Assembly: GCF_004349055.1 (NCBI RefSeq)
Contig: NZ_SMKX01000009.1
Coordinates: forward strand, 1-64,000
DNA from: Kribbella antibiotica
GTDB taxonomy: Bacteria; Actinomycetota; Actinomycetes; Propionibacteriales; Kribbellaceae
Direction: 5' to 3'
DNA: 64,000 bases
Made by a program: the position numbers and the translations under genes. Positions 1 through 64,000 of this stretch are shown piece after piece. The stretch's first letter is position 1, and each line of letters begins with the position of its first letter. The notes under the pieces are model-generated. The model saw only the letters and a list, made by a program, of their open reading frames with translations, made no database searches and was not told where the DNA came from.

Positions 1-38
1 CCCCTCGCCCCCGAGCGGCCTGCCCTGTTCCGCGCCCC

Positions 39-448
39 GCGAGTGAACCCACCGTGCTCTCGCGAGTGAACCCACCGTGCTCTCGCGACTGAACCCACTG
101 GGCTTCCGCGAGTGAACCCACCGTGTCGCGCCGAATCGAGTGGTACGAGCGTGTTGCCGGCAACCGATTTCCGGCGGCAATCTCCGCACGCTCGGTGGCG
201 CGCCTCGTACATTCGCCGAGTGGGTTCACTCGGCGCACCCGCCCGCCGCGAGTGAACCCACTGAGCTTCCGCGAGTGAACCCACTGGGCGAGTGTGCGGA
301 GTCGGCTGTCGAGTGGAAGGAGTGTGTCGCTGGATGGCGCTTTCCGGCGACACACTGCCGCCACTCGAGTGCCGTCGGCCGAGTGGGTTCAGTCGGCGTA
401 CCCCGCCCGCCGCGAGTGAACCCACCGGGCTCTCGCGACTGAACCCAC
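39..448. repeat. Array of 23-bp repeats with interspersed hairpins
   Basis: A 14-nt core, GCGAGTGAACCCAC (third base of the GAGTG part varies), occurs at 39, 62, 85 and 108, again at 248 and 271, and again at 412 and 435. Within each group the period is exactly 23 bp. The same core is inverted at about 220 and 383. Between the groups are long imperfect hairpins: 321-330 pairs perfectly with 347-356, and 310-316 with 361-367; a related hairpin lies at about 147-237. No coding frame in 1-600 looks real. Function is unknown; a REP-like family or protein-binding array is possible. Confidence 0.8.
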
Positions 449-604
449 TGGGCGAGGGGGCGGAGTGGGGGTCGTGTGGGGAGTGCCGGATCTGCCGCAC
501 TGTATGTGCCGAATTTGCCGCTGGTTGGACGCCGAATTCGCCGCAGGTCTCGTGCCAGATCTGCCGTCGGGGTGTTGCGGATTCCTTGACCGGGCCAGCG
601 ACCC

Positions 605-633
605 ATGACAGATGTCATCTCACATCTGGTCAT
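605..633. promoter_or_regulatory. Palindromic operator upstream of the acid phosphatase
   Basis: The arms ATGACAGATGT and ACATCTGGTCAT are inverted copies with one extra base, separated by about 6 nt. The site lies 50-75 bp before the acid phosphatase start. GntR- or MarR-type binding is a guess. Confidence 0.4.
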
Positions 634-681
634 CGGAAGGCTTAGCTTGCTGCAAGGTCAATCGTTCTGGGAGAGGTCATC

Positions 682-1521
682 ATGGGTATCCGCATCTCGC
701 GGCGGATGGTTGCCGTCGGTACGGCGGCAGTCGCGGTCACGTCGGTGGTCGGGGGAGTGGCGTATTCGGCGGGGGTGGCGGCGCAGCAGCCGGCTATTCA
801 GACGTCGACGCCGCACAAGGAGCGCGATGTCACGAACATCGACGTGTTGCGGCAGCAGTTGCGGAACTACTACGGGGACCCGCTCGGTACCGGGACGTTC
901 GGTGCCAGCAGCAACTATGTGCGGGAGGCCGTGGCGGTGGCGCAGGCTGGGAAACGGTCGTTGGCGGCGCCGCACCACAGCCGGAAGAAGAAGGCGATCC
1001 TGCTGGATGTCGACGACACCGCGTTGGCCACCTGGAACTACGAGATTGCCAGCAACTGGGCGTACACGCCGGCGAGCAATGCGGAATTCGTGCTGGGGCA
1101 GAAGTTTCCCGCCGTACCGGGGATGGTGGACCTGGTGAAGACGGCCGAGCGGGAAGGGTATGCGGTGTTCTTCCTGACCGGGCGGGGTGCTGCGCAGGAG
1201 CCGGCGACGTTGGGGAATCTGACGGCGGACGGGGTTGGCGTCGATGCCGGCTATCCGAAGCCGACCGGGTTGCCGAACGGCGAGGACGGGTTGTTCACGA
1301 AGCCTGCGGTGGCGGACTACCCGGCGTACCTGAAGCAGGCTTGTGCGGCGGACCCGAAGGGATCGTGTACGACGATCCACTACAAGTCGGCCACTCGCGC
1401 GCACATCGAGTCGCTCGGGTACGACATCGTCGCGAACTTCGGCGACCAGTACTCCGACCTCAAGGGCGGTTACGCCGACCGCACCTTCAAGCTGCCGAAC
1501 CCGAACTACTACCTGCCCTGA
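682..1521 (+). CDS. Secreted HAD-superfamily acid phosphatase (class B-like)
   Basis: This 279-residue protein probably removes phosphate from organic phosphoesters outside the cell. The N-terminus (about residues 1-33) is a signal peptide with basic residues followed by an Ala/Val-rich core. The HAD motif I DVDDT is at 109-113 (Asp109 the expected nucleophile, Asp111 the acid/base) and motif II FLTGR at 164-168; GDQYSDL near the C-terminus fits the late acidic motif. The start is set by GGAGAGG 6-12 nt before ATG. It converges with the TetR gene, leaving 3 bp between stop codons. A palindrome upstream suggests regulated expression, perhaps by phosphate. The HAD assignment is firm; the substrate is unknown. 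Confidence 0.85.
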   Translation: MGIRISRRMVAVGTAAVAVTSVVGGVAYSAGVAAQQPAIQTSTPHKERDVTNIDVLRQQLRNYYGDPLGTGTFGASSNYVREAVAVAQAGKRSLAAPHHSRKKKAILLDVDDTALATWNYEIASNWAYTPASNAEFVLGQKFPAVPGMVDLVKTAEREGYAVFFLTGRGAAQEPATLGNLTADGVGVDAGYPKPTGLPNGEDGLFTKPAVADYPAYLKQACAADPKGSCTTIHYKSATRAHIESLGYDIVANFGDQYSDLKGGYADRTFKLPNPNYYLP

Positions 1522-1524
1522 TCA

Positions 1525-2196
1525 CTAGCGGGGGAGGACGCCGGTCAGCAGCGTGGTGAGGTGCTCGCGCAGGGTCGGCTCGAACTCCATCCGCAGTGGC
1601 GCGAGGGACGGGTCTGCGTCGAAGGCGCAGATCATGGCCGGGGTGGGGTGGGCGTGTGTCCACAGCGCCCCGGCCAGCATGCTGGCCGGGGGGATGAAGC
1701 GCATCGCGCCCTCGCGGCCGATCTCCGGCAGCGCGATCGTGACGATCTCGATCATTCGCTCGAACGCGCCGGCCGCCGTTCTCTTGAAGGCGAGTGCCGT
1801 CTCGGTCGAGATGTTGCGCTCCAGGACCGACGCCTGAGCGCTGATCAGGTCGCAGAGGACCGGCCGGGCGCTGACGCTGCTGACGACCACCTCCACCAGT
1901 AGCGCAGAGCGCTCCGCCAGCGAAGCGGACGACGGCATTGCGGCAACTCCGGCGGCCAGATCGTCGACCCAGGCGAGCAGTTCGGTCCCGGACAGCTCCA
2001 GCAGGATGGCTTCGCGAGAGTCGAAGTACTTGAGGACGTTCGACTTGGCCAGACCGACGCGGCGGCTCAGCTCGTTCAGGCTGACGTCGCTGACCGGCAT
2101 CTCGGTCAGCATCTCCGCGGCCGTGGCCAGGATCGCCTGCCGCCGGACAGCCCGCTGCTCCTCGCTGCGCGCTCGCTGAAAGGTCGTCACGGTCAC
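1525..2196 (-). CDS. TetR/AcrR family transcriptional regulator
   Basis: A 223-residue one-component repressor. The N-terminal HTH occupies about residues 15-65 and ends in the characteristic [14 protein letters not shown] segment of TetR proteins; the rest is a helical ligand-binding domain whose ligand cannot be read from sequence. The start is GTG at 2196, with an alternative GTG two codons in. It is divergent from the SDR gene at 2290, and three palindromes lie in the gap, so it most likely represses both itself and the dehydrogenase, with an inducer that may be the dehydrogenase substrate. Confidence 0.9.
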
Positions 2197-2201
2197 AGCC
2201 T

Positions 2202-2274
2202 ACAGACCGACGGTCTGTTGTTATCGGACCAGCGGTCTGATAACGTCGAAGTCATAACAGACCAGCAGTCTTTT
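2202..2274. promoter_or_regulatory. Three TetR operator palindromes between TetR and SDR genes
   Basis: Three inverted repeats share the half-site AGACC/GGTCT: a perfect palindrome at 2202-2218 (ACAGACCGACGGTCTGT), a nearly perfect one at 2221-2243 (TTATCGGACC, AGC, GGTCTGATAA) and a weaker one at 2256-2274. They lie between the divergent TetR and SDR genes, so the TetR protein is the obvious ligand. Confidence 0.8.
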
Positions 2275-2289
2275 ATCTCGGAGGCTCTC

Positions 2290-3216
2290 ATGTACGTCGT
2301 TCCCGACCAGACCGGCAAGCTCGCTGTCGTCACCGGCGCCAACAGCGGTACCGGCAAGGAAGCCACCAAGCGGCTGGCCGCGGCCGGCGCCCGTGTCGTG
2401 ATGGCGGTCCGGACTGTCACCAAGGGCGAGGCCGCCCGTGCCGAGATCCTCGCCGAGGTCCCGAACGCCCAGCTCGAGGTTCGCCGCGTCGACCTGGCCG
2501 ACCTGGCTTCGGTGCGCGAGTTCGCCGAGGGCCTGGCCGCCGATGAGCCGCACCTCGACCTGCTGATCAACAACGCCGGCGTGATGCACCCGCCGACCCG
2601 CTTCGGCACCGCCGACGGCTTCGAGCTCCAGTTCGGCTCGAACTTCCTCGGCCCGTTCGCGCTCACCCTGCACCTGCTCCCGCTGGTGCTGGCGGCGCCC
2701 GCCCCGCGCATCGTCACGATGAGCAGCGGGACGGCGAACTATGGCCGAATCAACTTCGACGACCTGAACTGGGACAAGCGCTACAGCGCGGCAATGGCCT
2801 ACGCCCAGTCCAAGCTCGCCGATCTGATGATGAGCAACCACCTCGCCAAACTCGCCACCGATCGCGGTTGGAACCTGCTGTCCGTCGCCGCGCACCCCGG
2901 CTTCACCGACACCAACCTGCAGAGCGCCGGCGCCTCCCTCGGCAACGATCGCTCGGAGCCTTTGGTCAACCGCATCCTCGGCCGTGTCCTCCCCTCCCAG
3001 GAAGTTGCCGAAGGCACCGAACCACTCCTGTACGCCGCCACCAGCCCGGACGCCCGCCATGGCGCCTACTACGGTCCCTCGGGCTTCTTCGGCCTGGTCG
3101 GCGCCACCAAACTCACCAACCAGCCGAAGCGCGCCCGCAACGAGGCCGATGCCGCCCGCCTGTGGACTGCTGCCGAGAACCTCACCGGCGTGACGCTCAC
3201 GTCGGCGGTCGCTTAG
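2290..3216 (+). CDS. Short-chain dehydrogenase/reductase (SDR)
   Basis: A 308-residue NAD(P)-dependent oxidoreductase of the type related to retinol or protochlorophyllide reductases. The cofactor motif TGANSGTG is at about 15-22, NNAG at about 95-98, and the catalytic YAQSK follows a conserved serine in MSSG. An in-frame start 24 codons upstream exists, but it would place the operators inside the gene. The ATG at 2290 has GGAGG a few bases before it and is preferred. Its stop overlaps that of the convergent GNAT gene. It is probably induced when the neighbouring TetR protein binds its ligand. The substrate is not predictable. Confidence 0.88.
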
Positions 3217-3737
3217 CCGCTCAGCCAGTCGCTGCGCAGGACGCCGTACAAGAGGTCGTCGGTCCACTCGCCCTTGATCCACGTGTGCGATCGGCGCAGG
3301 CCCTCGCGCTGGAAGCCGACCCGCTCGAGGAGTCGCGCGGATGAGGTGTTGCGGGCATCGCACTCGGCCGACACTTTGTGCAGGTTCTTCACGGCGAACA
3401 GGTGATCGAGCAGACCGCGCACCGCCTCGATCGCGTAGCCCTTGCCCTGGTACGTCGGTGCGAGGGTGAAGCCGAGGTCGGCCTGCATCAGGTTCTCGTG
3501 CAGGTTGACCCCGAGGTCTCCGATCAGTACGCCGTCCAGGTCGGCTGCGTACTGGAACCAGCCGGGCGCATCCGGATCTCCCTCGCCATAGCTGGTCACC
3601 GTGGCGAGCGGGTCGGGGATCGGCACCTCCCACCCCTGGTAGCGGGCGACCTCGGGGTTCGATCGATAGGCCTCGAACGCGGCCGCATCGCCGGGGGTGA
3701 AACGGCGCAAGGTCAACCGCTCGGTGTGCACGAACAT
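3213..3737 (-). CDS. GNAT family N-acetyltransferase
   Basis: A 174-residue acetyltransferase of the RimJ/RimL-like class, expected to move an acetyl group from acetyl-CoA to an amine. It opens with the common [13 protein letters not shown] pattern; the acetyl-CoA loop is in [14 protein letters not shown] at about 112-125, and the C-terminal [17 protein letters not shown] motif is typical of the class. It ends tail-to-tail with the SDR gene, the stop codons overlapping. Acceptor unknown. Confidence 0.88.
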
Positions 3738-3797
3738 CGCGCCATCATGTCAAAGCTGCACCGCTGGCTCCGTCTATTTATCGAGAGGAGCCTGCCG

Positions 3798-4103
3798 ATG
3801 AGATTCCTGTTGATCCTGCACGGCGAGACCCGCGCTGACCTGCACAGATCCACCTTCGAGCAAACAGCTCACGAAGCCGGTGAGCTGATCGGCGGTGAAC
3901 TGCTGGCCCACCAGCAGCTCACCGTGACCTTGCCCGACCGCGCCGGGCCTGCCCCCATCGACGCCTACTACCTGATCGACGTCGAGGATCAGGCGCGCGC
4001 CGTCGAGCTCGCCCGGCTCCTGCCGGACGCCTGCACCGAGGGCCGGTACGTCGAAATCCGCGCGCTGATGCGGCGAGCGCTAACGCAGTACGTCGAATCG
4101 TGA
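3798..4103 (+). CDS. YCII-related domain protein
   Basis: A 101-residue protein starting MRFLLILHGE, the usual opening of YCII/DGPF-type proteins. These small ferredoxin-like-fold proteins are often encoded next to sigma factors, and few have known activity. The longer frame upstream is discarded because GAGAGGAG lies just before ATG 3798. The C-terminal segment DAYYLIDVEDQARAVELARL matches the family's final strand and helix. It overlaps the convergent DHFR-like gene by 24 bp at its 3' end. It is a distant relative of the YCII gene split by the mobile element at 8102 and 18011. Confidence 0.75.
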   Translation: MRFLLILHGETRADLHRSTFEQTAHEAGELIGGELLAHQQLTVTLPDRAGPAPIDAYYLIDVEDQARAVELARLLPDACTEGRYVEIRALMRRALTQYVES

Positions 4104-4604
4104 AGTGCTGCCGGGGTGAGGCTGGAGCCGGATGTTGCGCCCACCCGGCTCGGCAAACACTCGCGTACCGTCGCCGAGAAAGACCGGCAGGACGAGCAGC
4201 AGCACCTCGTCGACCTCATCGGCCGCGAAACACTGGCGAGCGATATCGGCGCCGATGATGTTCACGTACTTGTCCCCGGCCGCGTCCTTCGCCGCGGCGA
4301 TTGCCTTGGGCAACTGATCGACGTACGTGACGCCTGGTTCCGTTGTCTCCGGCAGCCGATGCGTGACCACGAACAGCGGTCCGTCCCACCCGCCGCCGAA
4401 CGCCTCGCCTTCGCCCGGCTCACCCTTGTGCGGGTCGTCGCCGTCGTGCGAACGACGACCCACCAGGATCGAACCGATCTGCGGGATCAGCTCATCGATC
4501 TCCGCATTCGGTGCCAGGTACGACTGCATCCACTGCATATCGCCGTTCGGTCCGGCGATGAAGCCGTCGGCCGACATGGTCACCGAATACAGGAGTTTTG
4601 CCAT
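4080..4604 (-). CDS. Dihydrofolate reductase family (RibD C-terminal-like) protein
   Basis: A 174-residue protein with the DHFR-like fold used by many actinobacterial NADPH-dependent reductases. The opening SVTMSADGFIAGPNGDMQW and ILVGRRSHDG match the substrate and cofactor motifs; the late segment NIIGADIARQCFAADEVDEV matches the conserved GG/GA-ARQ-LxxGLvDE region. It begins 15 nt after the PL6 lyase stop on the same strand, so it may be co-transcribed, though no functional link is evident. It is a sibling of the gene at 20756. It is probably not the folate-pathway enzyme, because housekeeping DHFR motifs are poorly kept. Confidence 0.8.
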   Translation of the reverse strand: MAKLLYSVTMSADGFIAGPNGDMQWMQSYLAPNAEIDELIPQIGSILVGRRSHDGDDPHKGEPGEGEAFGGGWDGPLFVVTHRLPETTEPGVTYVDQLPKAIAAAKDAAGDKYVNIIGADIARQCFAADEVDEVLLLVLPVFLGDGTRVFAEPGGRNIRLQPHPGSTSRFDVLR

Positions 4605-4618
4605 GGGGAACGAACGTA

Positions 4619-6046
4619 TCAGGAGGCCGGGCCCACATCGGCCGGGTAGAGCTTGCGGGTTGCCGGGGTGACGGCGGTGTACTCGTCTGCGCCGACGTCG
4701 GCGCGACCGGATCGGGGCTGACCGTCAAGGTCGAGCGATACCGACGAATAGGTGCGGCTGGCGGCGTCGATGGCCGGGCTCCCGGCGCCCAGCCGCTTGA
4801 CTCCGTCCGCGAAGTTGGCGAGCTTCGGATCCTGACGGCTGAATCCGCCTGCCGGGATGTTGCCGTTACCGGCGGCGCCCCAGAGGATGTTGCCGGACCA
4901 GGTGATGCCCTGCAGGTACGGCATCGAGACCAGCTCCCGGCCGGCCTCGCCGACGAGCAGGTTGTCGGCGATGACGCAGCCCGCGGGAGCGATGGTCCGG
5001 ATGGACTCGCCACTGATCGCCGTCGGCGACGACAGGACGGTGTTGAGGGCGATCGTCACCCGGTCCGGTGCGTCGTTGCCCTTGCGGCTCTCGGCGGAGT
5101 CCTCGGGTTTGTGGTCCTTGACGTTGCCGCTGCCGAGCACGATGCCGGCCAGCGTCAGGTTCTCCAGATAGTTGTTCACCACCAGGTGGTCGTTGCCGTA
5201 GATCCGGATGCCGTTGCCGCCGGCGACGACGAAGTTGCCCTCGACCCGGCTCCCGTTGCCGTGCCGCAGCACGATCCCGCCGACACTGTTCCGGATCGTG
5301 TTGGCGCGGATCAGGTTGCCCGACGACTTGGTCGAGATCGCCTCCGGGTCGCCGTTGCAGCGCTCGAACAGGTTCTCCTCGACGGTCGCCGCGGCGTCGC
5401 TCAGCGACCGGCCGCTGAGCCCGAGCCGGATCGGCTCACCACCGTTGGCGCCGCCGTACGTGTGGTCGGCGAAGTAGTTCCGGACGATCCGTACGCCGCG
5501 CGCCATCCCGGCCGAGCCGGGCCCTTCGACGGCGAGGAAGACGCCGAGGGTGGACTTGTGGTGGAAGTGGTTCCGTTCGACGACCGTGTTGTCGGCGCGG
5601 ACCACGACGTAGTTCACGCCCTCGGTGTTCGCGACCTGGATGTCGTTGCGGCTGATCCGGATGTTGGTGCAGGTGGTCGGGATCTCGAACGTGGTCTTCT
5701 GCCGCAGCTTGAAGCCGGACAGCACGATGTACGACGAATTGGCGAGCACGAAGCCGCGGTCGCCGTTCAGCGTCACACCGCCGACCGATGCGGCCCGTAC
5801 GACGATCGGTGCGGCCGCCGTACCGTGCCGGCCGGAGACCGGGATGCCTTGGCTGCCGCTGACGGTGTAGGTGCCGTTGGCGAGCACGATCTCGGCGCCG
5901 GGCTGGGCCGACGCGATGGCCTGGCGCAGCGCGTCGATGCTCTGGACCTGGACGGCTTGGGTGGCGGCGCGCGCCGAGCTGGTCCCGGCGAGGGCAGCGG
6001 TGGTCGCGAGAGTGGCGGTCAGGAAGGTACGGCGGCCGAGTGGCAT
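4619..6046 (-). CDS. Secreted polysaccharide lyase family 6 (chondroitinase B / alginate lyase-like)
   Basis: A 475-residue exported parallel beta-helix enzyme expected to cleave uronic-acid polysaccharides by beta-elimination. The N-terminus MPLGRRTFLTATLATTAALAG is a Tat-like signal (GRRTF). Repeated short strands of N-rich beta-helix rungs run from about 60 to 400. The hallmark region around 240-275 includes STKSSGN (catalytic Lys) and LRHGNGSRVEGNF (catalytic Arg), as in chondroitinase B. GGAG lies 7 nt before ATG. A LacI-type operator sits 72 bp upstream, suggesting sugar-controlled expression. PL6 membership is strong; alginate versus chondroitin/dermatan substrate cannot be decided here. 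Confidence 0.9.
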   Translation of the reverse strand: MPLGRRTFLTATLATTAALAGTSSARAATQAVQVQSIDALRQAIASAQPGAEIVLANGTYTVSGSQGIPVSGRHGTAAAPIVVRAASVGGVTLNGDRGFVLANSSYIVLSGFKLRQKTTFEIPTTCTNIRISRNDIQVANTEGVNYVVVRADNTVVERNHFHHKSTLGVFLAVEGPGSAGMARGVRIVRNYFADHTYGGANGGEPIRLGLSGRSLSDAAATVEENLFERCNGDPEAISTKSSGNLIRANTIRNSVGGIVLRHGNGSRVEGNFVVAGGNGIRIYGNDHLVVNNYLENLTLAGIVLGSGNVKDHKPEDSAESRKGNDAPDRVTIALNTVLSSPTAISGESIRTIAPAGCVIADNLLVGEAGRELVSMPYLQGITWSGNILWGAAGNGNIPAGGFSRQDPKLANFADGVKRLGAGSPAIDAASRTYSSVSLDLDGQPRSGRADVGADEYTAVTPATRKLYPADVGPAS

Positions 6047-6117
6047 GGGGTTCTCCGGGGGAAATCGGGGCGGTGGAGGCGAAGCTGGCGCTCAGTGTGT
6101 GGTCGCCGTACCGGTGC

Positions 6118-6133
6118 TGGCAAGCGTTTACCA
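6118..6133. promoter_or_regulatory. LacI-family operator upstream of PL6 lyase
   Basis: TGGCAAGCGTTTACCA fits the LacI/GalR consensus TGGNAANCGNTTNCCA at every fixed position. It lies between the divergent lyase (start 6046) and methyltransferase (start 6292), nearer the lyase. No LacI gene is in the window, so the regulator is encoded elsewhere. Confidence 0.65.
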
Positions 6134-6291
6134 CCGGGGTTGCCCGAATCTCCCGCGGGGCGGAAGATTCGGAGTGGGAGTTCCGCGACGCGCCCCGTTT
6201 GCGGGCGTGGGCCGGGTGCGCGATAGCCTTCCGGGCAAGTTGGCTTTTCGGATGTTTTTCTCGATAAACGCAGTCGGATTTTTGGAGCGAG

Positions 6292-7134
6292 GTGGTTCGG
6301 GCGATGCCGGAAGGTGACGTCACGCGCCGGATCGGGCCGGAGCTCGATCTTCATCGGCCCTCCGATGCCCGCATCTACGACCTGATGCTGGGCGGCAAGA
6401 ACAACTTCGAGGTCGACCGGCAGGTCTTCGCCGAGCTGCTCAAGACGGCCCCGGAGATCCCGCAGCTGGCGACCGAGAACCGGCGCTGGATCGCGACCGC
6501 GATCGCCCGGATGGCCGAGGCCGGAGTCGACCAGTTCCTCGATCTCGGCTGTGGTCTGCCGTCGGCGCGCAATCTCCACGACGTCGTCCTCGCCGCAAAC
6601 CCCTGGGCCCGGACGCTGTACGTCGACAACGACGTGACCGCGATCTCGCACGGGCAGGCGCTGCTCGCCGATGACCGGAGCGCGTTCTTCGCGGCGGCCG
6701 ATCTGCTTGACCCGGCGACAGTGCTGGAGCACCCGGCACTGACCCAGGCGTTCGACCTGAAGAAGCCGGTCGGGCTGATCTTCGGCCTGGTGCTGCACAC
6801 GCTGGCCGACAACGGCAAGCTGCGGCAGCTCTTCGACGACTACCTGGCCCCGCTGCCCTCGGGCTCCTTCATCGCGCTCACGCACCCGATGAACCCGAAC
6901 GACGGCACCCGGCTGGCCGGCTTCGCTTCCTCGGTCGAGGGGAAGTTCCGCGAGTACTTCCCGCGGCTGCGGTTCCGCACCTATGACGAGATCACCGAGG
7001 CAGTGACCGGCCTGGAGATCTTCGAGCCGGGCATCACGGACCTGGCGCACTGGTGGCCGGCCGGGGAGCAGACCACGCTCAGCCCGACGGGCGCCGCCCG
7101 CCTGGTGATCGGCGCGCTCGCCCGCAAGCCGTAG
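6292..7134 (+). CDS. SAM-dependent methyltransferase (DUF574/Methyltransf_19)
   Basis: A 280-residue protein of the actinobacterial S-adenosyl methyltransferase family once called DUF574. The family signatures are visible: RPSDARIYDLMLGGKNNFEVD near the start, then the SAM-binding FLDLGCGLPSARNLHDV at about 84-100, YVDNDVTAI and HTLAD. GTG 6292 follows GGAG with good spacing; ATG 6304 is the alternative. It stands alone in the plus direction after the divergent lyase. Streptomyces carry many paralogues of unknown substrate, and no function beyond methyl transfer is claimed. Confidence 0.88.
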   Translation: MVRAMPEGDVTRRIGPELDLHRPSDARIYDLMLGGKNNFEVDRQVFAELLKTAPEIPQLATENRRWIATAIARMAEAGVDQFLDLGCGLPSARNLHDVVLAANPWARTLYVDNDVTAISHGQALLADDRSAFFAAADLLDPATVLEHPALTQAFDLKKPVGLIFGLVLHTLADNGKLRQLFDDYLAPLPSGSFIALTHPMNPNDGTRLAGFASSVEGKFREYFPRLRFRTYDEITEAVTGLEIFEPGITDLAHWWPAGEQTTLSPTGAARLVIGALARKP

Positions 7135-7202
7135 TTATTCGGTGGTGCCATCTGGCTCCGCGATCAATGATGGGCGGCACGCCTGTCCTTGAGGGATTGC
7201 CG

Positions 7203-8105
7203 ATGTCCGACTTCGAGATCGCTTGTGACGAATCCGGGTTCTCCGGAACCAACCTGCTCGATCCGGCCGCGCCGGTGATCACTCACGCCTCCGTCGACCT
7301 CAGCATTCCGGAGGCGGTCGAGCTCCTCGGCGGTGTCAGGGCTCGGACGACCAAGGAGTACAAGTCGAACCGGTTGCTGCGGCCGGACCAACGGGCGGCG
7401 CTCGAACGGTTCCTGATCGCGCTTGACGGCCGGGCGCATGTGCACGTGATCGACAAGACGACGTACGTCGCGACGCGGGTGCTCGAGCTCTTCACGGGAG
7501 AACCCTCGTACGGCGATGGGACGCGACTCGGCAGGGATTTCGGCGCGAGCATCGACGTACTGCGGTTTCGAACGGAGTTCCTGCGGGCGTTCTTGGTGCT
7601 GACCCGGACCAAGCGGTTGCGGCTGCTCGACCATGAGGCGATCGACCGGTTCTTCGCCTTGCTGCCGAGTGAACTGCCGGATGAGTTGCCGATCGAGCGG
7701 AGTCGCGTCGAGGAGATCGTGCTGCGGCTGATCGAGGACGATCCGGCGATCCCGCCGCCGCTGGAGCCGCTGGTCCCCGCGCTGGCCGAGACCGCGCTGT
7801 TCTGGAGCGCTGGGCAGCGGTCGGTGGCGGTCGTGCACGATGAGCAAAGTGCGCTGACCCGGCATCGGGTCGCCCGATTGGCCAGTTACCTTGCGGCGTC
7901 CGCCGTACCGGCTCTGCCGCCGTTGGTTGGCGTCCGGCAGGTTGATTCGCGGCACGATCCGCGGGTGCAGGTGGCCGATCTGCTGGCCGGTGTGGCACGC
8001 CGCGCGGCCGAGGTGCCGGAGCTGGCGAAAACTCTGCGCGCAGAATGTCGAGGACTGATCAGCGGCTCCGACGTCGCGGGTATCCAACCTAGGAGGCTGT
8101 CGTGA
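7203..8105 (+). CDS. DUF3800 domain protein
   Basis: A 300-residue protein of the DUF3800 class, often thought to adopt an RNase H-like fold. The N-terminal IACDESGF carries the early DE pair of the family. The middle has a conserved basic region with KEYKSNRLL, and the C-terminus VDSRHDPRVQVADLLAGVARR matches the typical QxADLxAG ending. GAGGGA lies before ATG 7203; earlier in-frame starts exist but lack a ribosome site. Its stop overlaps the start of the split YCII gene (GTGA), so the two were translationally coupled. DUF3800 genes are frequent near mobile DNA; the biological role is not established. Confidence 0.75.
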   Translation: MSDFEIACDESGFSGTNLLDPAAPVITHASVDLSIPEAVELLGGVRARTTKEYKSNRLLRPDQRAALERFLIALDGRAHVHVIDKTTYVATRVLELFTGEPSYGDGTRLGRDFGASIDVLRFRTEFLRAFLVLTRTKRLRLLDHEAIDRFFALLPSELPDELPIERSRVEEIVLRLIEDDPAIPPPLEPLVPALAETALFWSAGQRSVAVVHDEQSALTRHRVARLASYLAASAVPALPPLVGVRQVDSRHDPRVQVADLLAGVARRAAEVPELAKTLRAECRGLISGSDVAGIQPRRLS

Positions 8106-8368
8106 AGTACCTGATCCTGATCCACTCGAACCCCGAGCCGTGGGGCCACCCGACCATCGACTTCACCGAGATCGGCCGGGCGATTCCGGCCGCCGAGAAG
8201 GAAGCGATGAACAAGGATTTCGAGGAGCTCCTGACCGACCTGTCGGCCAAGGGCGAGCTGGTCTCCGGCCAGGCGCTCGGTCCCGCGGCCGGCGCCAAGC
8301 TCTACCGGACGGAGGGCCGCCAGCGGGTGACCACCGACGGTCCGTACGCCGAGGCCAAAGATCGTTAG
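8102..8368 (+). pseudogene. 5' part of YCII/DGPF gene interrupted by the mobile element
   Basis: GTG at 8102 opens a YCII-family protein (MKYLILIHSNPEPWG) that runs to the family motif DGPYAEAK and then goes out of register, ending DR-stop. Only the first 84 codons (to 8353) are native; the remaining 39 codons are at 18014-18130. Rejoining at the shared GAGGC gives 123 residues with the expected DGPYAEAKEHLAGFF motif. The piece may still be translated as an 88-residue truncated protein, and excision of the element would repair the gene. Confidence 0.92.
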
Positions 8369-8370
8369 AC
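8351..8370 (+). other. attL of the 9.66-kb integrative element
   Basis: The junction between the YCII gene and the element lies at or next to GAGGC 8351-8355, which is repeated at attR (18011-18015). The element side carries CGTTAG at 8363-8368, the inverse of CTAACG at the other end, as expected for the two arms of a serine-integrase attP. Confidence 0.85.
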
Positions 8371-8409
8371 GCTTGTCGTGGTTTCATTGACACCACGGGA
8401 GGTCTGGGG

Positions 8410-9960
8410 ATGAGTCGTAAACGGCACGTGTACGCGGACAAAATGGCGTTGTTGGCTGCTGGCGCTCGGATTATGGCGCTGGTTTATGCGCGCGCTAGTC
8501 AGGATGAAAAGAAGCGTGAGAAGTCGGTGGGTGATCAGCTCGACCTTGGAAAGGGAGAAGCTGGCCGGAACGGCTGGACGGTCCTTAAGACGTACTTCGA
8601 CAACAATATTTCGGCTTCTAAGTATGCTCGGATCAAGAAGCGCCCGGATTATGAGGTTCTGCTAGAGGACATCGAATCCGGTGAAGGCGATGTCCTGATC
8701 ATGTTCGAATTGGCCCGCAGTAACCGCGACCTCGCGGTTTATGTGCATCTGCGCGAGCTTTGCATTCGGGTCGGCCTGTATTTCTGGCTGATCGGTGGGC
8801 AACTGTACGATCTGCGGGTTCGTGCGGATTTGATGAGTCTCGGGTTTCAGGCTGTGCAGGCCGAAGACCAGTCAGTTGCAACTCACGAGAACGTCAAGCG
8901 CGGAAAGTATGGCGCTGCAATGCAGGGCCTTCCGCCCGGGAAACTCAACTTTGGCTATCGCCGGATCTATGACGAAAAGACTGGGGCATTCGTCGCACAG
9001 CTCCCCGATGATGAGCCGCAAGAGGGTATCCGCGCTGACGGGTCAATCTACCGATACACCCGTGCGAAGATCATCAGCAATGTATTCGAGCGTCTTGATG
9101 CCGGTATAGCAATTCATCGCATTGAGGATGACCTAGCGACGAACGGCGTATTGAGTCTCAAGGGTGGCCACATCGGCAGGGCTGTCATCCGGAAGTGGGC
9201 ACTTAATCCTGTCTATATCGGGAAGAGTGTTCACCTGGGGGAAGTCGTCGGGCAGGGCCAATGGGAGCGGCTGGTTTCGGATGAGCTTTACTGGTCGGTC
9301 AATGAACTGCTGAACAGTGAAAAGCGATTCGTGACCCGTGCGGGAAGTGGAAAGTACGTCCTTTCCTACATTGGGTTGTGCGACAACTGCGGTAGCCCGA
9401 TCAGCGGGCAACCGCCAGTTGAGAAGGGTTCCTACATCACTTTCATTTACAGGTGTTACCGAAAGAACTGCTGGTCCCTGCCCATGGAAGAACTCGACTC
9501 GTTCATTCTCTCAACGGTGGCCGCTTGGTGTTCCCGTGAGGACATTGAAGAACTTTTGCTTGCAACGTTCTCTGCGAATGACGAAGCGTTGAGTGATGCA
9601 AGGGCAGAAGTGAAGCGAATTGAAAGCGAGTGGGAAGCGTGGCTCAAGGAAGCTGCCCTGGCGAAGACAAAGCCGACGATCATTGCCCGGTTTGAAATGC
9701 AGTACGAGGCAGAGATTGCGGCGGCCCGTGACCGCGCCAATGAGCTTTCGATGCCCTCACTTCTGCGGAACGTGATCGGCCCGCAGGCGGAACGCAAAAT
9801 CATGGCTTTGGAGATCGAAGCAAAGCGTGAGCTGATCCGGATTCTCGGGCCGTTCTCCGTCACGAAGGCGCTGCGCAAAGACAACATTCCCCTGACTGAC
9901 CGCGTGCAGTGGCACGGCCTGTTGGGATCGGAGTTCGCCAACGGCGAATCGGATTCCTGA
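8410..9960 (+). CDS. Large serine recombinase (integrase) of the YCII-inserted element
   Basis: A 516-residue large serine integrase that presumably catalysed insertion into the YCII gene. The catalytic domain opens with ALVYARASQDE at about 24-34, Ser30 being the expected nucleophile, and continues through VLIMFELARSNRD. The recombinase domain follows (GYRRIYDEKTG to YTRAKIISNVFERL), then a zinc ribbon with CDNC and CYRKNC, and a helical coiled-coil region at about 365-450. ATG 8410 follows GGGAGG with good spacing; earlier in-frame codons belong to the YCII gene. The gene lies 55 bp inside attL, co-directional with the broken host gene, and could borrow its transcription. Confidence 0.93.
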   Translation: MSRKRHVYADKMALLAAGARIMALVYARASQDEKKREKSVGDQLDLGKGEAGRNGWTVLKTYFDNNISASKYARIKKRPDYEVLLEDIESGEGDVLIMFELARSNRDLAVYVHLRELCIRVGLYFWLIGGQLYDLRVRADLMSLGFQAVQAEDQSVATHENVKRGKYGAAMQGLPPGKLNFGYRRIYDEKTGAFVAQLPDDEPQEGIRADGSIYRYTRAKIISNVFERLDAGIAIHRIEDDLATNGVLSLKGGHIGRAVIRKWALNPVYIGKSVHLGEVVGQGQWERLVSDELYWSVNELLNSEKRFVTRAGSGKYVLSYIGLCDNCGSPISGQPPVEKGSYITFIYRCYRKNCWSLPMEELDSFILSTVAAWCSREDIEELLLATFSANDEALSDARAEVKRIESEWEAWLKEAALAKTKPTIIARFEMQYEAEIAAARDRANELSMPSLLRNVIGPQAERKIMALEIEAKRELIRILGPFSVTKALRKDNIPLTDRVQWHGLLGSEFANGESDS

Positions 9961-9983
9961 CCTGCGCGCACAGCAAGACAAGA

Positions 9984-10020
9984 GGGCTGCAAGCAATTTG
10001 CTTGCAGCCCTCAGTCTTTG
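9984..10020. terminator. Intrinsic terminator after the integrase gene
   Basis: A perfect 12-bp stem (GGGCTGCAAGCA with TGCTTGCAGCCC) has a 3-nt loop and is followed by TCAGTCTTTG. It starts 24 bp after the integrase stop. Confidence 0.85.
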
Positions 10021-10309
10021 TTACGCAGAAGTTTTGTCGGGTTTGTCGTATCCGAGTATGCGCGCAATGCGCGCGGCTACCTCGGGTGGCGGTAATGGCA
10101 TCTTTGCGACTAACGCCAGGATTTCGGGATCGTCCGGTTTATAGATCCGGGGTGGTTTTGGCTTCTCCTTTCTCGCCGTGGATTCGGCGGGGCTGTCGGA
10201 TTGTTTACGGGCAGGCGTCGGCTATTCACCTCCAATCCGGCGTTTTGTGTTTACCGGCTGGGATAGTGTTTGTGTGTCGCACGCGCTCAACTTCGGAGTC
10301 ACCTCCGGT

Positions 10310-10409
10310 CGTTGCGTGAGGCAACGGCAGGGCCAGCGCGTAACCCCTCGCGGTGGCCCTGCCACCGCCTCCCGCCACTGCTAGCGGCGATCGTCACTGA
10401 CAGTGGCGG
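10310..10409. other. Three consecutive stem-loops in the integrase-traB gap
   Basis: The gap 10021-10495 has no clear gene. It holds perfect inverted repeats CGTTGC (10310-10315 with 10321-10326), GCAGGGCCA (10327-10335 with 10354-10362) and CCGCCACTG (10372-10380 with 10401-10409). The last contains CACTGCTAG, also found in the regulator operator at 16410. A transfer origin, an origin of replication or a regulator site are the main options. A minus-strand frame at 10021-10221 looks coding but has no start. Confidence 0.55.
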
Positions 10410-10429
10410 TCAGGGAGCATCGTTCCAAA

Positions 10430-10493
10430 TTCTCAAGTTCTCGGATGTGTGCCTCAGCGTGCGGGCGCGCGCGAGATTTTGAGAATTTGAGAA
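10430..10493. repeat. Inverted repeat TTCTCAAGTTCTC just downstream of traB
   Basis: TTCTCAAGTTCTC at 10430-10442 pairs with GAGAATTTGAGAA at 10481-10493 with one mismatch, around a GC-rich centre. It abuts the traB stop and may terminate minus-strand transcription or bind a protein. Confidence 0.45.
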
Positions 10494-10495
10494 GA

Positions 10496-12280
10496 TCACT
10501 CAGAGTGAGATTCGGGGTCTCCTCCCGGCTCGCTCGGGTCGGCTGGGAAGGGGCGCATGGACCGCCACCGGCCGTGGCTGATCTGCGTGGCCTGGTCGGC
10601 TGCCCGCAGCGCGTTCAAGCGCCGGTAGAGGCTGGGCACGCTCTGGCCGGTTGCGGCCCGCAGATCGGCCACGGTGACCCCGTCGTCAGGCGCGGCTTGC
10701 AGAGCGGCCCAGAGCGCCATTTCCGGCCCCGAGACGCCCGAGGGTGACCCACTGGACCCCCGGACCCCCGAACGGGCCTGAGAACCGCTCTCAGGGCTTC
10801 CGGCTGGTCCTGTGTCGGCGTGCCTGGCGTGCAGCTCGGCTGTCACCCGGACTTCGCCGTCCTTGATCCGGTACGCCCTGCCGCGCCGGGGCGTGTCCAG
10901 CCCCGGGCCGTGCACGAGGAATTTCCCCGGTCCGTCGAACATGGTCGTATCCCATCCGGCGGAGAGTTTCCCCGCACCAAGAATGAGATCGACGTCCGGC
11001 CGCTCATTCACCCGCAGGCAGAACCGGATATTCATTTGGGACCGCAGCGCCGAACCTTCACCCATCGCTTTCTGAGTCGGTCGCTGGGTCGCGATAATCA
11101 GGTTCACGCACAACGCGCGGCCACGTCTCGCAATCGAATCCGCGAGCCTCTGACATTTCTTCGAGAGCTCCGCGTATTCGTCGATGATAATGAATAGTGC
11201 GGGGGCTGAAATTTTCGGATCCCACTCACGCCGGCCGGAGGCCATCAAAAAATTTGCGCGCTTTTCCAATTCATCAACCGCGGCTGCCAATAATTCTTCG
11301 GCAGTTTCGTTGTTCGTGGCAACTGGACGGTCAAGGACTCGCGACCAGGGCGCGAGTTCCATCCCTTCCTTGAGGTCGATTCCCCACATTGCGACGTCGC
11401 CACATTCAGCGAGCCGCGCGAGAATCACATTCAGTAGGCCGGACTTGCCCGAATCGGTAGCGCCACCGATCAAGACATGCTTGCGCAGGAACGGCACCGA
11501 AATGTCGGAACCATCCTCGAACACACCAACCGTGAGCGGCTGTGTGATCGACTGGTTGCGTTTCCCCGGACGAGGTACCCACTCGATCGGTTCCGCGTGC
11601 GGGTCAACCTCAACCATTCGCATTGTGAATGATCCGGCATCATCCGCTACCGACTCGACGCGCAAGGCGCCATTCCGGGCGCCCATGGCCGATTCCAGTT
11701 TGGGAATCGCGTTCATTGCTTCGGTCCAGTGCTGACCGCGCCTGAGTTTGATTCGCGCGGTCCAACCCCATTTGTCGATGACCGCCGACACCATTTTTGC
11801 GCCGGTGAGTCCGGCAGCGTCGGCGGTATCAGGGAACCGATCCCGCAGAATGCGCACCTTGGTCAGGCGTCGCCTGTCCTCGCGCCAAATCCACGGCACC
11901 GCAAACACGCACGTCGCGAGAAACGCGGCAAGCTCCATTCGTCCGGCAGTCGGGCCAATGATGGTCGCGACCGTGAGCCACGCGGAAATAGACAGGATAA
12001 ATCCGGTTCCCCACAGCCGGACCCGCCACCGATTCAGCAACGGATAGCGAGTGACAAGCGCAACGGGCCGGAAGGCGAGTAGCACCAATCCTGTCAATCC
12101 GGCCAGCACAGGCAGGACCCACGCATTCGCCCCAATCCTGTGCAGCCACGCACCCGCCAGCATCGCGCCAATGAGCCAATACACGGGGGCCAGCTCGGCG
12201 CGGTAACGCCAGAGGGCACGAAAGAATTCGTCGCCCACGTAGAAGATGTCGCCGCCTTGCCGGACGGGAACAATCCACAT
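10496..12280 (-). CDS. TraB-like FtsK/SpoIIIE DNA translocase
   Basis: A 594-residue conjugative DNA pump of the kind that moves double-stranded DNA between mycelial cells. The N-terminus has hydrophobic segments at about 33-75 and 90-130 that anchor it in the membrane. The ATPase carries Walker A GGATDSGKS at 272-280 and Walker B ALFIIIDEYAEL at about 361-372, followed by IIATQRPTQ. The last 70 residues form a winged-helix-like region (VADLRAATGQSVPSLYRRLNAL), the right place for the DNA-recognition domain of TraB. ATG 12280 has GGAGA 7 nt upstream; the frame is open further up but without a comparable ribosome site. It is the best evidence that the element is self-transmissible. Confidence 0.9.
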   Translation of the reverse strand: MWIVPVRQGGDIFYVGDEFFRALWRYRAELAPVYWLIGAMLAGAWLHRIGANAWVLPVLAGLTGLVLLAFRPVALVTRYPLLNRWRVRLWGTGFILSISAWLTVATIIGPTAGRMELAAFLATCVFAVPWIWREDRRRLTKVRILRDRFPDTADAAGLTGAKMVSAVIDKWGWTARIKLRRGQHWTEAMNAIPKLESAMGARNGALRVESVADDAGSFTMRMVEVDPHAEPIEWVPRPGKRNQSITQPLTVGVFEDGSDISVPFLRKHVLIGGATDSGKSGLLNVILARLAECGDVAMWGIDLKEGMELAPWSRVLDRPVATNNETAEELLAAAVDELEKRANFLMASGRREWDPKISAPALFIIIDEYAELSKKCQRLADSIARRGRALCVNLIIATQRPTQKAMGEGSALRSQMNIRFCLRVNERPDVDLILGAGKLSAGWDTTMFDGPGKFLVHGPGLDTPRRGRAYRIKDGEVRVTAELHARHADTGPAGSPESGSQARSGVRGSSGSPSGVSGPEMALWAALQAAPDDGVTVADLRAATGQSVPSLYRRLNALRAADQATQISHGRWRSMRPFPADPSEPGGDPESHSE

Positions 12281-12357
12281 TTCATCTCTCCGGCCATGGC
12301 GGCCGGGGCGGCCCCTCCCATAGGGAGAGGCCGCACCACGGTAATTCCGCCTGCGCA

Positions 12358-12693
12358 TCACAGGGACTGACCACCCCACCGCCGCGCAGGAATCATCTGT
12401 GCCAGCGGGTGAAAAGCCGGAGGCATCGGCAGGGCATCGGTCACGAATACCCACGGGGAATCCGCAAACCACATGTCCAGCGGGCGAGGGTCGTACTCGA
12501 TCGCCATGCCCAAACCAGCAAGGCAGGCAGCCTCAAGAATCTGCCAGCGTGCCCGCAGCCGGTAAACCTCAGTCACCAGCTCGGGGACATCGCACGACGA
12601 CAGAACAGCCGCGCGGAAAAGGTCGTCCATCGTGCCCACGCGCAAAGTCGCCTCAAATCGGGCGCGGACAGCATCAATGTCATGAAGGGTCAT
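12358..12693 (-). CDS. Hypothetical protein upstream of traB
   Basis: A 111-residue protein, not recognised. It is helical and acidic in its first half (MTLHDIDAVRARFEATLR) and Trp/Pro-rich near the end (RPLDMWFADSPWVFVTDALP). It lies 77 bp before traB on the same strand and is probably in the same operon. The start is doubtful: ATG 12693 lacks a good ribosome site, and TTG 12711 extends it by six codons. A well-placed AAGGGAG and ATG at 12753 is in the same frame but is cut by TAA at 12730-12732, so the gene may have lost its original N-terminus or be fed by a short leader. Confidence 0.6.
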   Translation of the reverse strand: MTLHDIDAVRARFEATLRVGTMDDLFRAAVLSSCDVPELVTEVYRLRARWQILEAACLAGLGMAIEYDPRPLDMWFADSPWVFVTDALPMPPAFHPLAQMIPARRWGGQSL

Positions 12694-12729
12694 ACGAGGT
12701 ACAAAAGACAACAGGTCACCACCAAACTC

Positions 12730-12753
12730 TTAAACACGGAAAATTGGATTCAT
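12730..12753 (-). CDS. Possible 7-codon leader peptide or nonsense-interrupted start
   Basis: AAGGGAG is followed after 6 nt by ATG 12753 and seven codons (MNPIFRV) ending in TAA 12730-12732. Downstream, the same frame stays open and becomes the 12358-12693 gene, so this is either a leader peptide or an N-terminal nonsense mutation. Confidence 0.35.
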   Translation of the reverse strand: MNPIFRV

Positions 12754-12852
12754 GCGGTACTCCCTTCTAATCGCTTACTGAAAATGGTTTTCATCAGCCG
12801 GCCTGGGCCTAACAAAAAAATTTAGACCTTTATGGTTTTGGGCCGGAAAGGC

Positions 12853-12898
12853 GCCGGGTCCGGGAACAACAACTCCACCCCGAAAGACCGAACCCGGC
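12853..12898. terminator. GC-rich stem-loop between small minus-strand genes
   Basis: GCCGGGTCCG pairs with CGAACCCGGC (12889-12898) with one mismatch around a 26-nt loop. It lies just downstream of the small membrane-protein gene on the minus strand. The following T-rich tract near 12800-12825 on that strand supports a terminator. Confidence 0.4.
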
Positions 12899-12915
12899 AA
12901 GTGTTTCCGCGCCGA

Positions 12916-13092
12916 TCAGCTAGCCCCCGTGATTCGCGAAATAAAATCCGCGATCTCAGGTGCCGAGCTCGTGCGGGCCAGGTAGAACCCGAATCCCGCA
13001 GCAATCAGGAACTGCAAAAGGCTGGTGCGCTTGAAAAAGAGCATCACGCCCGCAGCGACCCCGAAAGCAACGAACAGAGACACTGACAACAA
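12916..13092 (-). CDS. Small two-helix membrane protein
   Basis: A protein of about 58 residues with a hydrophobic helix (VSLFVAFGVAAGVMLFF), a basic turn KRTS and a second helix (LLQFLIAAGFGFYLA), ending in a polar tail. Start TTG 13092 follows GAGGGGGTG at reasonable distance; GTG 13083 is the alternative. The longer open frame upstream has no support. Small membrane proteins of this size are common next to TraB in Streptomyces plasmids and AICEs (Spd proteins, which affect plasmid spread), so a transfer role is plausible, but this one is not recognisably homologous. Confidence 0.55.
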   Translation of the reverse strand: MLSVSLFVAFGVAAGVMLFFKRTSLLQFLIAAGFGFYLARTSSAPEIADFISRITGAS

Positions 13093-13165
13093 AGAATCAT
13101 CACCCCCTCTCGATCTCCTCGAATGTGAGAGAGAGGGCAACCCCGTTGATTGCCTGTGGTGAGGT

Positions 13166-13303
13166 TCACCGGCAATCTTTTGTGCGAGCGCCGCGCGCAT
13201 AGCGGTAGCGGCTCATGCACTTCTTGCAGCCAGCTTGGAATTTCGCCTTCGGTGCACCACACGCACAGCGAGTCGAAAACCAACTTTGCTGACTTGAACG
13301 CAA
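13166..13303 (-). CDS. 45-residue zinc-finger-like protein
   Basis: TTG 13303 stands 7 nt after AAGGAGG (13311-13317), an almost ideal ribosome site, and opens a 45-residue basic protein. The pattern CAC, eleven residues, then CKKC could bind one zinc; the C-terminus is rich in Arg/Tyr (MSRYRYARGARTKDCR). A longer open frame upstream exists but lacks such a site. It sits in the small-gene row of the element and could be a DNA- or RNA-binding accessory. Function unknown. Confidence 0.6.
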   Translation of the reverse strand: MRSSQQSWFSTRCACGAPKAKFQAGCKKCMSRYRYARGARTKDCR

Positions 13304-13392
13304 GCAATCACCTCCTTCAGTCTTCGCAGCCTCGGGGCGGGTTCCCCTCGATCTCCAGTCCAGCACAAACCGCGCAACTGCGTCAGAAGCCC

Positions 13393-13401
13393 TGTGGATA
13401 A
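13393..13401 (-). promoter_or_regulatory. Perfect DnaA box
   Basis: TGTGGATAA is the complement of TTATCCACA, the consensus DnaA box. It lies in a 550-bp gene-poor stretch (13304-13858) of the element, so it may belong to an origin; a single box can occur by chance. Confidence 0.4.
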
Positions 13402-13745
13402 CTAGATCCTGGCGCCTTCGATGCTGTCGGCAACAACCTCCCATCCGCTGAACAGGTCGACCATCATTGCCCCGAGCAACCACAGATACAAGACCCTTGG
13501 GTCTCGGTTGCAGGAACGTGCAATGGCCATACGCCCGCCTGTCAACCCCTTAGATCACCGTCGAAAGGCTCGCCGGTGAGATCAGCATCTCGCCTGCCGA
13601 CCCTGCCGACCACCCGGATTACGAAAGCCAGGACTCCTGGTTTGCAACCCGGGGTGGTCGTGGATTCACACTCAGTCGCTGCACACGCGTTCGCATCCGC
13701 ACTTGCACGTGCATTCGCACGTTCATTGCCCAGAGCAACAAGAAA

Positions 13746-13815
13746 CCCGTGACCGCTACGGCGCACCTACCCTCAGTCGTTCGGGGGTAGGTACACCGTG
13801 AGTTGCGGTCACGGG
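13746..13815. other. Large nested hairpin in the gene-poor segment
   Basis: Outer arms CCCGTGACCGC (13746-13756) and GCGGTCACGGG (13805-13815) are perfectly complementary. Inside, ACCTACCC (13765-13772) pairs with GGGTAGGT (13785-13792) around a 12-nt loop. It precedes the 13859 gene stop by 43 bp. It could be a terminator for the minus-strand gene, or an oriT or single-strand origin. Between 13304 and 13858 I see no supported gene. Confidence 0.55.
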
Positions 13816-13858
13816 CTACGTTCTTGGGTGAGACTTATTCAGTTGGTGAGTGCGGAAT

Positions 13859-14416
13859 TCAGGCTGTCGGCAACGCGGGCATTTCCTCCGAAGACTCAAA
13901 AGCCGTGACCTGAACCCTTGAAGGTCCGTGGATCGGGTGATGCGCGCTAATCTCCAGCGTCACACCTGATTCCTGGTCGATCACGACCTCGATTCTGTCG
14001 AACTCACCGCCTGCTAACGAAACGCGGACGGCGGGCCGGTTAAGGAAGGCAAGTTGTTCTTCATCTGCCTGGTAAGGCTCCCGTACACCGAGCCATGCCA
14101 GAGCCGCTAAACGGCTCTGTAAGGCGACTGCCTCCGGCGCTGGGTGAGTGAACAACTCCCCGTCATCATCCTCACGGGACACGACCAGCGAGCCGTCCCC
14201 ATTGCGATAAGTGACCGTATCCCCGAGGTCGAGCCACACCATTGCCCCCGACTGATCGCGCACCACAACATCATCATTCCGGAACCAGCATTCGAGATCC
14301 CGGGGCGCGTTCCTAATCGCACCGGTCGCGCGGATGCTGGCGTGCCACACGCTTGCATTTGCAGCGGTCGCAGTGGATGAATCCTCGGACGACATATGCC
14401 AATCGGCAGTGGTCAT
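13859..14416 (-). CDS. Hypothetical protein of the integrative element
   Basis: A 185-residue acidic cytoplasmic protein, not recognised. It begins MTTADWHMSSEDSS and is rich in beta-type segments (CWFRNDDVVVRDQSGAMVWLDLGD). There are no membrane segments or obvious catalytic motifs. AGGTGA lies 5 nt before ATG 14416. It starts 13 bp after the secreted-protein gene on the same strand, so the two probably form an operon. It may be a cargo protein; a role in replication cannot be excluded because no initiator is found elsewhere in the element. Confidence 0.65.
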   Translation of the reverse strand: MTTADWHMSSEDSSTATAANASVWHASIRATGAIRNAPRDLECWFRNDDVVVRDQSGAMVWLDLGDTVTYRNGDGSLVVSREDDDGELFTHPAPEAVALQSRLAALAWLGVREPYQADEEQLAFLNRPAVRVSLAGGEFDRIEVVIDQESGVTLEISAHHPIHGPSRVQVTAFESSEEMPALPTA

Positions 14417-14428
14417 ACGGTCACCTGT

Positions 14429-14935
14429 CTAGTATCCCTGGCACAAAGTTGCCGACTTCGATGAACCGTACGAGTGTACCGCCGCTGCCTCCGGGAACGC
14501 GGTCGATCGCGCATACACTCGGAAGATTCCGAACCCAGCTCCCTTGCAGGATTCGGAACTGAAACGATACGACTTCAACTTTACGGTTTCTGCGGAGCAC
14601 CGATACTTCGTGCGGTCGTAGAACGTCCCGTAGTAGTCCTTCTCTTGCAACTTGATACATGTCTTCTGCGTTCCGAAAGCGCCGAAACACTCGGTGTACG
14701 CATCGAATCCAACGCCGGGTGAATCGTCAGCCATGATCACCTTTCCGGGCGGGTCAGCGTGGCCATGACAACCCCACGGCGCAGCGGACGCCTTCGGTGT
14801 CTGCTGACTTCCCATCGACCAATCCGCCGGAGGCCGCGACGGCTCAACCTCACCCGCCGACGCGGGAACCGCACTCAACCCACCAGTCAAAGCGAATGCA
14901 ACCGCCACACAAGCGAACCGCGTAAACCTAGGCAT
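14429..14935 (-). CDS. Secreted cysteine-containing protein (element cargo)
   Basis: A 168-residue exported protein. The signal peptide MPRFTRFACVAVAFALTGG ends near VPASAGE. The mature part has six cysteines, a pattern suited to disulfides outside the cell, and is rich in Tyr/Lys/Ser. GGGAGGG precedes ATG 14935. No family is recognised. A secreted protein inside a transfer element could act on the cell surface, in entry exclusion or in competition; none of this can be shown from sequence. Confidence 0.7.
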   Translation of the reverse strand: MPRFTRFACVAVAFALTGGLSAVPASAGEVEPSRPPADWSMGSQQTPKASAAPWGCHGHADPPGKVIMADDSPGVGFDAYTECFGAFGTQKTCIKLQEKDYYGTFYDRTKYRCSAETVKLKSYRFSSESCKGAGFGIFRVYARSTAFPEAAAVHSYGSSKSATLCQGY

Positions 14936-14988
14936 GAAAAACCCTCCCGTAGATTTGGATACAAGCTATTCAGTTGTTGGGCCCCGGT

Positions 14989-15018
14989 GTTCCCCGCGTG
15001 CTCGGGCACGCGGAGAAC
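14989..15018. terminator. Strong stem-loop, probable bidirectional terminator
   Basis: GTTCCCCGCGTGC pairs with GCACGCGGAGAAC (one mismatch) around TCGG. It lies in the 14936-15246 gap, in which I see no gene. Confidence 0.6.
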
Positions 15019-15246
15019 AACGGGTTTTCACAATTCCTCGCTCGCTGTGAGGGCTGTACAGGGGTACGCCGCGAGCGGGGAATTGCGAGCTTTGGATACG
15101 GCAGGGCGCGCGTGGTTCTCTTTTCCGTATGGGCGGAATGGTCACGCCACGCACGCCCCGCCGTCGTCAGGTGTGAACGGGCATCCGGGAAGGCTCGCCC
15201 CTTCCCAAATGCTCACCAGGCACCCTGACGGGTCTACTCATATTGA

Positions 15247-15474
15247 CTACGCCTGACTTCTCTTCTTGAAAACGGCCTTTGCCGCGTGAACTTTCGCGGC
15301 ATCGTTCGGTGATGTGGCCTGACAATTGCATCCGTGCAACTCGTGTTCCGTCGTCTTTCTGCACCGATGCGATTGGAACCCGTCATACCAATAGTGATTG
15401 CACGACTTCCCCGACACGATTACTTCATCGGTCGCCGACGTCTCCCGATCACTTTTAGTTTCCGGTGCCTTCAT
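15247..15474 (-). CDS. Small Cys/His protein of the element
   Basis: A 75-residue protein with a likely zinc site: SHRCRKTTEHELHGCNC gives H-x-C, then H-x3-H-x-C-x-C. This resembles small Cys/His proteins common in actinobacterial phages and plasmids, whose roles are unknown. The ends are charged and probably disordered. GGGGA stands 4 nt before ATG 15474. It is one of the row of small minus-strand genes. Confidence 0.6.
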   Translation of the reverse strand: MKAPETKSDRETSATDEVIVSGKSCNHYWYDGFQSHRCRKTTEHELHGCNCQATSPNDAAKVHAAKAVFKKRSQA

Positions 15475-15526
15475 TTCAATCCCCGCTAGTTGAGCTACGA
15501 TTTACAGCGCTTAAAATCGACGTATG

Positions 15527-15826
15527 TCAGGGTGTGATGATCACTTCGATTCGACGGAACGTGAGTTCTTCAACGACCTTTAACGGGCTACCCCAGTCGA
15601 TATCGGCGAGGTGATCAAGACTCGGGACAATGAAATACCTCTGCGCTGTACGGGCCAGTTCAAACAGAGCCGCCTCGAAACTACGTTGGCCCTTCGGTTC
15701 GTCGATAAACATGTAGTGGACTGTTAGTCCGCGAGAGTGCGCAGCGCGGAACATTCTCGACTGAAGCTCGGTAATGTCGGATTCCGACAGATGATCGAAC
15801 CATCGCGCGTAGGCGGCAACCTTCAT
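15527..15826 (-). CDS. Stand-alone degenerate resolvase-like domain
   Basis: A 99-residue protein that follows the serine-recombinase catalytic fold end to end: MKVAAYARW, a LQSRMFRAAHSRGLTV helix-strand, then RYFIVPSLDHLADI and IEVIITP. However, the catalytic serine is gone: the usual YARVS is YARWF. The second arginine motif is also changed (DHLA for DRLG). It stops where the DNA-binding domain would begin. It cannot recombine DNA alone; it may dimerise with or regulate the integrase at 8410, for example as a directionality factor, which the element otherwise lacks. The assignment to the fold is by pattern only. Confidence 0.6.
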   Translation of the reverse strand: MKVAAYARWFDHLSESDITELQSRMFRAAHSRGLTVHYMFIDEPKGQRSFEAALFELARTAQRYFIVPSLDHLADIDWGSPLKVVEELTFRRIEVIITP

Positions 15827-15848
15827 TAGTGATCCCCGTTATGAATAG

Positions 15849-15962
15849 CTATGTCCGGTTGCGCTTGTGATGCACCCAAGCCGCAGTGATCCAAAATCCG
15901 GCGCCGCAGCAGGCAAGAAAGATGCCAGCTTGCACAAGGGTCTCTTTGAAATCGACACTCAT
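15849..15962 (-). CDS. 37-residue single-pass membrane protein
   Basis: ATG 15962 begins MSVDFKETLVQAGIFLACC, a short amphipathic start and one hydrophobic helix ending ITAAWVHHKRNRT, giving a positive-inside tail. The start is 8 nt after the stop of the 15971-16330 gene, which suggests translational coupling. A longer frame is open upstream but overlaps that gene. Function unknown. Confidence 0.45.
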   Translation of the reverse strand: MSVDFKETLVQAGIFLACCGAGFWITAAWVHHKRNRT

Positions 15963-15970
15963 TAGTTGGC

Positions 15971-16330
15971 TCACTCGCCGATACCTTTGCAGCGGTCGGC
16001 GTCGTGCAACGGCCAGCCTTTGCCGTTCCTCGCAGGCTGCGCCGGTTGTGGCAGGGCAGTTCGCGAGATCTCCGGCCCGGCGTCCACCCATTCGATTTCG
16101 TAATCTGCGCCGTATTTGCTCAAGACATCGTGAATACCGGCCCAAATCGAGGTCGACGGCGGATATCCGGGGTGGTGCAGAGCAATAGCGCCGGATGACC
16201 AGACGGCACCCTCCGCTACGACCTGCGGAACTCTTTCCTTCGTAATCAGGTGAAACCGCCGAGCGGCTTTCCACTCCACCCCCGGACTAGCTTTGCCAAC
16301 CTTTCTCAACGTCGCCACGCCCTCTGTCAT
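15971..16330 (-). CDS. Small hypothetical protein of a mobile-element family
   Basis: A 119-residue protein. The core WKAARRFHLITKERVPQVVAEGAVWSSG... followed by ALHHPGYPPSTSIW and a final EIEWVD resembles a family I associate with actinobacterial phages and integrative elements, but no function is known. GGGGG is placed 8 nt before ATG 16330. It is the first minus-strand gene reading away from the divergent regulator at 16485, so it is probably the promoter-proximal gene of the row and controlled by that regulator. Confidence 0.6.
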   Translation of the reverse strand: MTEGVATLRKVGKASPGVEWKAARRFHLITKERVPQVVAEGAVWSSGAIALHHPGYPPSTSIWAGIHDVLSKYGADYEIEWVDAGPEISRTALPQPAQPARNGKGWPLHDADRCKGIGE

Positions 16331-16401
16331 CGCTTCGGCCCCCTGTCGGCTAACCCAAGTGGTATGGGATGGCTACAGTCTGTTACCGCCTAGGGCCGGT
16401 C

Positions 16402-16425
16402 GCTAGTGGCACTGCTAGTGGCAGT
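16402..16425. promoter_or_regulatory. Tandem direct repeat GCTAGTGGCA, likely operator
   Basis: GCTAGTGGCACT (16402-16413) and GCTAGTGGCAGT (16414-16425) are adjacent 12-bp repeats between the divergent 16330 and 16485 genes. They are the likely binding site of the XRE regulator. The embedded CACTGCTAG recurs at 10376 in the integrase-traB gap. Confidence 0.55.
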
Positions 16426-16484
16426 TTGATCCCGCGTAGTGACACCCCGAAGCGGTCGGCCGCTTCGCGAGGCACAATGGAGGT

Positions 16485-17618
16485 ATGAGCCTCGGGGCAC
16501 TGATCAAAGATTTGAGGGTCGCGCGGGGGTGGTCACAAAGCCGCCTCGCCGATGAACTTTGCATGCTGTCGGGCTCAAGCATTTCGCGCGAGTACATTTC
16601 CCGTAATTGGGAGTCGGGGAAATTCGAGCCAAGCGCTTTTTGGCTCCGCCACCTGTCCACCGCCTTGGACACGCCCCTGTCCGTGTTGGAGCACGAGTCA
16701 ATGAAGCGTCGGACCTTCATAGCTGATATTGCGGCTACAGCAATTGCCCCCCGCGTAGCCGCCGACCTGATACAGGAAGGGTTCTCTGCTCGATTACGCG
16801 GGGACGGCCCGAGTATTGAAGATTGGGAAGCTAAGCTAGCCGCATATGGAACTGACTATATGTCGATGGGCGCTCAGGATATCCAACGTCGCCTAGCCAG
16901 TGAGCTAGTTACTTTGCAGCAACAATTAGACCAGCCTCGCATGTGGACGGTAGCGGCGCGTCTTATGACGCTCTTCGCAAAAACCATTCCTGGTTCGGAT
17001 GGCGCAAAGGCTATTAGCTGGTATCGAATGGCCGCCGAGGCTGCCGATAGATCCGGTGATACTGACACCCGTGTTTGGGTCCGGGGAAGGGCATCAATCG
17101 CTCTGGGGTATGAAGGTTCGTCGCTGGGCATCGCCGACATGTTCGGTGATCAAGCCATGGCTATCTCGGACAAACCCAGCCTAGGAAGGCTGAACGCGGT
17201 GTTCGGTAAGGCTCATGCCGCCGCACTCCGTGGCGATCTCGGCACAGCTCGCGCTTTGATAGATGTAGGGCGCCGTTCCTTCGATACAAGCGGCTCATAC
17301 GAGCAAACTTCTGATTACGCCGTCCCATGGTGGAGGGTGAACGTATTTCTGAGTCTGCTAGCTGCACGGCTCGGAGATGAACGAATTGCAATCGCAGCGC
17401 AGGAGGCGGCTGTGCATGAACTGCCCTCTTCGCTACCAAGATTCGCGACTCACCTTGAGCTACATCGTGGCCTGATGATGGCGCGTTCGGGAGATCCAGA
17501 AGGCGGCGAGCGCTATGCGCAAGCTGCGCTAGATCTCCTTCCACCTGAGAAGCACTCGCTGACACTGCGCATGCTCATTGACGAGATCAAGAGAGATGAG
17601 AGTTTACCGAAATGCTGA
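16485..17618 (+). CDS. XRE-type HTH regulator with TPR-like domain
   Basis: A 377-residue regulator. The N-terminal XRE helix-turn-helix covers about residues 4-65 (LGALIKDLRVARGWSQSRLADEL, with ISREYISRNWESGKFEPS as recognition region). The remainder is a long helical array with TPR-like pairs at about 130-365 (AAEAADRSGDTDTRVW, RLNAVFGKAHAAALRGDLGTARAL, ARSGDPEGGERYAQAAL). Such proteins can sense peptides or control transfer in actinobacterial elements. It is transcribed away from the rest of the element, near attR, and probably controls it through the repeats at 16402. It overlaps the next gene by 7 bp. Confidence 0.85.
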   Translation: MSLGALIKDLRVARGWSQSRLADELCMLSGSSISREYISRNWESGKFEPSAFWLRHLSTALDTPLSVLEHESMKRRTFIADIAATAIAPRVAADLIQEGFSARLRGDGPSIEDWEAKLAAYGTDYMSMGAQDIQRRLASELVTLQQQLDQPRMWTVAARLMTLFAKTIPGSDGAKAISWYRMAAEAADRSGDTDTRVWVRGRASIALGYEGSSLGIADMFGDQAMAISDKPSLGRLNAVFGKAHAAALRGDLGTARALIDVGRRSFDTSGSYEQTSDYAVPWWRVNVFLSLLAARLGDERIAIAAQEAAVHELPSSLPRFATHLELHRGLMMARSGDPEGGERYAQAALDLLPPEKHSLTLRMLIDEIKRDESLPKC

Positions 17619-17932
17619 TCGTTAACACGATTGAGTACAGGCTTGTAGAGTCCGAATATTTCGATGTGTTCGTGGTAGTGAACGAAAATAACCTGAAATT
17701 CACGGTGGAAGCCCGAGAGATTGCTGTCCGCTATGTTTCCTCCCCTGACTCGGTAGACCAACCGTCGATCAACGTAGTTGTTCACGGGGTAGAGCGTCTG
17801 GACAATGGGAAACTGTCGATGGGCGGACGCTCAACAGGCGTACCCGACCTGACTTCAATGCCGCTTGAGTGGCAAGCCCGCATCCGTCGCCTGACAGACG
17901 CTCAGACGCTGGTGACGGCGTCTGACGACTAG
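17612..17932 (+). CDS. Hypothetical protein coupled to the XRE regulator
   Basis: A 106-residue protein of beta-strand character (MLIVNTIEYRLVESEYFDVFVVVNENN), with no recognised domain. Its ATG lies inside the last codons of the regulator gene, so translation is coupled and the two products may work together. It is the last gene before attR, ending 78 bp from the crossover. The 17933-18010 stretch has no gene and forms the attP left arm. Confidence 0.6.
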   Translation: MLIVNTIEYRLVESEYFDVFVVVNENNLKFTVEAREIAVRYVSSPDSVDQPSINVVVHGVERLDNGKLSMGGRSTGVPDLTSMPLEWQARIRRLTDAQTLVTASDD

Positions 17933-17991
17933 GCGGAGCGGGCAGGCTGCGGCGGGGCAGATGCCCTCTGACCTGCGGAAACGTGCTGTGG

Positions 17992-18025
17992 CGGCTAACG
18001 CAACTTGACTGAGGCGAAGGAGCAC
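17992..18025 (+). other. attR of the 9.66-kb integrative element
   Basis: CTAACG (element arm) is followed by GAGGC at 18011-18015 and then the rest of the YCII gene in frame (GAGGCGAAGGAGCACCTG). Joined to attL, attP has inverted arms CTAACG/CGTTAG centred on the first GA of GAGGC; attB has CGCC-GA-GGCG around the same GA. Confidence 0.85.
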
Positions 18026-18133
18026 CTGGCCGGGTTCTTCGTGATCGACGTCGCCTCCCAGGAGCGCGCCGAAGCCATCGCGGAGCAGTTCGCGGGCCCG
18101 GGCGACACGATCGAGCTCCGGTCAACAATGTGA
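18011..18133 (+). pseudogene. 3' part of the interrupted YCII/DGPF gene
   Basis: Reading GAG GCG AAG GAG CAC from 18011 gives EAKEHLAGFFVIDVASQ and on to IELRSTM-stop (TGA 18131-18133). This is the exact C-terminal continuation of the fragment at 8102 and matches the second half of the YCII family. There is no start codon or ribosome site of its own, so it is silent unless the element excises. Confidence 0.92.
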
Positions 18134-18247
18134 ACCAGTGATCTAATTCCCATTCCGGCATCGGGCTCGACGTGACGTACGCCGTACCGCAAACAGGCCT
18201 GACTCACTTAAAGTGGTCCAACTTACCGAGAGTCAGGAGGCCACACA

Positions 18248-18829
18248 GTGACGACTGTTGTCCTGATGGGCCCGCCCGGTGCCGGCAAGGGCACCCACGC
18301 CAGCACGCTCGCCGACCAGGTCGCCGTACCGGCGATCTCTACCGGTGACATCTTCCGGGCGCATCTTGCGGCTGGGAGCGAGCTTGGCCGGACCGTGCAG
18401 CAGTACGTCGACTCGGGGGCTTATGTCCCGGACGAGGTGACGAACGCGATGATTCGCGAGCGGCTGGCCGAGGAGGACGCCCGATCGGGCTTCCTGCTGG
18501 ACGGCTATCCGCGGACTCTCGACCAGGCCGCCGTACTGGATGGCTTGCTGGAGGCGCAGGGCCGCGACCTGACGGCGGTGATCGTGCTGCGCGTCGACCA
18601 GGAGTCGCTGGTGAGCCGGCTGCTGCGGCGCGCCGAGATCCAGGGGCGCTCCGACGACTCCGAGGACGTCATCCGCACCCGGCTCGAGGTGTACACCGAG
18701 CAGACCGTCCCGCTCATCACCCTGTACGGCGGTCGCGGGCTGCTGCACGAGATCGACGGCAACGGCGATATCGACGAGGTCCGCGAGCGGATTCTCGAGA
18801 TCACGTACACGCTCACACCCGCCGGCTGA
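18248..18829 (+). CDS. adk: Adenylate kinase (short type)
   Basis: A 193-residue nucleoside monophosphate kinase that interconverts ATP+AMP and 2 ADP. The P-loop GPPGAGKGT is at 9-17, the AMP site begins at ISTGDIFRAHLAAGSELG, the signature FLLDGYPRTLDQA is at about 80-92, and RRAEIQGRSDDSEDVIRTRL covers the short lid and catalytic arginines. It lacks the long zinc-type LID, as in many actinobacteria. GTG 18248 follows AGGAGG. It is far from ribosomal-protein genes, so it may be a second adenylate kinase beside the main one. The symbol is by family. Confidence 0.88.
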   Translation: MTTVVLMGPPGAGKGTHASTLADQVAVPAISTGDIFRAHLAAGSELGRTVQQYVDSGAYVPDEVTNAMIRERLAEEDARSGFLLDGYPRTLDQAAVLDGLLEAQGRDLTAVIVLRVDQESLVSRLLRRAEIQGRSDDSEDVIRTRLEVYTEQTVPLITLYGGRGLLHEIDGNGDIDEVRERILEITYTLTPAG

Positions 18830-18881
18830 CCATCACACCAGGCACCGGAACAACCCACCTGATCGGTGGGTTGTGATGGGT

Positions 18882-19931
18882 ATGCATGGTGAGTACAAGG
18901 TGCCGGGTGGGAAGTTGGTTGTCGCGGATCTGGATGTGGTGGGGGACCACATTCGGAGTGCGCAGGTGAGTGGAGACTTCTTCCTCGAGCCGGATGATGC
19001 GCTGGAGCGGATCAACGGCGCCCTAGCCGGGTTGCCCGTGGTGACGCCGGCGGCTCAGGTGGCTGCTCGGGTCCGGGGCGTGCTGGGTGATGGCGTTGAG
19101 ATGGTGGGGTTCTCGCCGGAGGCGGTGGCTGTTGCCGTACGGCGTGCGCTGACGGGCGCGACCGGGTGGCATGACCACCAGTGGCAGTTTGTGCACGATG
19201 TGCCGCGCGAGCCGGCGTTGCAGATGGCGCTGGATGAGGTGCTGACCGAGCAGGTCGGTTCGGGGGAGCGGCCGCCGACTCTGCGGGTGTGGGAGTGGGA
19301 CCGGAACGCGGTGATCATCGGGAGCTTCCAGTCGCTGCGGAACGAGGTCGACCTCGACGGCGCCGCGCGGAACGACGTCACCGTCGTACGGCGGATCTCC
19401 GGCGGCGGCGCGATGTTCGTCGAGCCGGGGAACACGATCACCTACTCGCTCTACGTGCCCGAGTCGCTGGTTTCCGGACTCTCGTTCGTCGAGTCGTATG
19501 CGTTTCTCGACGACTGGGTGATCGGCGCACTCAACGATCTCGGCATCGCGGCGACGTACCAGCCGATCAACGACATCACGTCGCCCGCGGGCAAGATCGC
19601 GGGCGCTGCGCAGAAGCGGTTCGCGGGTGGCGCCGTACTGCATCACGTGACGATGGCCTACGACATGGACGCGACGAAAATGCTGCAGGTACTGCGGATC
19701 GGGCGCGAGAAGCTGTCGGACAAAGGCACGACGAGTGCCAACAAGCGGGTCGACCCGTTGCGCAGCCAGACCGGTCTCGAACGCCGCGAGGTGATCGACC
19801 GGATGGCCGCATCCTTCAGCAATCGTTACGGTCTGGCCGACGGCGCGATCGACGCGGACACGGTCGCCCGCGCCGAAGCCTTGGTAGCAACGAAGTTCGG
19901 CACCGACGAATGGCTCAAGCGAGTCCCGTAA
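18882..19931 (+). CDS. lplA: Lipoate-protein ligase A with N-terminal accessory domain
   Basis: A 349-residue enzyme that activates lipoate with ATP and attaches it to E2 or H proteins. Residues 1-85 (MHGEYKVPGGKLVVADLDV, DFFLEPDDALERINGALAG) form the small accessory domain, normally C-terminal in E. coli LplA. The catalytic BPL/LplA domain follows: LRVWEWDRNAVIIGSFQS, VVRRISGGGAMFVEPGN and ITSPAGKIAGAAQKRF with the conserved lysine. The order is therefore swapped relative to E. coli LplA. ATG 18882 is chosen because MHGEYK is the family start; GTG 18873 is possible. It converges with phzF, overlapping by 17 bp. Confidence 0.85.
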   Translation: MHGEYKVPGGKLVVADLDVVGDHIRSAQVSGDFFLEPDDALERINGALAGLPVVTPAAQVAARVRGVLGDGVEMVGFSPEAVAVAVRRALTGATGWHDHQWQFVHDVPREPALQMALDEVLTEQVGSGERPPTLRVWEWDRNAVIIGSFQSLRNEVDLDGAARNDVTVVRRISGGGAMFVEPGNTITYSLYVPESLVSGLSFVESYAFLDDWVIGALNDLGIAATYQPINDITSPAGKIAGAAQKRFAGGAVLHHVTMAYDMDATKMLQVLRIGREKLSDKGTTSANKRVDPLRSQTGLERREVIDRMAASFSNRYGLADGAIDADTVARAEALVATKFGTDEWLKRVP

Positions 19932-20751
19932 TCGGTACGGCGGTGCCGCTCACCCGGATCCTCGTGTCGTCCAGCCGCAGCTCAACCTGGATGCGGCTGG
20001 GCCTGCCCATGTCATCGCCTTGGTGCAGTTCGAGGGTGACTGGCGGCTCCACCAGCTTGAGCTCGCGCAGATAAGCCCCGAACGCCGCCGCAGCCGCGCC
20101 GGTCGCCGGATCCTCGACGATCCCGCCGACGGGGAACGGGTCGCGGACATGGAACGTGTCCGCCGACTCCCGCCATACCAGCTGCAGTGTCGTCAGCTCC
20201 CGCTCCTGCATGTAGGCGAGCAGCCGGTCGAAGTCGTACGCCAGCTCAGCAAGGCGTTCCCGCGTTGCCGCGGCCAGCACCAGATGCCGAGCCCCGGCGT
20301 AGGCGACATGTGGTGGAAGCGACGGATCGAGCTCATCCGCCTGCCAGCCAAGGATCTCCAGTACGTCGCCCAGGTCGCCGACCGCTTCGACGTACGGCTC
20401 GACGCTGGTGAGCGTCGCGCGCAATCCGTCGGCCGTGGACTCGACCACCACTGGCACCAACCCGGCCGCGGTGTCGAACGTCCACTCGCCCGGGCCCAAC
20501 GCGACCGCGGTCGCAACTGTCGCATGCCCGCAGAACGGGACCTCGGACGTCGGCGCGAAGTACCGGACCGGAATCACTCCGGCGATAGGCCGTGGGCCCG
20601 CCACCAGGAACGCGGTCTCGGAATACCCGACCTCCGCCGCGATCGCCTGCATCGCGGCCGGGTCCAAGGTACTGGCATTGAGCACAACCCCCGCCGGATT
20701 TCCACCGGCAGGGTCGGCCGAGAACGCGGTGTAGCGCAGCACAGTCGTCAT
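19915..20751 (-). CDS. PhzF family isomerase/epimerase
   Basis: A 278-residue protein of the PhzF (diaminopimelate epimerase-like) fold with two similar halves. Signatures: DPAGGNPAGVVLNA at 13-26, the conserved glutamate in VGYSETAFL, VPFCGHATVATAVAL at about 71-85, and the second-half motifs VEDPATGAAAAAFGAYL and QGDDMGRPSRI. The family isomerises small hydrophobic or amino-acid-like substrates, as in phenazine biosynthesis, but no phenazine genes are near, so the substrate is unknown. It ends inside the lplA tail on the opposite strand and starts 4 bp after the DHFR-like gene stops. Confidence 0.9.
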   Translation of the reverse strand: MTTVLRYTAFSADPAGGNPAGVVLNASTLDPAAMQAIAAEVGYSETAFLVAGPRPIAGVIPVRYFAPTSEVPFCGHATVATAVALGPGEWTFDTAAGLVPVVVESTADGLRATLTSVEPYVEAVGDLGDVLEILGWQADELDPSLPPHVAYAGARHLVLAAATRERLAELAYDFDRLLAYMQERELTTLQLVWRESADTFHVRDPFPVGGIVEDPATGAAAAAFGAYLRELKLVEPPVTLELHQGDDMGRPSRIQVELRLDDTRIRVSGTAVPITGLA

Positions 20752-20755
20752 GTAC

Positions 20756-21373
20756 TCATCGTCGCAGCTTGATCAAGGTCGCCTTCGGCACGTCCACCGT
20801 CGACTCCACCGTGAACTCCCGCAACGCCTCATCGAAAAACCGCTCCCCAGTGCCGACGATGATCGGCGCGATGAACATGTCGATCTCGTCGATCAGCCCG
20901 GCCCGCAGATACTGGCGAACCGTCGACGCACCACCGGCGATGACGACGTCCTTCCCGTCGGCCGCCTCGCGCGCCCGCTCCAGCACCACCTCGATCGGCT
21001 CACTGGTGAAATGGAACGTCGTACCGCCTTCCATGACCAGATCCGGCCGCACGTGGTGCGTGTGGACGAACGTGGCGTGCTCGTACGGCGGGTTCGCGCC
21101 CCACCAACCCCGCCAGGACTCGTCCTCCCACTCGCCGCGCTGCGGACCGAACATGTTCCGGCCCATGATGGTCGCGCCGACCCCGTCCTTGAACCGGTCG
21201 AGCTGCTCGACCGCGGGATTGGTCAGACCGCGCTCGCGCTCTGCCATGGCAAGCTCCATCCACTCGTGGAGCTCACCGGCCCGGTCGCCGAACGGTGCGT
21301 CCAGCCGCTGGTCCGCGCCGGACCCGTAGCCGTCGAGGCTGACCGTGAAGTTTGCTACCCGCACCTTGCTCAT
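20756..21373 (-). CDS. Dihydrofolate reductase family protein
   Basis: A 205-residue NADPH-binding reductase-like protein. MSKVRVANFTVSLDGYGSG is the usual opening; ATIMGRNMFGP and VVIAGGASTVRQYLRAGLIDEIDMFIAPIIVGTGERFF match the RibD-C/DHFR motifs. AAGGAG stands 6 nt before ATG 21373, so the nine-codon-longer frame is rejected. It lies directly upstream of phzF (4-bp gap) and is probably co-transcribed with it. Such proteins are common in soil actinobacteria and mostly uncharacterised. Confidence 0.85.
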   Translation of the reverse strand: MSKVRVANFTVSLDGYGSGADQRLDAPFGDRAGELHEWMELAMAERERGLTNPAVEQLDRFKDGVGATIMGRNMFGPQRGEWEDESWRGWWGANPPYEHATFVHTHHVRPDLVMEGGTTFHFTSEPIEVVLERAREAADGKDVVIAGGASTVRQYLRAGLIDEIDMFIAPIIVGTGERFFDEALREFTVESTVDVPKATLIKLRR

Positions 21374-21445
21374 GACCTGCTCCTTCCGAGGGATGTTCAC
21401 CCCTCGGTCGGAGCGGTCACGGCTGCGTTGACATCACTGGGGACA

Positions 21446-21946
21446 TCAGGCCGGAAAAGTTCCGCCCGGACGTCGGTGGTGGTGCCGGCGGCGGTTCATG
21501 CCGCTGAAGATCGCGACCCAGAACACGCCCCACAACAGCCAGGGCGCGGCCAGTGTGACGGCCGTGACGACCAGGCCGACCATCAGGAACGGCAGGATCA
21601 AGAAGATCGGCGGCGGCAGCTGCGGATGCCGCCCGCGGACCACCTGCAGCTCACCCGACACCGGCAGATCTTCGAACAGCGGCTCCAGCTCATCGGCGTA
21701 CCGGGCTCGTGTCGCCGTCTCGCTGCGTTCCTCGAACTCGTCCTGCGTCAGCCGCCCGGCGACGAAGTGTTCACCGAGCGACTCAACCGCGCGGTCGCGC
21801 TCCGAGTCGCCGATCCGCACCGCACGTCGCGAGACCCGGTTGGTGCGCTCGTCCCGATCATCGCGACCCGACCGCACCGATCGCAGCGGCCGGTTGCGCC
21901 CAGCCGCGTCGTACCACTCGGGGCCCTGCCACTGGGGCGTGCTCAT
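21446..21946 (-). CDS. DUF1707 (SHOCT-like) membrane protein
   Basis: A 166-residue protein. The DUF1707 segment is at about 40-95 (VRIGDSERDRAVESLGEHFVAGRLTQDEFEER), followed by a hydrophobic stretch (IFLILPFLMVGLVVTAVTLAAPWLLWGVFWVAIF) forming one hairpin or two helices, and a His/Arg-rich tail. Its ATG overlaps the PadR stop (ATGA), so the two are translated together. DUF1707 proteins often accompany PadR-like regulators in actinobacteria; their role is unknown. Confidence 0.85.
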   Translation of the reverse strand: MSTPQWQGPEWYDAAGRNRPLRSVRSGRDDRDERTNRVSRRAVRIGDSERDRAVESLGEHFVAGRLTQDEFEERSETATRARYADELEPLFEDLPVSGELQVVRGRHPQLPPPIFLILPFLMVGLVVTAVTLAAPWLLWGVFWVAIFSGMNRRRHHHRRPGGTFPA

Positions 21947-22635
21947 CGCTCTTCGTCTGCCGGTCGGTCGTCGGCGAGGCGGTCGTCTACAAGGATGGCG
22001 TACAGCTTCCGCCGCAGCTCGGCTACAGCCTCCTTGGCCTGGGCCTGCTGCTCCGGTGTGCCGGTCGACATGACCTGCCACATCGCTGTGGCGACCTGGC
22101 CGAGCATCGGCTTCAACCCGTTGTCGTCGGCCTCCGGGGGCGCGCTCATCGCCTCCCACGGCGCTGCGACCTCGTCAGCGTGCTCTGCGACGTACGCGCG
22201 GCCCTCGTCGGTCAGCGTGAACGTCCGGCGCCCGGTCGCGGCGTCGGCCGTCACCAGGCCCTCGTCCTCGAGCTGCTGCAGGGTCGGGTAGATCGAGCCG
22301 GGGCTGGGCTTCCACGCGCCACCGCTGCGCTCGGCGATCTCCTGGATGATCTGGTAGCCGTTCATCGGCTGCTCGGCCAGTACGGCGAGGATGGCGGCCC
22401 GCACGTCACCACGTCGCGCCTTCGGACCGCGGGGGACCCACGGCGGGGGGCCGAAATGCTGACCGCCGAACATGCCCCACTGGGGGCCGCCGAACCCTTG
22501 GTGCCCACCGCGATGCCCGCGGCGGCCGTTCAGTGCGGTCTGCAGTTCCCGCTTGAGGTTCTCGAAGAAGTCGTCACCACAGTTGCGCTGCGCGCCGGCC
22601 CAAGGCCACCCCGCTGCATACGCCGATCCCGTCAT
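21943..22635 (-). CDS. PadR family transcriptional regulator
   Basis: A 230-residue regulator. After a Gly/Phe/Pro-rich N-terminal extension (about 1-70), the PadR winged helix spans about 72-150: GDVRAAILAVLAEQPMNGYQIIQEI, SPGSIYPTLQQLEDEGLV and the wing GRRTFTLTDEGRAYV. A C-terminal helix (EQQAQAKEAVAELRRKLYAIL) should dimerise it. ATG 22635 is preferred over the longer frame because GGAGG lies upstream and the promoter palindrome at 22660 would otherwise fall inside the gene. It probably represses its own operon with the DUF1707 gene. Confidence 0.88.
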   Translation of the reverse strand: MTGSAYAAGWPWAGAQRNCGDDFFENLKRELQTALNGRRGHRGGHQGFGGPQWGMFGGQHFGPPPWVPRGPKARRGDVRAAILAVLAEQPMNGYQIIQEIAERSGGAWKPSPGSIYPTLQQLEDEGLVTADAATGRRTFTLTDEGRAYVAEHADEVAAPWEAMSAPPEADDNGLKPMLGQVATAMWQVMSTGTPEQQAQAKEAVAELRRKLYAILVDDRLADDRPADEER

Positions 22636-22659
22636 TCGATCCACCGTCCTCCGAAGTAG

Positions 22660-22690
22660 CGATAGTTCGACGATATATCGCGAACGATCG
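22660..22690. promoter_or_regulatory. Long palindrome in the PadR promoter
   Basis: A perfect 10-bp palindrome CGATATATCG (22671-22680) is flanked by CGATAGTTCG and CGAACGATCG, inverted copies with one mismatch. Together they make a 31-bp near-palindrome. PadR operators often contain ATAT-type inverted repeats, and this one lies 25 bp before the PadR start. Confidence 0.7.
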
Positions 22691-22713
22691 GTACCCAACC
22701 CCTCGGAGGAGTG

Positions 22714-22749
22714 AAAAAAACCCGCCGCACCCCTAGGGGTACGGCGGGT
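22714..22749 (-). terminator. Terminator of the DUF2993 gene
   Basis: On the minus strand a 14-bp stem (ACCCGCCG... with CGGCGGGT, one mismatch, 22720-22733 with 22736-22749) is followed by seven T residues. It ends transcription from the gene at 22768. Confidence 0.85.
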
Positions 22750-22767
22750 GTCAGTCCAGTTTTGCAC

Positions 22768-23490
22768 TCAGGTGGTGAGCTTCAGGTTCGCCGCCGTCGC
22801 GACCAGCACGACGGAGCCGCCCTCGATCACGACCTCCTTGAGACTGGCGTCGTACGGGAGTTTGGGCAGTGAGATGCCCCGTGAGAGCCGAGCCTGCAGC
22901 ACGGCGCGCACGGCCTCGGGCACGCTGTCGGAGATCTGCTCGATCTTCAGCGCGAGCCGGCCCTTGTTTGCCATCGGGGTCACGGTGGCGTCGATCGAGA
23001 TGCCCCGCAGCGACAGCTTGGTCTTCAGTTTGCCGTCGACGGCCTGCAGTGTGAGCCCGCTCAGCCCGGTGCCGCGCGCGGCCAGCTTCGCGACCTCAGC
23101 CGGCGAGAGCTTCAGCCGGATGTCGGTCGTGTCGACGGTGACCGCCGCGCCCGCATCGCCCGTGATCACGCCGCGCGGGACATGCACGCCGTTCATCTTC
23201 ACTTCGAGGTCCTCACCGGGCACCTCGGAGAACGTCGGCTTCGTCATCGTCATGGTCACCGACGAGAACTCCTCCCGCGCAACCTGCGGCAAGAACCCGA
23301 ACCCACCGATCTGGACGGAGGTGTCTTGAGCGGTCAGGTCGTACCGGGCCGCCTGCTGCTCGGCCATCGAGGCCAGCCGGTTCTCCGCGGCCCAGGCAGC
23401 AGCCCGGTCGGCCGCAACCAGCAGCACCCCGAGCACCACCACAGTGACCACCAGCCGCCGCACCCAGCGACGTGGTTTTCTCGAACTCAT
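22768..23490 (-). CDS. DUF2993 (LmeA-like) membrane-anchored protein
   Basis: A 240-residue protein. Basic residues and one transmembrane helix (RRLVVTVVVLGVLLVAADRAAA) at about 10-32 are followed by a DUF2993 domain built of long amphipathic strands, as in the mycobacterial periplasmic lipid-binding protein LmeA. ATG 23490 with AAGGG upstream is preferred to the start 20 codons earlier. It is likely to sit on the outer face of the membrane; a lipid-handling role is inferred only from the family. A strong terminator follows. Confidence 0.85.
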   Translation of the reverse strand: MSSRKPRRWVRRLVVTVVVLGVLLVAADRAAAWAAENRLASMAEQQAARYDLTAQDTSVQIGGFGFLPQVAREEFSSVTMTMTKPTFSEVPGEDLEVKMNGVHVPRGVITGDAGAAVTVDTTDIRLKLSPAEVAKLAARGTGLSGLTLQAVDGKLKTKLSLRGISIDATVTPMANKGRLALKIEQISDSVPEAVRAVLQARLSRGISLPKLPYDASLKEVVIEGGSVVLVATAANLKLTT

Positions 23491-23550
23491 CCCAGCCCTT
23501 CCGGCTTCGGTGTCCCCGTCGAACCCGCACAGCCTAGGCTGCCTGTCCAA

Positions 23551-24477
23551 CTACTGACGCGCGGTGGACCCTTTCGGTTCGATCATCTCCCGTACGGCGT
23601 CCGCCACGGCCACCGGTTCGATGCCGAAGGCAACAGTTGCCGCAGTGCTGTCGATGATGAACGGACGACGCCACTGGTACTGCGTCTCGACCGATGAGCG
23701 AGCGGTCTTGTCGACAAGCCCGGCCAACCGCAGCACGAACTCCGGCATCGAGGAGATCCGGGCCGGCGTCGTACCGGCCAGGTCTGCGGTGAGAGCCGCC
23801 AACGTGTGCATGGAGACCGGTTCGGGGCTCGGCACATGCCACGCGCGACCCCACGCGGTTTCGTCGCCGGCGACTGCGATCAACGTCCGCGCGACATCAC
23901 CGACGTACGTCCAGCTGTGCGGCGCTTCCAGATCAGCCGGGACCGAAGCGGCCTTGCCTGCAACGAGTTTCGGGAGGGCAAGCACGCTGTACGGCGACAC
24001 TGCGCCCGCGCCGAGGTAGTCGGAACCGCGGACTTCGGCAGTGCGGATCCGGCCGGCTTTGTGGGCTTGTAGTGCTTCGGTCCACACCTGCGCGCGGACC
24101 TTGCCCTTCACCGTGTTGGGCTGCAGTGGCAGGCCCTCGTGGATCGGGCCGTCAACCTGTCCGTAGCCGTAGAGGTTTCCGGTGGTCACGAGGAGAGAGC
24201 TGCTGAGCTCGGCCGCTCTGATCAGCCCGGCGCCGAGTGGCGGCCAGTCAGTGGCCCACTGGTGGTAGGCCGGTCCGGCGCACGAGAAGATCGTCTTGGC
24301 GCCCTCGGCAAGGCGTGCGAGATCGTCGCCGTTGGTTGCGTCGGCCGCTACGCCCTCGATGTCTGCCGGAGCGCCGCCGCGCCTACTGATGAGCTTCACG
24401 TGATCGCCGCGCTCCGCCAGCAACCGCGCAACCGCCGTACCGACCGGTCCAGCACCGACAACCACCTGCAACGTCAT
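23551..24477 (-). CDS. NAD-dependent epimerase/dehydratase family protein
   Basis: A 308-residue extended SDR/atypical Rossmann protein. VVVGAGPVGTAVARLLAERG at 5-24 is the dinucleotide-binding loop; LVTTGNLYGYGQ and HSWTYVGDVARTL match the family. The usual YxxxK dyad is not evident near LYGYGQ, so catalysis may differ from true epimerases. It is 60 bp upstream of the DUF2993 gene on the same strand, with no sign of a shared pathway. Substrate unknown. Confidence 0.8.
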   Translation of the reverse strand: MTLQVVVGAGPVGTAVARLLAERGDHVKLISRRGGAPADIEGVAADATNGDDLARLAEGAKTIFSCAGPAYHQWATDWPPLGAGLIRAAELSSSLLVTTGNLYGYGQVDGPIHEGLPLQPNTVKGKVRAQVWTEALQAHKAGRIRTAEVRGSDYLGAGAVSPYSVLALPKLVAGKAASVPADLEAPHSWTYVGDVARTLIAVAGDETAWGRAWHVPSPEPVSMHTLAALTADLAGTTPARISSMPEFVLRLAGLVDKTARSSVETQYQWRRPFIIDSTAATVAFGIEPVAVADAVREMIEPKGSTARQ

Positions 24478-24557
24478 GGCACCAACCTACTGGCGGCTGT
24501 TGTGGGCCGGGTGATCACCATGCGTCAATAGTTTCTCCGCCTGCGGTAAGGATCGTC

Positions 24558-25586
24558 ATGGACAGCTTGGTTCTGCAGACCGTCATCGGGCTGCTCTTCG
24601 CCTTCGCCGCGTTCTCGGCACTGGTCTCGGTGCTGACCGAGGCGGTCGCGCGCTACATCGGTCTGCGCGGTGAATACCTACTGCGCGGCATCCGGTCGCT
24701 GGTCGACGGCAAGAGCGACTTCGCCCTGAAACTGCCCGACCTGGTCCGGCGGACCTCTCGCGAACCGGAGGTCAAACCTGGTGAGCCGGTCCAGCCGATG
24801 GTGACGCAGATCGTCGAGCAGCCGATGGTCTCGCGGTCGGCCGACAAGGGTGCGGCGCCGGCCAATGCGGGTAACGCGCGGTTGAGCGCCAAGGACCGGC
24901 GGAGTCTGCCGTCGTACGTGTCGGGTCGTTCGTTCGCGCGGGCGCTGATCGGGGTGCTCGTACCGGATGCTTCCGGGACGATGACGATCGATGAGGTGCG
25001 TGCGAAGGTCGATGCGCTCGAGGCGGCGAACCCGCTCAAGCAGCCGCTGCTCAGTCTGCTCGCTGAGGCGGGAGAGGACCTGGCAAAGTTCCGCGCCGGC
25101 GTCGAGGAGTGGTACGACGACCACATGGCGAGCGTCTCCGGTTGGTACAAGCGCCATGTCAGCTGGATCTCGCTGGCCCTCGCAGCGATCGTGGTCGTGA
25201 TCTTCAACGTGAACGCCGTCGAACTGACCCGCTCGCTCTACACCGACGAGGCGCTCCGGGGTGCGGTCGTTGCCCAAGCCACCGTGAACGCGGACTGCCC
25301 CGGCACGCCCGCAGAGTGTCTGGACAACATCCGCCAGGACATCCGCGACGCCCGTGCATCCGGCCTCCCTATCGGCTGGGGTGTGAACGCCACCTGCGCA
25401 CGGCCGGACAGCTCCTGCAACTGGTTCGACCGTCACGGTCTCGGCAGTGTGAGCGGCGTACTACTCACCCTGATCGGCTGGGCCCTGATGGCACTCGCCA
25501 CCCTGCCCGGAGCACGCTTCTGGTTCGATGCGCTGTCCCGCCTCGGCACACTCCGCTCCAGCGGCCCCAAACCACGCGCATCGTAA
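24558..25586 (+). CDS. Hypothetical multi-pass membrane protein
   Basis: A 342-residue protein with a hydrophobic N-terminal helix (LVLQTVIGLLFAFAAFSALVSV), a long cytoplasmic region at about 35-190 with charged and Pro-rich parts, a helix near 200-217 (WISLALAAIVVVIFNVNAVEL), an external loop with paired cysteines (DCPGTPAEC, CARPDSSC), and a last helix (LLTLIGWALMALATLPGA). It is not recognised beyond resembling uncharacterised actinobacterial membrane proteins. Start ATG 24558 is the only good one. It has its own promoter region, divergent from the gene at 24477. Confidence 0.75.
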   Translation: MDSLVLQTVIGLLFAFAAFSALVSVLTEAVARYIGLRGEYLLRGIRSLVDGKSDFALKLPDLVRRTSREPEVKPGEPVQPMVTQIVEQPMVSRSADKGAAPANAGNARLSAKDRRSLPSYVSGRSFARALIGVLVPDASGTMTIDEVRAKVDALEAANPLKQPLLSLLAEAGEDLAKFRAGVEEWYDDHMASVSGWYKRHVSWISLALAAIVVVIFNVNAVELTRSLYTDEALRGAVVAQATVNADCPGTPAECLDNIRQDIRDARASGLPIGWGVNATCARPDSSCNWFDRHGLGSVSGVLLTLIGWALMALATLPGARFWFDALSRLGTLRSSGPKPRAS

Positions 25587-25657
25587 GCCTTTGGTCTTAC
25601 GGCATTGAGGTCTTCTGCCTGATGCGTGCTGCCGGTCGGAATTCCTAGCGTGGCAGC

Positions 25658-26749
25658 ATGAACTGGACAATCAGAAGTGTCGTGCTTGCTGCCGCAGTGG
25701 GGTTGCTGGCCACCAGCCCGGCGTATGCGATGACAGGCGGTACGCCGGCCCGTAGCGCGGACGCACCGTGGATGGTGGGGATCGCCAATGTGGGGGATAC
25801 ACCGTTTCTGCAGCGGTACCGGTGTGGCGGCGTACTGATCTCGCCGACGCGGGTGCTGACGGCTGGGCACTGCCTGGACTACTCGGCTCCGGGGGATGTG
25901 GAGTTCCACATCGGCGGCAAAGTCCTGCAGGCCAAGGCGTTCTCGACACATCCCGACTACCGGATGATGAGCTCGACTGTCGATCCGAACAACCCGCAGG
26001 CGGAAGTTGCGGTCGACGACCTGACCATCGTCGAACTTGCGCATCCGGTGGCCGGCGTCCGCCCGCTACCGCTGGCTCGAACCGCGCTGCGGCCCGGAAC
26101 CACGCTGACCGTCTACGGGCATGGGATCACCGCGCCGCCGGGGCCAGGAACGTCGTACAGCGAGTTGTTGCTGAAGGCATCGCTAAAGGTGCAACCGGCA
26201 TCGGTCTGCGCTGCCGAGGACAAGTCCGGCGCTGCGAGCGACCCATCGGTCCTGTGTGCGCAGGCGCCCGGTATGAACGTCTGCCCGGGCGACAGCGGCG
26301 GCCCGGTGGTCGCCTCCGAGTACGGGAGACCTGTATTGGCGGGGCTGGTCAGCTCCGGCGGCGAGATCGTCGGCAAGGAGTGTGTGCAGGGGGCGATCAA
26401 CGAGTTCACCAACATCCCAGCGCTGCGTTCCTTCGCCACGCAGGCACACCCGGTCTGGGCGCCGCGCCTGCAGGGCTTGCTCAAGCTCGCCGGCACTCCG
26501 GTGATCGGTCAGACCCTGACCTGCGCGATCCCGGGCTGGAAGAACCCCAAGCCCGTCAGCGCGATCGACTACCACTGGGTGCACCGCAAGACTGGCAGCG
26601 ATGACTGGTACTACGAGATCGACGGCGCCCGCGCGGCATCCTTCACGCTGACCAAGGCGCAGGCTGGTGAAGACGTGCGCTGCATGGTCACAGCGAAGAA
26701 CCAGGGCGGCCACACCGAATACCTGACCGACCCAGTGCCCATCCCCTGA
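25658..26749 (+). CDS. Secreted trypsin-like serine protease (S1)
   Basis: A 363-residue secreted protease. The signal peptide (MNWTIRSVVLAAAVGLLATS) ends near PAYAM. The catalytic triad is visible: His in LTAGHCLD at about 67-74, Asp in VAVDDLTIVEL at about 115-120, Ser in CPGDSGGPVV at about 209-217. The mature chain probably begins near MTGGTPA. Residues about 265-363 form an extra beta-rich domain (LAGTPVIGQTLTCAIPGW), similar to Ig-like surface-binding repeats. Likely extracellular protein degradation. The next gene is convergent, 1 bp away. Confidence 0.9.
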   Translation: MNWTIRSVVLAAAVGLLATSPAYAMTGGTPARSADAPWMVGIANVGDTPFLQRYRCGGVLISPTRVLTAGHCLDYSAPGDVEFHIGGKVLQAKAFSTHPDYRMMSSTVDPNNPQAEVAVDDLTIVELAHPVAGVRPLPLARTALRPGTTLTVYGHGITAPPGPGTSYSELLLKASLKVQPASVCAAEDKSGAASDPSVLCAQAPGMNVCPGDSGGPVVASEYGRPVLAGLVSSGGEIVGKECVQGAINEFTNIPALRSFATQAHPVWAPRLQGLLKLAGTPVIGQTLTCAIPGWKNPKPVSAIDYHWVHRKTGSDDWYYEIDGARAASFTLTKAQAGEDVRCMVTAKNQGGHTEYLTDPVPIP

Positions 26750-26750
26750 G

Positions 26751-27023
26751 TTAGGGCAGGGCGCGGCGCAGGCGGAGCTCGTCGCGGATCACCGGCGGCA
26801 CCGGCAGTCCGTAACCCTCGAGGGCTGTCGTGTAGGCGACCAGTGCGGTCGTGAGGCGGTCGCCGTTGCTCCGGAGGCCGCCACCTGGTGGTCGCGTGGC
26901 GCGCCCGAGCCGCTCGGCCACCCGCGCCGACACGACAGCGGCGTACAGGTGGGAGAGGTCGTGGTCGGCGTTCGAGCGACGGCAGACGTCGCCATAGTCT
27001 GATGCCGCCTGCGCCTCACTCAC
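26751..27023 (-). CDS. Small hypothetical protein coupled to DUF5994
   Basis: A 90-residue helical protein starting at GTG 27023, which overlaps the DUF5994 stop codon (GTGA). The longer open frame covering this stretch is rejected because it would overlap DUF5994 widely. The segment SHLYAAVVSARVAERLGRA is helical; no motif is recognised. Coupled translation with DUF5994 suggests joint function, unknown. Confidence 0.55.
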   Translation of the reverse strand: MSEAQAASDYGDVCRRSNADHDLSHLYAAVVSARVAERLGRATRPPGGGLRSNGDRLTTALVAYTTALEGYGLPVPPVIRDELRLRRALP

Positions 27024-27466
27024 TGTTTCGACGCCTCGATACCCGACAGCATGAACTGCGCCGGTACGGCGTTGTCTTCCGCGCTGGCCCGCTCCATCGC
27101 CAGCTCGGCCACGTCTTCCGGCGTGCCCGGCGGGATCGTCAGCAGGTCGAGCCGCCAGCCGTAGGAGTCGCGCATGGCGATCAGCAGGTTGAGCGGCTGG
27201 GTCGTGAAGTACCCGACCGTCACCACGCGCCCGGCCACCGTCAGGCGGGCCGGAAAAGAACTCCAGGACGGACGGTGCAGCACCAGCCGGGTGACCTGGC
27301 CGTCGCCGAGCTCGTCGAGTGCCATCACCAGCCCGGGAAGCTCCGCCACCGGGTCGTCCGAGCGCGGCCACCAGGCCCCGTTCAGCGGCAGTTCCTTGTT
27401 GGACGCAGACCGCAAGCGGACCCGCGGTGTGGACGGCTGCTGCTCAAAACCGGCTACTCGTGACAC
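27020..27466 (-). CDS. DUF5994 family protein
   Basis: A 148-residue protein with the family's marks: VRLRSASNKELPLNGAWWPRS near the start, AELPGLVMALDELG, and the C-terminal DLLTIPPGTPEDVAELAMERA. GTG 27466 is chosen because homologous sequence begins just after it; the open frame continues upstream through unlikely residues. Actinobacterial DUF5994 genes are small, frequent and of unknown role. The next gene overlaps by 4 bp. Confidence 0.75.
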   Translation of the reverse strand: MSRVAGFEQQPSTPRVRLRSASNKELPLNGAWWPRSDDPVAELPGLVMALDELGDGQVTRLVLHRPSWSSFPARLTVAGRVVTVGYFTTQPLNLLIAMRDSYGWRLDLLTIPPGTPEDVAELAMERASAEDNAVPAQFMLSGIEASKQ

Positions 27467-27635
27467 TGACTGAAACCCACTCACGACGCGGACATGGACT
27501 CGAACAAAACCTTCATGGCGCATCCCTATGGGTGGCCGGCACACCGGCACCTCAAGTGGGATGTCGACGACTCCGGATACCCCTACCTTACGCCCTGTGT
27601 TCCACCCCCACCTCCTCCCTCGCGTGCCCACCATC

Positions 27636-27676
27636 GACCAGAGCGCCGAACCCCGCCTGGGTTCGGCGCTCTGGTC
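27636..27676 (-). terminator. 18-bp perfect stem terminator
   Basis: GACCAGAGCGCCGAACCC (27636-27653) and its exact complement (27659-27676) enclose CGCCT. It lies 9 bp after the stop of the secreted protein at 27686 and serves it on the minus strand. The rest of 27467-27635 holds no supported gene. Confidence 0.85.
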
Positions 27677-27685
27677 CGAGCGTGA

Positions 27686-28660
27686 TCAGAAGCAGGTGAA
27701 GGCGTCCTTGATCACCACGAACGACGATGGGTCGTTGAAGATGCTCGGTGCACCGTGGCGGACGGCGAAGGCCGTGATGCGTGGACGGCCCGGCTTGTCC
27801 GCCCAGGCGCCGCTGATCTTGCCGACGCCTTCCTTCACTGCGGAGCGTGGAATCGTGTACTTGAAGACGCCGTAGTTGTACGGATCCATGGTTGCTGCAG
27901 CCCAGCCGACGAGGTCCTGTGCGGCCTTGCAGTCGGAGACGAAGTACCGCAAGCCGGTGGACGGGATGTCCTTCAGCTTGCCGCTCTTGCGGACTTCGGC
28001 GACCTCGTTCGGCGTACCGATCTGGTAGAGCGTGATCGTCGGGCTGGTGCCGTTGAGGATGTCGGAGCCCGGCGTCCCGAACGGTGCCGGGAGCGAACCT
28101 ACGTCGGGTGAGTTCATGGCGCCGGGCGAGCCGGTGCTCTCGACGGTATTGAACCGAATCGAGAACCTGCCGCCACTCGGGCAGGCCGGTGCAGTCAGGT
28201 TCGCCTCGACCTTGAGGGCGTCGAGGATCCAGTAGTTGAACATCGTCGTACCGGGCGCCGGCTCCAGCGTGGTGCTCAACTGGCTCGACAGATTGACGGG
28301 CGCCGCGGCTCCGCAGATCCACTGCCACGTATAGACCAGGGTTGCTTTCGCATCCGATGGTTGGCCTTGCGAGTTGAACTCCGGCCAGGCACCGAAGTAC
28401 GCCGTCACATGGACCGGCTTGGTCGTGTCCACCCACAGCTTCGCGAGCAGATGAGCGTCCCACAGGTCGTCGTAGGTCACCCCCGTGTATCCACCGCCGA
28501 ACTGCAACGACTTACCGAGAGCCGTTGGCGCCTTCGGAGGCGCCGCTGCGGCCGAGGCCGGTTGCCGCTCTGCGGCCGTGGCGGGCGCTGTCGCTCCCAC
28601 CAGCAAGGTGAAGGCAGCAACCACTGCCGTCACGATCAACTTCCGCTTCCCTTGTCGCAT
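27686..28660 (-). CDS. Secreted hypothetical protein
   Basis: A 324-residue exported protein. The signal peptide (KRKLIVTAVVAAFTLLVGATAP) ends near ATAAE. The mature part is rich in Thr/Ser/Pro and aromatic residues, with five cysteines (WQWICGAA, APACPSGG, VSDCKAAQ, DAFTCF), and no catalytic motif I can name. It has a strong terminator and a promoter region of its own. Family not recognised; a binding or structural extracellular role is possible. Confidence 0.75.
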   Translation of the reverse strand: MRQGKRKLIVTAVVAAFTLLVGATAPATAAERQPASAAAAPPKAPTALGKSLQFGGGYTGVTYDDLWDAHLLAKLWVDTTKPVHVTAYFGAWPEFNSQGQPSDAKATLVYTWQWICGAAAPVNLSSQLSTTLEPAPGTTMFNYWILDALKVEANLTAPACPSGGRFSIRFNTVESTGSPGAMNSPDVGSLPAPFGTPGSDILNGTSPTITLYQIGTPNEVAEVRKSGKLKDIPSTGLRYFVSDCKAAQDLVGWAAATMDPYNYGVFKYTIPRSAVKEGVGKISGAWADKPGRPRITAFAVRHGAPSIFNDPSSFVVIKDAFTCF

Positions 28661-28764
28661 ACCGCTCGTCCTCCCGAGTGACTGTCGGTAACCTCAGTCA
28701 GCCTAGGAGCCGCAACAGTTGCCTCGGAAGAGCGATCGTCTGCAAGAAGATGCAAACTGCCCAG

Positions 28765-29244
28765 TCAGTCTTTGCGGCCCTTCAGGCGGCGGCTGACGGC
28801 GCGTTCGGTTTCGCGGTTTGCCTCGCGCTCGGCGAGGGCGTGGCGTTTGTCCCAGGTCTTCTTGCCGCGGGCCAGCGCGATCTCGACCTTGGCGCGGCCG
28901 TCCTTGAAGTAGAGCACCGTCGGGACGATGGTCAGGCCGCCCTCGTTCACCTTGCGGTCGATCTTGTCGATCTGGGCCCGGTGCAGCAGGAGCTTGCGCT
29001 TGCGGCGGGAGCCGCCTTCGAACCAGCGGGCCTGCGCGTACTGCGGGATATGCACGCCGTGCAGCCAGATCTCGCCGCCCTCGACCTGCGCGAAGCCGCC
29101 GACCAGCGAGGCCCGGCCGGCCCGCAGGCCCTTGACCTCCATGCCCTGCAGCACGATCCCGGCTTCCCACGACTCGCCCAGCTCGTACTCGTGCGCCGCC
29201 TTCCGGTTGCGCGCGATCACGGGGTCGGTCTCCGGCTTCTTCAC
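28765..29244 (-). CDS. smpB: SsrA-binding protein SmpB
   Basis: A 159-residue RNA-binding protein that brings tmRNA to stalled ribosomes. The OB-like core is complete: [45 protein letters not shown] and [24 protein letters not shown]. The C-terminal tail ([16 protein letters not shown]) is the basic helix that enters the mRNA channel. Length and motifs are normal. In many bacteria ssrA follows smpB, but I do not see a tmRNA gene in the window. Confidence 0.97.
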
Positions 29245-29334
29245 CCGACGATTCTGCCCGCACCGGCGCTTTGGGTCGACTTGTTACGCTAGGTGATTCC
29301 CTCCTAGCCAACAATGACTGAAGGGTTCTCCCTC

Positions 29335-29661
29335 ATGGGCATCTTCGACTCGCTCAAAGACAAAGCCACCGAGCTTCTCGCCGGCGCCACCGACAAGGTC
29401 ACCGAAGCGACAGGTATCGACCTGTCCGGCGCGACCGACAAAATCGCCGAGACCACGGGCGTAGACGTCAGTGGCGTCGCCGACCAGGCCACCCAAGCAG
29501 GCGAAGGCCTGACCGAAGCAGCCCAAGGCCACGCCGAAGCCGCTCAGGACCAGGCCAACGCCTTCGGCGACCAGGTCACTGGTGCCACCGGCATCGACCT
29601 CCCCACCGAAGGCCTCACCGACCAGGCAACCGAAAAATTCGGCGAAGCCACCGGCCGCTGA
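29335..29661 (+). CDS. Amphipathic repeat protein (LEA/antitoxin-like)
   Basis: A 108-residue low-complexity helical protein with no cysteine or tryptophan. It repeats units like DKVTEATGIDLSG, DKIAETTGVDVSG and DQVTGATGIDLPT about every 20-22 residues, giving long amphipathic helices. It recalls small actinobacterial MT0933-like antitoxins and LEA-type stress proteins, but no toxin gene is adjacent. ATG 29335 has AAGGG upstream; ATG 29314 lacks a ribosome site. A stress-protective role is a guess. Confidence 0.65.
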   Translation: MGIFDSLKDKATELLAGATDKVTEATGIDLSGATDKIAETTGVDVSGVADQATQAGEGLTEAAQGHAEAAQDQANAFGDQVTGATGIDLPTEGLTDQATEKFGEATGR

Positions 29662-29731
29662 CCAACAGCCAAGCCCTGTCATCGGCTCCCGCGGTCACCG
29701 GGGAGCCGATGTATCACCAGGAGCCGAGCCG

Positions 29732-30709
29732 ATGCTGAACGTCCGCGGAATCTCCTACCTGATCGGCGCGGACAGCGGCGACGTGCGCCGAGATCTCGAG
29801 GTCATCGCCCGGGAGCTGCACTGCACCACGGTGATGCTGATCGGTGCGGACGGAGCGCAGTTGATCGGCGCCGCCCGCACTGCTCTCGACCTCGGTCTCG
29901 GTGTCTATCTCCGGCCCAACGTGCCCGAAATGCCTCAGCCGCAACTGCTGGCGCATCTGGACCTCGTCGCCGAGGCAGCCGAGGAGCTTCGCCGAACGCA
30001 CTCGGACCAGGTGACGCTCTTCGTCGGCAGCGAGTTCTCCCATACCGCTCCCGGCATTGTTCCCGGACCTCGATCGTTCCTGCGGCTGAAGCTCATTCTG
30101 CGGTTCCGACGCGTTCTGCAGCGAAGGATCGATCGGCGGCTCCACAAGCTGCTCAGCGCCGCCGTGGCTACCGCCAGGCGGCGTTTCCACGGGCCCATCA
30201 CGTACTCCGCGGCCGGATGGGAGAACGTCGACTGGTCGCCGTTCGACCTCGTCGGCGTCAGTCTGTACCGCGGCCGTCGCAACTACGACACTTACACGGA
30301 CCGCGTGCGCAGCCTCGTCGGTGACAACGACAAGCCCGTCGTCGTCACCGAATTCGGCTGCGGTGCCTTCACCGGCGCCGAGCGCCGGGGCGCTGGTTCG
30401 TTCCAGATCGTCAACTGGTTCGCCGAGCCCCCACGCATCCGAGGCGACCACCCTCGCGACGAGGCCGTACAGGCCAGGTATCTGGGCGAACTCATCGAGC
30501 TGTACGACGCGGAGGGTGTGCACGGCTGTTTCGTCTTCACCTACGCCATGCCCGATTTCCCACACCGCGATGCTCCAGAGTTCGACCTCGACAAGGCTGG
30601 CTTCGGAGTCATCGCAGTAACCGAAGACGGCACGCGCCGCCCCAAGCAGGCGTTCGCCGAGGTCGCACGGCGGTACGCCGACCTGGCCCAGAGGCGGACC
30701 AGCCCTTAG
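29732..30709 (+). CDS. TIM-barrel glycosidase-like protein (annotated Abi-like in relatives)
   Basis: A 325-residue cytoplasmic protein. MLNVRGISYLIGADSGDVRRD opens a family found in many Streptomyces, where it is often annotated as an abortive infection protein. The sequence follows a glycoside-hydrolase TIM barrel: GVYLRPNV, VGSEFSHTAPG (acid candidate), ITYSAAGWENVDWSPFDLVGVSLY and PVVVTEFGCGAF, where the glutamate could be a nucleophile, ending CFVFTYAM. AGGAG stands 8 nt before ATG 29732. Hydrolysis of a sugar is plausible; a phage role is only a database habit. Confidence 0.7.
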   Translation: MLNVRGISYLIGADSGDVRRDLEVIARELHCTTVMLIGADGAQLIGAARTALDLGLGVYLRPNVPEMPQPQLLAHLDLVAEAAEELRRTHSDQVTLFVGSEFSHTAPGIVPGPRSFLRLKLILRFRRVLQRRIDRRLHKLLSAAVATARRRFHGPITYSAAGWENVDWSPFDLVGVSLYRGRRNYDTYTDRVRSLVGDNDKPVVVTEFGCGAFTGAERRGAGSFQIVNWFAEPPRIRGDHPRDEAVQARYLGELIELYDAEGVHGCFVFTYAMPDFPHRDAPEFDLDKAGFGVIAVTEDGTRRPKQAFAEVARRYADLAQRRTSP

Positions 30710-30719
30710 GTCCCTCGGG

Positions 30720-31736
30720 CTAGAGGGTTCCGGCCAAGGCCAGGTTTCCCGTGCGGCCGGTCAGGCCGGTGCCCGGGATGCTCCTGACTGGGGTCCAGGA
30801 GCCGTCGGCGCGGCGGACGTTGTGTCTGAGGATCTGCTTGGAGTCTGCCCAGTCGATGATCGCGACCTGCAGTTCGCCGCCGACGTTGGCTGCGCTGACG
30901 GAATAAGGCGAGTAGTTGGCGAACGCGGTCACCTTCCTGAACCGCTGCCAGGATCCGTCCGCTCTACGGATGGCGTGGTAGGCCTCCATGGAACTGCTCA
31001 GCGCTACGACGTGGAGCTGCGAGCCGAACCCTGCCAAGGCCACCTCGAGGACGCCGTTCTCGATCTCGCCGGCCACGCTCTCGATGTTGCCCCAGTTGCT
31101 CCAGGTCCCGTCCGAGGATCGAATGGCGTGGAAGAGATTGCCATCAGTGACGACCGCGGTGTCGATCGTCGTACCGACCCGGGCGGTGGCGACCTGGCTG
31201 ATGAGCGTCCCGAAGGTCCGGAGAGTCACCCAACTGGGCTGCCAGTTCCCGTCTGCGTCGCGGACGGTGTGGTAGAGGGTGTTGCCACGCTCGGAACACC
31301 CGAAGACGTGCAGCGCTTTTCCGAGGGAAGCTACCGCGACGCCGGGCGCGCCGGTGGGGCCCGATTGCAAGGGGATGGGCCTGAATGCCGTCCAGGAACC
31401 GTCGGAACCGCGCCTGGCGCAGTGGCTCACGGTATTGCCGTCGACGGATGCGACCACGTGGAGGTCCTTGGATATGCCGGCGCAGGAGAGGCTGTACAGC
31501 GCGGCGTCAGGAGTGCTGGCCTCCTCCCAGCTCGGCTTCCAGGTGCCATCTCCAGCCCTCGTTTGGTGCTTGAGGCCGGGGCTGCTCGGCACGCCCGCAA
31601 GAAGATGCGCGTTCCAGTCGGCGGGGGCAGCCGAGACCGTCCGTGAGGCGAGTACGCCGACGCCCGTGCCGACCAGAGTGGCAGCGGGGACGGCGATGAG
31701 CGCACGGTTGAATTGCCGGCGGTTGAGCGAGGTCAT
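30720..31736 (-). CDS. Tat-exported beta-propeller-like protein
   Basis: A 338-residue protein with a twin-arginine signal (SLNRRQFNRALIAVPAATLVG) and an Ala-rich cleavage region near VSAAPAD. The mature chain is made of about six repeats of 50 residues, each carrying a motif like HAIRRADGSW or HTVRDADGNW, which suggests a beta-propeller of the lectin/sialidase kind. No catalytic residues are recognised. The longer frame upstream is ignored; ATG 31736 begins the signal. Probably binds a surface or sugar ligand. Confidence 0.8.
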   Translation of the reverse strand: MTSLNRRQFNRALIAVPAATLVGTGVGVLASRTVSAAPADWNAHLLAGVPSSPGLKHQTRAGDGTWKPSWEEASTPDAALYSLSCAGISKDLHVVASVDGNTVSHCARRGSDGSWTAFRPIPLQSGPTGAPGVAVASLGKALHVFGCSERGNTLYHTVRDADGNWQPSWVTLRTFGTLISQVATARVGTTIDTAVVTDGNLFHAIRSSDGTWSNWGNIESVAGEIENGVLEVALAGFGSQLHVVALSSSMEAYHAIRRADGSWQRFRKVTAFANYSPYSVSAANVGGELQVAIIDWADSKQILRHNVRRADGSWTPVRSIPGTGLTGRTGNLALAGTL

Positions 31737-32644
31737 GTAGTTCCTTGGTACTCGAGTGAGCGTGCGGGCCAATGCAGTCTGCTGACTGGCCCTGCCACAC
31801 CACTGCCCGTACTCCGCCCGTACCGTTCCAGCCGGATCCGACCTGGTTTGTGTGGGCGGGTGGCGCGGCGCTCGGACTCGGGCTCGGCGACCAGAGGCGT
31901 GCCCACCACAGGAATTCTCGTCAGCAAGGCTCGAAATTTGTGCATAGACGTTAGCCAGGTCGACCGCCGTATCGGCGACACGGACGAAAAGGCGGGCCTT
32001 CGGCTGTCGAATGCATGCGTGGACGGACCGCATTCTGTAGCCAATATCTTTGATCAAACGCCCGCTCGGCTACCTGCAATTCCGGAAAGAGCGTTCTGAA
32101 AGCAGATAACGACCGCGGGCCCCCTGCGCCAACAGGAGGCCCGTGTGGTTCTTTCGAGGATGCCCACACCAGGACACAGACCTCGGAGGTCAGATTCGGG
32201 TTAAACCTCGATCCGACAGATCCGATACTGCTGGATCACAATCGCACTAGACAGCGGCCTGGACAGGTCGGACACCTTGGCTCTTGTCTTACCTGCGATT
32301 TGGCGGCCCGGCAAGCCGCTGACCAGGCCGTTTGTGTTCGGGCAGTTCAAATCGGGCTGGTGGCTCGAAAGAACCAAGTTGTTCTTGCCTTGATTCTTCC
32401 GGAGCTTGGACGGTCACGGAATGACAACACCGCAGCTCGGAGTGGGACACCGCCAACGCGGATCCGCAAGTTCTTAACCGGTTCGCAATCGATAACCCGT
32501 CCGGGTGGACCGCTACTGTCTGTCTCGGGTCCAAGACCTTGACGCAGCGCCAACTGCCGATATCGCGATTGGAATTGCCCACACCAGAGGCTTCTCGCGC
32601 ATCCGCGGGGAATCACCGACCTAGAAGTTAGAGGTTAGACAGGT
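31737..32644. other. 900-bp stretch without a supported gene
   Basis: Several open frames exist but none has a ribosome site or sensible composition. At 32115-32143 GGGCC/GGCCC arms form a stem-loop followed by GTGGTTCTTT, a likely terminator. Composition becomes less GC-rich after about 32000. It marks the left edge of the accessory block that ends at tRNA-Arg. Confidence 0.6.
32115..32143 (+). terminator. Probable terminator at the edge of the accessory block
   Basis: CGGGCCCCCT and AGGAGGCCCG form a stem with one bulge and a loop of about 7 nt, followed by a T-rich run. Confidence 0.5.
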
Positions 32645-32923
32645 ATGTCCCGAATCGTATTGCCCCCGGCGGATCCGCCGGGACCGGAGAGGTGGCCGCG
32701 CAGACGCCGACGCTCTCCGATGCTGACCGTGGCCGTCGTGCCGCCGGCGGAGGTCCTGCAGTTCGGCCGGATGACGAGTGCCGGGGTGTTCGCCCTGACG
32801 CTGCTGCTCGTGTTGCTGGGCTACGACCTGGCGGCCATCGCCACATTTGTAGCCGCGATCACCGCGGCTGCGACGACGGCGTACGTCCGGGTGACCTCGA
32901 TGCTGCTAGGCCGCGTCGCCTAG
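32645..32923 (+). CDS. Small membrane protein
   Basis: A 92-residue protein. The first 25 residues are Pro/Arg-rich (PPADPPGPERWPRRRRRSP); residues about 45-80 hold two closely spaced hydrophobic segments (AGVFALTLLLVLLGYDL, IATFVAAITAAATTAYV). GAGGT precedes ATG 32645. It ends 11 bp before the double-HTH regulator and is probably co-transcribed. Not recognised; it could tether or sense for the regulator. Confidence 0.55.
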   Translation: MSRIVLPPADPPGPERWPRRRRRSPMLTVAVVPPAEVLQFGRMTSAGVFALTLLLVLLGYDLAAIATFVAAITAAATTAYVRVTSMLLGRVA

Positions 32924-32934
32924 AACGGACGAGG

Positions 32935-34398
32935 ATGCCCCGCCGAGAGGTCGGGCTGGATGAACGCCCGCAGCACCTTCGTGAGTTCGCGGAGGCGCTG
33001 CGGGACGTCCGCCGCCAGTCGGGCCTCACTCTGAAGGTGCTCTCCACGCTCACGCACTACGCGGAGAGCACTTTGTCGCGCGCCACGAACGCCCTCGTCC
33101 TTCCTCCGTGGCCGCAGGTGAAGGCGTTCGTGCTCGCGTGCGGTGGCGGCGATATCGATCGGTGGAAGAACCTGTGGGAGGCCACTCGTCGGCAGCACGA
33201 TCTGTTCGTATCTGAGGGTGTCACTGAGGCACCGACGTCGAAGATCGCTCAAGCCGTACGTAAACAGGAGCTGGAGTATGTGACGAGCGCCGAGCGGCCG
33301 GCGACGCTGAGCGCGTTCCTGCAGAAGGCAGAGACCGCGCAGGATCTCGTCCGTGCCATACGTCTGCTCGGCGAGCGGACCGGAACCGTGTCGCTGCGGC
33401 AGATGGAGGCTCGTTGTCAGGCGGTGCACGTGCGCATCGCCAAGTCGACCATTCGGGACTGGTTGGCCGGCGAACGCCGACCAACCAAGCTCGATCAGCT
33501 CGTCGCCGCCCTTGGTGCGACGACGACTGAGCAGCGGCATTTCGCCCAATGTCTGGAACGGGTGTGGGCGCAGAACCCGCCGGTGCTTCAGCTGAGCCTC
33601 CGGCCACGGTGGGATCAGATCGGTACCAAGCGAGGCGGTCACTGCATTACGCTGCGCCTCGTCTCGGATCGAGCGCTGATGGGAGGTCTTGCCGCCGTCT
33701 TGGCTAAGGCCGAAGGGCAATCCGCTGCGGCACAGGAGATCCTCGGTGTGAGCATCGGCCCGGAGCACGCCATGATCGACGGTCTGGTACTGCTGCCTGA
33801 GGTTCGACGCAAAGGTGAGTTCGAGATCGGGCTCTGGGTCAGTGCGCCGCTGAAGGTCGCCTCCCAGACTGTGGAGCTGTCGCTGCAGCTGAAGACCACC
33901 GATCAGCGAGGATGGCCGAGCAAGCTCAAACTCCACCTGCCCTCGTACACGCCCCCGCTGGTCGCGGAGGCCGCAGCTGTGAAGGTGCCGGAGGTTCCTC
34001 CAGCCAGGGTCCGGCGGGTGGTAGAGGTCTCTTCCGTCAAGGCGCCTGCGCGCCGGCAGGCCGGCGTCCGGCGGGGCGTCATTCCCGCGGTCAACGTCGA
34101 CAAAGCCGGACCTCCGATCCTTGCCGGGGTCGGGATTCCGCTCCGGGCCCCAACCAGTTGGGCACTGCTCGAGCCTCGTCCGGCAGCAGCGCCGACCGTC
34201 GCGCGGACGTCACCGCCGAGTCGCCGCGATGGCATCGCCGTAGTACCGCTGAGTCCGGAGGTGGCATCGACGGCGAGACGTTCGCGGCCGGCTATGCAGG
34301 CTGAGCTGGGAAGCATTTATCAGCCCAAGCACCGCAGGGCGGTACCTCGCCGGGGGCTGGTGCGACGGCTCTTTCGCTGGTCAGGCGATGAGGACTGA
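32935..34398 (+). CDS. Regulator with two helix-turn-helix domains and long C-terminal region
   Basis: A 487-residue protein. A first XRE-like HTH lies at about 12-60 (LREFAEALRDVRRQSGLTLKVLS, HYAESTLSRATN), typical of Streptomyces-type XRE proteins. A second similar unit is at about 135-195 (LVRAIRLLGERTGTVSLRQME, IAKSTIRDWLAGERRPT). Residues about 210-330 are beta-rich and unassigned, and the last 150 are Pro/Ala/Arg-rich and likely disordered. The start is ATG 32935, since the frame upstream overlaps the membrane-protein gene. Possibly the master regulator of this accessory block. Confidence 0.7.
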   Translation: MPRREVGLDERPQHLREFAEALRDVRRQSGLTLKVLSTLTHYAESTLSRATNALVLPPWPQVKAFVLACGGGDIDRWKNLWEATRRQHDLFVSEGVTEAPTSKIAQAVRKQELEYVTSAERPATLSAFLQKAETAQDLVRAIRLLGERTGTVSLRQMEARCQAVHVRIAKSTIRDWLAGERRPTKLDQLVAALGATTTEQRHFAQCLERVWAQNPPVLQLSLRPRWDQIGTKRGGHCITLRLVSDRALMGGLAAVLAKAEGQSAAAQEILGVSIGPEHAMIDGLVLLPEVRRKGEFEIGLWVSAPLKVASQTVELSLQLKTTDQRGWPSKLKLHLPSYTPPLVAEAAAVKVPEVPPARVRRVVEVSSVKAPARRQAGVRRGVIPAVNVDKAGPPILAGVGIPLRAPTSWALLEPRPAAAPTVARTSPPSRRDGIAVVPLSPEVASTARRSRPAMQAELGSIYQPKHRRAVPRRGLVRRLFRWSGDED

Positions 34399-34561
34399 GT
34401 AGCTTCCGCAAGCGATGAGCTGCACGCGACCACGCGGAATCGTGAGAAAGGTGCGCAAGTTCGGCCCGACCTGCTCCTGGAGCTACCCCGCTTCGCTCGA
34501 CCGGGCTCAGGCCCAACTGCGAGAGCCTCCGGCTCCAGACGCCGATCAGGAGGTGTGACCG

Positions 34562-35434
34562 ATGGGAGAGCAGTCTCGACTGGGACGGCTTGGCCGGATG
34601 GCGTCGTGGCACGCCGCCCGCGGGCTGTCCGTGTTCCCACTCAGCCCCGCAACGAAGATCCCCGCCCTGGAGAAGGTGAACTGGCAGGACGTCGCGACGA
34701 CCGACCAAGCTCAGATTGAGCAGTGGTGGCGCGCTGCCCCCTACAACATCGGTGTCGCTACAGGTACGTCTGGTCTGCTGGTCGTCGATCTCGACATGCC
34801 GAAGAATGCCGGACAGGTAGTGCCTGATCAGTGGCGAAGCAGCGATGTGCACAGTGGGTACGACGTACTTGTAGCGCTCGCAGCCAAGGCCCACCAGGAG
34901 CTGCCACGGACGTGGAAAGTAACCACGCCGTCGGGAGGTATGCACCTGTACTTCCGACAGCCTGACTGCTTCGAGCTCGGCAACAGCGCCGGCCGACTCG
35001 GCTGGAAGATCGACACCCGAGGAATCGGCGGTTACGTCGTCGGTTCTGGGTCGGTAGTTCGGGGTCAGCGTTACCGGGCTGCCATGATCCGGCGGCCGGT
35101 GCCGCTTCCCGACTGGATTGCCTCGCGGCTCGCGTCGCCGATGAACCAGAGCAGCCGCCGCAGCGTTCAACCTGGACGGTACGGGCATACCTACGGGCTC
35201 AAGGCGCTTTCCAACCACCTCGAAAAGCTGCTCGCCTCGGCGAATGGCCGACGCAACGATGACCTGAACTTTGCCGCCTATGCCCTTGGCAAGGTGGCCG
35301 CCCGTGGGGCGCTTGAACCCGGCACCATCCGGGACGAGCTGCTCGCTGCGTCGCAGCGAATCGGGCTTGGCCGGCGGGAAGCGGAGCGGACGATCGAATC
35401 CGGCCTCGAGGCGGGACTTCAAAGCAGGATTTAA
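34562..35434 (+). CDS. Bifunctional DNA primase/polymerase (Prim-Pol) domain protein
   Basis: A 290-residue protein with the AEP-superfamily Prim-Pol domain at about 12-190: WHAARGLSVFPLSPATKIP, NIGVATGTSGLLVVDLDMP (metal-binding DxD-like pair), VTTPSGGMHLYFR (catalytic His) and GIGGYVVGSGSV. The C-terminal 80 residues are helical (LNFAAYALGKVAARGAL). AGGAGGTGTGACCG precedes ATG 34562. There is no helicase part, as in larger Prim-Pol proteins of actinobacterial plasmids. No helicase or integrase gene is nearby, so it is either the remnant of a replication module or a defence-associated primase. Confidence 0.85.
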   Translation: MGEQSRLGRLGRMASWHAARGLSVFPLSPATKIPALEKVNWQDVATTDQAQIEQWWRAAPYNIGVATGTSGLLVVDLDMPKNAGQVVPDQWRSSDVHSGYDVLVALAAKAHQELPRTWKVTTPSGGMHLYFRQPDCFELGNSAGRLGWKIDTRGIGGYVVGSGSVVRGQRYRAAMIRRPVPLPDWIASRLASPMNQSSRRSVQPGRYGHTYGLKALSNHLEKLLASANGRRNDDLNFAAYALGKVAARGALEPGTIRDELLAASQRIGLGRREAERTIESGLEAGLQSRI

Positions 35435-35823
35435 GTGTTTTTGCGGGCCGCTGCCGGGGAGCTACAGCCACTCGAAGGGCTGGACCGGGCCATATCGCTG
35501 GAGGCCTCCCATGCCTGCTGGTGGCGGCCCGCCAGCCGTTTCACGCGGTTCGGTTGCGGCGGAGGGCAGGCGGTTAGCCGTTACTGACTGCCTGTGCGGC
35601 GTCCATTCGGTGGCGGGTTCAACAGGGGCAGCCACGATTTCCAACCACAGGGCCATCTGTCCGGCCTTCCCGTGGTGACATTCCCGTCTCGTAGCGCGTG
35701 CGTCGGCCGATGATCAGCACTGAGGGCGTCCACATGACGCTCAAACCGAGACACCCAGCTCTCGGTCGTGGCAACATGGCAGCATGTTTCCCCACCACCG
35801 CCGCCGATAGGAGTTGACGCTAC
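35435..35823. other. 390-bp gap before the three-gene operon
   Basis: No gene is supported here. It should hold the promoter of the 35824-38220 operon. AT-richer bases begin near 35690, and AGGAG stands 10 nt before the GTG at 35824. Confidence 0.5.
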
Positions 35824-36543
35824 GTGCCGACGGTGCCTCTGGACAGTGACAGCCTGACCATCGTGGTGAAGGGTCATTTCAAGGCCGCGATCTTCTCTCC
35901 TGCGTGGTTGTGGAAGCAGGAGCTGATCGGGCCAGAGGAATACGAGGCTGCAGTGGTCGAGATCATCTCGCCCGATGTCGCCAAGTTCAGTTGCTTATGG
36001 CTGAATTGCCTTATCACCGGGGATACGTTGCAGTTCGGCACTAACGACAATGACGAATTCGAGCGCGTCAGAGACGCCGTCGTCGGCGTGCTACGCATTC
36101 TCGATCAGACGCCAGTCGGTGCGCTCGGCATCAATAGAGCAGTAGGGTTCCATGTGGAAACGATTTCCGAATGGCATGCTATTGGGGACGCCTTAACACC
36201 GAAAGTGCCGTGGGAAGAAGTCCTTAAACTCCCTGGCATGTCCAATATCGCTATGTGGGGTGTGCGCGAGGATCTCTATAAGGGGCGAGTGGTGATCGCC
36301 GTCGAGCCAGCGGGCGAGCGCGGTGTTTCAATCATCCACAATGATCACTACGACCTGACCATGGTAGAGAGTCAGGCTACAAGCCGAGATGATCCTAACC
36401 TATATAACGCGGCATTGATGGGTACGGCCACGCAAGAGAAATTGCCTGTAGCACTGGAAATCCTACGCGACAGCTTTCAAGCTTCAATATCGCGCTCAAC
36501 GCAGGCTGTTAGTCATATCTTTGCAATTGGGGGGAAGAAATGA
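35824..36543 (+). CDS. First gene of three-gene operon, unknown protein
   Basis: A 239-residue protein, not recognised. It looks like an alpha/beta domain with many strands (LTIVVKGHFKAAIFSPAWLW), a conserved-looking central motif ALGINRAVGFHVETISEWHAIGD, a strand pair GRVVIAVEPAGERGVSIIHNDHYDLT, and a C-terminal helix (ALEILRDSFQASISRSTQ). It has no signal peptide or membrane segment. Start GTG 35824 follows AGGAG. Its stop overlaps the next ATG (ATGA). Codon use is less GC-rich than in the chromosomal flanks, a sign of transfer. A role with the MBL protein is inferred only from the overlap. Confidence 0.7.
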   Translation: MPTVPLDSDSLTIVVKGHFKAAIFSPAWLWKQELIGPEEYEAAVVEIISPDVAKFSCLWLNCLITGDTLQFGTNDNDEFERVRDAVVGVLRILDQTPVGALGINRAVGFHVETISEWHAIGDALTPKVPWEEVLKLPGMSNIAMWGVREDLYKGRVVIAVEPAGERGVSIIHNDHYDLTMVESQATSRDDPNLYNAALMGTATQEKLPVALEILRDSFQASISRSTQAVSHIFAIGGKK

Positions 36544-37115
36544 CCGTTGTCAATGAGAGAACCGGGGTGGCCCACCCGACCATTCTCACGGGGCCAGCAA
36601 CCTCGTCGATTCTCGAACAGCTCGTTGCTGACTTTGGTGATCAGGGAAAGTTTGAGACAGCGACCGCTCCGGCTCACATCGAGCGAATTTCCGACACAGG
36701 GAGCATTGACTCCCAGATCGATGCGCCGAAAGCAGCGCGGAAGATACTGGCCGAGTCTAGGGGGCGCCGGGCATCTGCTGCTTCGGATGTTGTGGTCACT
36801 GGGATGGAGAAGTGGGAAGGGAGGGTAATCAGTGTCGAGGATGGGCTATTCACGGCCGAGCTGACGCCCCTCGACGACACCGGTGGGCCGGTCGTTCATG
36901 CTGATTTCAATATGTCGAAGATTGCTCCCGAGACGGTCGAAGCCGGTGATGTGGTCTACGTGACAGTGAGAACAGTCAGACAGCGGGGTGGGTTGACCAC
37001 TACCACGTCTGCCATACGCCTCAGACGACTTGGTGTGTGGACTTCCGAAGAGCTCGACGGCATCCGCGCGCGTGCCGCTAAAAGGGCAGAGAGCGTTGCC
37101 AAAAGCTTCAGGTGA
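36540..37115 (+). CDS. Second gene of three-gene operon, unknown protein
   Basis: A 191-residue protein, not recognised. The first 90 residues look flexible (DSQIDAPKAARKILAESRGRR); the second half forms a small barrel (WEGRVISVEDGLFTAELTPLDD, VEAGDVVYVTVRTVRQRGG) ending in RRLGVWTSEELDGIRARAAKRAE, a helix that could bind a partner. It overlaps both neighbours, by 4 bp upstream and about 20 bp downstream, so the three products are made together. It may be an adaptor between the other two; function unknown. Confidence 0.7.
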   Translation: MTVVNERTGVAHPTILTGPATSSILEQLVADFGDQGKFETATAPAHIERISDTGSIDSQIDAPKAARKILAESRGRRASAASDVVVTGMEKWEGRVISVEDGLFTAELTPLDDTGGPVVHADFNMSKIAPETVEAGDVVYVTVRTVRQRGGLTTTTSAIRLRRLGVWTSEELDGIRARAAKRAESVAKSFR

Positions 37116-38220
37116 TCCGCTAAAGGCGGGGCTGCCGGATTCCGGTGAGATCGAGGTCTCAATCTTCGGCCCAGGCAAAGGTGAGTCGATCCTGGTCCAC
37201 CTGGGCGCGAATGAGTGGATGGTCGTCGATTCGTGTCTGAATCAATCTGATAAGTCGCATCCGACGCTGGAGTATTTGCAGGGTCTCGGTGTCGACATCG
37301 CAACGCAGGTTGTGCTGGTCGTTGGAACGCATGCGCATGACGATCATATCGCAGGCTTAGCGGCCGTGTTTGCTGCTGCCAAAGGGGCAAAATTTGCCGC
37401 GTCGGCAGCCGCAACAACTGAAGAATTTTTTGCGCAGATGGAAGTAGATCTTACGATCGAGCCACATTTGCGAAGCTCAATTCGAGCTGAATACGCGGAG
37501 ATCCTAGCTGAGGTCGATCGGCGAGTCGACGCTGGATTGTACGCCATGGCGCGCCGCGAACTATGGATTCGCAATAGCGGCTCTAGTGGCCCAAGTGGTC
37601 GAGTCGTCGCCTTATCGCCGTCGGACACGGCCTTCAAGAGGGCGCAAAAACGGTTGGCTGCTGGTACGGCCAATCTTGACGATCGTGTAAAGCTTTCTAA
37701 AGGTGACCCTAATGAGATGGCCGTCGCTCTGTGGGTGGAGGTCGGAAATCAGGTGGCACTGCTGGGGGCAGATCTTTTGAAGGGACCTGCTGGGTGTGGA
37801 TGGGGTGCAGTTCTCAGCGATCTCAAGTCGCCGTTCTGGACGCCGACAGCGAAGGCGTCATTGTTCAAGGTTCCCCATCACGGTGCGCCCAATGCTCATC
37901 ATGACGGTGTGTGGAATGACATCCTGGAGCCGGAGGTCGTGGGTGTGATGGCGCCCTATAGGGCTGGCGTGACACCCCGCCCGGCCCCGGACGATATTCA
38001 GCGAATCCTTGCCCTAACGCCACATGCTTTCATAACCGCAACACCGACAAGACCTGAACCGAAGGCGGTCAGGAAGACCGCAGCGAGCCTGAGGGAGTTA
38101 ACCGCCTCGGTTCGTGAGCCGTGGGGGGTACCCGGCCATGTGCGAGCTAGGAGGCGAGATGGCGCTGCCGACTGGACGGTCGAGACCTTCTGGCCAGCCC
38201 GGCACCTCTCTCAGGTCTAG
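37096..38220 (+). CDS. ComEC-type metallo-beta-lactamase-fold hydrolase
   Basis: A protein of about 374 residues with an MBL fold. GTHAHDDHIAGL at about 73-84 is the HxHxDH metal motif. Later metal positions appear in LLGADLL and in KVPHHGAPNAHHDGVW, which matches the KvpHHG motif of the ComEC/Rec2 nuclease-like MBL subgroup. A helical insertion at about 95-165 is unusual. The start is uncertain: TTG 37096 is proposed, inside the previous gene; GTG 37030 is an alternative. It is probably a nuclease or phosphodiesterase acting with the two upstream proteins. It is close to Abi-C and Prim-Pol genes. Confidence 0.8.
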   Translation: MPKASGDPLKAGLPDSGEIEVSIFGPGKGESILVHLGANEWMVVDSCLNQSDKSHPTLEYLQGLGVDIATQVVLVVGTHAHDDHIAGLAAVFAAAKGAKFAASAAATTEEFFAQMEVDLTIEPHLRSSIRAEYAEILAEVDRRVDAGLYAMARRELWIRNSGSSGPSGRVVALSPSDTAFKRAQKRLAAGTANLDDRVKLSKGDPNEMAVALWVEVGNQVALLGADLLKGPAGCGWGAVLSDLKSPFWTPTAKASLFKVPHHGAPNAHHDGVWNDILEPEVVGVMAPYRAGVTPRPAPDDIQRILALTPHAFITATPTRPEPKAVRKTAASLRELTASVREPWGVPGHVRARRRDGAADWTVETFWPARHLSQV

Positions 38221-38321
38221 GTGCGCTCCGCAGCGCGGAAGATCTGACAGGGTTGGTCCAGGCATGAATTCGTAGAGGCCTGAGCTGCCTCTACGGCTGC
38301 TGGAGCCTCATTCGCTACAGA

Positions 38322-38744
38322 TCACGACGCCTTGTGCTCAGTCAATCTGACCGGTGGTACGCCTGAGTGCCGCCATGACCAGGCGAACGTCGCCCACACG
38401 CCGGCGAGGTAGGCCGCCCGGCCGATGTCGCCCGGGTTCTTCACTTCAGCCTCGGCTGCCAGCGCTTCGGTCTCGATCAGCTCGGCGTAGGCGACGCTTT
38501 TCCGCCCAGTGATCGGCGACGCGACGTTGTCGAGAAGCCCCGTTTCGGCCGACCGGGAGAAGCCGTTCGCGATCCAACGGCACGCGCTCTGCACGCCTGC
38601 CACGAAGTCGCTCGGACTTCCGGCAGCCACGAGTTCGTCGCCTCGGGCCTCAGCGGCCAGCCAGACAGCCGAGAACTCCTCCCCTGACACCCCTCGCAGG
38701 TTGTCCTGCCGGATCCCGTCGAGATCGAACCGCGTGAGCTCCAT
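38322..38744 (-). CDS. Hypothetical protein
   Basis: A 140-residue helical cytoplasmic protein (MELTRFDLDGIRQDNLRGVSGEEF; VQSACRWIANGFSRSAE; AAYLAGVWATFAWSWRHSG). I do not recognise the family. It lies between the MBL operon and the Abi-C gene, convergent with the former and in the direction of the latter. ATG 38744 is the likely start. Its tail GVPPVRLTEHKAS is polar. A member of the defence-like block by position only. Confidence 0.6.
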   Translation of the reverse strand: MELTRFDLDGIRQDNLRGVSGEEFSAVWLAAEARGDELVAAGSPSDFVAGVQSACRWIANGFSRSAETGLLDNVASPITGRKSVAYAELIETEALAAEAEVKNPGDIGRAAYLAGVWATFAWSWRHSGVPPVRLTEHKAS

Positions 38745-38817
38745 GCCACAACACGATCCCAGACCCCACGGACACTTTCCAGACCCCGTAGTCGGCGCCG
38801 AGTTGGAGCAGTAGCGG

Positions 38818-39825
38818 TCAGAACAGTGGAGGCTGTACGTGCGCGGCCAGCCGCCGCAAGGCCGCGTGTTCGCCGGTTGGCCGGACCACGATGCGGGATA
38901 GGACGAATCGGTTCAACGCAGAGGTCTCTGCGGCGTCGGCGGCGATCTTGCCCTCTTCAGTGCTGGTGACGATCCGGTTCACCAGTTCTTCCAGGTCAGC
39001 CATGCACTCTGGGATCGGGTCGAGTGCCATCAGGGCGTCGCGGAGCGTTTGGTCTCGGACTGTATGGCGCTCGTCTGGATCGAACAGCAGCCCCTGGGCG
39101 AGGCCAATCCGGTAGTCAGGTGTCCACATCGCCTCGGTGTCGTCGCTCTCCAGGCATGCGATGACACCGCCGTCTCGTATGACGAAGGTTCCGCTCGCCG
39201 CTCGCTGGCCAACGGCGACTCCGAGCGCTCGCTGATGTCGGGACTCAAGGTTCGGAAGGTTCGCTGCTTCCAGCCGCCGGGCAATCCCACCTGCGCGGAA
39301 CATTGCCCGATCCTCGACAAGGTCGCGAATCAGCGACTCGGGGCGACCTTCGGAGAATAGTCCGAGACGACGCAGCGCCCAGCGGACCCAGATCAGTCCG
39401 CCGTCGAGCGCGAGGTCGACCATCTCATCGCGGATGCGAGGCTGCCGTGCCCGACCGTGACCGCCACCGAAGTGGTTGCGGACGTTGCCGAGGTTCCTGG
39501 CCATCTTGCTCGCTTGAGTCGCAAGCTTGCCGTACTCGGATTCGTAGGCGACATGGTGGCCAGGTTGTTTGGCGAGCAACTCGTGAGCGTGGCCCACAAT
39601 CGTATCGAAGGACGCCTTTGGGTCAGCCGGCTGCCCCGCGATGTCGAGCGTGACCCTAGCCACCGACTCGACCAGGCACTTAACGTCTCCGATGGCTTGA
39701 GAATCGTCCTCGGCTTCGAGTGCCCGGTGAAGGCGATCCACCTCAGCGGCGATGCTGAGCCAGTGCTCCTCCCCGAGATACTGCGGTCGCTTGACCTGAA
39801 AGCGCTCATACCGCCCTGCTGACAA
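38818..39825 (-). CDS. Abortive infection (Abi-C domain) family protein
   Basis: A 335-residue protein. At about 100-160 it has the pattern of the abortive-infection C-terminal domain: ASKMARNLGNVRNHFGGGHGRAR followed by IRDEMVDLALDGGLIWVRWALRRLG. The N-terminal part is helical (HWLSIAAEVDRLHRALEAEDD). About 170 further residues follow the Abi-C part, unusual for a domain normally at the C-terminus. These are helical and end RLAAHVQPPLF. Abi-C proteins are thought to act in phage defence by shutting cells down; here that is inferred from family and neighbourhood. Confidence 0.7.
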   Translation of the reverse strand: MSAGRYERFQVKRPQYLGEEHWLSIAAEVDRLHRALEAEDDSQAIGDVKCLVESVARVTLDIAGQPADPKASFDTIVGHAHELLAKQPGHHVAYESEYGKLATQASKMARNLGNVRNHFGGGHGRARQPRIRDEMVDLALDGGLIWVRWALRRLGLFSEGRPESLIRDLVEDRAMFRAGGIARRLEAANLPNLESRHQRALGVAVGQRAASGTFVIRDGGVIACLESDDTEAMWTPDYRIGLAQGLLFDPDERHTVRDQTLRDALMALDPIPECMADLEELVNRIVTSTEEGKIAADAAETSALNRFVLSRIVVRPTGEHAALRRLAAHVQPPLF

Positions 39826-39993
39826 CGCTGCTCCCTATCTGAGTCGGCATCTAGCTCTTGATCAGCTTGTGTTTATGGACGCTGCCTGCAGCGACTCGAA
39901 GTAGTTCTTGTTGGCACCCACTCTGCATTCCCCCAGGTGTGACGATTTAGGTACCGAGGATACGAGTTGCGCTACTCGCCGGGGCGCGCCCGG

Positions 39994-40626
39994 CTAGGCC
40001 GCTGCGGCGCCGGGAAGACCGAGCGTCTCGAGGACCTGGCGAGCGCACCCGCTCTCCAACGCCGGATGCTTGCCGGTGTCGGGGCAGAACATCACCGCGA
40101 CCAGGCGCACCTTGAGCGACACGGTCGCCAACGGCGCCAGCGCCGGCCCCAGGGTCAATATGGCTACTCGACCTGCCACCATCGAGGCAGCCTTGCTCCG
40201 CAATGGGCCCCACCCGGCCTTGGTGCACCCGTCGTACACCTCGTCGGCGACCATGCCGCCGATGTCGCCGAGCTCGTCGAGCATGTCCGCGACCTCGGAC
40301 AGGATCTGGCACAGCCAGTGCCGCCGCCCGGCCTTGCGGCGGCGTGGCTGCTTCTCCCACAGCCGGTCCCACGCCTTGTCAGCGACGATCTCCTGCACCA
40401 CGGCGTAGAGCTGTGCCGAATCGTCAGGGGACCGCTGGATCACTTCAGCCAGTACGTCGACCGCGGCCCGCGCAGGGCGGCCGACGATCTCGAATGTCTT
40501 CGATTCCGTGTAGCTGCTGGCCATTGACCGGTACAGGTGCGCACCGACCGCGCCGTGCAGACTTCCTCCGCACGAACACTTGCACCGCGTTGACGTTGAT
40601 TCCGAGCACGCTCGACCGTGGGACAT
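39994..40626 (-). CDS. CxCxCGG-motif protein of the accessory block
   Basis: A 210-residue protein. Near the N-terminus is STRCKCSCGGSLHGAVG (about 12-28), a compact Cys pattern that could hold zinc or a cluster and that I associate with small actinobacterial mobile-element proteins. The rest is helical (EIVGRPARAAVDVLAEVIQRS; MLDELGDIGGMVADEVYDGC), with a hydrophobic stretch (MVAGRVAILTLGPALAPLATV). AGGAGG stands 9 nt before ATG 40626. Function unknown; location suggests a defence or island role. Confidence 0.6.
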   Translation of the reverse strand: MSHGRACSESTSTRCKCSCGGSLHGAVGAHLYRSMASSYTESKTFEIVGRPARAAVDVLAEVIQRSPDDSAQLYAVVQEIVADKAWDRLWEKQPRRRKAGRRHWLCQILSEVADMLDELGDIGGMVADEVYDGCTKAGWGPLRSKAASMVAGRVAILTLGPALAPLATVSLKVRLVAVMFCPDTGKHPALESGCARQVLETLGLPGAAAA

Positions 40627-40909
40627 GGCGAATCCTCCTGAAGGGCACCACCTGGATTGTTGTCACGCATCGCTGTGACGCGGCTACATTCAGTGTGGTT
40701 CCAGACAATTTCCGGCGCATGCCCAGCGCGCGGCGCAGCTACTCAGCGGGTGCGCCCGTCTCCCTGACCGCCCCATTCTCTGACCAGCCAGGCCGGCGGC
40801 AAGGGTGCTCCGCATCCCCGGTCGGGGATCGAGCGCAGCTCGACCCTTGCCTCCGCCCCCGATCCGGTTCAGGAATCGGCGACTATCAAGTAGAAAGGAG
40901 GGAGGTGTG

Positions 40910-41038
40910 GTGACCGTGCTCGGCTCATGCCGGCCGCGCCTCTGGGTCGCAGTATCTGCGGGACCGCGTGGGATCAATCGTGGTGCGAAACGGTGTAAAT
41001 CGCATCGACCCGGAGTGACTCAGGCGCCAAGTCAATAA
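40910..41038 (+). CDS. Possible 42-residue basic protein
   Basis: GAAAGGAGGGAGG, a very strong ribosome site, is followed by GTG and 42 codons (MTVLGSCRPRLWVAVSAGPR). The product is basic and without family. It is the only reason to annotate in the 40627-41143 gap; the composition is not convincing. Confidence 0.25.
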   Translation: MTVLGSCRPRLWVAVSAGPRGINRGAKRCKSHRPGVTQAPSQ

Positions 41039-41143
41039 GACTCCTGCGACTCAGCGGCACTCCTGAAAATGCCATCACACCCCCTTTTAATCCGCGGGCT
41101 CCGTAGTGGCGTCACTTGAACGATGTCTCGAGCGCGAGGCCTG

Positions 41144-42106
41144 CTACAGAGGTGTCGACGGACTTTGACCGCCTGCTACGTTCACAGGCTTCTCGCTGAG
41201 CTGCGCGTACCTTGCGGCACTCACGAGGACGGCTTCGGTGCGGCCATCTCGTCCAACTGAAACTGGATCGGTCGCACCCGCATGGAATTGCTTCAGTACT
41301 CGCCTGAGGTTGGTCTGAAACTCGGCCATAGAGATGGGCGCCGGCAATGGCGGCAGTTCCGTGGGCTTCGGTGGGTGACGCCACCGCCACACAGCGAGCG
41401 CCCATCCCAACAGCGCCACCAGGGCAGTACCGATGCCGAGGAGTCCGTTCGCGATCTCCTTCGTCCAGCTCCATCCAGTCTTGACAGTATGCGACGACGT
41501 TGACCCGACGTTGACGTGAATAACTTGCCTGGTGTTGTCGTAGATGACCTGCTCACCGGACTCATTCAGCACCGCAACGACCAGGTTCAACGTGAATTTG
41601 CCGGGCCGCTTTGGGCGAACCTCCCACGACCACTGCCCATCCATTGTTGGGCCCAGGGTCCGCTCCTGGCTCGTCAGCGGCGTTATCTCGCCGGGAAGGC
41701 TGGGTCCGGACAGGGTGATCTTGACCCGAGACCCCACGCGCTGATTGGTGTTCTTGACCGGCGCTTCGCCCCCATCGACTGCGGCCTGGATGATCTGCGG
41801 GCAAAGCCCCATGAGGAGGTGCACATCAACCCAGGTCGGCCGATCAACAATGGTGTCAAGCACCTTTTGAGGCGTCTGCAAACATCCCGCGCTCAGTGCT
41901 GGAACGCTGGGCTTCACGGACGGTGACCCGCCTGGAGTAGTGGGCCGCACGGACGGTGACCCGCCCGGAGTGGCCGTGGGGGTCGGGGTGGTGGTCGGAG
42001 GATCGTCTTGGGTTGCGTTGCGAAGGTTAAGAGCAGCAACTGCGATAGTCGAAAGTCCGCAGACTGCGAGCAGGGCAATCATCCAACGCCGCGGAATCGT
42101 CCCCAT
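41144..42106 (-). CDS. Membrane protein with C-terminal Phd/YefM-like domain
   Basis: A 320-residue protein. One N-terminal helix (RWMIALLAVCGLSTIAVAAL), a Thr/Pro spacer with two copies of PGGSPSV, an external domain with two cysteines (about 70-205), then a second helix (IANGLLGIGTALVALLGWALAVW, about 228-250). The last 55 residues read SMAEFQTNLRRVLKQF...DPVSVGRDGRTEAVLVSAARYAQLSE. This is the layout of Phd/YefM antitoxins: the S-x-x-EF-x-x-NL helix, then pVxVxRdG, then eAVLVSxxxYxxL. GGGGGG precedes ATG 42106. No toxin gene follows. The resemblance is by eye. Confidence 0.65.
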   Translation of the reverse strand: MGTIPRRWMIALLAVCGLSTIAVAALNLRNATQDDPPTTTPTPTATPGGSPSVRPTTPGGSPSVKPSVPALSAGCLQTPQKVLDTIVDRPTWVDVHLLMGLCPQIIQAAVDGGEAPVKNTNQRVGSRVKITLSGPSLPGEITPLTSQERTLGPTMDGQWSWEVRPKRPGKFTLNLVVAVLNESGEQVIYDNTRQVIHVNVGSTSSHTVKTGWSWTKEIANGLLGIGTALVALLGWALAVWRWRHPPKPTELPPLPAPISMAEFQTNLRRVLKQFHAGATDPVSVGRDGRTEAVLVSAARYAQLSEKPVNVAGGQSPSTPL

Positions 42107-42363
42107 AGCAGCCCCCCTGCTGAAGTAGACAGCAATGGTACGGCCGTGTCCGTCTGGCTGGGCACTCTGCGCGCGTCGCAACGGCTCCCTGCTGACGAAA
42201 GGGCCCGGCACGCCGCGGGCCTCTTCGAGGCCACAACACAAGCAGTCGGAAGACCTTCAATTCACTCCAGCTCACTGCGACCCACTGGGTTTGGCCCCAC
42301 GCTTGATGCTTGTTCGCGGTTGCTCGTCAGACGACCATTCGTCTGACCTGCGCTTTCAGGCTG

Positions 42364-42436
42364 TGCCCCCAGCAGGATTCGAACCTGCGACGCACGGTTT
42401 AGGAAACCGACGCTCTATCCCCTGAGCTATGGGGGC
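42364..42436 (-). tRNA. tRNA-Arg (CCT)
   Basis: A complete 73-nt cloverleaf on the minus strand: acceptor GCCCCCA/TGGGGGC, anticodon loop TTCCTAA (CCT), T-arm GCAGG-TTCGAAT-CCTGC, discriminator A. The CCA is not encoded. It closes the right side of the accessory block, a usual integration site, but I found no repeat of its 3' end to the left. Confidence 0.97.
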
Positions 42437-42452
42437 GCATTGCGGAGACAGC

Positions 42453-43271
42453 TTAGCGGAGGCTCACGGGCCGCAGGGCGTGGGCGGTGTTGGCGGCGAC
42501 GGTGATCGGGTCTGTGGGTGGTCGGTCCAGGAGCGAAGCGAGGTCGGGGCTGGCGGTGTTGAGGAAGCCGTGGCGGATGCTGGTGGCGATCGAGGTCAGC
42601 ATTGCGGGCTGGAACGGCAAGAGGCTCGCGTCGGAGAGCAGCCGGGAGCGGTATTCGGTGAGGCCGACTGCTCGGTGGGTCACGCCGAGCCGGGTGGCGA
42701 CATCGTCGGCGCTGATCGGGTCGCCGACCAGATCGTAGGTGGTGTTGGCATGCGCGCTGGGGGCCTGGGCGATGGTGGCTGTCACCGCGGCCAGGTCCGT
42801 TCGCGCCACCGCGGCCAGGCGGCCTGAGCCGAACGGCGATTCCAGGCCGTCGGAGCTCCAGGAGATCAGGGCGCCGAACAGTTCCGCGTACAGGCCGTTT
42901 CGGAGGATGGTCCAGGCGAGGCCGCTGGTCTTGATCAGTTGCTCGGTGGATCGGTGCGCGAGTGCAAACGCGAGATGATCCCCGGCGCCGGTGAGGCTGG
43001 TGTAGATCACGTGACCCACGCCGTCCCGGACCGCGGCTTCGAGCACAGCCTGATGCCGCGCAATCACCAGGTCGTCCTCGGCGTACCCGGCCGAGACGAG
43101 GACCAGGGTGGTGATGCCGGCCAGGTCGAGGGTGGCGGGATCGTCGAAGTCGAGAAGGCGCTGCCCATCTGCCGGGGTGCGAGTGCCTCCGACGGCCCGA
43201 ATTCCCCGCTCAGCCAGCTGTGCCAGCGTGAGTGATGCGAGCTGTCCGCTCGCTCCGGTCACCATGATCAT
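42453..43271 (-). CDS. NmrA-like NAD(P)-binding oxidoreductase
   Basis: A 272-residue atypical SDR. MIMVTGASGQLASLTLAQLAERG at the start is the NAD(P) loop. VGGTRTPADG, LVLVSAGYAEDDLVIARHQAVLEAA, ILRNGLYAELF and the final DLVGDPISADDVATRLG match NmrA/quinone-oxidoreductase proteins of the YtfG type. It is divergent from an HxlR regulator 92 bp away, the usual arrangement for these reductases, and probably responds to quinones or electrophiles. Confidence 0.88.
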   Translation of the reverse strand: MIMVTGASGQLASLTLAQLAERGIRAVGGTRTPADGQRLLDFDDPATLDLAGITTLVLVSAGYAEDDLVIARHQAVLEAAVRDGVGHVIYTSLTGAGDHLAFALAHRSTEQLIKTSGLAWTILRNGLYAELFGALISWSSDGLESPFGSGRLAAVARTDLAAVTATIAQAPSAHANTTYDLVGDPISADDVATRLGVTHRAVGLTEYRSRLLSDASLLPFQPAMLTSIATSIRHGFLNTASPDLASLLDRPPTDPITVAANTAHALRPVSLR

Positions 43272-43362
43272 AGAAGTTGCCGTCCTCACAGGTTGGTTCT
43301 CATCAGTAACTACCCTGGAGATACTGGACGCCCGATCGCGCGTCCCACAAGGAGGCAGTTCC

Positions 43363-43785
43363 GTGTCAGTGAGGCACACCGAAGTAACCGTCGGCGCTTC
43401 CGATCTCGATCCCTGCGGCAAGGTCGGTCACCCTGATTGCGGCATCCGCGATGTTCTGGATCGGGTCGGAGACAAGTGGTCGGTCCTGGTCATCGTCGAG
43501 CTGGCGAACGGTGTACGGCGGTTCCGGGAGCTGCAACGGGCCATCGACGGGATATCCCAGCGGATGTTGACGCTGACGGTCCGCAGGCTGGAGCGGGACG
43601 GACTGGTGGTGCGCACCGTCTACCCGACGGTTCCGGCGCAGGTCGACTACCGGTTGACCGAGACAGGCACGAGCCTGACCCATCTCGTCAAGGCACTGGC
43701 CGACTGGTCTCTCGACAACCGGGCAACCATCGCCGAGGCCCGCCACAGCTATGACACCGAACACCCAGACAACGACATCCGCTAA
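43363..43785 (+). CDS. HxlR family transcriptional regulator
   Basis: A 140-residue winged-helix regulator. CGIRDVLDRVGDKWSVLVIVELANG, RFRELQRAIDGISQRMLTLTVRRLERDGLV and VDYRLTETGTSLTHLVKALADW are the classic HxlR motifs. Cys18 and Cys26 near the start could be redox sensors, as in QorR/YodB-type members. GTG 43363 follows AAGGAGG. Divergent from the NmrA gene, which it probably controls. The next gene, a protease on the other strand, ends 4 bp away. Confidence 0.92.
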   Translation: MSVRHTEVTVGASDLDPCGKVGHPDCGIRDVLDRVGDKWSVLVIVELANGVRRFRELQRAIDGISQRMLTLTVRRLERDGLVVRTVYPTVPAQVDYRLTETGTSLTHLVKALADWSLDNRATIAEARHSYDTEHPDNDIR

Positions 43786-43789
43786 GAGG

Positions 43790-45091
43790 TCAGCCGGTGA
43801 GGGCGCGGACTCCCAGATGGCCGGTGATGGAGGCGTAGCGCTCGGCGTAGAGGGTGGTGCAGCGGGAGGAGGTACAGCCGGCGCCGGCGAAGGTGATGCC
43901 GCGGATGGTGGCGGTGGTGGAGCTGGGGCGGCTGTAGACGGGGCCGCCGGAGTCGCCGCCCATGATGGCGATCTGGCCGCCGCGGGTGGCGCGGATGACG
44001 TAGGTGGTGCAGCCGTCGACGTCGCAGTACTTGGCTGAGGTGGAGCGGACGGTGAGGCCGCAGAGTGAGGTGCTGAAGCTGCCGGACTGGCAGATGACGG
44101 CACCGACGCCGGGGTCTGCGCCGCCGGTGACGGTGCGCTTGGAGGCGGAGTCGCCGGGGCCGTCGGTCCAGATCCGGGGGCCGTAGCTGCTGCCGGTGAG
44201 CAGCGACTGGTCGTAGTCGGGGTAGTTGGTGCGGACCGACGTGGTGCCGTAGAAGTTCGAGCCGGACTTCCACTCGGTCCCGACACCGCCGCAGTGGCCG
44301 GCGGTGACAGAGCCTCGCTTGCCATCGGAACGCCGTACGACGGAGAAGCCGGCCGAGCAGTTCTTCGAGCTGGACGAGATGCGGGCGCCGCCCCAGTGAC
44401 CGCCCTTCGGGGTGTCACTCAGCCGGGAGGTGCGCTCGAGGCCACCTGCAGTCACCTGTACGCCGGTTAGTCCGCGCAGGCCCTCGACGGATTCGGGGGA
44501 GGTGCTGGCCTGGTCGTACTCGACCACGATGTTCTCGCTGGCCGGGTCGAGGTCGGCGGCGAACGTGGTGCGGTTCGCGTCATCGGACCAGGCGCGGGCG
44601 CCGACTGTGTTCCACGCGTCGGCGATGGCCTTGGCCGAGCGGCAGCTGCGCTCCACGCCGACCATCTGCTTGCCGGCGGCCGGCACGTTCTTCGAGAGGG
44701 CGGCCCTGACCTTCTTCTCGTTCAGGACCTGGGTGTCGACGACGACCTTGTATCCGGTCGACGCCGTACCGATGACGCCGATCACGCCCTGGCTGAGCCC
44801 GAAGGGCAGCCCCGACGTCGGGCGGCCGGTGGCGTCGAGCGGCTCCAGGGCGCGGACGGTGACGCCGATGCCGTCGGCCATGGTCTCGCCGAGCGGGCGC
44901 GGATCCGAGGACGAGGTCGGCTGGGACAGCCGCTTCGCCATCGCCGCGCTCGCGCTCGGACCGCCGTGCGAACAGGCTGTCTCGGTCGTCGCGCCTGCTG
45001 GTGGACGTCCGGACGCAGTGGCGGTGAGGCCGACTGCGAAGAGTGAGACTGAGCCAAGGGCCAGCAGAGGGACGGTGGCTGAGAGTCGCAC
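43790..45091 (-). CDS. Secreted S1 peptidase (streptogrisin/alpha-lytic-like) with propeptide
   Basis: A 433-residue preproprotein. The signal peptide (MRLSATVPLLALGSVSLFAVG) is followed by a propeptide at about 40-225 with alpha-lytic-type segments. The mature protease begins near SAGFSVVRRSDGKRG; it has SVTAGHCGG (His), DYDQSLL (Asp) and IMGGDSGGPVY (Ser), and three likely disulfides. The pro-region is expected to act as a folding catalyst and be removed outside the cell. GTG 45091 follows AAAGGAG. Function: extracellular proteolysis. Confidence 0.9.
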   Translation of the reverse strand: MRLSATVPLLALGSVSLFAVGLTATASGRPPAGATTETACSHGGPSASAAMAKRLSQPTSSSDPRPLGETMADGIGVTVRALEPLDATGRPTSGLPFGLSQGVIGVIGTASTGYKVVVDTQVLNEKKVRAALSKNVPAAGKQMVGVERSCRSAKAIADAWNTVGARAWSDDANRTTFAADLDPASENIVVEYDQASTSPESVEGLRGLTGVQVTAGGLERTSRLSDTPKGGHWGGARISSSSKNCSAGFSVVRRSDGKRGSVTAGHCGGVGTEWKSGSNFYGTTSVRTNYPDYDQSLLTGSSYGPRIWTDGPGDSASKRTVTGGADPGVGAVICQSGSFSTSLCGLTVRSTSAKYCDVDGCTTYVIRATRGGQIAIMGGDSGGPVYSRPSSTTATIRGITFAGAGCTSSRCTTLYAERYASITGHLGVRALTG

Positions 45092-45183
45092 AAGGCTCCT
45101 TTATCGGTGGACGACCTCGGTCAATCGTCCGCGCAAAGACTCCGCTCAGTCAATAGGTTGTTACCGTCCGCAAGCAAATTTGA

Positions 45184-45795
45184 CTACCGTGCGCGAGCGT
45201 ATCTGGCAAGCTCGTGACCGTCCGCAGCAGCGAACGTGAGCGTGTCCGCGGTGACCTCGATCCGCTTGGCGGACTGCAGGACACCGGTGTGCGGAACGTT
45301 CTCGCAGCCGATCATGTGCTGCGGGCCGCTCTTCGCGGCGAACTCGCCCCGCTGGCCGATCGTGAACGTGCCCTGCAGCGGGTTGCAGCCGTCCGAACCG
45401 GACCAGGTGCCGTCCGCCTTGAAGACCAGAATCGGGTCGTCCGGCCGGGCCGACTTCAGCGACTTGGTCCCGGTGATCTGGGTGGCCCGCCACGTCCCCG
45501 CGATGGTCTTGGCCGAGAGTGGCTGGACTGCAGCCGTGGTCGGGTTGCTGCTCTGCGGCATTCCGGGAGCGGCCACCGGCGGCTGCTCCGGCGTGTTGCC
45601 GCCGGTCAGCGCGAAGCCGGCAATGGCGACAGCGGCCACTGCGGCCGCGGCCACACCGGAGACCATCCAGGTCCGGCGGCGGGCCTGCTGAACTCCGGTC
45701 GTGGCGCGGTCGGACAGACCCGTCGCCTGCGGCACGGAGGCTGCGGCGCGGTCCAGCGTCCCGCGCAGGTCATCCTCAAGATCGGGGTTACTCAC
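45184..45795 (-). CDS. Membrane protein with META domain, partner of SigE factor
   Basis: A 203-residue protein. An N-terminal cytoplasmic part (DLEDDLRGTLDRAAASVPQ), one helix (MVSGVAAAAVAAVAIAGFAL), and an external META/HslJ-like domain at about 95-200 (IAGTWRATQITG, DGTWSGSDGCNPLQGTFTI, MIGCENV) with paired cysteines. The start ATG 45795 overlaps the sigma factor stop. The layout, helix plus cytoplasmic tail next to an ECF sigma gene, suggests an anti-sigma role, but the known zinc anti-sigma motif is absent, so this remains inference. Confidence 0.8.
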   Translation of the reverse strand: MSNPDLEDDLRGTLDRAAASVPQATGLSDRATTGVQQARRRTWMVSGVAAAAVAAVAIAGFALTGGNTPEQPPVAAPGMPQSSNPTTAAVQPLSAKTIAGTWRATQITGTKSLKSARPDDPILVFKADGTWSGSDGCNPLQGTFTIGQRGEFAAKSGPQHMIGCENVPHTGVLQSAKRIEVTADTLTFAAADGHELARYARAR

Positions 45796-46286
45796 GACAA
45801 CCTCTCATCAACACGGTTGGACTGCCTGGTCTGCCTGAGCGTGGCCAGCCCGCGGCTGGCCGTCGACCGGACGGAGGACGGTTTGATGCCGAGCAACTCG
45901 GCGATCGTGCGGTCGTCCAGGTCCTGGTAGTAGCGCAGCACCAGAACGACCCTCTCCCGGGCCGACAACTCCTGCAGGGCATGCCAGAGGTCGTCGGAAT
46001 CCACGATGCCGGTGGCGGGATCGGGCACCGTGCTCTGCGGGTCGATCTCGGCGGTCGGCGCCTCCGTGAAGGAGCGCCGGCGCGTCATCGACAGATACTC
46101 GTTGACCAGGATCCGCCGCACGTAGTGATGCGGATCGTCGGCCTTGCGGACCTTGCGCCAGGAACGGAACGCCTGCATCAGCGCCGTCTGCGCCAGGTCC
46201 TCGGCTCGTTGGTAATCGCCCGAGACCGTGAAACCGAGCCGCACCAATTCCTGTCCGCGCGCGGACACGTACTCCTCGAACTCCAC
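45792..46286 (-). CDS. SigE-family RNA polymerase sigma factor (ECF)
   Basis: A 164-residue ECF sigma factor of the actinobacterial SigE/SigM-like type. Region 2 is at about 5-75 (FEEYVSARGQELVRLGFTV, AEDLAQTALMQAFRSWRKV, YVRRILVNEYLSMTRRR) and region 4 at about 105-155 (ELSARERVVLVLRYYQDLDDRTIAELLGIKPSSVRSTASRGLATLR). GTG 46286 follows GGGAGTG. It is coupled by overlap to a membrane META protein that may control it, so it likely responds to the cell envelope. Targets unknown. Confidence 0.93.
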   Translation of the reverse strand: MEFEEYVSARGQELVRLGFTVSGDYQRAEDLAQTALMQAFRSWRKVRKADDPHHYVRRILVNEYLSMTRRRSFTEAPTAEIDPQSTVPDPATGIVDSDDLWHALQELSARERVVLVLRYYQDLDDRTIAELLGIKPSSVRSTASRGLATLRQTRQSNRVDERLS

Positions 46287-46442
46287 TCGTCACTCCCGGG
46301 CTGGGCGTACAACACCTCACATCTATTAGATGCATCGAGGGGCCCAGAGTGCTGCACAGGTGCTGCATTCGTTGCCGCACAGTCTGATCTCACCGTGCTG
46401 AGATCAAGCGGTGCCCAGAGTTGAACGCACAGAGGTGAACGC

Positions 46443-46475
46443 GCGGTCCAGACCGGGTGAACCGGTCTGGACCGC
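46443..46475 (-). terminator. 14-bp perfect stem terminator
   Basis: GCGGTCCAGACCGG pairs exactly with CCGGTCTGGACCGC around GTGAA. It lies 48 bp after the lipoprotein stop on the minus strand. Confidence 0.75.
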
Positions 46476-46522
46476 GGTGTGACCCGGTCCGGACGGCTTC
46501 GGGGGGCGCGTCCGGCGCCGGG

Positions 46523-47143
46523 TCAGCGCAGGCCGAGCGACTTGATCAGCTCGGGGGATGCCTGACGCGCGGCCGGCAGGGCGCCAGGCTTGCCCGGTCC
46601 CTCCAGCGAGGTCGCGAGCAGGCGGCGGCAGCCGAAGGCTTCCACGGTGACGGAGAGCACTCCGCGGTCGTTGTCGGTGAATCGCAGGACCCAGGTCGGT
46701 CCGAGTTCCTTGGTGCAGAAGGCCGGCTTCTTCGCGACCGGCTTCGAGGCGTTCACCAGCGCGAACAGCTCGGTCGCGTGGGCCGCGGTCCGCTTGGTGG
46801 TGACGTTCGCGTAGACCGGGCCGGTGGCGCCGGCGTCGTACTGGCAGACCGTCACGGAGACCGGATGGAACAGCGACTTCGCCGGTCCGGTTCCCCAAGT
46901 GACCTTGTCGGCCGCGGTCTGCACCGACGCGATGGTGTCGGGGCAATCCATGCTGGGCGTGCTGCTCGGCGCCGAACTCGGTGTCGAACTCGGGCCGGAG
47001 CTCGGCGGGTTGGTGGTCGGCGTACCGGTGGGCTGGGCGGCGGGCGGGGACGCGGAGTTCTCGGAACCGCAGGCGGCGGTCATCCCGAGAACTGCCACGA
47101 CGAGCGTCGCACCGATCAGGCCCCGTGTCCGTAGTGCACTCAC
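46523..47143 (-). CDS. Putative lipoprotein
   Basis: A 206-residue exported lipoprotein. The signal GLIGATLVVAVLGMTAACGS ends in a lipobox with Cys25 as the lipid site. A Pro/Thr/Ser spacer (about 30-63) precedes a domain of about 140 residues with paired cysteines (MDCPDTI, VCQYDAG, FCTKELG, FGCRRLL). No family recognised; similar proteins are frequent in Kribbella-like genomes. A strong terminator follows. Confidence 0.8.
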   Translation of the reverse strand: MSALRTRGLIGATLVVAVLGMTAACGSENSASPPAAQPTGTPTTNPPSSGPSSTPSSAPSSTPSMDCPDTIASVQTAADKVTWGTGPAKSLFHPVSVTVCQYDAGATGPVYANVTTKRTAAHATELFALVNASKPVAKKPAFCTKELGPTWVLRFTDNDRGVLSVTVEAFGCRRLLATSLEGPGKPGALPAARQASPELIKSLGLR

Positions 47144-47317
47144 GACTGGGTCCTTCCGGTTGGCAAGGCCCCCATGATGCTCGACAGGGGTCTCACAGCG
47201 GGCGCCAAACCATCACGGCGGTGTGTTGTTCAGGTCACGCCCAGGGATCGTGGGACAACCGAGGCGGACCTGTAACGCGCACGCGCTGTACCCGATTGCG
47301 GACTACGATGCTGTCCC

Positions 47318-48010
47318 GTGGGCCGCAACGACAACAGAGCCGGTACGGCGCAGCGCGAGCGCGACGAGTGGCAACTCGGCGTCGACTGGGCGCGCTGGCT
47401 GCTGGCCGGGAACCATCCGCAGCCGTTGACCATCTACGGTCTCGTCCTCGAACCGGGCGAGGTCGCATATGTGAACACCCCGGCGCACTACGCCCGGTTG
47501 TACCGGGGTAGCGGTCGCTACACGACGAGCGGCGGTTTCATCATCGGCCACCCGGCCCTGGTGGTCGGTGCGCTGGCGGCCAACGCTGCCGTCAATGCCA
47601 GCCGCAAGGCCGCAGCGAAGCGCAACACCGAGCTGATGTGGCGAGACCTGCAAGAGGTTCCGACCGTCGCGACCAACTACCGGATCCTGTGTCAGCTCCC
47701 GGGCCGTGGCTGGTTGAGCTTCTACTACAACTCCGTTCAGGAGTTCTATCCCGATCCTGCGAACTGGCGGATCACCTTCGGGTTCCAGGAGGCGGAGCCG
47801 TTGCAGCTGGCCGGCCTGGCGTCGCCGACGCTGGCCGTGCTGACTGCGTGGTGTGTGCTTGGAAGCGACCGCTGGCATGGTGAACCGGGAATTCAGCCGC
47901 TGCTGCAAGCTGCTTACGCCCCGCAGATCGACCCGAATGCGGTGGTCGGCGAGGTCGTTGACGAGGAACGTCGTCAGCTCGACACCGGAGAGCCCCCGCA
48001 GGCTCGGTAA
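47318..48010 (+). CDS. Hypothetical protein
   Basis: A 230-residue protein from GTG 47318, not recognised. It has aromatic-rich segments (WQLGVDWARWLLAGNHPQPL; WLSFYYNSVQEFYPDPANWR), one moderately hydrophobic stretch (GFIIGHPALVVGALAANAAVNA) and an acidic tail. The codon pattern is that of the chromosome. It precedes a tiny acidic gene and a hydrolase, all in one direction with 9-bp and overlapping junctions, so an operon is likely. Confidence 0.65.
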   Translation: MGRNDNRAGTAQRERDEWQLGVDWARWLLAGNHPQPLTIYGLVLEPGEVAYVNTPAHYARLYRGSGRYTTSGGFIIGHPALVVGALAANAAVNASRKAAAKRNTELMWRDLQEVPTVATNYRILCQLPGRGWLSFYYNSVQEFYPDPANWRITFGFQEAEPLQLAGLASPTLAVLTAWCVLGSDRWHGEPGIQPLLQAAYAPQIDPNAVVGEVVDEERRQLDTGEPPQAR

Positions 48011-48019
48011 CCTGGACCC

Positions 48020-48163
48020 ATGACAAGCCCGTACGAGGACGATGAGCCGGTGCTGCCCGACCAGACCCGTGACGACGACCCGCGCAGCTGGGGTGAGAGC
48101 GACTCCGGTAGTGACGACGACGATCGCATCCTGCGCGAGGTCCCGCCGCACCACGGCGGATGA
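48020..48163 (+). CDS. 47-residue acidic protein
   Basis: ATG 48020 to TGA 48163 encodes an Asp-rich protein (MTSPYEDDEPVLPDQTRDDD; SDDDDRILREVPPHHGG). The ending DDRxLxExPPHH resembles small acidic actinobacterial proteins that end in a similar DRLL-PPHW motif. Its stop overlaps the ATG of the hydrolase (ATGA). It is too short for most gene finders. Function unknown. Confidence 0.65.
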   Translation: MTSPYEDDEPVLPDQTRDDDPRSWGESDSGSDDDDRILREVPPHHGG

Positions 48164-48783
48164 CCGCCACCGTTCTGCTGATTCACGGCGGCCTGTGGGA
48201 ACCCATGGACGCCCAACGGTTCTGGGGTGCGCCGGGCATCACTGACGGACTCACCGCTGCCGGTCTGACCGTGCTCGCCCCGGACCGCCCGAAGCATCCG
48301 GGCAGCTGGGACGTCGAGTTCGACGCCCTGAGTGAACTCCTCACGAACCGCGCCGAACCGGTCACGATCGTCGGCGCATCCAACGGGTGCACTGTTGCCG
48401 CGCGGCTTACGTTGGCCTACCCCGATCTCGTCGACCGCCTCGTGCTCGCGTGGCCTGCCACCGCTGGTGACGCCGAGGTCGACACTCTGACTCTGGCCGG
48501 CCTGCTGGGCCGCGGTTGCACACCCGGCGACGCCGCCCGGCTTCTGGCTGGTGACACTCTTCGCGGTACGACGGACGCCGAGCTGGCCGGTCTGGCCCGG
48601 CTCCCAGTCGCCGTTCTGCCGTCGCTGATGGAGAACCCGATGCACCAGCGCGCAACGGTCGACGCCTTGCTCCAGTTGGTCCCGGGAAGCCGGGAGCTGT
48701 CCGGCTACCCGGAACCACCGCGCCCCGACTTCCCGCCGTACCTGGACCAGTTCGTCCGGTCGATCGTGGAGTTCGTGAACTAG
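48160..48783 (+). CDS. Alpha/beta hydrolase
   Basis: A 207-residue hydrolase. TVLLIHGGLWEPMD is the oxyanion-hole region, VTIVGASNGCTVAARL at about 68-83 is the nucleophile elbow (Ser75 in GASNG), and the final VPGSRELSGYPEPPRPDFPPYLDQF region should carry the acid. The usual catalytic histidine near the C-terminus is not evident, so activity is uncertain. It is shorter than typical members (250-290). It is coupled to the tiny acidic gene; its stop overlaps the mscL stop. Confidence 0.8.
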   Translation: MTATVLLIHGGLWEPMDAQRFWGAPGITDGLTAAGLTVLAPDRPKHPGSWDVEFDALSELLTNRAEPVTIVGASNGCTVAARLTLAYPDLVDRLVLAWPATAGDAEVDTLTLAGLLGRGCTPGDAARLLAGDTLRGTTDAELAGLARLPVAVLPSLMENPMHQRATVDALLQLVPGSRELSGYPEPPRPDFPPYLDQFVRSIVEFVN

Positions 48784-49175
48784 GAGGAGCGCCGCTGCAG
48801 CGCGTCGCGGATCTCCACCAGCAGTTGCTGGTCGGTGGTCAGCGGCTCGTCAGAAGGTGCCGGCTCCTCGCCGCGCTTGCGACGCTCGGCCAGCTTGTTG
48901 AGCGGGAAAATGATGAAGAAGTAGATGGCTGCGGCGACGAACAGGAAGCTGAGCAGCTCGTTCAGGATCAGGCCGATGTGGAACTCTCCCTTGCCGATGG
49001 CGAAGTTCCCGACGCCGCCCAGATCGGGCTGGCCGAAGATCGCCGCGACCAGTGGGTTGATGAAGTTCTTGACGATGGCGTCGATGATCTTGCCGAACGC
49101 TGCGCCGATGACGACGGCGACCGCGAGGTCGACGACGTTGCCGCGCATGATGAATTCTTTGAAGCCCTTGAGCAT
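48780..49175 (-). CDS. mscL: Large-conductance mechanosensitive channel MscL
   Basis: A 131-residue channel that opens under membrane tension to release solutes during osmotic downshock. LKGFKEFIMRGNVVDLAVAVVIGAAFGKIIDAIVKNFINPLV is the conserved N-terminal helix and TM1; TM2 is LLSFLFVAAAIYFFIIFPLNKL; the cytoplasmic helix LLVEIRDALQRR ends it. ATG 49175 with GGAGG upstream is right; the longer frame is not. Its 3' end overlaps the hydrolase by 4 bp. Confidence 0.97.
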   Translation of the reverse strand: MLKGFKEFIMRGNVVDLAVAVVIGAAFGKIIDAIVKNFINPLVAAIFGQPDLGGVGNFAIGKGEFHIGLILNELLSFLFVAAAIYFFIIFPLNKLAERRKRGEEPAPSDEPLTTDQQLLVEIRDALQRRSS

Positions 49176-49260
49176 TGCAGTGCCTCCACGAAGCCGATGG
49201 TGTACTTCGGTCAACGTAGGACTGCACCGCAGGTCACGCGAGGCCACGCGCCGCAGGCGA

Positions 49261-49872
49261 TCAACTCGTGTCCGGCGTCAGGGCCACGCTGATTCTCGAG
49301 TTCGTTGTGGCCTGGGCCAGTTTGCCGGCCACCGCTGGGGACACCCCCACCACGATCAGAGCGCCGGTTGACCGCGAAGCCGGCAGAGCGATCACCGGTA
49401 CGGCGTGAGCCACCCGCCCAGCCGTGGCAGTCGCCGTACTGGTCCCGGCGTAGAGGTCGATGCGGTCGCCGACCCGGAGTAGAGCGCTGACGGCGGCATC
49501 GTCGATGCGGAACGGATAGGCGACCGACCCCGATGGAACGAGGCCAGGGCCGAGGAAGCGCGCGTCGGTGAGAGGCTCGCCGGATCTGACCGGCCCGCTC
49601 AGCACGCGTGTGGCCAGGTCGGCGCCGGGTTTCAGCGCTCCGGTCGGCACAGCATCTGCCGGCAGCTCGAGTGATCGAAGATCGCCGGGATCAGGCGGGG
49701 CTCCGCCGGGAAGGTCGCGGGCGGCAGCCAGAACGGCCACCGTCGGGGGAGCGGCGGGAGCAAGAGAAGTGAGGCCGAAGTAGACGGCTGCCGCTGCGGC
49801 GACACCGGCGAGAAGACGCCGGTGCCAACGAGCGGCTCGGGACAGGTCGCGGAGGAACGAAAGTTGCTTCAT
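49261..49872 (-). CDS. SAF domain membrane-anchored protein
   Basis: A 203-residue protein. One N-terminal helix (LLAGVAAAAAVYFGLTSLAPAA) is followed by a SAF domain at about 43-105 (AARDLPGGAPPDPGDLRSLELPADAVP; VLSGPVRSGEPL) and a beta-rich end (DRIDLYAGTSTATA). The layout is that of CpaB/RcpC pilus-assembly proteins, but no Flp pilus genes are near. Its role here is therefore unknown. It lies 56 bp before the FmdB gene's stop on the same strand. Confidence 0.82.
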   Translation of the reverse strand: MKQLSFLRDLSRAARWHRRLLAGVAAAAAVYFGLTSLAPAAPPTVAVLAAARDLPGGAPPDPGDLRSLELPADAVPTGALKPGADLATRVLSGPVRSGEPLTDARFLGPGLVPSGSVAYPFRIDDAAVSALLRVGDRIDLYAGTSTATATAGRVAHAVPVIALPASRSTGALIVVGVSPAVAGKLAQATTNSRISVALTPDTS

Positions 49873-49928
49873 GCCAGAGAAAGTACGAGTTTCTCCGGCC
49901 CTGCTTTCAGTTGTCCACAGGCCAAAAA

Positions 49929-50288
49929 TCAGGCAGCGCTGGTGGAGCTGGACGAGCTTGACGACGAGGAACCGCCCGAGGACTTCGACGACCCGGAGTC
50001 CGAGGACGAGGAGGTGGACGACGTGCTGGAGGACGACTCGGACTTGCTCGACGACGACTCCGACTTGCCCGACGACGACTCCGACTTGGCCGGGATCGTG
50101 CTCGTACCGCTCGAGCGGCTGTCGTTCCGGTAGAAACCGGAGCCCTTGAAGACAACACCCACTGCGTTGAAGACCTTACGCAGCGTGCCCTGGCAGTTCG
50201 GGCAGACGGTCAGCGCGTCGTCGGTGAAGCTTTGCCGCACCTCGAGCGCCTCACCACAGTCGGTGCACTGGTACTGGTACGTCGGCAC
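49929..50288 (-). CDS. FmdB-type zinc ribbon protein with serine-rich tail
   Basis: A 119-residue protein. MPTYQYQCTDCGEALEVRQS with CPNCQGTLRKVF forms a CxxC...CxxC zinc ribbon of the FmdB family; GVVFKGSGFYRNDSR closes the core. Residues 60-119 are almost all Ser with Lys, Gly and Thr, likely disordered. FmdB-like proteins are thought to be regulatory, but most are uncharacterised. The tail length is variable in the family and could be repeat-expanded. Confidence 0.88.
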   Translation of the reverse strand: MPTYQYQCTDCGEALEVRQSFTDDALTVCPNCQGTLRKVFNAVGVVFKGSGFYRNDSRSSGTSTIPAKSESSSGKSESSSSKSESSSSTSSTSSSSDSGSSKSSGGSSSSSSSSSTSAA

Positions 50289-50473
50289 GGTTTTGGTTCC
50301 CTTCAGGCCGCTGGCACTCCTACTACTCGACTGCTAATAATGCGTCAGCGGCCCGAAGTATTCCAAACTTCACGCTCAACTCCGCCTCACAACCGCCTCG
50401 GGAACGCAGAGCAACGCAAAGTTCAGGCCGACCCCATTTGGGCCCCGGGTCCGCATTCTCTACGGTTGGGTCC

Positions 50474-53017
50474 GTGCGTCGCCTGCTTCGAGCCGTCATC
50501 ATCTGCGGTATAGCGCTCACCACGGTCCTTGTGGTGATCGCTGGTACTGCTGTCTTCGTGGTCCGCCACTCGTTCCCCTCTTACGACGGGACGATCGAGC
50601 TGGCGGGTCTGGACGCCGATGTCGAGGTGGTCCGGGATGCCAACGGCATCCCGCAGATCTACGCCTCCAACCCGGCCGACCTGTTCGCCGCGCAGGGCTA
50701 TGTGGCCGCGCAGGACCGGTTCTTCGAGATGGACTTCCGCCGGCACGTCACCGCGGGCCGGCTGAGTGAGCTGTTCGGCGCGGACGCGCTGGAGACCGAC
50801 AAGTTCGTCCGCACGCTCGGCTGGCGCCGGGTTGCGGAGAAGGAGCTCGGCCTGGTCAGCCCGTCCACCCGGCAGTATCTGGACGACTACGCCCGTGGTG
50901 TGAACGCCTATCTGGACAAGCACGCCGGCTCCGGCCTCAGCCTGGAGTACGCCGTACTCGGTCTGAGCCCGAATGGCCGTGGCTACCGTCCGGAGCCGTG
51001 GACCGCAGCTGACTCGCTGGCATGGCTGAAGGCGATGGCGTGGGGCCTCGGCGGCAACATGAGCGAGGAAATCAACCGGACCAAGCTGCTGGCGACACTG
51101 CCGTCGAAGAGTGTCGACGGGCTCTACCCGCCCTACCCGTACGACCGGAACGAGCCGATCCTTCCGGCCGCCTCGGTCGCCACGGACGGCAAGTTCAGCG
51201 CCACGCCGCCGACCGGATCTGAGCTGCGGCGCGGCATGCTGACGCTGGACCTGCTGAAGTCCCTCGACTCGGTGGAGAAGGTCGTCAAGGGCCTGCCGCA
51301 GCTGCTTGGCCAGGGCGAGGGCATCGGCTCGAACTCGTGGGTCGTGTCCGGTGACCACACCACCAGCGGGAAGCCGCTGCTGGCCAACGACCCGCACCTG
51401 GGCGCCACCATGCCCGGTGTCTGGACGCAGGTCGGTCTGCACTGCACCAGCGTCAGCCGCGCCTGCCCGTACGACGTCTCCGGCTTCAGCTTTGCCGGAC
51501 TGCCCGGTGTGGTGATCGGCCACAACGGTGCGATCTCCTGGGGCTTCACCAACCTCGACCCCGATGTCCAGGATCTCTACCTGGAGAAGGTCGAGGGGGA
51601 CAACGTCCTCTACAACAACCGCTGGAAGCCGCTGACCAAGCGCGAGGAGACCTTCCAGGTCGCCGGCCAGGACGACCCGGTGAAGATCACTGTGCGGGAG
51701 TCCCGGCACGGCCCAATCATCTCCGACCTCGATGACAAGAGCACCGAGACCGGCAAGCTGGCAGCAGAGCGCGAGAAGGTCGCCAAGCCGTACAGCGTCG
51801 CCTTGCAGTGGACCGCGCTGCGCCCGGGCAAGACCGCCGACGCGCTGTTCGCGATCAACCGCGCGCAGAACTGGGACCAGTTCCGCGATGCCGCGAAGCT
51901 CTTCGACGTCCCGTCGCAGAACCTCATCTATGCCGACACCGAGGGGCACATCGGCTACCAAGCGGCCGGCCAGGTCCCGATCCGCAGGGTCGCCAGCGGG
52001 AAGTGGCCGGTCGCCGGCTGGGACCCGAAGAACGACTGGGACGGCTACATCAAGTTCGACTCGATGCCGACCGAGTTCGACCCGGCTGACGGCATCATCG
52101 TCACGGCGAACCAGGCCGTGGTGCCGAAGACCTACCCGTACTTCCTGACCGACAGCCGGGACTACGGCTACCGCTCGCAGCAGATCCTGGACCGGATCAA
52201 GGCGGCCGGCACACTGGACGTCGCCAAGATGGCGGAGATCCAGCTCGACACCAAGAACCGGGCCGCCGAGATGCTCGTGCCGTCCCTGCTCAAGATCGGG
52301 ATCAACGACGCCTTCGATCGGCAGGGACAGGACACGCTGAAGGGCTGGGACTTCACGCAGCCGGCCGACTCCGCGCCCGCGGCGTACTTCAACGTCGTCT
52401 GGCGGAACCTGCTCGCGCTGACCTTCCACGACCAGTTGCCGAAGGAGGCCTGGCCGAACGGCGGGTCGCGCTGGGTGGAGGTCGTGCACACCCTGATCGG
52501 CCAGCCAACCAGCAGCTGGTGGGACGACCTGCGGACGCCGCAGAAGGAGAGCCGCGACGACATCCTCCGGCAGGCGCTGGTGGATGCCCGGACCGAGATC
52601 ACCAAGAAGATGGCCCGTGAACCTTCCAACTGGAAGTGGGGTCAGCTGCACACGCTCACACTGGAGAACCAGACCCTGGGCACCTCCGGGATCGGCGTGG
52701 TGGAGAAGCTGTTCAACCGCGGTCCGTACGAGCTCGGTGGCGGCGCATCGATCGTCAACGCAACCTCCTGGGACGCATCCGTGGGCTACGAGGTGACCGC
52801 GGTGCCGTCGATGCGGATGGTCGTCGACCTGTCCGACTTCGACAAGTCACGCTGGATCAACCTGACTGGTACGTCGGGCCACGCGTTCTCGAAGAACTAC
52901 ACCGACCAGACCGAGCTGTGGGTCAAGGGCGAGACGCTGCCCTGGGCGTTCACCCGTGGTTCCATCGAGGCAACGCGTAAGCACACGCTGACCTTCACCA
53001 GCAAGCCCGAGCGGTAA
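50474..53017 (+). CDS. Penicillin acylase family N-terminal nucleophile hydrolase
   Basis: An 847-residue preproenzyme that cleaves amide bonds, such as those of acyl-homoserine lactones, penicillins or acyl amino acids. One N-terminal hydrophobic segment (VIICGIALTTVLVVIAGTAVFVV) anchors or exports it. The alpha chain starts near VEVVRDANGIPQIYA; the self-cleavage site is at GIGSNSWVVSGDHT (about 277-290), the Ser after Gly being the nucleophile; LLANDPHLG and FAGLPGVVIGHNGAISWGFTN are family motifs. GTG 50474 is chosen to start the signal. Quorum quenching or antibiotic breakdown are possible roles. Confidence 0.92.
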   Translation: MRRLLRAVIICGIALTTVLVVIAGTAVFVVRHSFPSYDGTIELAGLDADVEVVRDANGIPQIYASNPADLFAAQGYVAAQDRFFEMDFRRHVTAGRLSELFGADALETDKFVRTLGWRRVAEKELGLVSPSTRQYLDDYARGVNAYLDKHAGSGLSLEYAVLGLSPNGRGYRPEPWTAADSLAWLKAMAWGLGGNMSEEINRTKLLATLPSKSVDGLYPPYPYDRNEPILPAASVATDGKFSATPPTGSELRRGMLTLDLLKSLDSVEKVVKGLPQLLGQGEGIGSNSWVVSGDHTTSGKPLLANDPHLGATMPGVWTQVGLHCTSVSRACPYDVSGFSFAGLPGVVIGHNGAISWGFTNLDPDVQDLYLEKVEGDNVLYNNRWKPLTKREETFQVAGQDDPVKITVRESRHGPIISDLDDKSTETGKLAAEREKVAKPYSVALQWTALRPGKTADALFAINRAQNWDQFRDAAKLFDVPSQNLIYADTEGHIGYQAAGQVPIRRVASGKWPVAGWDPKNDWDGYIKFDSMPTEFDPADGIIVTANQAVVPKTYPYFLTDSRDYGYRSQQILDRIKAAGTLDVAKMAEIQLDTKNRAAEMLVPSLLKIGINDAFDRQGQDTLKGWDFTQPADSAPAAYFNVVWRNLLALTFHDQLPKEAWPNGGSRWVEVVHTLIGQPTSSWWDDLRTPQKESRDDILRQALVDARTEITKKMAREPSNWKWGQLHTLTLENQTLGTSGIGVVEKLFNRGPYELGGGASIVNATSWDASVGYEVTAVPSMRMVVDLSDFDKSRWINLTGTSGHAFSKNYTDQTELWVKGETLPWAFTRGSIEATRKHTLTFTSKPER

Positions 53018-53029
53018 GTCAGCACAGCG

Positions 53030-53578
53030 CTAGCCGAGCGGAAGCAGCCCGGTAGGTGTGAGCGCCGCATGGACCAGATGGTCGTGCGGATCGGACGGTA
53101 GGGCGTCGACAACCTCGGAGTCGTAGACGGCCGCCCAGATCGGCGTACCGGTGGTGACGCGGGTGAGTGCGCGGTCGTAGGAGCCCCCGCCGCGGCCGAG
53201 CCGGACGCCGTCGTGTGCAACGGCCAGGGCCGGGCAGATGACCAGGTCGGCGGTGCTGATCGCCGCCGAACCCAGATCGGTTCGCGGCTCAGACAGTCCG
53301 AGCCGGCCGGGGACCAGGTCGGCTGCACCGGGCGCGATACCCCAGCCGAGGTCATTGTCGGCGTACAGGATCGGTAGCAGGACCTCATGGTTGCCGGAGA
53401 GCAGCCAGTCGATCAGTGCGCCGGTCTTCGGTTCCGGGCCCATCGAGACGTACAGGGCGATCCGCCGTGCGCTCTGCACGGCCGGGAGTGAGCGGGCACT
53501 TGGCAGCAGGTCCCCCGCAGGCCTCGCAGTGCGGGCGGAGAGGAAGTGCTGACGCGCAACGGCCTTCGACGCGAACAC
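53030..53578 (-). CDS. 5-formyltetrahydrofolate cyclo-ligase
   Basis: A 182-residue enzyme that turns 5-formyl-THF into methenyl-THF with ATP. ALYVSMGPEPKTGALIDWLL and LLPILYADNDLGWGIA are family regions; the ATP motif VRLGRGGGSYDRAL at about 124-137 is clear. The N-terminus (MFASKAVARQHFLSARTARP) holds the basic residues expected. It starts at GTG 53578. It converges with the penicillin acylase and is divergent from the UDP-glucose pyrophosphorylase gene, a neighbourhood often kept in actinobacteria with glp. Confidence 0.92.
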   Translation of the reverse strand: MFASKAVARQHFLSARTARPAGDLLPSARSLPAVQSARRIALYVSMGPEPKTGALIDWLLSGNHEVLLPILYADNDLGWGIAPGAADLVPGRLGLSEPRTDLGSAAISTADLVICPALAVAHDGVRLGRGGGSYDRALTRVTTGTPIWAAVYDSEVVDALPSDPHDHLVHAALTPTGLLPLG

Positions 53579-53645
53579 GGCTTGATAGTAGGCGGGCGTG
53601 ACGCGGTTAACACTGCGATTGGCCCGTGTCCCCTAGGGTTGCTTC

Positions 53646-55037
53646 ATGAGTGAGGCGGGGTTACAGCAGGCTCAGGAGAAGATGCGGGCGGCCGGTACGG
53701 CGGAGGTCGCTATTCGCGTGTTCACGCACTACTACCGGTTGCTGGAGTCCGGACAGCTGGGATCGATCCGCGAGGAAGACATCGATCCGGTTGGCGATCT
53801 GCCGCATCTGGACCACCTGGACCCTGAGCCTGACGCGATGCGCGCCGCACTGGCCGAGACGGTGGTGATCAAGCTCAACGGTGGCCTCGGTACGTCGATG
53901 GGTGTCACCGGACCGAAGTCCGCGCTGCCGGTCAAGGACGGTCTGAGCTTCCTCGACATCATCGCCCGGCAGATCCTCACCACTCGGCGCCAGTACGACG
54001 TACCGCTGCCGCTGGTGCTCATGAACTCCTTCCGCACCAAGGAGGAGTCTCTGCAGATCCTGAGCGAGTACGACGGTCTGGCGGTTGACGGTCTGCCACT
54101 GAGCTTCCTGCAGAACATGGAACCCAAGCTCCTCGCGGATGACCTCACGCCGGCCGAGTGGGACGCGGATCCGGAGCTGGCCTGGTGCCCACCGGGCCAT
54201 GGCGACCTGTTCACCGCTCTGGTTGCTTCCGGGACGCTGGATGCGCTGCGTGAGCGCGGTTTCCGGCATGCGTTCATTTCGAACGCCGACAACCTCGGTG
54301 CGACCGCGGACCCGCGGATCGCTGCCTGGATGGCCGAGCATGAGGTGCCGTTCGGGATGGAGGTCTGCCGGCGGACCCGGTCCGACCGCAAGGGCGGGCA
54401 TGTGGCCGTCCGTAAGTCAGACGGCCGCCTGATCCTGCGTGACAGCGCACAGGTCGCGGAGGGGGAGACGCAGTTCTTCCAGGACGTCACCCGGCACCGC
54501 ACCTTCAACACGAACAACCTGTGGATCGACCTGGATCGCCTGGCCGACCTGATGGACGGCCACGACGGCATCCTCGGGCTGCCGATCATGGTGAACCGCA
54601 AGACCGTCGACCCGGCCGACCCCACTTCGCCCAAGGTGATCCAGCTGGAGACCGGGATGGGGACGGCGATCGAGATCTTCGAGGGCTCGCAGGCGGTGAT
54701 CGTGGATCGCAGCCGGTTCAAGCCGGTGAAGACCACCAACGACCTGCTCGTCCTGCGCTCGGATGTGTACCAGCTCGACGACGCCGGGGACCTCACCACC
54801 ACGCACGACGGCGACGAGCCGTACGTCGATCTGGACCCGGAGTACTTCAAGATCCTGGCCGACTTCGACAGCCGGTTCCCGGTTGGTGCGCCGTCGCTGG
54901 TCCGGGCGGACCGGCTCGAGGTGCGAGGCGACGTGGTGTTCGGCAAGGATGTGACGGTGATCGGTGAGGTGGAGATCGAGGCGGCTGCGGGTGAGCGGCG
55001 GCTGGTCGCGGACGGCACGGTTCTCGAAGGCTCATGA
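53646..55037 (+). CDS. UTP-glucose-1-phosphate uridylyltransferase (UDPGP type)
   Basis: A 463-residue enzyme that makes UDP-glucose from UTP and glucose-1-phosphate. The nucleotide motif VVIKLNGGLGTSMGVTGPKS is at about 73-92, and PLVLMNSFRTKEESLQIL, HAFISNADNLGATADPRI and NTNNLWIDLDRL follow. This is the eukaryote-like UDPGP family, not the GalU kind. ATG 53646 begins the gene. The ATG of the next GNAT gene overlaps its stop (ATGA), so a long operon to glpR is likely. Confidence 0.93.
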   Translation: MSEAGLQQAQEKMRAAGTAEVAIRVFTHYYRLLESGQLGSIREEDIDPVGDLPHLDHLDPEPDAMRAALAETVVIKLNGGLGTSMGVTGPKSALPVKDGLSFLDIIARQILTTRRQYDVPLPLVLMNSFRTKEESLQILSEYDGLAVDGLPLSFLQNMEPKLLADDLTPAEWDADPELAWCPPGHGDLFTALVASGTLDALRERGFRHAFISNADNLGATADPRIAAWMAEHEVPFGMEVCRRTRSDRKGGHVAVRKSDGRLILRDSAQVAEGETQFFQDVTRHRTFNTNNLWIDLDRLADLMDGHDGILGLPIMVNRKTVDPADPTSPKVIQLETGMGTAIEIFEGSQAVIVDRSRFKPVKTTNDLLVLRSDVYQLDDAGDLTTTHDGDEPYVDLDPEYFKILADFDSRFPVGAPSLVRADRLEVRGDVVFGKDVTVIGEVEIEAAAGERRLVADGTVLEGS

Positions 55038-55528
55038 AATACCCCACCGCCCCGATGGACGACCTGCTGATCCGGCCGCTGGAGCCGTACGACACCGACG
55101 ATGCTGCGCAGGTCTGGTGGCGCTCGCGGCATGCGCCGGGGGCACAGCTACCGCCGGCGATCCACACCGCTGAGCAGGTGGAGACGTGGTTCGCCGATGT
55201 CCTGCTGCCGGATGCGCAGACCTGGGTGGGGCTCGACGACGGCCGCATCGTCGCCGTACTGACGCTGGACGGCGACGACCTCGACCAGCTGTACGTCGAC
55301 CCTGAGCTGGCTGGTCGTGGCATCGGATCGACACTGGTCGACTTGGCCAAGGACCTGCGGCCCGGCGGGCTTGCGCTGTGGACCTTTCAGACCAATCTGA
55401 AGGCCCAGGCGTTCTACCGCTCACACGGTTTCACTGAGGTACGTCGTACCGATGGCGCGGCCAACGAGGAGCGCGCACCGGACGTCCGGATGGTGTGGGG
55501 TCAGCACCCGGAAGGCGCCACCGACTAG
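55034..55528 (+). CDS. GNAT family N-acetyltransferase
   Basis: A 164-residue acetyltransferase with LDQLYVDPELAGRGIGSTLVDLAK at about 78-102 as acetyl-CoA loop and LWTFQTNLKAQAFYRSHGF as C-terminal motif. ATG overlaps the pyrophosphorylase stop, and the glp start follows 11 bp after its own stop. In this neighbourhood it may modify a small molecule or a protein such as a ribosomal subunit; not known. Confidence 0.88.
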   Translation: MKYPTAPMDDLLIRPLEPYDTDDAAQVWWRSRHAPGAQLPPAIHTAEQVETWFADVLLPDAQTWVGLDDGRIVAVLTLDGDDLDQLYVDPELAGRGIGSTLVDLAKDLRPGGLALWTFQTNLKAQAFYRSHGFTEVRRTDGAANEERAPDVRMVWGQHPEGATD

Positions 55529-55538
55529 GGTCAGCCTG

Positions 55539-56765
55539 GTGAAGCGCAGCGTTGAAGAGCATCTGGAGGCCGTGCTCGGGCGGGTGACCGCACTGCCGGC
55601 ATTCGACCAGCCGCTGATGGAGGCGCTGGGTCTGGTGCTCGCTGAGGACATCGTCTCCGGCGTGAGCCTGCCTGGGTTCGATAACTCGGCCATGGACGGG
55701 TACGCGGTCCGGGCCGAGGATCTTGCCGGTGCGACGGCGGAGTCGCCGGTCACTCTGGCTGTGGTCGGTGAGCAGCGCGCAGGTCGGCCGGAGCCGACTA
55801 TGGTCACGCCAGGCAAGTGCATCCGGATCATGACTGGTGCGCCGATGCCGCGTGGCGCGGACAGCGTCGTACAGGTGGAGTGGACCGACGGTGGCACGGT
55901 CAACGTGCGCATCGAGAAGCAGCCGGCGCTTGGCCAATCGGTACGGCGGTTCGGTGAGGACGTGAAGGCCGGCGAGCAGGTGCTGGAGCGGGATACCTTG
56001 CTCGGGCCGCGACAGATCGCCGTACTGGCTGCTGTTGGCCGGGCGCGGGTCAAGGCGCGTCCGCGGCCGCGAGTGGTCGTAATCTCCACCGGGTCCGAGC
56101 TACGCGAGCTGGGTGGCGCCCTGGGGGATGGGCAGATCTATGACTCGAACAGCTACACAATGGCGGCGTGTGCACGAGCCGCTGGCGCAGAGGTGTACCG
56201 CGTCGGAGTTGTCGACGACGACGCGAAGAAGATCATGGACACCCTGATGGACCAGCTCTCCCGTGCGGACCTGGTGATCACCACCGGTGGGGTCAGCATG
56301 GGCGCGTACGACGTGGTGAAAGAGGTGCTGGCCAAGACGGGCACCGTGGACTTTCCGTCGGTCGCCATGCAGCCGGGGAAGCCGCAGGGCTTCGGAGTGC
56401 TCGGTCCTGATGAGGTACCGATCTTCACGCTGCCCGGGAACCCGGTGTCGGCGTACGTCTCCTTCGAGGTGTTCGTCCGGCCGGCCCTGCGCAAACTGAT
56501 GGGCCTGATGCCGTACCAGCGGAGTCTCGCGCACGCAGTGGCGCTGGACGAGTTCAAGTCGCCCCCTGGACGGCGACAGTTCGTCCGAGCAGCGGCCAGG
56601 CTAGGTGACGAGGGCTGGATGGCCAGTACAGTCGGCGGGCACGGCTCACACCTGCTCGGCGGGCTGAGCCGGGCGAACGCCCTGATCGTGGTGCCGGAGG
56701 ACGTGACGTCGGTCCGGGCCGGTGACCAGGTAGAGCTGTTGCTGCTGGACGAGGAGACCCGATGA
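55539..56765 (+). CDS. glp: Gephyrin-like molybdotransferase Glp (MoeA family)
   Basis: A 408-residue MoeA-type protein. Domains: MoeA-N (about 1-170, EHLEAVLGRVTALPAFDQPL, DNSAMDGYAVRAEDLAG), the MPT-binding domain (VVVISTGSELRE, LVITTGGVSMGAYDVVKEVL, TLPGNPVSAYVSFEVFVRP) and a C-terminal domain. In molybdenum cofactor synthesis MoeA inserts molybdate; the actinobacterial paralogue Glp is known to bind FtsZ. A glpR gene lies downstream, so Glp is the better name. GTG 55539 is chosen as start. moaC overlaps its end by 4 bp. Confidence 0.9.
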   Translation: MKRSVEEHLEAVLGRVTALPAFDQPLMEALGLVLAEDIVSGVSLPGFDNSAMDGYAVRAEDLAGATAESPVTLAVVGEQRAGRPEPTMVTPGKCIRIMTGAPMPRGADSVVQVEWTDGGTVNVRIEKQPALGQSVRRFGEDVKAGEQVLERDTLLGPRQIAVLAAVGRARVKARPRPRVVVISTGSELRELGGALGDGQIYDSNSYTMAACARAAGAEVYRVGVVDDDAKKIMDTLMDQLSRADLVITTGGVSMGAYDVVKEVLAKTGTVDFPSVAMQPGKPQGFGVLGPDEVPIFTLPGNPVSAYVSFEVFVRPALRKLMGLMPYQRSLAHAVALDEFKSPPGRRQFVRAAARLGDEGWMASTVGGHGSHLLGGLSRANALIVVPEDVTSVRAGDQVELLLLDEETR

Positions 56766-57241
56766 CGCAGGACCGGGGGCTGACCCACGTCGACGAGACG
56801 GGGGCGGCGCGGATGGTGGATGTGTCCGCCAAGGACACCAGCACCCGACGGGCTGTTGCCTCTGGCAAGGTTCTGGTCTCGGCTGAGGTGGTCGAGGCGC
56901 TGCGCGGTGATGGTGTCCCCAAGGGTGATGCACTCGCCGTCGCACGGATCGCCGGGATCATGGGGGCCAAGCGGACGCCGGATCTGGTTCCGCTGTGCCA
57001 CCCGATCGCGATCACCGGTGCGAAGGTCGACCTCGAGGTGGCGGACGACGCCGTACTGATCACGGCGGCGGTGAAGACCACTGACCGGACCGGTGTCGAG
57101 ATGGAAGCACTGACCGCGGTGGCCGTGGCTGGGCTCGCTGTGATCGACATGGTGAAGGCGCTGGACCCGGCGGCCGTGCTGTCCGACGTGCGGGTCGAGC
57201 GCAAAGAGGGTGGCAAGACCGGTCTCTGGGAGCGGTCGTGA
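56762..57241 (+). CDS. moaC: Cyclic pyranopterin monophosphate synthase MoaC
   Basis: A 159-residue enzyme of molybdenum cofactor synthesis: it forms cPMP from the MoaA product. LTHVDETGAARMVDVSAKD, AVARIAGIMGAKRTPDLVPLCHP, VKTTDRTGVEMEALTAV and DMVKALDPAAVLSDVRV are the standard motifs, with the catalytic Lys in KEGGKTG. Length is normal. It is coupled to glp (ATGA) and to mog (GTGA). Confidence 0.97.
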   Translation: MTQDRGLTHVDETGAARMVDVSAKDTSTRRAVASGKVLVSAEVVEALRGDGVPKGDALAVARIAGIMGAKRTPDLVPLCHPIAITGAKVDLEVADDAVLITAAVKTTDRTGVEMEALTAVAVAGLAVIDMVKALDPAAVLSDVRVERKEGGKTGLWERS

Positions 57242-57726
57242 AGGCCCTGGTGGTGAGCGTGTCCAACCGGGCCGCTGCTGGCGTCTACAGCGACACCACT
57301 GGACCGTTGATCGCGGAGCGGTTGGGCGAGTGGGGTTTTGAGGTGTCCGGCCCGCAGGTGGTGCCGGATGGTGCGCCTGTCGGAGAGGCGTTGCGTGCGG
57401 CGGTCGCTGCGGCGTACGACGTCGTACTGACGACTGGTGGCACGGGAATCTCGCCGACGGACCAGACCCCCGAGGAGACGGCTGCGGTCGTCGACAAGGT
57501 CATCCCGGGGGTTGCGGAGGCAATCCGGGCCTATGGCATAGCGAACGGCGTACCGACTGCTGCACTGTCGCGTGGGCTCGCCGGAGTCGCCGGTACGACG
57601 GTCATCGTGAACCTGCCGGGATCACGTGGCGGGGTGAAGGACGGCCTCGCCGTACTGGAGCCGTTGCTGAAGCACGCGGTTGAGCAGGTGCGCGGTGGGG
57701 ACCATGTGCGGACGGATACCGACTGA
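57238..57726 (+). CDS. Molybdenum cofactor biosynthesis protein MoaB/Mog
   Basis: A 162-residue adenylyltransferase-type protein that prepares molybdopterin for metal insertion. VVSVSNRAAAGVYSDTTGPLIAERL, YDVVLTTGGTGISPTDQTPEET and TVIVNLPGSRGGVKDGL are family motifs, with the MPT-binding GGTG loop. The start GTG overlaps the moaC stop. It could be named mog or moaB; the sequence does not decide. Confidence 0.94.
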   Translation: MKALVVSVSNRAAAGVYSDTTGPLIAERLGEWGFEVSGPQVVPDGAPVGEALRAAVAAAYDVVLTTGGTGISPTDQTPEETAAVVDKVIPGVAEAIRAYGIANGVPTAALSRGLAGVAGTTVIVNLPGSRGGVKDGLAVLEPLLKHAVEQVRGGDHVRTDTD

Positions 57727-58343
57727 TGGCGATTGTGCACTGGCCTGTCGAGCTGCAGCACGGACAGGTCGCGCTCCGACCCCTGCGCGCTAGTGATGGC
57801 GGCGAGTGGGCCGCCGCTCGGCAGCGCAACGTCAGCTGGCTACGGCGATGGGATGCGACCCAGCCGCCCGGAGCGGAGGACGGCGCGCGCACCTTCCGCG
57901 CCATGGCGCGTGACTGGAACCGGCAAGCCCGGTACGGCCGGATGCTGCCCTTCGTCATCACGTACGGCGGTGCTGCCGGGGCAGGGGCCCGGGCGAAGTG
58001 GCCGCTCGTCGGCCAGCTCACCGTCTCCGGCGTCACCTACGGCTCGGCCCGTTGGGCGAACCTCGGCTACTGGGTCGACGAGCAGTACGCCGGTCGCGGC
58101 ATCGTGCCGGCCGCCGTCGCACTGGCCGCCGACCACTGCTTGTTCACGCTCGGACTGCACCGCATCGAGGTGGCGATCCGGCCGGAGAACAAGGCCAGCC
58201 TGCGCGTGGTGGAGAAGCTCGGCTTCCGCTACGAAGGGGAACGGCCGCGGTTCCTGCACATCGACGGGGACTGGCGCGATCACCGCATCTTCGCGCTCAA
58301 CAGCGAGGAAGTCGGACCAGGTCTCGTTGCGCGACTGCAATGA
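57726..58343 (+). CDS. RimJ-type GNAT acetyltransferase
   Basis: A 205-residue acetyltransferase. LQHGQVALRPLRASDGGEW opens it; NLGYWVDEQYAGRGIVPAAVALAADHC at about 115-141 is the acetyl-CoA site; LHRIEVAIRPENKASLRVVEKLGFRYEG is the RimJ/RimL signature. The family acetylates ribosomal protein N-termini or small amines. Its ATG shares a base with the mog stop. It is next to glpR in the conserved glp block. Confidence 0.92.
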   Translation: MAIVHWPVELQHGQVALRPLRASDGGEWAAARQRNVSWLRRWDATQPPGAEDGARTFRAMARDWNRQARYGRMLPFVITYGGAAGAGARAKWPLVGQLTVSGVTYGSARWANLGYWVDEQYAGRGIVPAAVALAADHCLFTLGLHRIEVAIRPENKASLRVVEKLGFRYEGERPRFLHIDGDWRDHRIFALNSEEVGPGLVARLQ

Positions 58344-58440
58344 TCACGCTCCGTACTGTTCACATCAGTCACAGGAGTCTTCTTGCGACACACCGCGCCA
58401 CGTACCCCATCTGAACCGCGCTGGGTCTTAGCGTCGTCGC

Positions 58441-59241
58441 ATGGGGACGACGGGACTGATCTATGTGGCGATCGTCGCCGCATGGGCTGCGTACCTCGTC
58501 CCGATGATGCTGAAGCGAGGCGACGAGGCCAGGCGCCGCATATCGGTGCCGTCGACAGCTGACGCCCGCGTCCTGTCCAGGGACCCCTCGACGACCCGGT
58601 ACGTCGTCCGTCCACCAGGGCCGGTGGATGCGCCTGACGCCGAGGCTGCCGACGACCTGTCGCCACCGAAGCGTTACGTCCCCAACCGAGCCCGCCGGGT
58701 GGCCGCTATGCGCCGCCGGCGGGTGCTGTCGATCCTGACCCTTTCACTGCTGTCGGTCACCGCACTGGCCGGCCTCGGCATGCTCCTGTGGTGGACCGTC
58801 GCGATCCCGTCGGCACTGATCGTCGGCTTCGTGATCCTCACCCGGGTCCAGCTCCGCCGCCAGGCCCGCGACCGCGCCCGCCACGCAGCAGAACGCCGTA
58901 CCCGCGAGCAGGCCCACCACGACCGCGGCCCCGCCGGCAAGCCCGCCCCGTCACCCGACGACGAGCTCACCATCGAGGTCAAGCTCCCCGCCGAGCCCGC
59001 ACCGGTCGTCGAGAAGCCCGCCGCGTCCACCGAAGGCCTGTGGGACCCGGTCCCCGTCACCCTGCCCATGTACGTCATGAAGGAGAAGGCCCCGGACCGC
59101 ACGGTCCGTACCATCTCCCTCACCGACGACGAGGTCTTCTCCAGCGCCCGTACGACGGACCCGTCCGAGAAGCCCCTGATCATCGAATCCCCGGCCGCCG
59201 TGGTCGAGGAACCCGAGGTCAAACGAGCCGTCGGCGACTGA
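58441..59241 (+). CDS. glpR: GlpR/SepX-like membrane protein (Glp receptor)
   Basis: A 266-residue protein. The N-terminal helix TGLIYVAIVAAWAAYLVPMML is the family hallmark. A cytoplasmic linker (KRGDEARRRISVPSTADARV) leads to two further helices near 97-138 (ILTLSLLSVTALAGLGMLLWW, VAIPSALIVGFVIL), then a long charged and Pro/Ala-rich tail. In Corynebacterium and Streptomyces, GlpR/SepX sits at the division site and binds Glp, linking to FtsZ or Wag31. Gene order with glp supports this. A tRNA-Ala and the third mobile element follow. Confidence 0.85.
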   Translation: MGTTGLIYVAIVAAWAAYLVPMMLKRGDEARRRISVPSTADARVLSRDPSTTRYVVRPPGPVDAPDAEAADDLSPPKRYVPNRARRVAAMRRRRVLSILTLSLLSVTALAGLGMLLWWTVAIPSALIVGFVILTRVQLRRQARDRARHAAERRTREQAHHDRGPAGKPAPSPDDELTIEVKLPAEPAPVVEKPAASTEGLWDPVPVTLPMYVMKEKAPDRTVRTISLTDDEVFSSARTTDPSEKPLIIESPAAVVEEPEVKRAVGD

Positions 59242-61203
59242 GTATCCGGTTTTAGAGTCCGGGGTCGAACGTGTTAGAGTTTCGCGGTCGCCAAGGGAGA
59301 CTTCGGCGGCCCGATCTGGGGCTTTGGCGCAGTTGGTAGCGCGCTTCGTTCGCAACGAAGAGGTCAGGGGTTCGAATCCCCTAAGCTCCACCAGGCGGTT
59401 CTTATTAGAACAACTGGCGAGATCATCGCCGGGCAGTAGGACCCGGAGACGATGGGTCGACGCGGATTGGCCGTTCCCGGCGACGGGGGCGGCCATTTCG
59501 GCGTCTGGGGCGGTTTCAGGGATCGGGACGACGTCGGGTGGGGCCAGGGTGGTCTGGCCCGTGTGAATGGCGTGTAGGGCCGCGAACGGTTGACGCAGTT
59601 CGTACCCCGCGACCTCATCTTCATCGAGGTAGAGCCGGTGAAAGATGGCCTGGTTGAGTAGCCGCTTTTGGTCGTCGTTGCAGCGACGGTAGAGCGCCTG
59701 CGGATCCTCCAGCAGGGCCAGGCTGAGTTCGATCAGACGCGCATCATCGGTCAGATCCGGGACTTCCTCGCCCAGCCGTTCTTTGAGATGGGTGCGTTGG
59801 CGTTCGAGGCTGCGGAGCTTTTCCTTGATCTTGGCCTGCGGCATGCTGCTGTCGGCGGCCATGTCCAGCAGGTTGTCCTCTTTCGTATCGAGGGCCTTGA
59901 TCTCGGATTGGAGTTGCTGTTTGAGCAGGCGGGCAGTCCGTTGGTGGTTCGACAGAGCGGCGGCCACATGGGATCTGGTCTGCTCTATGAACTGCCGGCT
60001 AAATCGCACTGCCCCGTAGATCCGCTCGACGGCGTTCTCGATCTGGATCACGTTGACGTGGCGGCTGGGGCAGTCGTCGGTCCGCATGTTAGGGCAGAAG
60101 AAGTACTGGTACTGGTTGCCGCGTGAGTTCGTGGTGTGCTGGATGACGAGCCGTTGCTCCACACGGCGACGGTGGCAAGGACCGCAGTAGATCGAGCCCT
60201 TGAGCTGGTGATGATGGGTGCGCCGCCGCTCGCCAGCCATCGAGCGGGAGTCGGCGATGACCTGGACCTGATCGAACAACTCTTCTTCGATCAGGGCTTC
60301 GTGTCGCCCGTCGATCCTTTCGTCCTTGTAGGTAACGAACCCGAGGTAGTAACGGTCGCGTATCATCTTGGAGAGCTTGTTGATCGAGACCTGCTGCGAT
60401 GGGGTCTTTCTGGTTGCTCGGGTGCGGAGGCCACGGTCATAAAGCTCGTCGGACAGATCGGCCAACGTGTAATCGCCAGTCGCGTACAACTCGAAGGCGA
60501 TCTTGATGAGCGGACCACGTACGGGATCAAACGCCACAGTACGGATCTGACGGAACTCAAACTGGTCAATGACGTTCAGGTAGCCGAGAGGTGCGAGGCC
60601 GATCGTGCCACCGTTCTTGGCCTTCTGACCCATCTTGTACGAGATGTCAGCGCCAGACTCCTTCGACTGGTACTCGTTGAAAGTGGCCAGGATGCCGTGC
60701 ATGAGCTGGCCGACGGGAGTGTCGTCGATCGCCTCGGTGGCGGAGATGACGGATACGCCGCGCTTCCGTAGACCAGCCATGACGATGGCGTCGTCGTAGC
60801 GGTTGCGAGCCATGCGGTTGAGCTTGTAGAAGATGATGATGTCCACGTCGTTGCGCTCGCGGACGCGGGCGAGCATCTGCTGGAACACGACTCGCTTGCT
60901 CATCTCCGTTGCCGACTTACCAGGCTCGACATACTCATCGATGATGACGAGATCCTGTTGCTCGGCTCTGCGGTAGCAGGCCTGACGCTGCGCCGGCAAC
61001 GAGATGCCTTCGGGGTCGTAGTCCGTATCGACCTGGTCTTTCGTAGAGACTCGCAAGTAGATGACAGCCCGCCGTCCGACCAAGGACTCATCGGCCTCGA
61101 CCGTCTGACCAGTGCTCACATCGAAGGCCTGAACTTCGAAATCAAGACTCTGAGACTGCAAGAAGTACCGATCGTCAGTCGTCGGCAGGTAGGGGCTGTC
61201 CAT
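58951..61203 (-). CDS. Large serine recombinase reading through the tRNA-Ala junction
   Basis: A large serine recombinase with a 44-residue N-terminal extension. The catalytic domain has VIYLRVSTKDQ (Ser53), IIFYKLNRMARNR and TPVGQLMHGILATFNEYQSK. The recombinase domain includes LAPLGYLNVID and RGLRTRATRKTPSQQVSINKLSKM; the zinc ribbon has IYCGPC and FFCPNMRTDDC, then a coiled coil at about 420-500. The open frame crosses the tRNA-Ala gene on the opposite strand (LRGFEPLTSSLRTKRATNC) and runs antisense into glpR. Only the part to about 59400 (some 600 residues) is likely native. ATG 61203 is the start. Confidence 0.85.
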   Translation of the reverse strand: MDSPYLPTTDDRYFLQSQSLDFEVQAFDVSTGQTVEADESLVGRRAVIYLRVSTKDQVDTDYDPEGISLPAQRQACYRRAEQQDLVIIDEYVEPGKSATEMSKRVVFQQMLARVRERNDVDIIIFYKLNRMARNRYDDAIVMAGLRKRGVSVISATEAIDDTPVGQLMHGILATFNEYQSKESGADISYKMGQKAKNGGTIGLAPLGYLNVIDQFEFRQIRTVAFDPVRGPLIKIAFELYATGDYTLADLSDELYDRGLRTRATRKTPSQQVSINKLSKMIRDRYYLGFVTYKDERIDGRHEALIEEELFDQVQVIADSRSMAGERRRTHHHQLKGSIYCGPCHRRRVEQRLVIQHTTNSRGNQYQYFFCPNMRTDDCPSRHVNVIQIENAVERIYGAVRFSRQFIEQTRSHVAAALSNHQRTARLLKQQLQSEIKALDTKEDNLLDMAADSSMPQAKIKEKLRSLERQRTHLKERLGEEVPDLTDDARLIELSLALLEDPQALYRRCNDDQKRLLNQAIFHRLYLDEDEVAGYELRQPFAALHAIHTGQTTLAPPDVVPIPETAPDAEMAAPVAGNGQSASTHRLRVLLPGDDLASCSNKNRLVELRGFEPLTSSLRTKRATNCAKAPDRAAEVSLGDRETLTRSTPDSKTGYSVADGSFDLGFLDHGGRGFDDQGLLGRVRRTGAGEDLVVGEGDGTDRAVRGLLLHDVHGQGDGDRVPQAFGGRGGLLDDRCGLGGELDLDGELVVG
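59318..59390 (+). tRNA. tRNA-Ala (CGC)
   Basis: A complete 73-nt cloverleaf: acceptor GGGGCTT/AAGCTCC, anticodon loop TTCGCAA (CGC), T-arm AGGGG-TTCGAAT-CCCCT, discriminator A, with CCA encoded (59391-59393). The third mobile element begins right after it. Confidence 0.97.
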
Positions 61204-61236
61204 AGTGGTCTCCGGTGGTAGTCGGCGGGCTGGGGG

Positions 61237-62769
61237 TTAGTTCGTGCGTGGTGGGCCGTTCGACGGTGGGAGCAGGTTGAATGGGAAGGAACGTTCGCAA
61301 AGGATCTGAAGTTGCGCCCCACGGATGCTCTGGAGAGTGAGAAGGGCCTGCGCAACTGCCTCGGACTCGTCAAAGGTATGTGTGGATTGACGGAGACCTT
61401 TGACGGCAAGATGGCCTACCAAAGTGGCATAAGCACGTGTTCGAGCGTGCTGCAAAACAGGGGTCGGGGATGACGCCAAGATGTCCCTGATGAGCCTTTT
61501 AAGCAGGGTGTCCCGGGTTCGAGCCCCGGTGGACCCTCCAGAGGTGAGCAGCGCGAAATTCGTGCTTTCACCCTTGGAATTAGCGACTTTGACGGTAGAT
61601 TCTGACGGCAGCTCGGCCTGCTTCTGGCTGCCAAGCAATACCTCGCCTGCGCGTGTCAGACCACGGCGTTGCCCTTCGAGGTCCTCATGTTGGTAAATCT
61701 GCTGCGTCGTCGTAACGTGCGCATGTCCCAGGATGAGCTGGATATCACGGTCCGGAACACCGAGTTGTTTGAGTAGCGTCGCGGACGTATGCCGACTTGC
61801 CTGATGCAGCGTGACGCGCCGCAGCCCGGATCGATCACTAATCTCGTGGAAGGTACGAGCAAAGTTCTTCGGGTCGATCGGGGTACCAGTTGCACTCAGG
61901 AATACGAGGCTGTCGATTGGTATCTGGCTGGCTGATTCATCGACGGGCTCGTGTCCGAACCGGTTGATATGTAGAGCTTCTACGCTGCGGCGAATAGCCT
62001 CAATGAGCGGTAGTGAACGCTCTCCAGCCTCTGTCTTCACGGGCGAAGCAATGAGGACACTGCCGATACGCTGGATCTGCTGCGTAACTTCAAATCTCGA
62101 TCGTTTGAAGTCAACATCGGTCCAGCGAAGTCCAAGGACCTCACCCCGCCTAAGCCCGTACAGCAGAACCATCACGTAGGCGAGATGCCAAGCATGGGAT
62201 GAGGCCGCTACGAGGAACTGTCGCGCTTCGTCAGCCGACCACGGCTTGACCTTTTTGCGTTGATACGGCTTCAGTTCGACAAGCTTGGCAACGTTCCGAT
62301 GGATCAGTTCTTGACGTTCAGCTTTGCCGAGCGCGATCCGCAAGACACTCCGCATTAGGTGGATTGACCTAATGGTTGTTGTGGTCTCAAACTTCTCGTC
62401 TAGAAAAGACTGAACATCTCGACCGGTCAAATTCTGCAGTCGGATGGCACCAAGTGCTGGCTTAAGATGATTGCGAACAACGGCCTCGTAGAGCTCAAGG
62501 GTTCTTGGCCGGTTCTTTTTGGCAACGACCTCCTGTAGCCAGTGGTCGAGGTACCCGCCAACAGTCCATGACTGATCCGAAACGGGGATGTTCCGCGATT
62601 CGTCTCGGATCTTCTCGTTCAGCTTCTCGCGTGCAATCTTCCGTGTCGCTCCATACACCGATACCTTCTTGCGCTTGCCCGACACGGTGGTGGCGAAGAC
62701 CGAGCCTTCCCATCGGCCGTCCTTTCGATGGTAGATGGTGCCTTCTCCAACGACTCTCCGACTAGACAT
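61237..62769 (-). CDS. Tyrosine recombinase (phage/AICE-type integrase)
   Basis: A site-specific integrase of about 420-510 residues. An N-terminal AP2-like arm-binding domain (GEGTIYHRKDGRWEGSV), a SAM-like core-binding domain (TVGGYLDHWLQEVV, NRPRTLELYEAVVRNHLKPALG), and the catalytic domain with LLYGLRRGEVLGL (Arg), HQASRHTSATLL (HxxR, in place of the commoner HDLRH) and ILGHAHVTTTQQIYQH (His and Tyr). ATG 62769 overlaps the excisionase stop. The native end is unclear: the frame runs through a tRNA-Lys 3' half (antisense LTSGGSTGARTRDTLLK) and another 85 residues. Confidence 0.9.
   Translation of the reverse strand: MSSRRVVGEGTIYHRKDGRWEGSVFATTVSGKRKKVSVYGATRKIAREKLNEKIRDESRNIPVSDQSWTVGGYLDHWLQEVVAKKNRPRTLELYEAVVRNHLKPALGAIRLQNLTGRDVQSFLDEKFETTTTIRSIHLMRSVLRIALGKAERQELIHRNVAKLVELKPYQRKKVKPWSADEARQFLVAASSHAWHLAYVMVLLYGLRRGEVLGLRWTDVDFKRSRFEVTQQIQRIGSVLIASPVKTEAGERSLPLIEAIRRSVEALHINRFGHEPVDESASQIPIDSLVFLSATGTPIDPKNFARTFHEISDRSGLRRVTLHQASRHTSATLLKQLGVPDRDIQLILGHAHVTTTQQIYQHEDLEGQRRGLTRAGEVLLGSQKQAELPSESTVKVANSKGESTNFALLTSGGSTGARTRDTLLKRLIRDILASSPTPVLQHARTRAYATLVGHLAVKGLRQSTHTFDESEAVAQALLTLQSIRGAQLQILCERSFPFNLLPPSNGPPRTN
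61496..61540 (+). other. 3' half of a tRNA-Lys, probable attP core
   Basis: CTTTTAA (anticodon loop, TTT), the 3' anticodon stem GCAGG, the T-arm CCGGG-TTCGAGC-CCCGG, the acceptor strand TGGACCC and CCA are all present in order, while no 5' half (D-arm) precedes them. This is the usual identity block of integrases that attack tRNA anticodon loops. Integration would have put an intact tRNA here, so the site looks unused. Confidence 0.75.
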
Positions 62770-63013
62770 CGACAGAACCCTCAGTGCGGAGCTGAGCGAC
62801 GAAGGCATTGAGGTCTTCCTGCGGGACAAGGCGACGACGGCCAATGAGAACAGACTTGAGGCGACGCTTGTTGATGAGCTGGTAGAGCGCCCACCGGCTG
62901 ATGCGGAGCGCGTCAGATGCTTCAGCGACGGTGAGCAGGAGTGACGACCCGTCGAGCGGGAGACCATCGCTCGCACGTTGCTCTGGTGGGATCGTAGGGT
63001 TATCACGATCCAT
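62762..63013 (-). CDS. xis: Excisionase-type (MerR-like HTH) DNA-binding protein
   Basis: An 83-residue protein with the wHTH excisionase fold: LTVAEASDALRISRWALYQLINKRRLKSVLIGRRRLVPQEDLNAFVAQLR. These proteins bend DNA and direct the tyrosine integrase toward excision. It overlaps the integrase start by 8 bp and the ImmA-like stop by 11 bp, a standard int-xis operon. ATG 63013 is preferred over TTG 63022. Confidence 0.88.
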   Translation of the reverse strand: MDRDNPTIPPEQRASDGLPLDGSSLLLTVAEASDALRISRWALYQLINKRRLKSVLIGRRRLVPQEDLNAFVAQLRTEGSVDV

Positions 63014-63647
63014 CACTGACAAGCTCCGGGCGTTGCTGCTTAGGCTGTCGGCCGTAGTTGACGAAGGTACGGACTGGCTCTGTGAACTGATCGTGAACGG
63101 TCCGAAGGCCGGTCTGCAAGAGACGTACGGATACCGCCGCTACGGAAGCCTCGAAATGGTTCGCAAGGCACAACGGAGCTTGCAGACCGTTGCCCCATGC
63201 CGCTTTGAGATGCCTGCGGGGGAGCAGAACACAGCCTGCGAAGTAGTCAGCTGCGGCCTCTGCCTGCTGTTCTGATGAACGCATGCGATCGCCCGTATAG
63301 AGCTTGTCCGTCTGGCCGTGGTCAATGATGTGTTTGAACTCGTGCATGAGGGTAAAGCGCTGTCGCCGTTTGCACTCACCCTTGTTTAGGGTGATGACCC
63401 ATTCTTTGCCGCTCCAGTAGCTGATACCGCTGGTTGGCAGAGCCTTATAGACCACTTTTATGTGCGGCAAGGCGCTGACGATCTCTGTAGGAACTGGTCC
63501 TTGCGTGATATCGAACAATTCAAGTAGTCGATTAGCCTGGATCTCTGCAATACGCTCAGCTTCGCCGAAGGTCACGCTCCGATGGGGGATCACCGATCGG
63601 AGAGTCCTGAGAATGCTGGGTTGCTTAGTTTTCTGTTGATTTTCCAT
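63003..63647 (-). CDS. ImmA/IrrE-type metallopeptidase
   Basis: A 214-residue peptidase. FTLMHEFKHIIDHG carries HEFKH (HExxH zinc motif), and SSEQQAEAAADYFAGCVLLPRRHL gives the third ligand and the AxxFAxxLLxP motif. The family cleaves element repressors, as ImmA does ImmR in ICEBs1. AAAGGAGG precedes ATG 63647. It lies next to an XRE repressor gene that is its likely target, so it may trigger excision on stress. Confidence 0.9.
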   Translation of the reverse strand: MENQQKTKQPSILRTLRSVIPHRSVTFGEAERIAEIQANRLLELFDITQGPVPTEIVSALPHIKVVYKALPTSGISYWSGKEWVITLNKGECKRRQRFTLMHEFKHIIDHGQTDKLYTGDRMRSSEQQAEAAADYFAGCVLLPRRHLKAAWGNGLQAPLCLANHFEASVAAVSVRLLQTGLRTVHDQFTEPVRTFVNYGRQPKQQRPELVSDGS

Positions 63648-63691
63648 GATTAAACCCTCCTTTCGGTTAGCTGGTTGATGGGGGAGAGGTG

Positions 63692-64000
63692 CTAGCCTTC
63701 ATCCTCGCCGTTTGATGGGCCGCGCGGATCGTGTCCGTACGCCTTAGTGATTTGCTCGAAGACTCCTTCGAGGATTGCTCTGTCTTTCTCCGAGATATTG
63801 CTGTATTTCGTGCGTAAGTAATAGTTAAAGGTCGGGAGTTCCTTATCGGGGACAAGGCCGGCGCAGACATAGAAGTCTGTAACGGGGATGTCGAGTACCT
63901 TTGCTATAGCAGCGAGGCTGTCGCTCCGAGGGGACGAGATTCGCCCGGCTTCGATCCGCGTGATGGTCGCAGGGTCGATATCGGCTCGTCTGGCTACCTC
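63692..64000 (-). CDS. XRE-type repressor (partial at window edge)
   Basis: The last 102 residues of a regulator; the start is beyond 64000. EVARRADIDPATITRIEAGRISSPRSDSL is the HTH with its recognition helix, followed by LAAIAKVLDIPVTDFYVCAGLVP and a C-terminal helix (ISEKDRAILEGVFEQITKAYG). It precedes the ImmA-like gene in the same direction by 44 bp. This pair, with int and xis, is the control module of many ICEs and prophages. Confidence 0.85.
   Translation of the reverse strand, partial: EVARRADIDPATITRIEAGRISSPRSDSLAAIAKVLDIPVTDFYVCAGLVPDKELPTFNYYLRTKYSNISEKDRAILEGVFEQITKAYGHDPRGPSNGEDEG

Follow-up and report, generated by a model that had tools for sequence, protein, structure and literature searches.

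What are the three overlapping genes that lie side by side in the genome of Kribbella antibiotica, and do they form a defence system? We analysed a stretch of 64,000 nucleotides (contig NZ_SMKX01000009.1, positions 1 to 64,000; hereafter the window), in which an earlier note had read three co-translated plus-strand genes, the last encoding a ComEC-type MBL protein, as a candidate undescribed defence system. The genes, termed g1, g2, and g3 (together, the trio), and the Shine-Dalgarno-like sequence read ahead of them are as follows.

35809 to 35813, plus strand: Shine-Dalgarno-like AGGAG ahead of g1, read from the sequence
35824 to 36543, plus strand: g1, GTG start, 239 amino acids, AGGAG upstream
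36540 to 37115, plus strand: g2, ATG start, 191 amino acids, GGGGG upstream
37096 to 38220, plus strand: g3, TTG start, 374 amino acids, ComEC-type MBL

The overlapping arrangement was confirmed: g1 and g2 share 4 bp ("ATGA"), g2 and g3 share 20 bp, and ribosome-binding-like sequences precede both g1 and g2. The start of g3 is the chosen TTG at 37096, and the same frame extends upstream without a stop as far as another TTG, at 37030. The base composition is also unlike that of the flanks, as had been noticed: the GC content of the trio is 0.574 (57%) versus a window mean of 0.646 (65%; standard deviation of 0.041 in 1-kb windows), and its GC3 is 0.59 to 0.63 versus 0.70 to 0.84 in the six flanking genes measured.

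The order g1-g2-MBL recurs in Mycolicibacterium pyrenivorans, in one Kribbella congener (locus L046), on a plasmid of Adhaeribacter swui, and on a conjugative plasmid of Pantoea agglomerans. Besides, a search of IMG/VR with a five-member MBL alignment returned 30 loci, and the g1 profile matched 29 of these 30 records, 12 of which had supplied rows to that profile and so match by construction; among the 18 records outside the profile, 17 matched. The sole miss, L036, is explained by its MBL match beginning at contig base 16, with nothing upstream on the record. In all 24 IMG/VR loci that were opened (the other six being L017, L024, L027, L028, L035, and L036), g1, g2, and the MBL gene follow one another on the same strand. 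The contig of L014 ends within the MBL, which was recognised there from its tblastn match alone, and the MBL frame listed for L034 has a late start because no common start codon precedes it. A g1-seeded search of IMG/VR gave two loci, and the one opened (L037) carries the trio. A five-row g1 profile run against 396 genomes of the phylum matched the window's own genome only, and window g2 was found in 2 of 196 genomes of the order, its own included. Since the three-gene synteny recurs in other phyla, the trio is more than a chance grouping; it is a conserved, overlapping, and portable unit. The earlier note had staked its reading on two points, and both held: the trio order is repeated elsewhere (in Mycolicibacterium, the congener, Bacteroidota, the Pantoea plasmid, IMG/VR loci, and Escherichia coli), and g1 and g2 showed no clear homology to a metabolic or housekeeping family.

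The last gene has the HxHxDH motif, the downstream aspartate, the KxxHHG motif, and the profile match to ComEC that mark a ComEC-type MBL. The HAHDDH and KVPHHG motifs picked out at first reading are indeed present, and the conserved residues are distributed as follows.

37330 to 37347, plus strand: metal motif HAHDDH (H79, H81, D83, and H84 of g3); H79, D83, and H84 in 24 of 24 aligned sequences, H81 in 23 of 24
37771 to 37773, plus strand: MBL motif with D226 (LGADL); D in 24 of 24
37867 to 37884, plus strand: MBL motif KVPHHG (K258, H261, H262, and G263); all four residues in 24 of 24

The alignments used here and below (25 rows for g1, 25 for g2, and 24 for the MBL) leave out L003, L004, L005, and L025, and that of the MBL also leaves out L014, which is cut by the contig end. 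The 24-row MBL profile matched the solved MBL domain of ComEC (9ic4; E value, 9.7e-12) as well as full ComEC chains. The stretch between the motif halves is longer in the trio MBLs than in 9ic4, by about 45 positions (profile positions 91 to 192 versus chain positions 88 to 144), and the H84-D226 spacing is 137 to 148 in all 24 MBLs. The Pfam Lactamase_B match of g3 was weak, below its cut-off, and g3 strongly matched phrog_28593 (E value, 1.4e-31), a PHROG without assigned function. Using PADLOC at 0.001, LmuA was matched by all 17 trio MBLs searched and RTasMBL by 16 of them; each of two PDC-M48B models was matched by 6 of the 17, and Avs1a by 3. The PADLOC MBL matches of window g3 itself were weak and confined to the N-terminal 100 residues (best E value, 2e-6). 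This ComEC type and the intact metal motifs bear out the suggestion that the MBL belongs to a subgroup of nuclease kind, and we propose, from sequence, that g3 is a DNase effector.

The two partners, which were unrecognised at first reading, stayed so. Neither window g1 nor window g2 matched Pfam or NCBIfam; similarly, 17 g1 members matched no Pfam family, 17 g2 members no NCBIfam family, and 25 g1 members no PADLOC model. A PHROG without assigned function was matched by g1 in 12 of 17 members. A few g2 members gave weak PADLOC matches (SngA and two REase_II models, each in 1 of 25 members at 0.001 to 0.005), which we took as chance. In short, the effector class is known, and g1 and g2 have no convincing match to families in the libraries searched (Pfam, NCBIfam, and PADLOC).

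Structure prediction of the 239- and 191-residue proteins, which had been proposed as a check, gave a confident model of g1 (pLDDT 91) as a well-ordered alpha/beta protein. Its best Foldseek match in the PDB was AdoMetDC/prozyme (E value, 5e-4; TM, 0.31), its VIA matches included McsB/arginine kinase (Z up to 8.9), AdoMetDC (7.3), and TBP (about 7), and its best BFVD match was an unnamed 202-residue protein (E value, 2e-9). The g2 model (pLDDT 72) has a low-confidence or disordered arm (residues 1 to 80, mostly below 50), an OB-like barrel (residues 85 to 163), and then a C-terminal helix, with conserved arginines. No Foldseek match was obtained for g2 at 0.001; its leading VIA matches were RhsI2 immunity protein (5.7), PotABC (5.3), and RNA polymerase II chain H (5.1), followed by OB-, cold-shock-, and IF1-like chains with Z of 4 to 5. 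We regard these fold matches of g1 and g2 as hints only, because the scores are at or slightly above the level obtained for models without clear relatives.

In g1, the residues conserved in at least 80% of 25 sequences are W, D, G, N, P, F, V, L, and K; no His, Cys, Ser, or Glu column reaches that level, and likewise no conserved His column was found in either g1 or g2 (25 sequences each). Judging from these columns, g1 is therefore unlikely to be a protease of the Hachiman or Canu type. Neither caspase nor trypsin chains occurred among the structural matches listed for g1 and g2, an absence that by itself argues against neither, and no protease match occurred among the Pfam matches of g1, g2, seven neighbouring window proteins, or 17 g1 members. 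We propose that g1 is a sensor/regulator or scaffold, and that g2, as its model suggests, may be an adaptor or a binder of nucleic acid or of the nuclease.

The trio rides on prophages and plasmids, and probably on conjugative elements. IMG/VR itself classes its trio-bearing records as viral. By our reading of translations, L007 and L018 have integrases beside the trio, L009 a terminase-like, L012 a repressor-like, and L037 a tail-like frame. A PIN-domain protein also lies close to the trio in a provirus (L007, 7329 to 8243). A blastn search with the trio of L023 hit 17 of 5,426 E. coli genomes, 14 at full length and 99.8% identity and 3 at 60 to 80%; two of the latter three cover 20% of the query, and in the one of these two that was opened, L041, the annotation has all three genes. 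With a second trio as the E. coli query, 15 genomes matched at about 10% cover, and the 12 matches listed all fall within the 17. Four E. coli regions were viewed with wide flanks, and each is a prophage: the trio sits in it between the holin and antiterminator Q genes and runs counter to the phage genes on either side, a location and orientation that mark it as cargo. In the congener (L046), a GntR-type regulator precedes the trio and an FtsK-like protein lies about 4 kb upstream (names read from translations), surroundings that would fit an actinomycete conjugative element. None of 50,697 INPHARED phage records was matched with four queries (window g3 at 1e-3, window g1 at 1e-2, the L023 MBL at 1e-10, and the L005 MBL at 1e-4), and among 72,556 plasmid records the same 2 were found with each of three MBL queries and 1 with g1. 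Thus, the trio is rare or absent in those collections.

Known defence genes lie beside the trio at several of these places. In Adhaeribacter (L004, 7162 to 10094), Shango SngC (E value, 5.6e-211) and SngB (E value, 9.3e-104; truncated by the record start) lie directly downstream on the opposite strand. In the congener (L046, 10271 to 11254), a TagI-like SRA-HNH restriction endonuclease (E value, 7.8e-86), whose SRA-type domain resembles that of UHRF1, lies 9 bases downstream, again on the opposite strand, and in Mycolicibacterium (L002, 7613 to 9925) a DUF6602/NucC-like protein and an Mrr-type restriction enzyme adjoin the trio. Around the Pantoea trio, the annotation has integrases but no clear defence gene. 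Defence genes therefore adjoin the trio in three of the four non-phage loci viewed outside the window, a proportion that is suggestive and not statistical, as it comes with no background rate.

As to whether the trio is new, RefSeq gives the g1 homologue of E. coli, WP_000143147.1, the name "anti-phage protein" in two strains, MEI148-20EC and E8, and "hypothetical protein" in a third, 00-3076, and we found no basis for the former name. Because RefSeq already uses it, in two assemblies, the claim that the system is undescribed is doubtful and cannot be taken as established. It is quite possible that the trio has already been reported as an E. coli prophage defence system, of which the window would hold the actinomycete homologue; this would concern priority only and is compatible with the reading that we prefer. 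A paper cited in PMC13092281 (Brenes & Laub 2025), whose title concerns the defence arsenal of E. coli prophages, may be the source, a link that is our guess from the title. Against this, a search of the open-licence literature by accessions and related terms found no such paper and no description of the trio.

Based on the DNase-type effector with its overlapping partners, the carriage as prophage cargo, and the defence genes found alongside elsewhere, the trio is best read as immunity against phages or rival prophages, and an antiphage defence role is strongly suggested. The name that RefSeq gives to the E. coli g1 homologue also counts in its favour. We consider it probable that the trio is a mobile, often prophage-carried module of antiphage defence (or prophage competition), in which g3 is the nuclease and g1 and g2 serve sensing and control. 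In such a module, g3 would be a ComEC-type MBL nuclease that depends on metal and, once released or aimed, destroys DNA, and g1 and g2, encoded in frames overlapping with g3 as one set, would form the sensing and control part. The flexible arm and OB-like barrel of g2 might tether or gate the nuclease or hand DNA over to it, and g1 might sense infection or serve as a scaffold. By analogy with pro-nucleases, g3 might be silent until infection, with gating or targeting by g1 and g2 in place of a protease, and the cell would be protected through destruction of the invader's DNA or abortive infection. We infer the DNase activity, the gating and sensing, and the defence phenotype from the features described above.

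More tentatively, the trio may represent a phage-borne class of immunity, widespread but undescribed, in which a ComEC-type MBL pro-nuclease is placed under two dedicated partners instead of a protease, namely, an alpha/beta sensor belonging to a new family and a protein that combines an OB barrel and a disordered arm, and which prophages and other mobile elements use against rivals across Actinomycetota, Bacteroidota, and Pseudomonadota. If so, a conserved set that keeps the nuclease without a recognisable protease would mean a different control of the same killer, and a repeated slot in temperate phages would make the trio a clear tool of prophage-versus-phage warfare. As a copy exists in E. 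coli prophages, the trio is directly open to testing.

Other roles for the trio have to be weighed against this. It could act in a toxin-antitoxin-like manner for stabilisation or prophage maintenance, with g3 as a toxic nuclease, g1 and g2 as antidotes, and antiphage action secondary or absent. Such a system would also have overlapping genes and be carried by plasmids and prophages, but two large partners conserved alongside a large enzyme speak against it, and defence cargo is the better fit to an orientation opposite to phage genes and to a place next to Shango and restriction genes; we consider this role improbable. Similarly unlikely is that the MBL acts on another substrate (RNA, a cyclic nucleotide or signal, or a modified base), for instance in an anti-defence or signalling module of temperate phages. 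MBL folds have many substrates, the weak matches of window g3 include lactonase and glyoxalase models, and carriage by phages fits anti-defence equally; the best profile matches, however, are the ComEC domain, with KxxHHG in common, and defence MBLs. A metabolic or competence operon, in which g3 would have a housekeeping role as a soluble protein related to the DNA-uptake nuclease ComEC, agrees with the ComEC-type domain of g3 but is very improbable given the patchy spread (2 of 38 genus genomes, own included, and 17 of 5,426 E. coli genomes) and the mobile contexts.

MBL nucleases were recently shown to pass between several immune systems as proenzymes that proteases set free. According to Tuck et al. 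2025 (PMC12799240), the Hachiman MBL is a DNA-cutting proenzyme in which two inserts cover the active site and are opened by a trypsin-like partner, evidence of cleavage is given for the AVAST MBL, the Canu MBL is activated by a caspase-like complex, and proenzyme activation is inferred by the authors for the MBLs of Lamassu and DRT. Like the MBL-containing HamMAB Hachiman, Avs1, Lamassu, and DRT systems of that source, the trio encodes a ComEC-type MBL beside partners, and its MBL has an extra stretch between the metal motifs, about 45 positions relative to ComEC. Gating inserts are described for the pro-nucleases in that source. Unlike those systems, it has no recognised trypsin-like protease, STAND, helicase, or reverse transcriptase, and its MBL gene comes last, whereas in HamMAB-type systems it lies upstream of the protease fusion (PMC12799240). 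Canu (CanABC), compared by its description in the same paper, likewise has three genes: its MBL nuclease is encoded downstream of a protease gene, and one partner, CanB, has an unclear role. CanA, however, is a caspase-like protease, whereas g1 has no His or Cys column conserved in 80% of 25 sequences. Among the Pfam matches and the structural matches listed for g1, none was to a caspase.

The 6A-MBL (NF058524), a defence-system MBL-fold protein, matched g3 weakly, with 17.4 bits versus a cut-off of 220 bits, and window g1 and g2 matched no NCBIfam model. For AVAST type 1, g3 scored 13.7 versus 420 bits with Avs1a, and neither g1 nor g2 matched STAND. Some trio MBLs match PDC-M48B or Avs1a, but no PDC-M48 model was matched by 25 g1 or 25 g2 sequences. 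Compared by description only, remAIN of Salmonella Gifsy-1 is also a three-gene prophage system, said in PMC12724215 to block co-resident prophages and incoming phages; remAIN lies in the prophage immunity region, whereas the trio lies between Q and holin. In the LT2 Gifsy-1 record, the immunity region is annotated with small genes only.

The window neighbours, which the earlier note had also counted as signs of defence, proved weak in that respect. Upstream of the trio are genes for an HTH protein and a Prim-Pol protein; downstream, on the other strand, are those for a 140-amino-acid protein and an Abi_C-like protein. The Prim-Pol assignment is solid (Pfam E value, 5e-43) and the regulator matched HTH_31 in two stretches, as claimed, but the Abi_C match of the 335-amino-acid neighbour is sub-threshold (21.6 bits versus a cut-off of 24), and none of the six neighbours scanned matched a PADLOC model. 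Moreover, Prim-Pol homologues (E value of 1e-30 or better) are present in 22 of 38 genus genomes, own included, whereas g1 is present in 2 of 38, own included. The context in the window alone thus indicates acquired cargo and not a defence island, and the case for a candidate defence system is carried by the conserved unit, the ComEC-type MBL, the mobility, and the defence genes at three of four loci.

Several minor observations concern the rest of the window. The stand-alone Prim-Pol (34562 to 35434) also occurs on 31 actinomycete plasmid records at an E value of 1e-20, and a 365-amino-acid protein (41144 to 42241) has a C terminus resembling Phd/YefM antitoxins (sub-threshold). Integration at the tRNA-Arg gene (42363 to 42436) was considered and rejected, since no exact 14-bp repeat of 42301 to 42500 occurs elsewhere in the window; nor does one of the tRNA-Ala region (59311 to 59400). 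Further low-GC stretches lie at 8001 to 17500 and 59751 to 64000, the latter of which starts just past the tRNA-Ala gene (59318 to 59393) and may be an integrated element.
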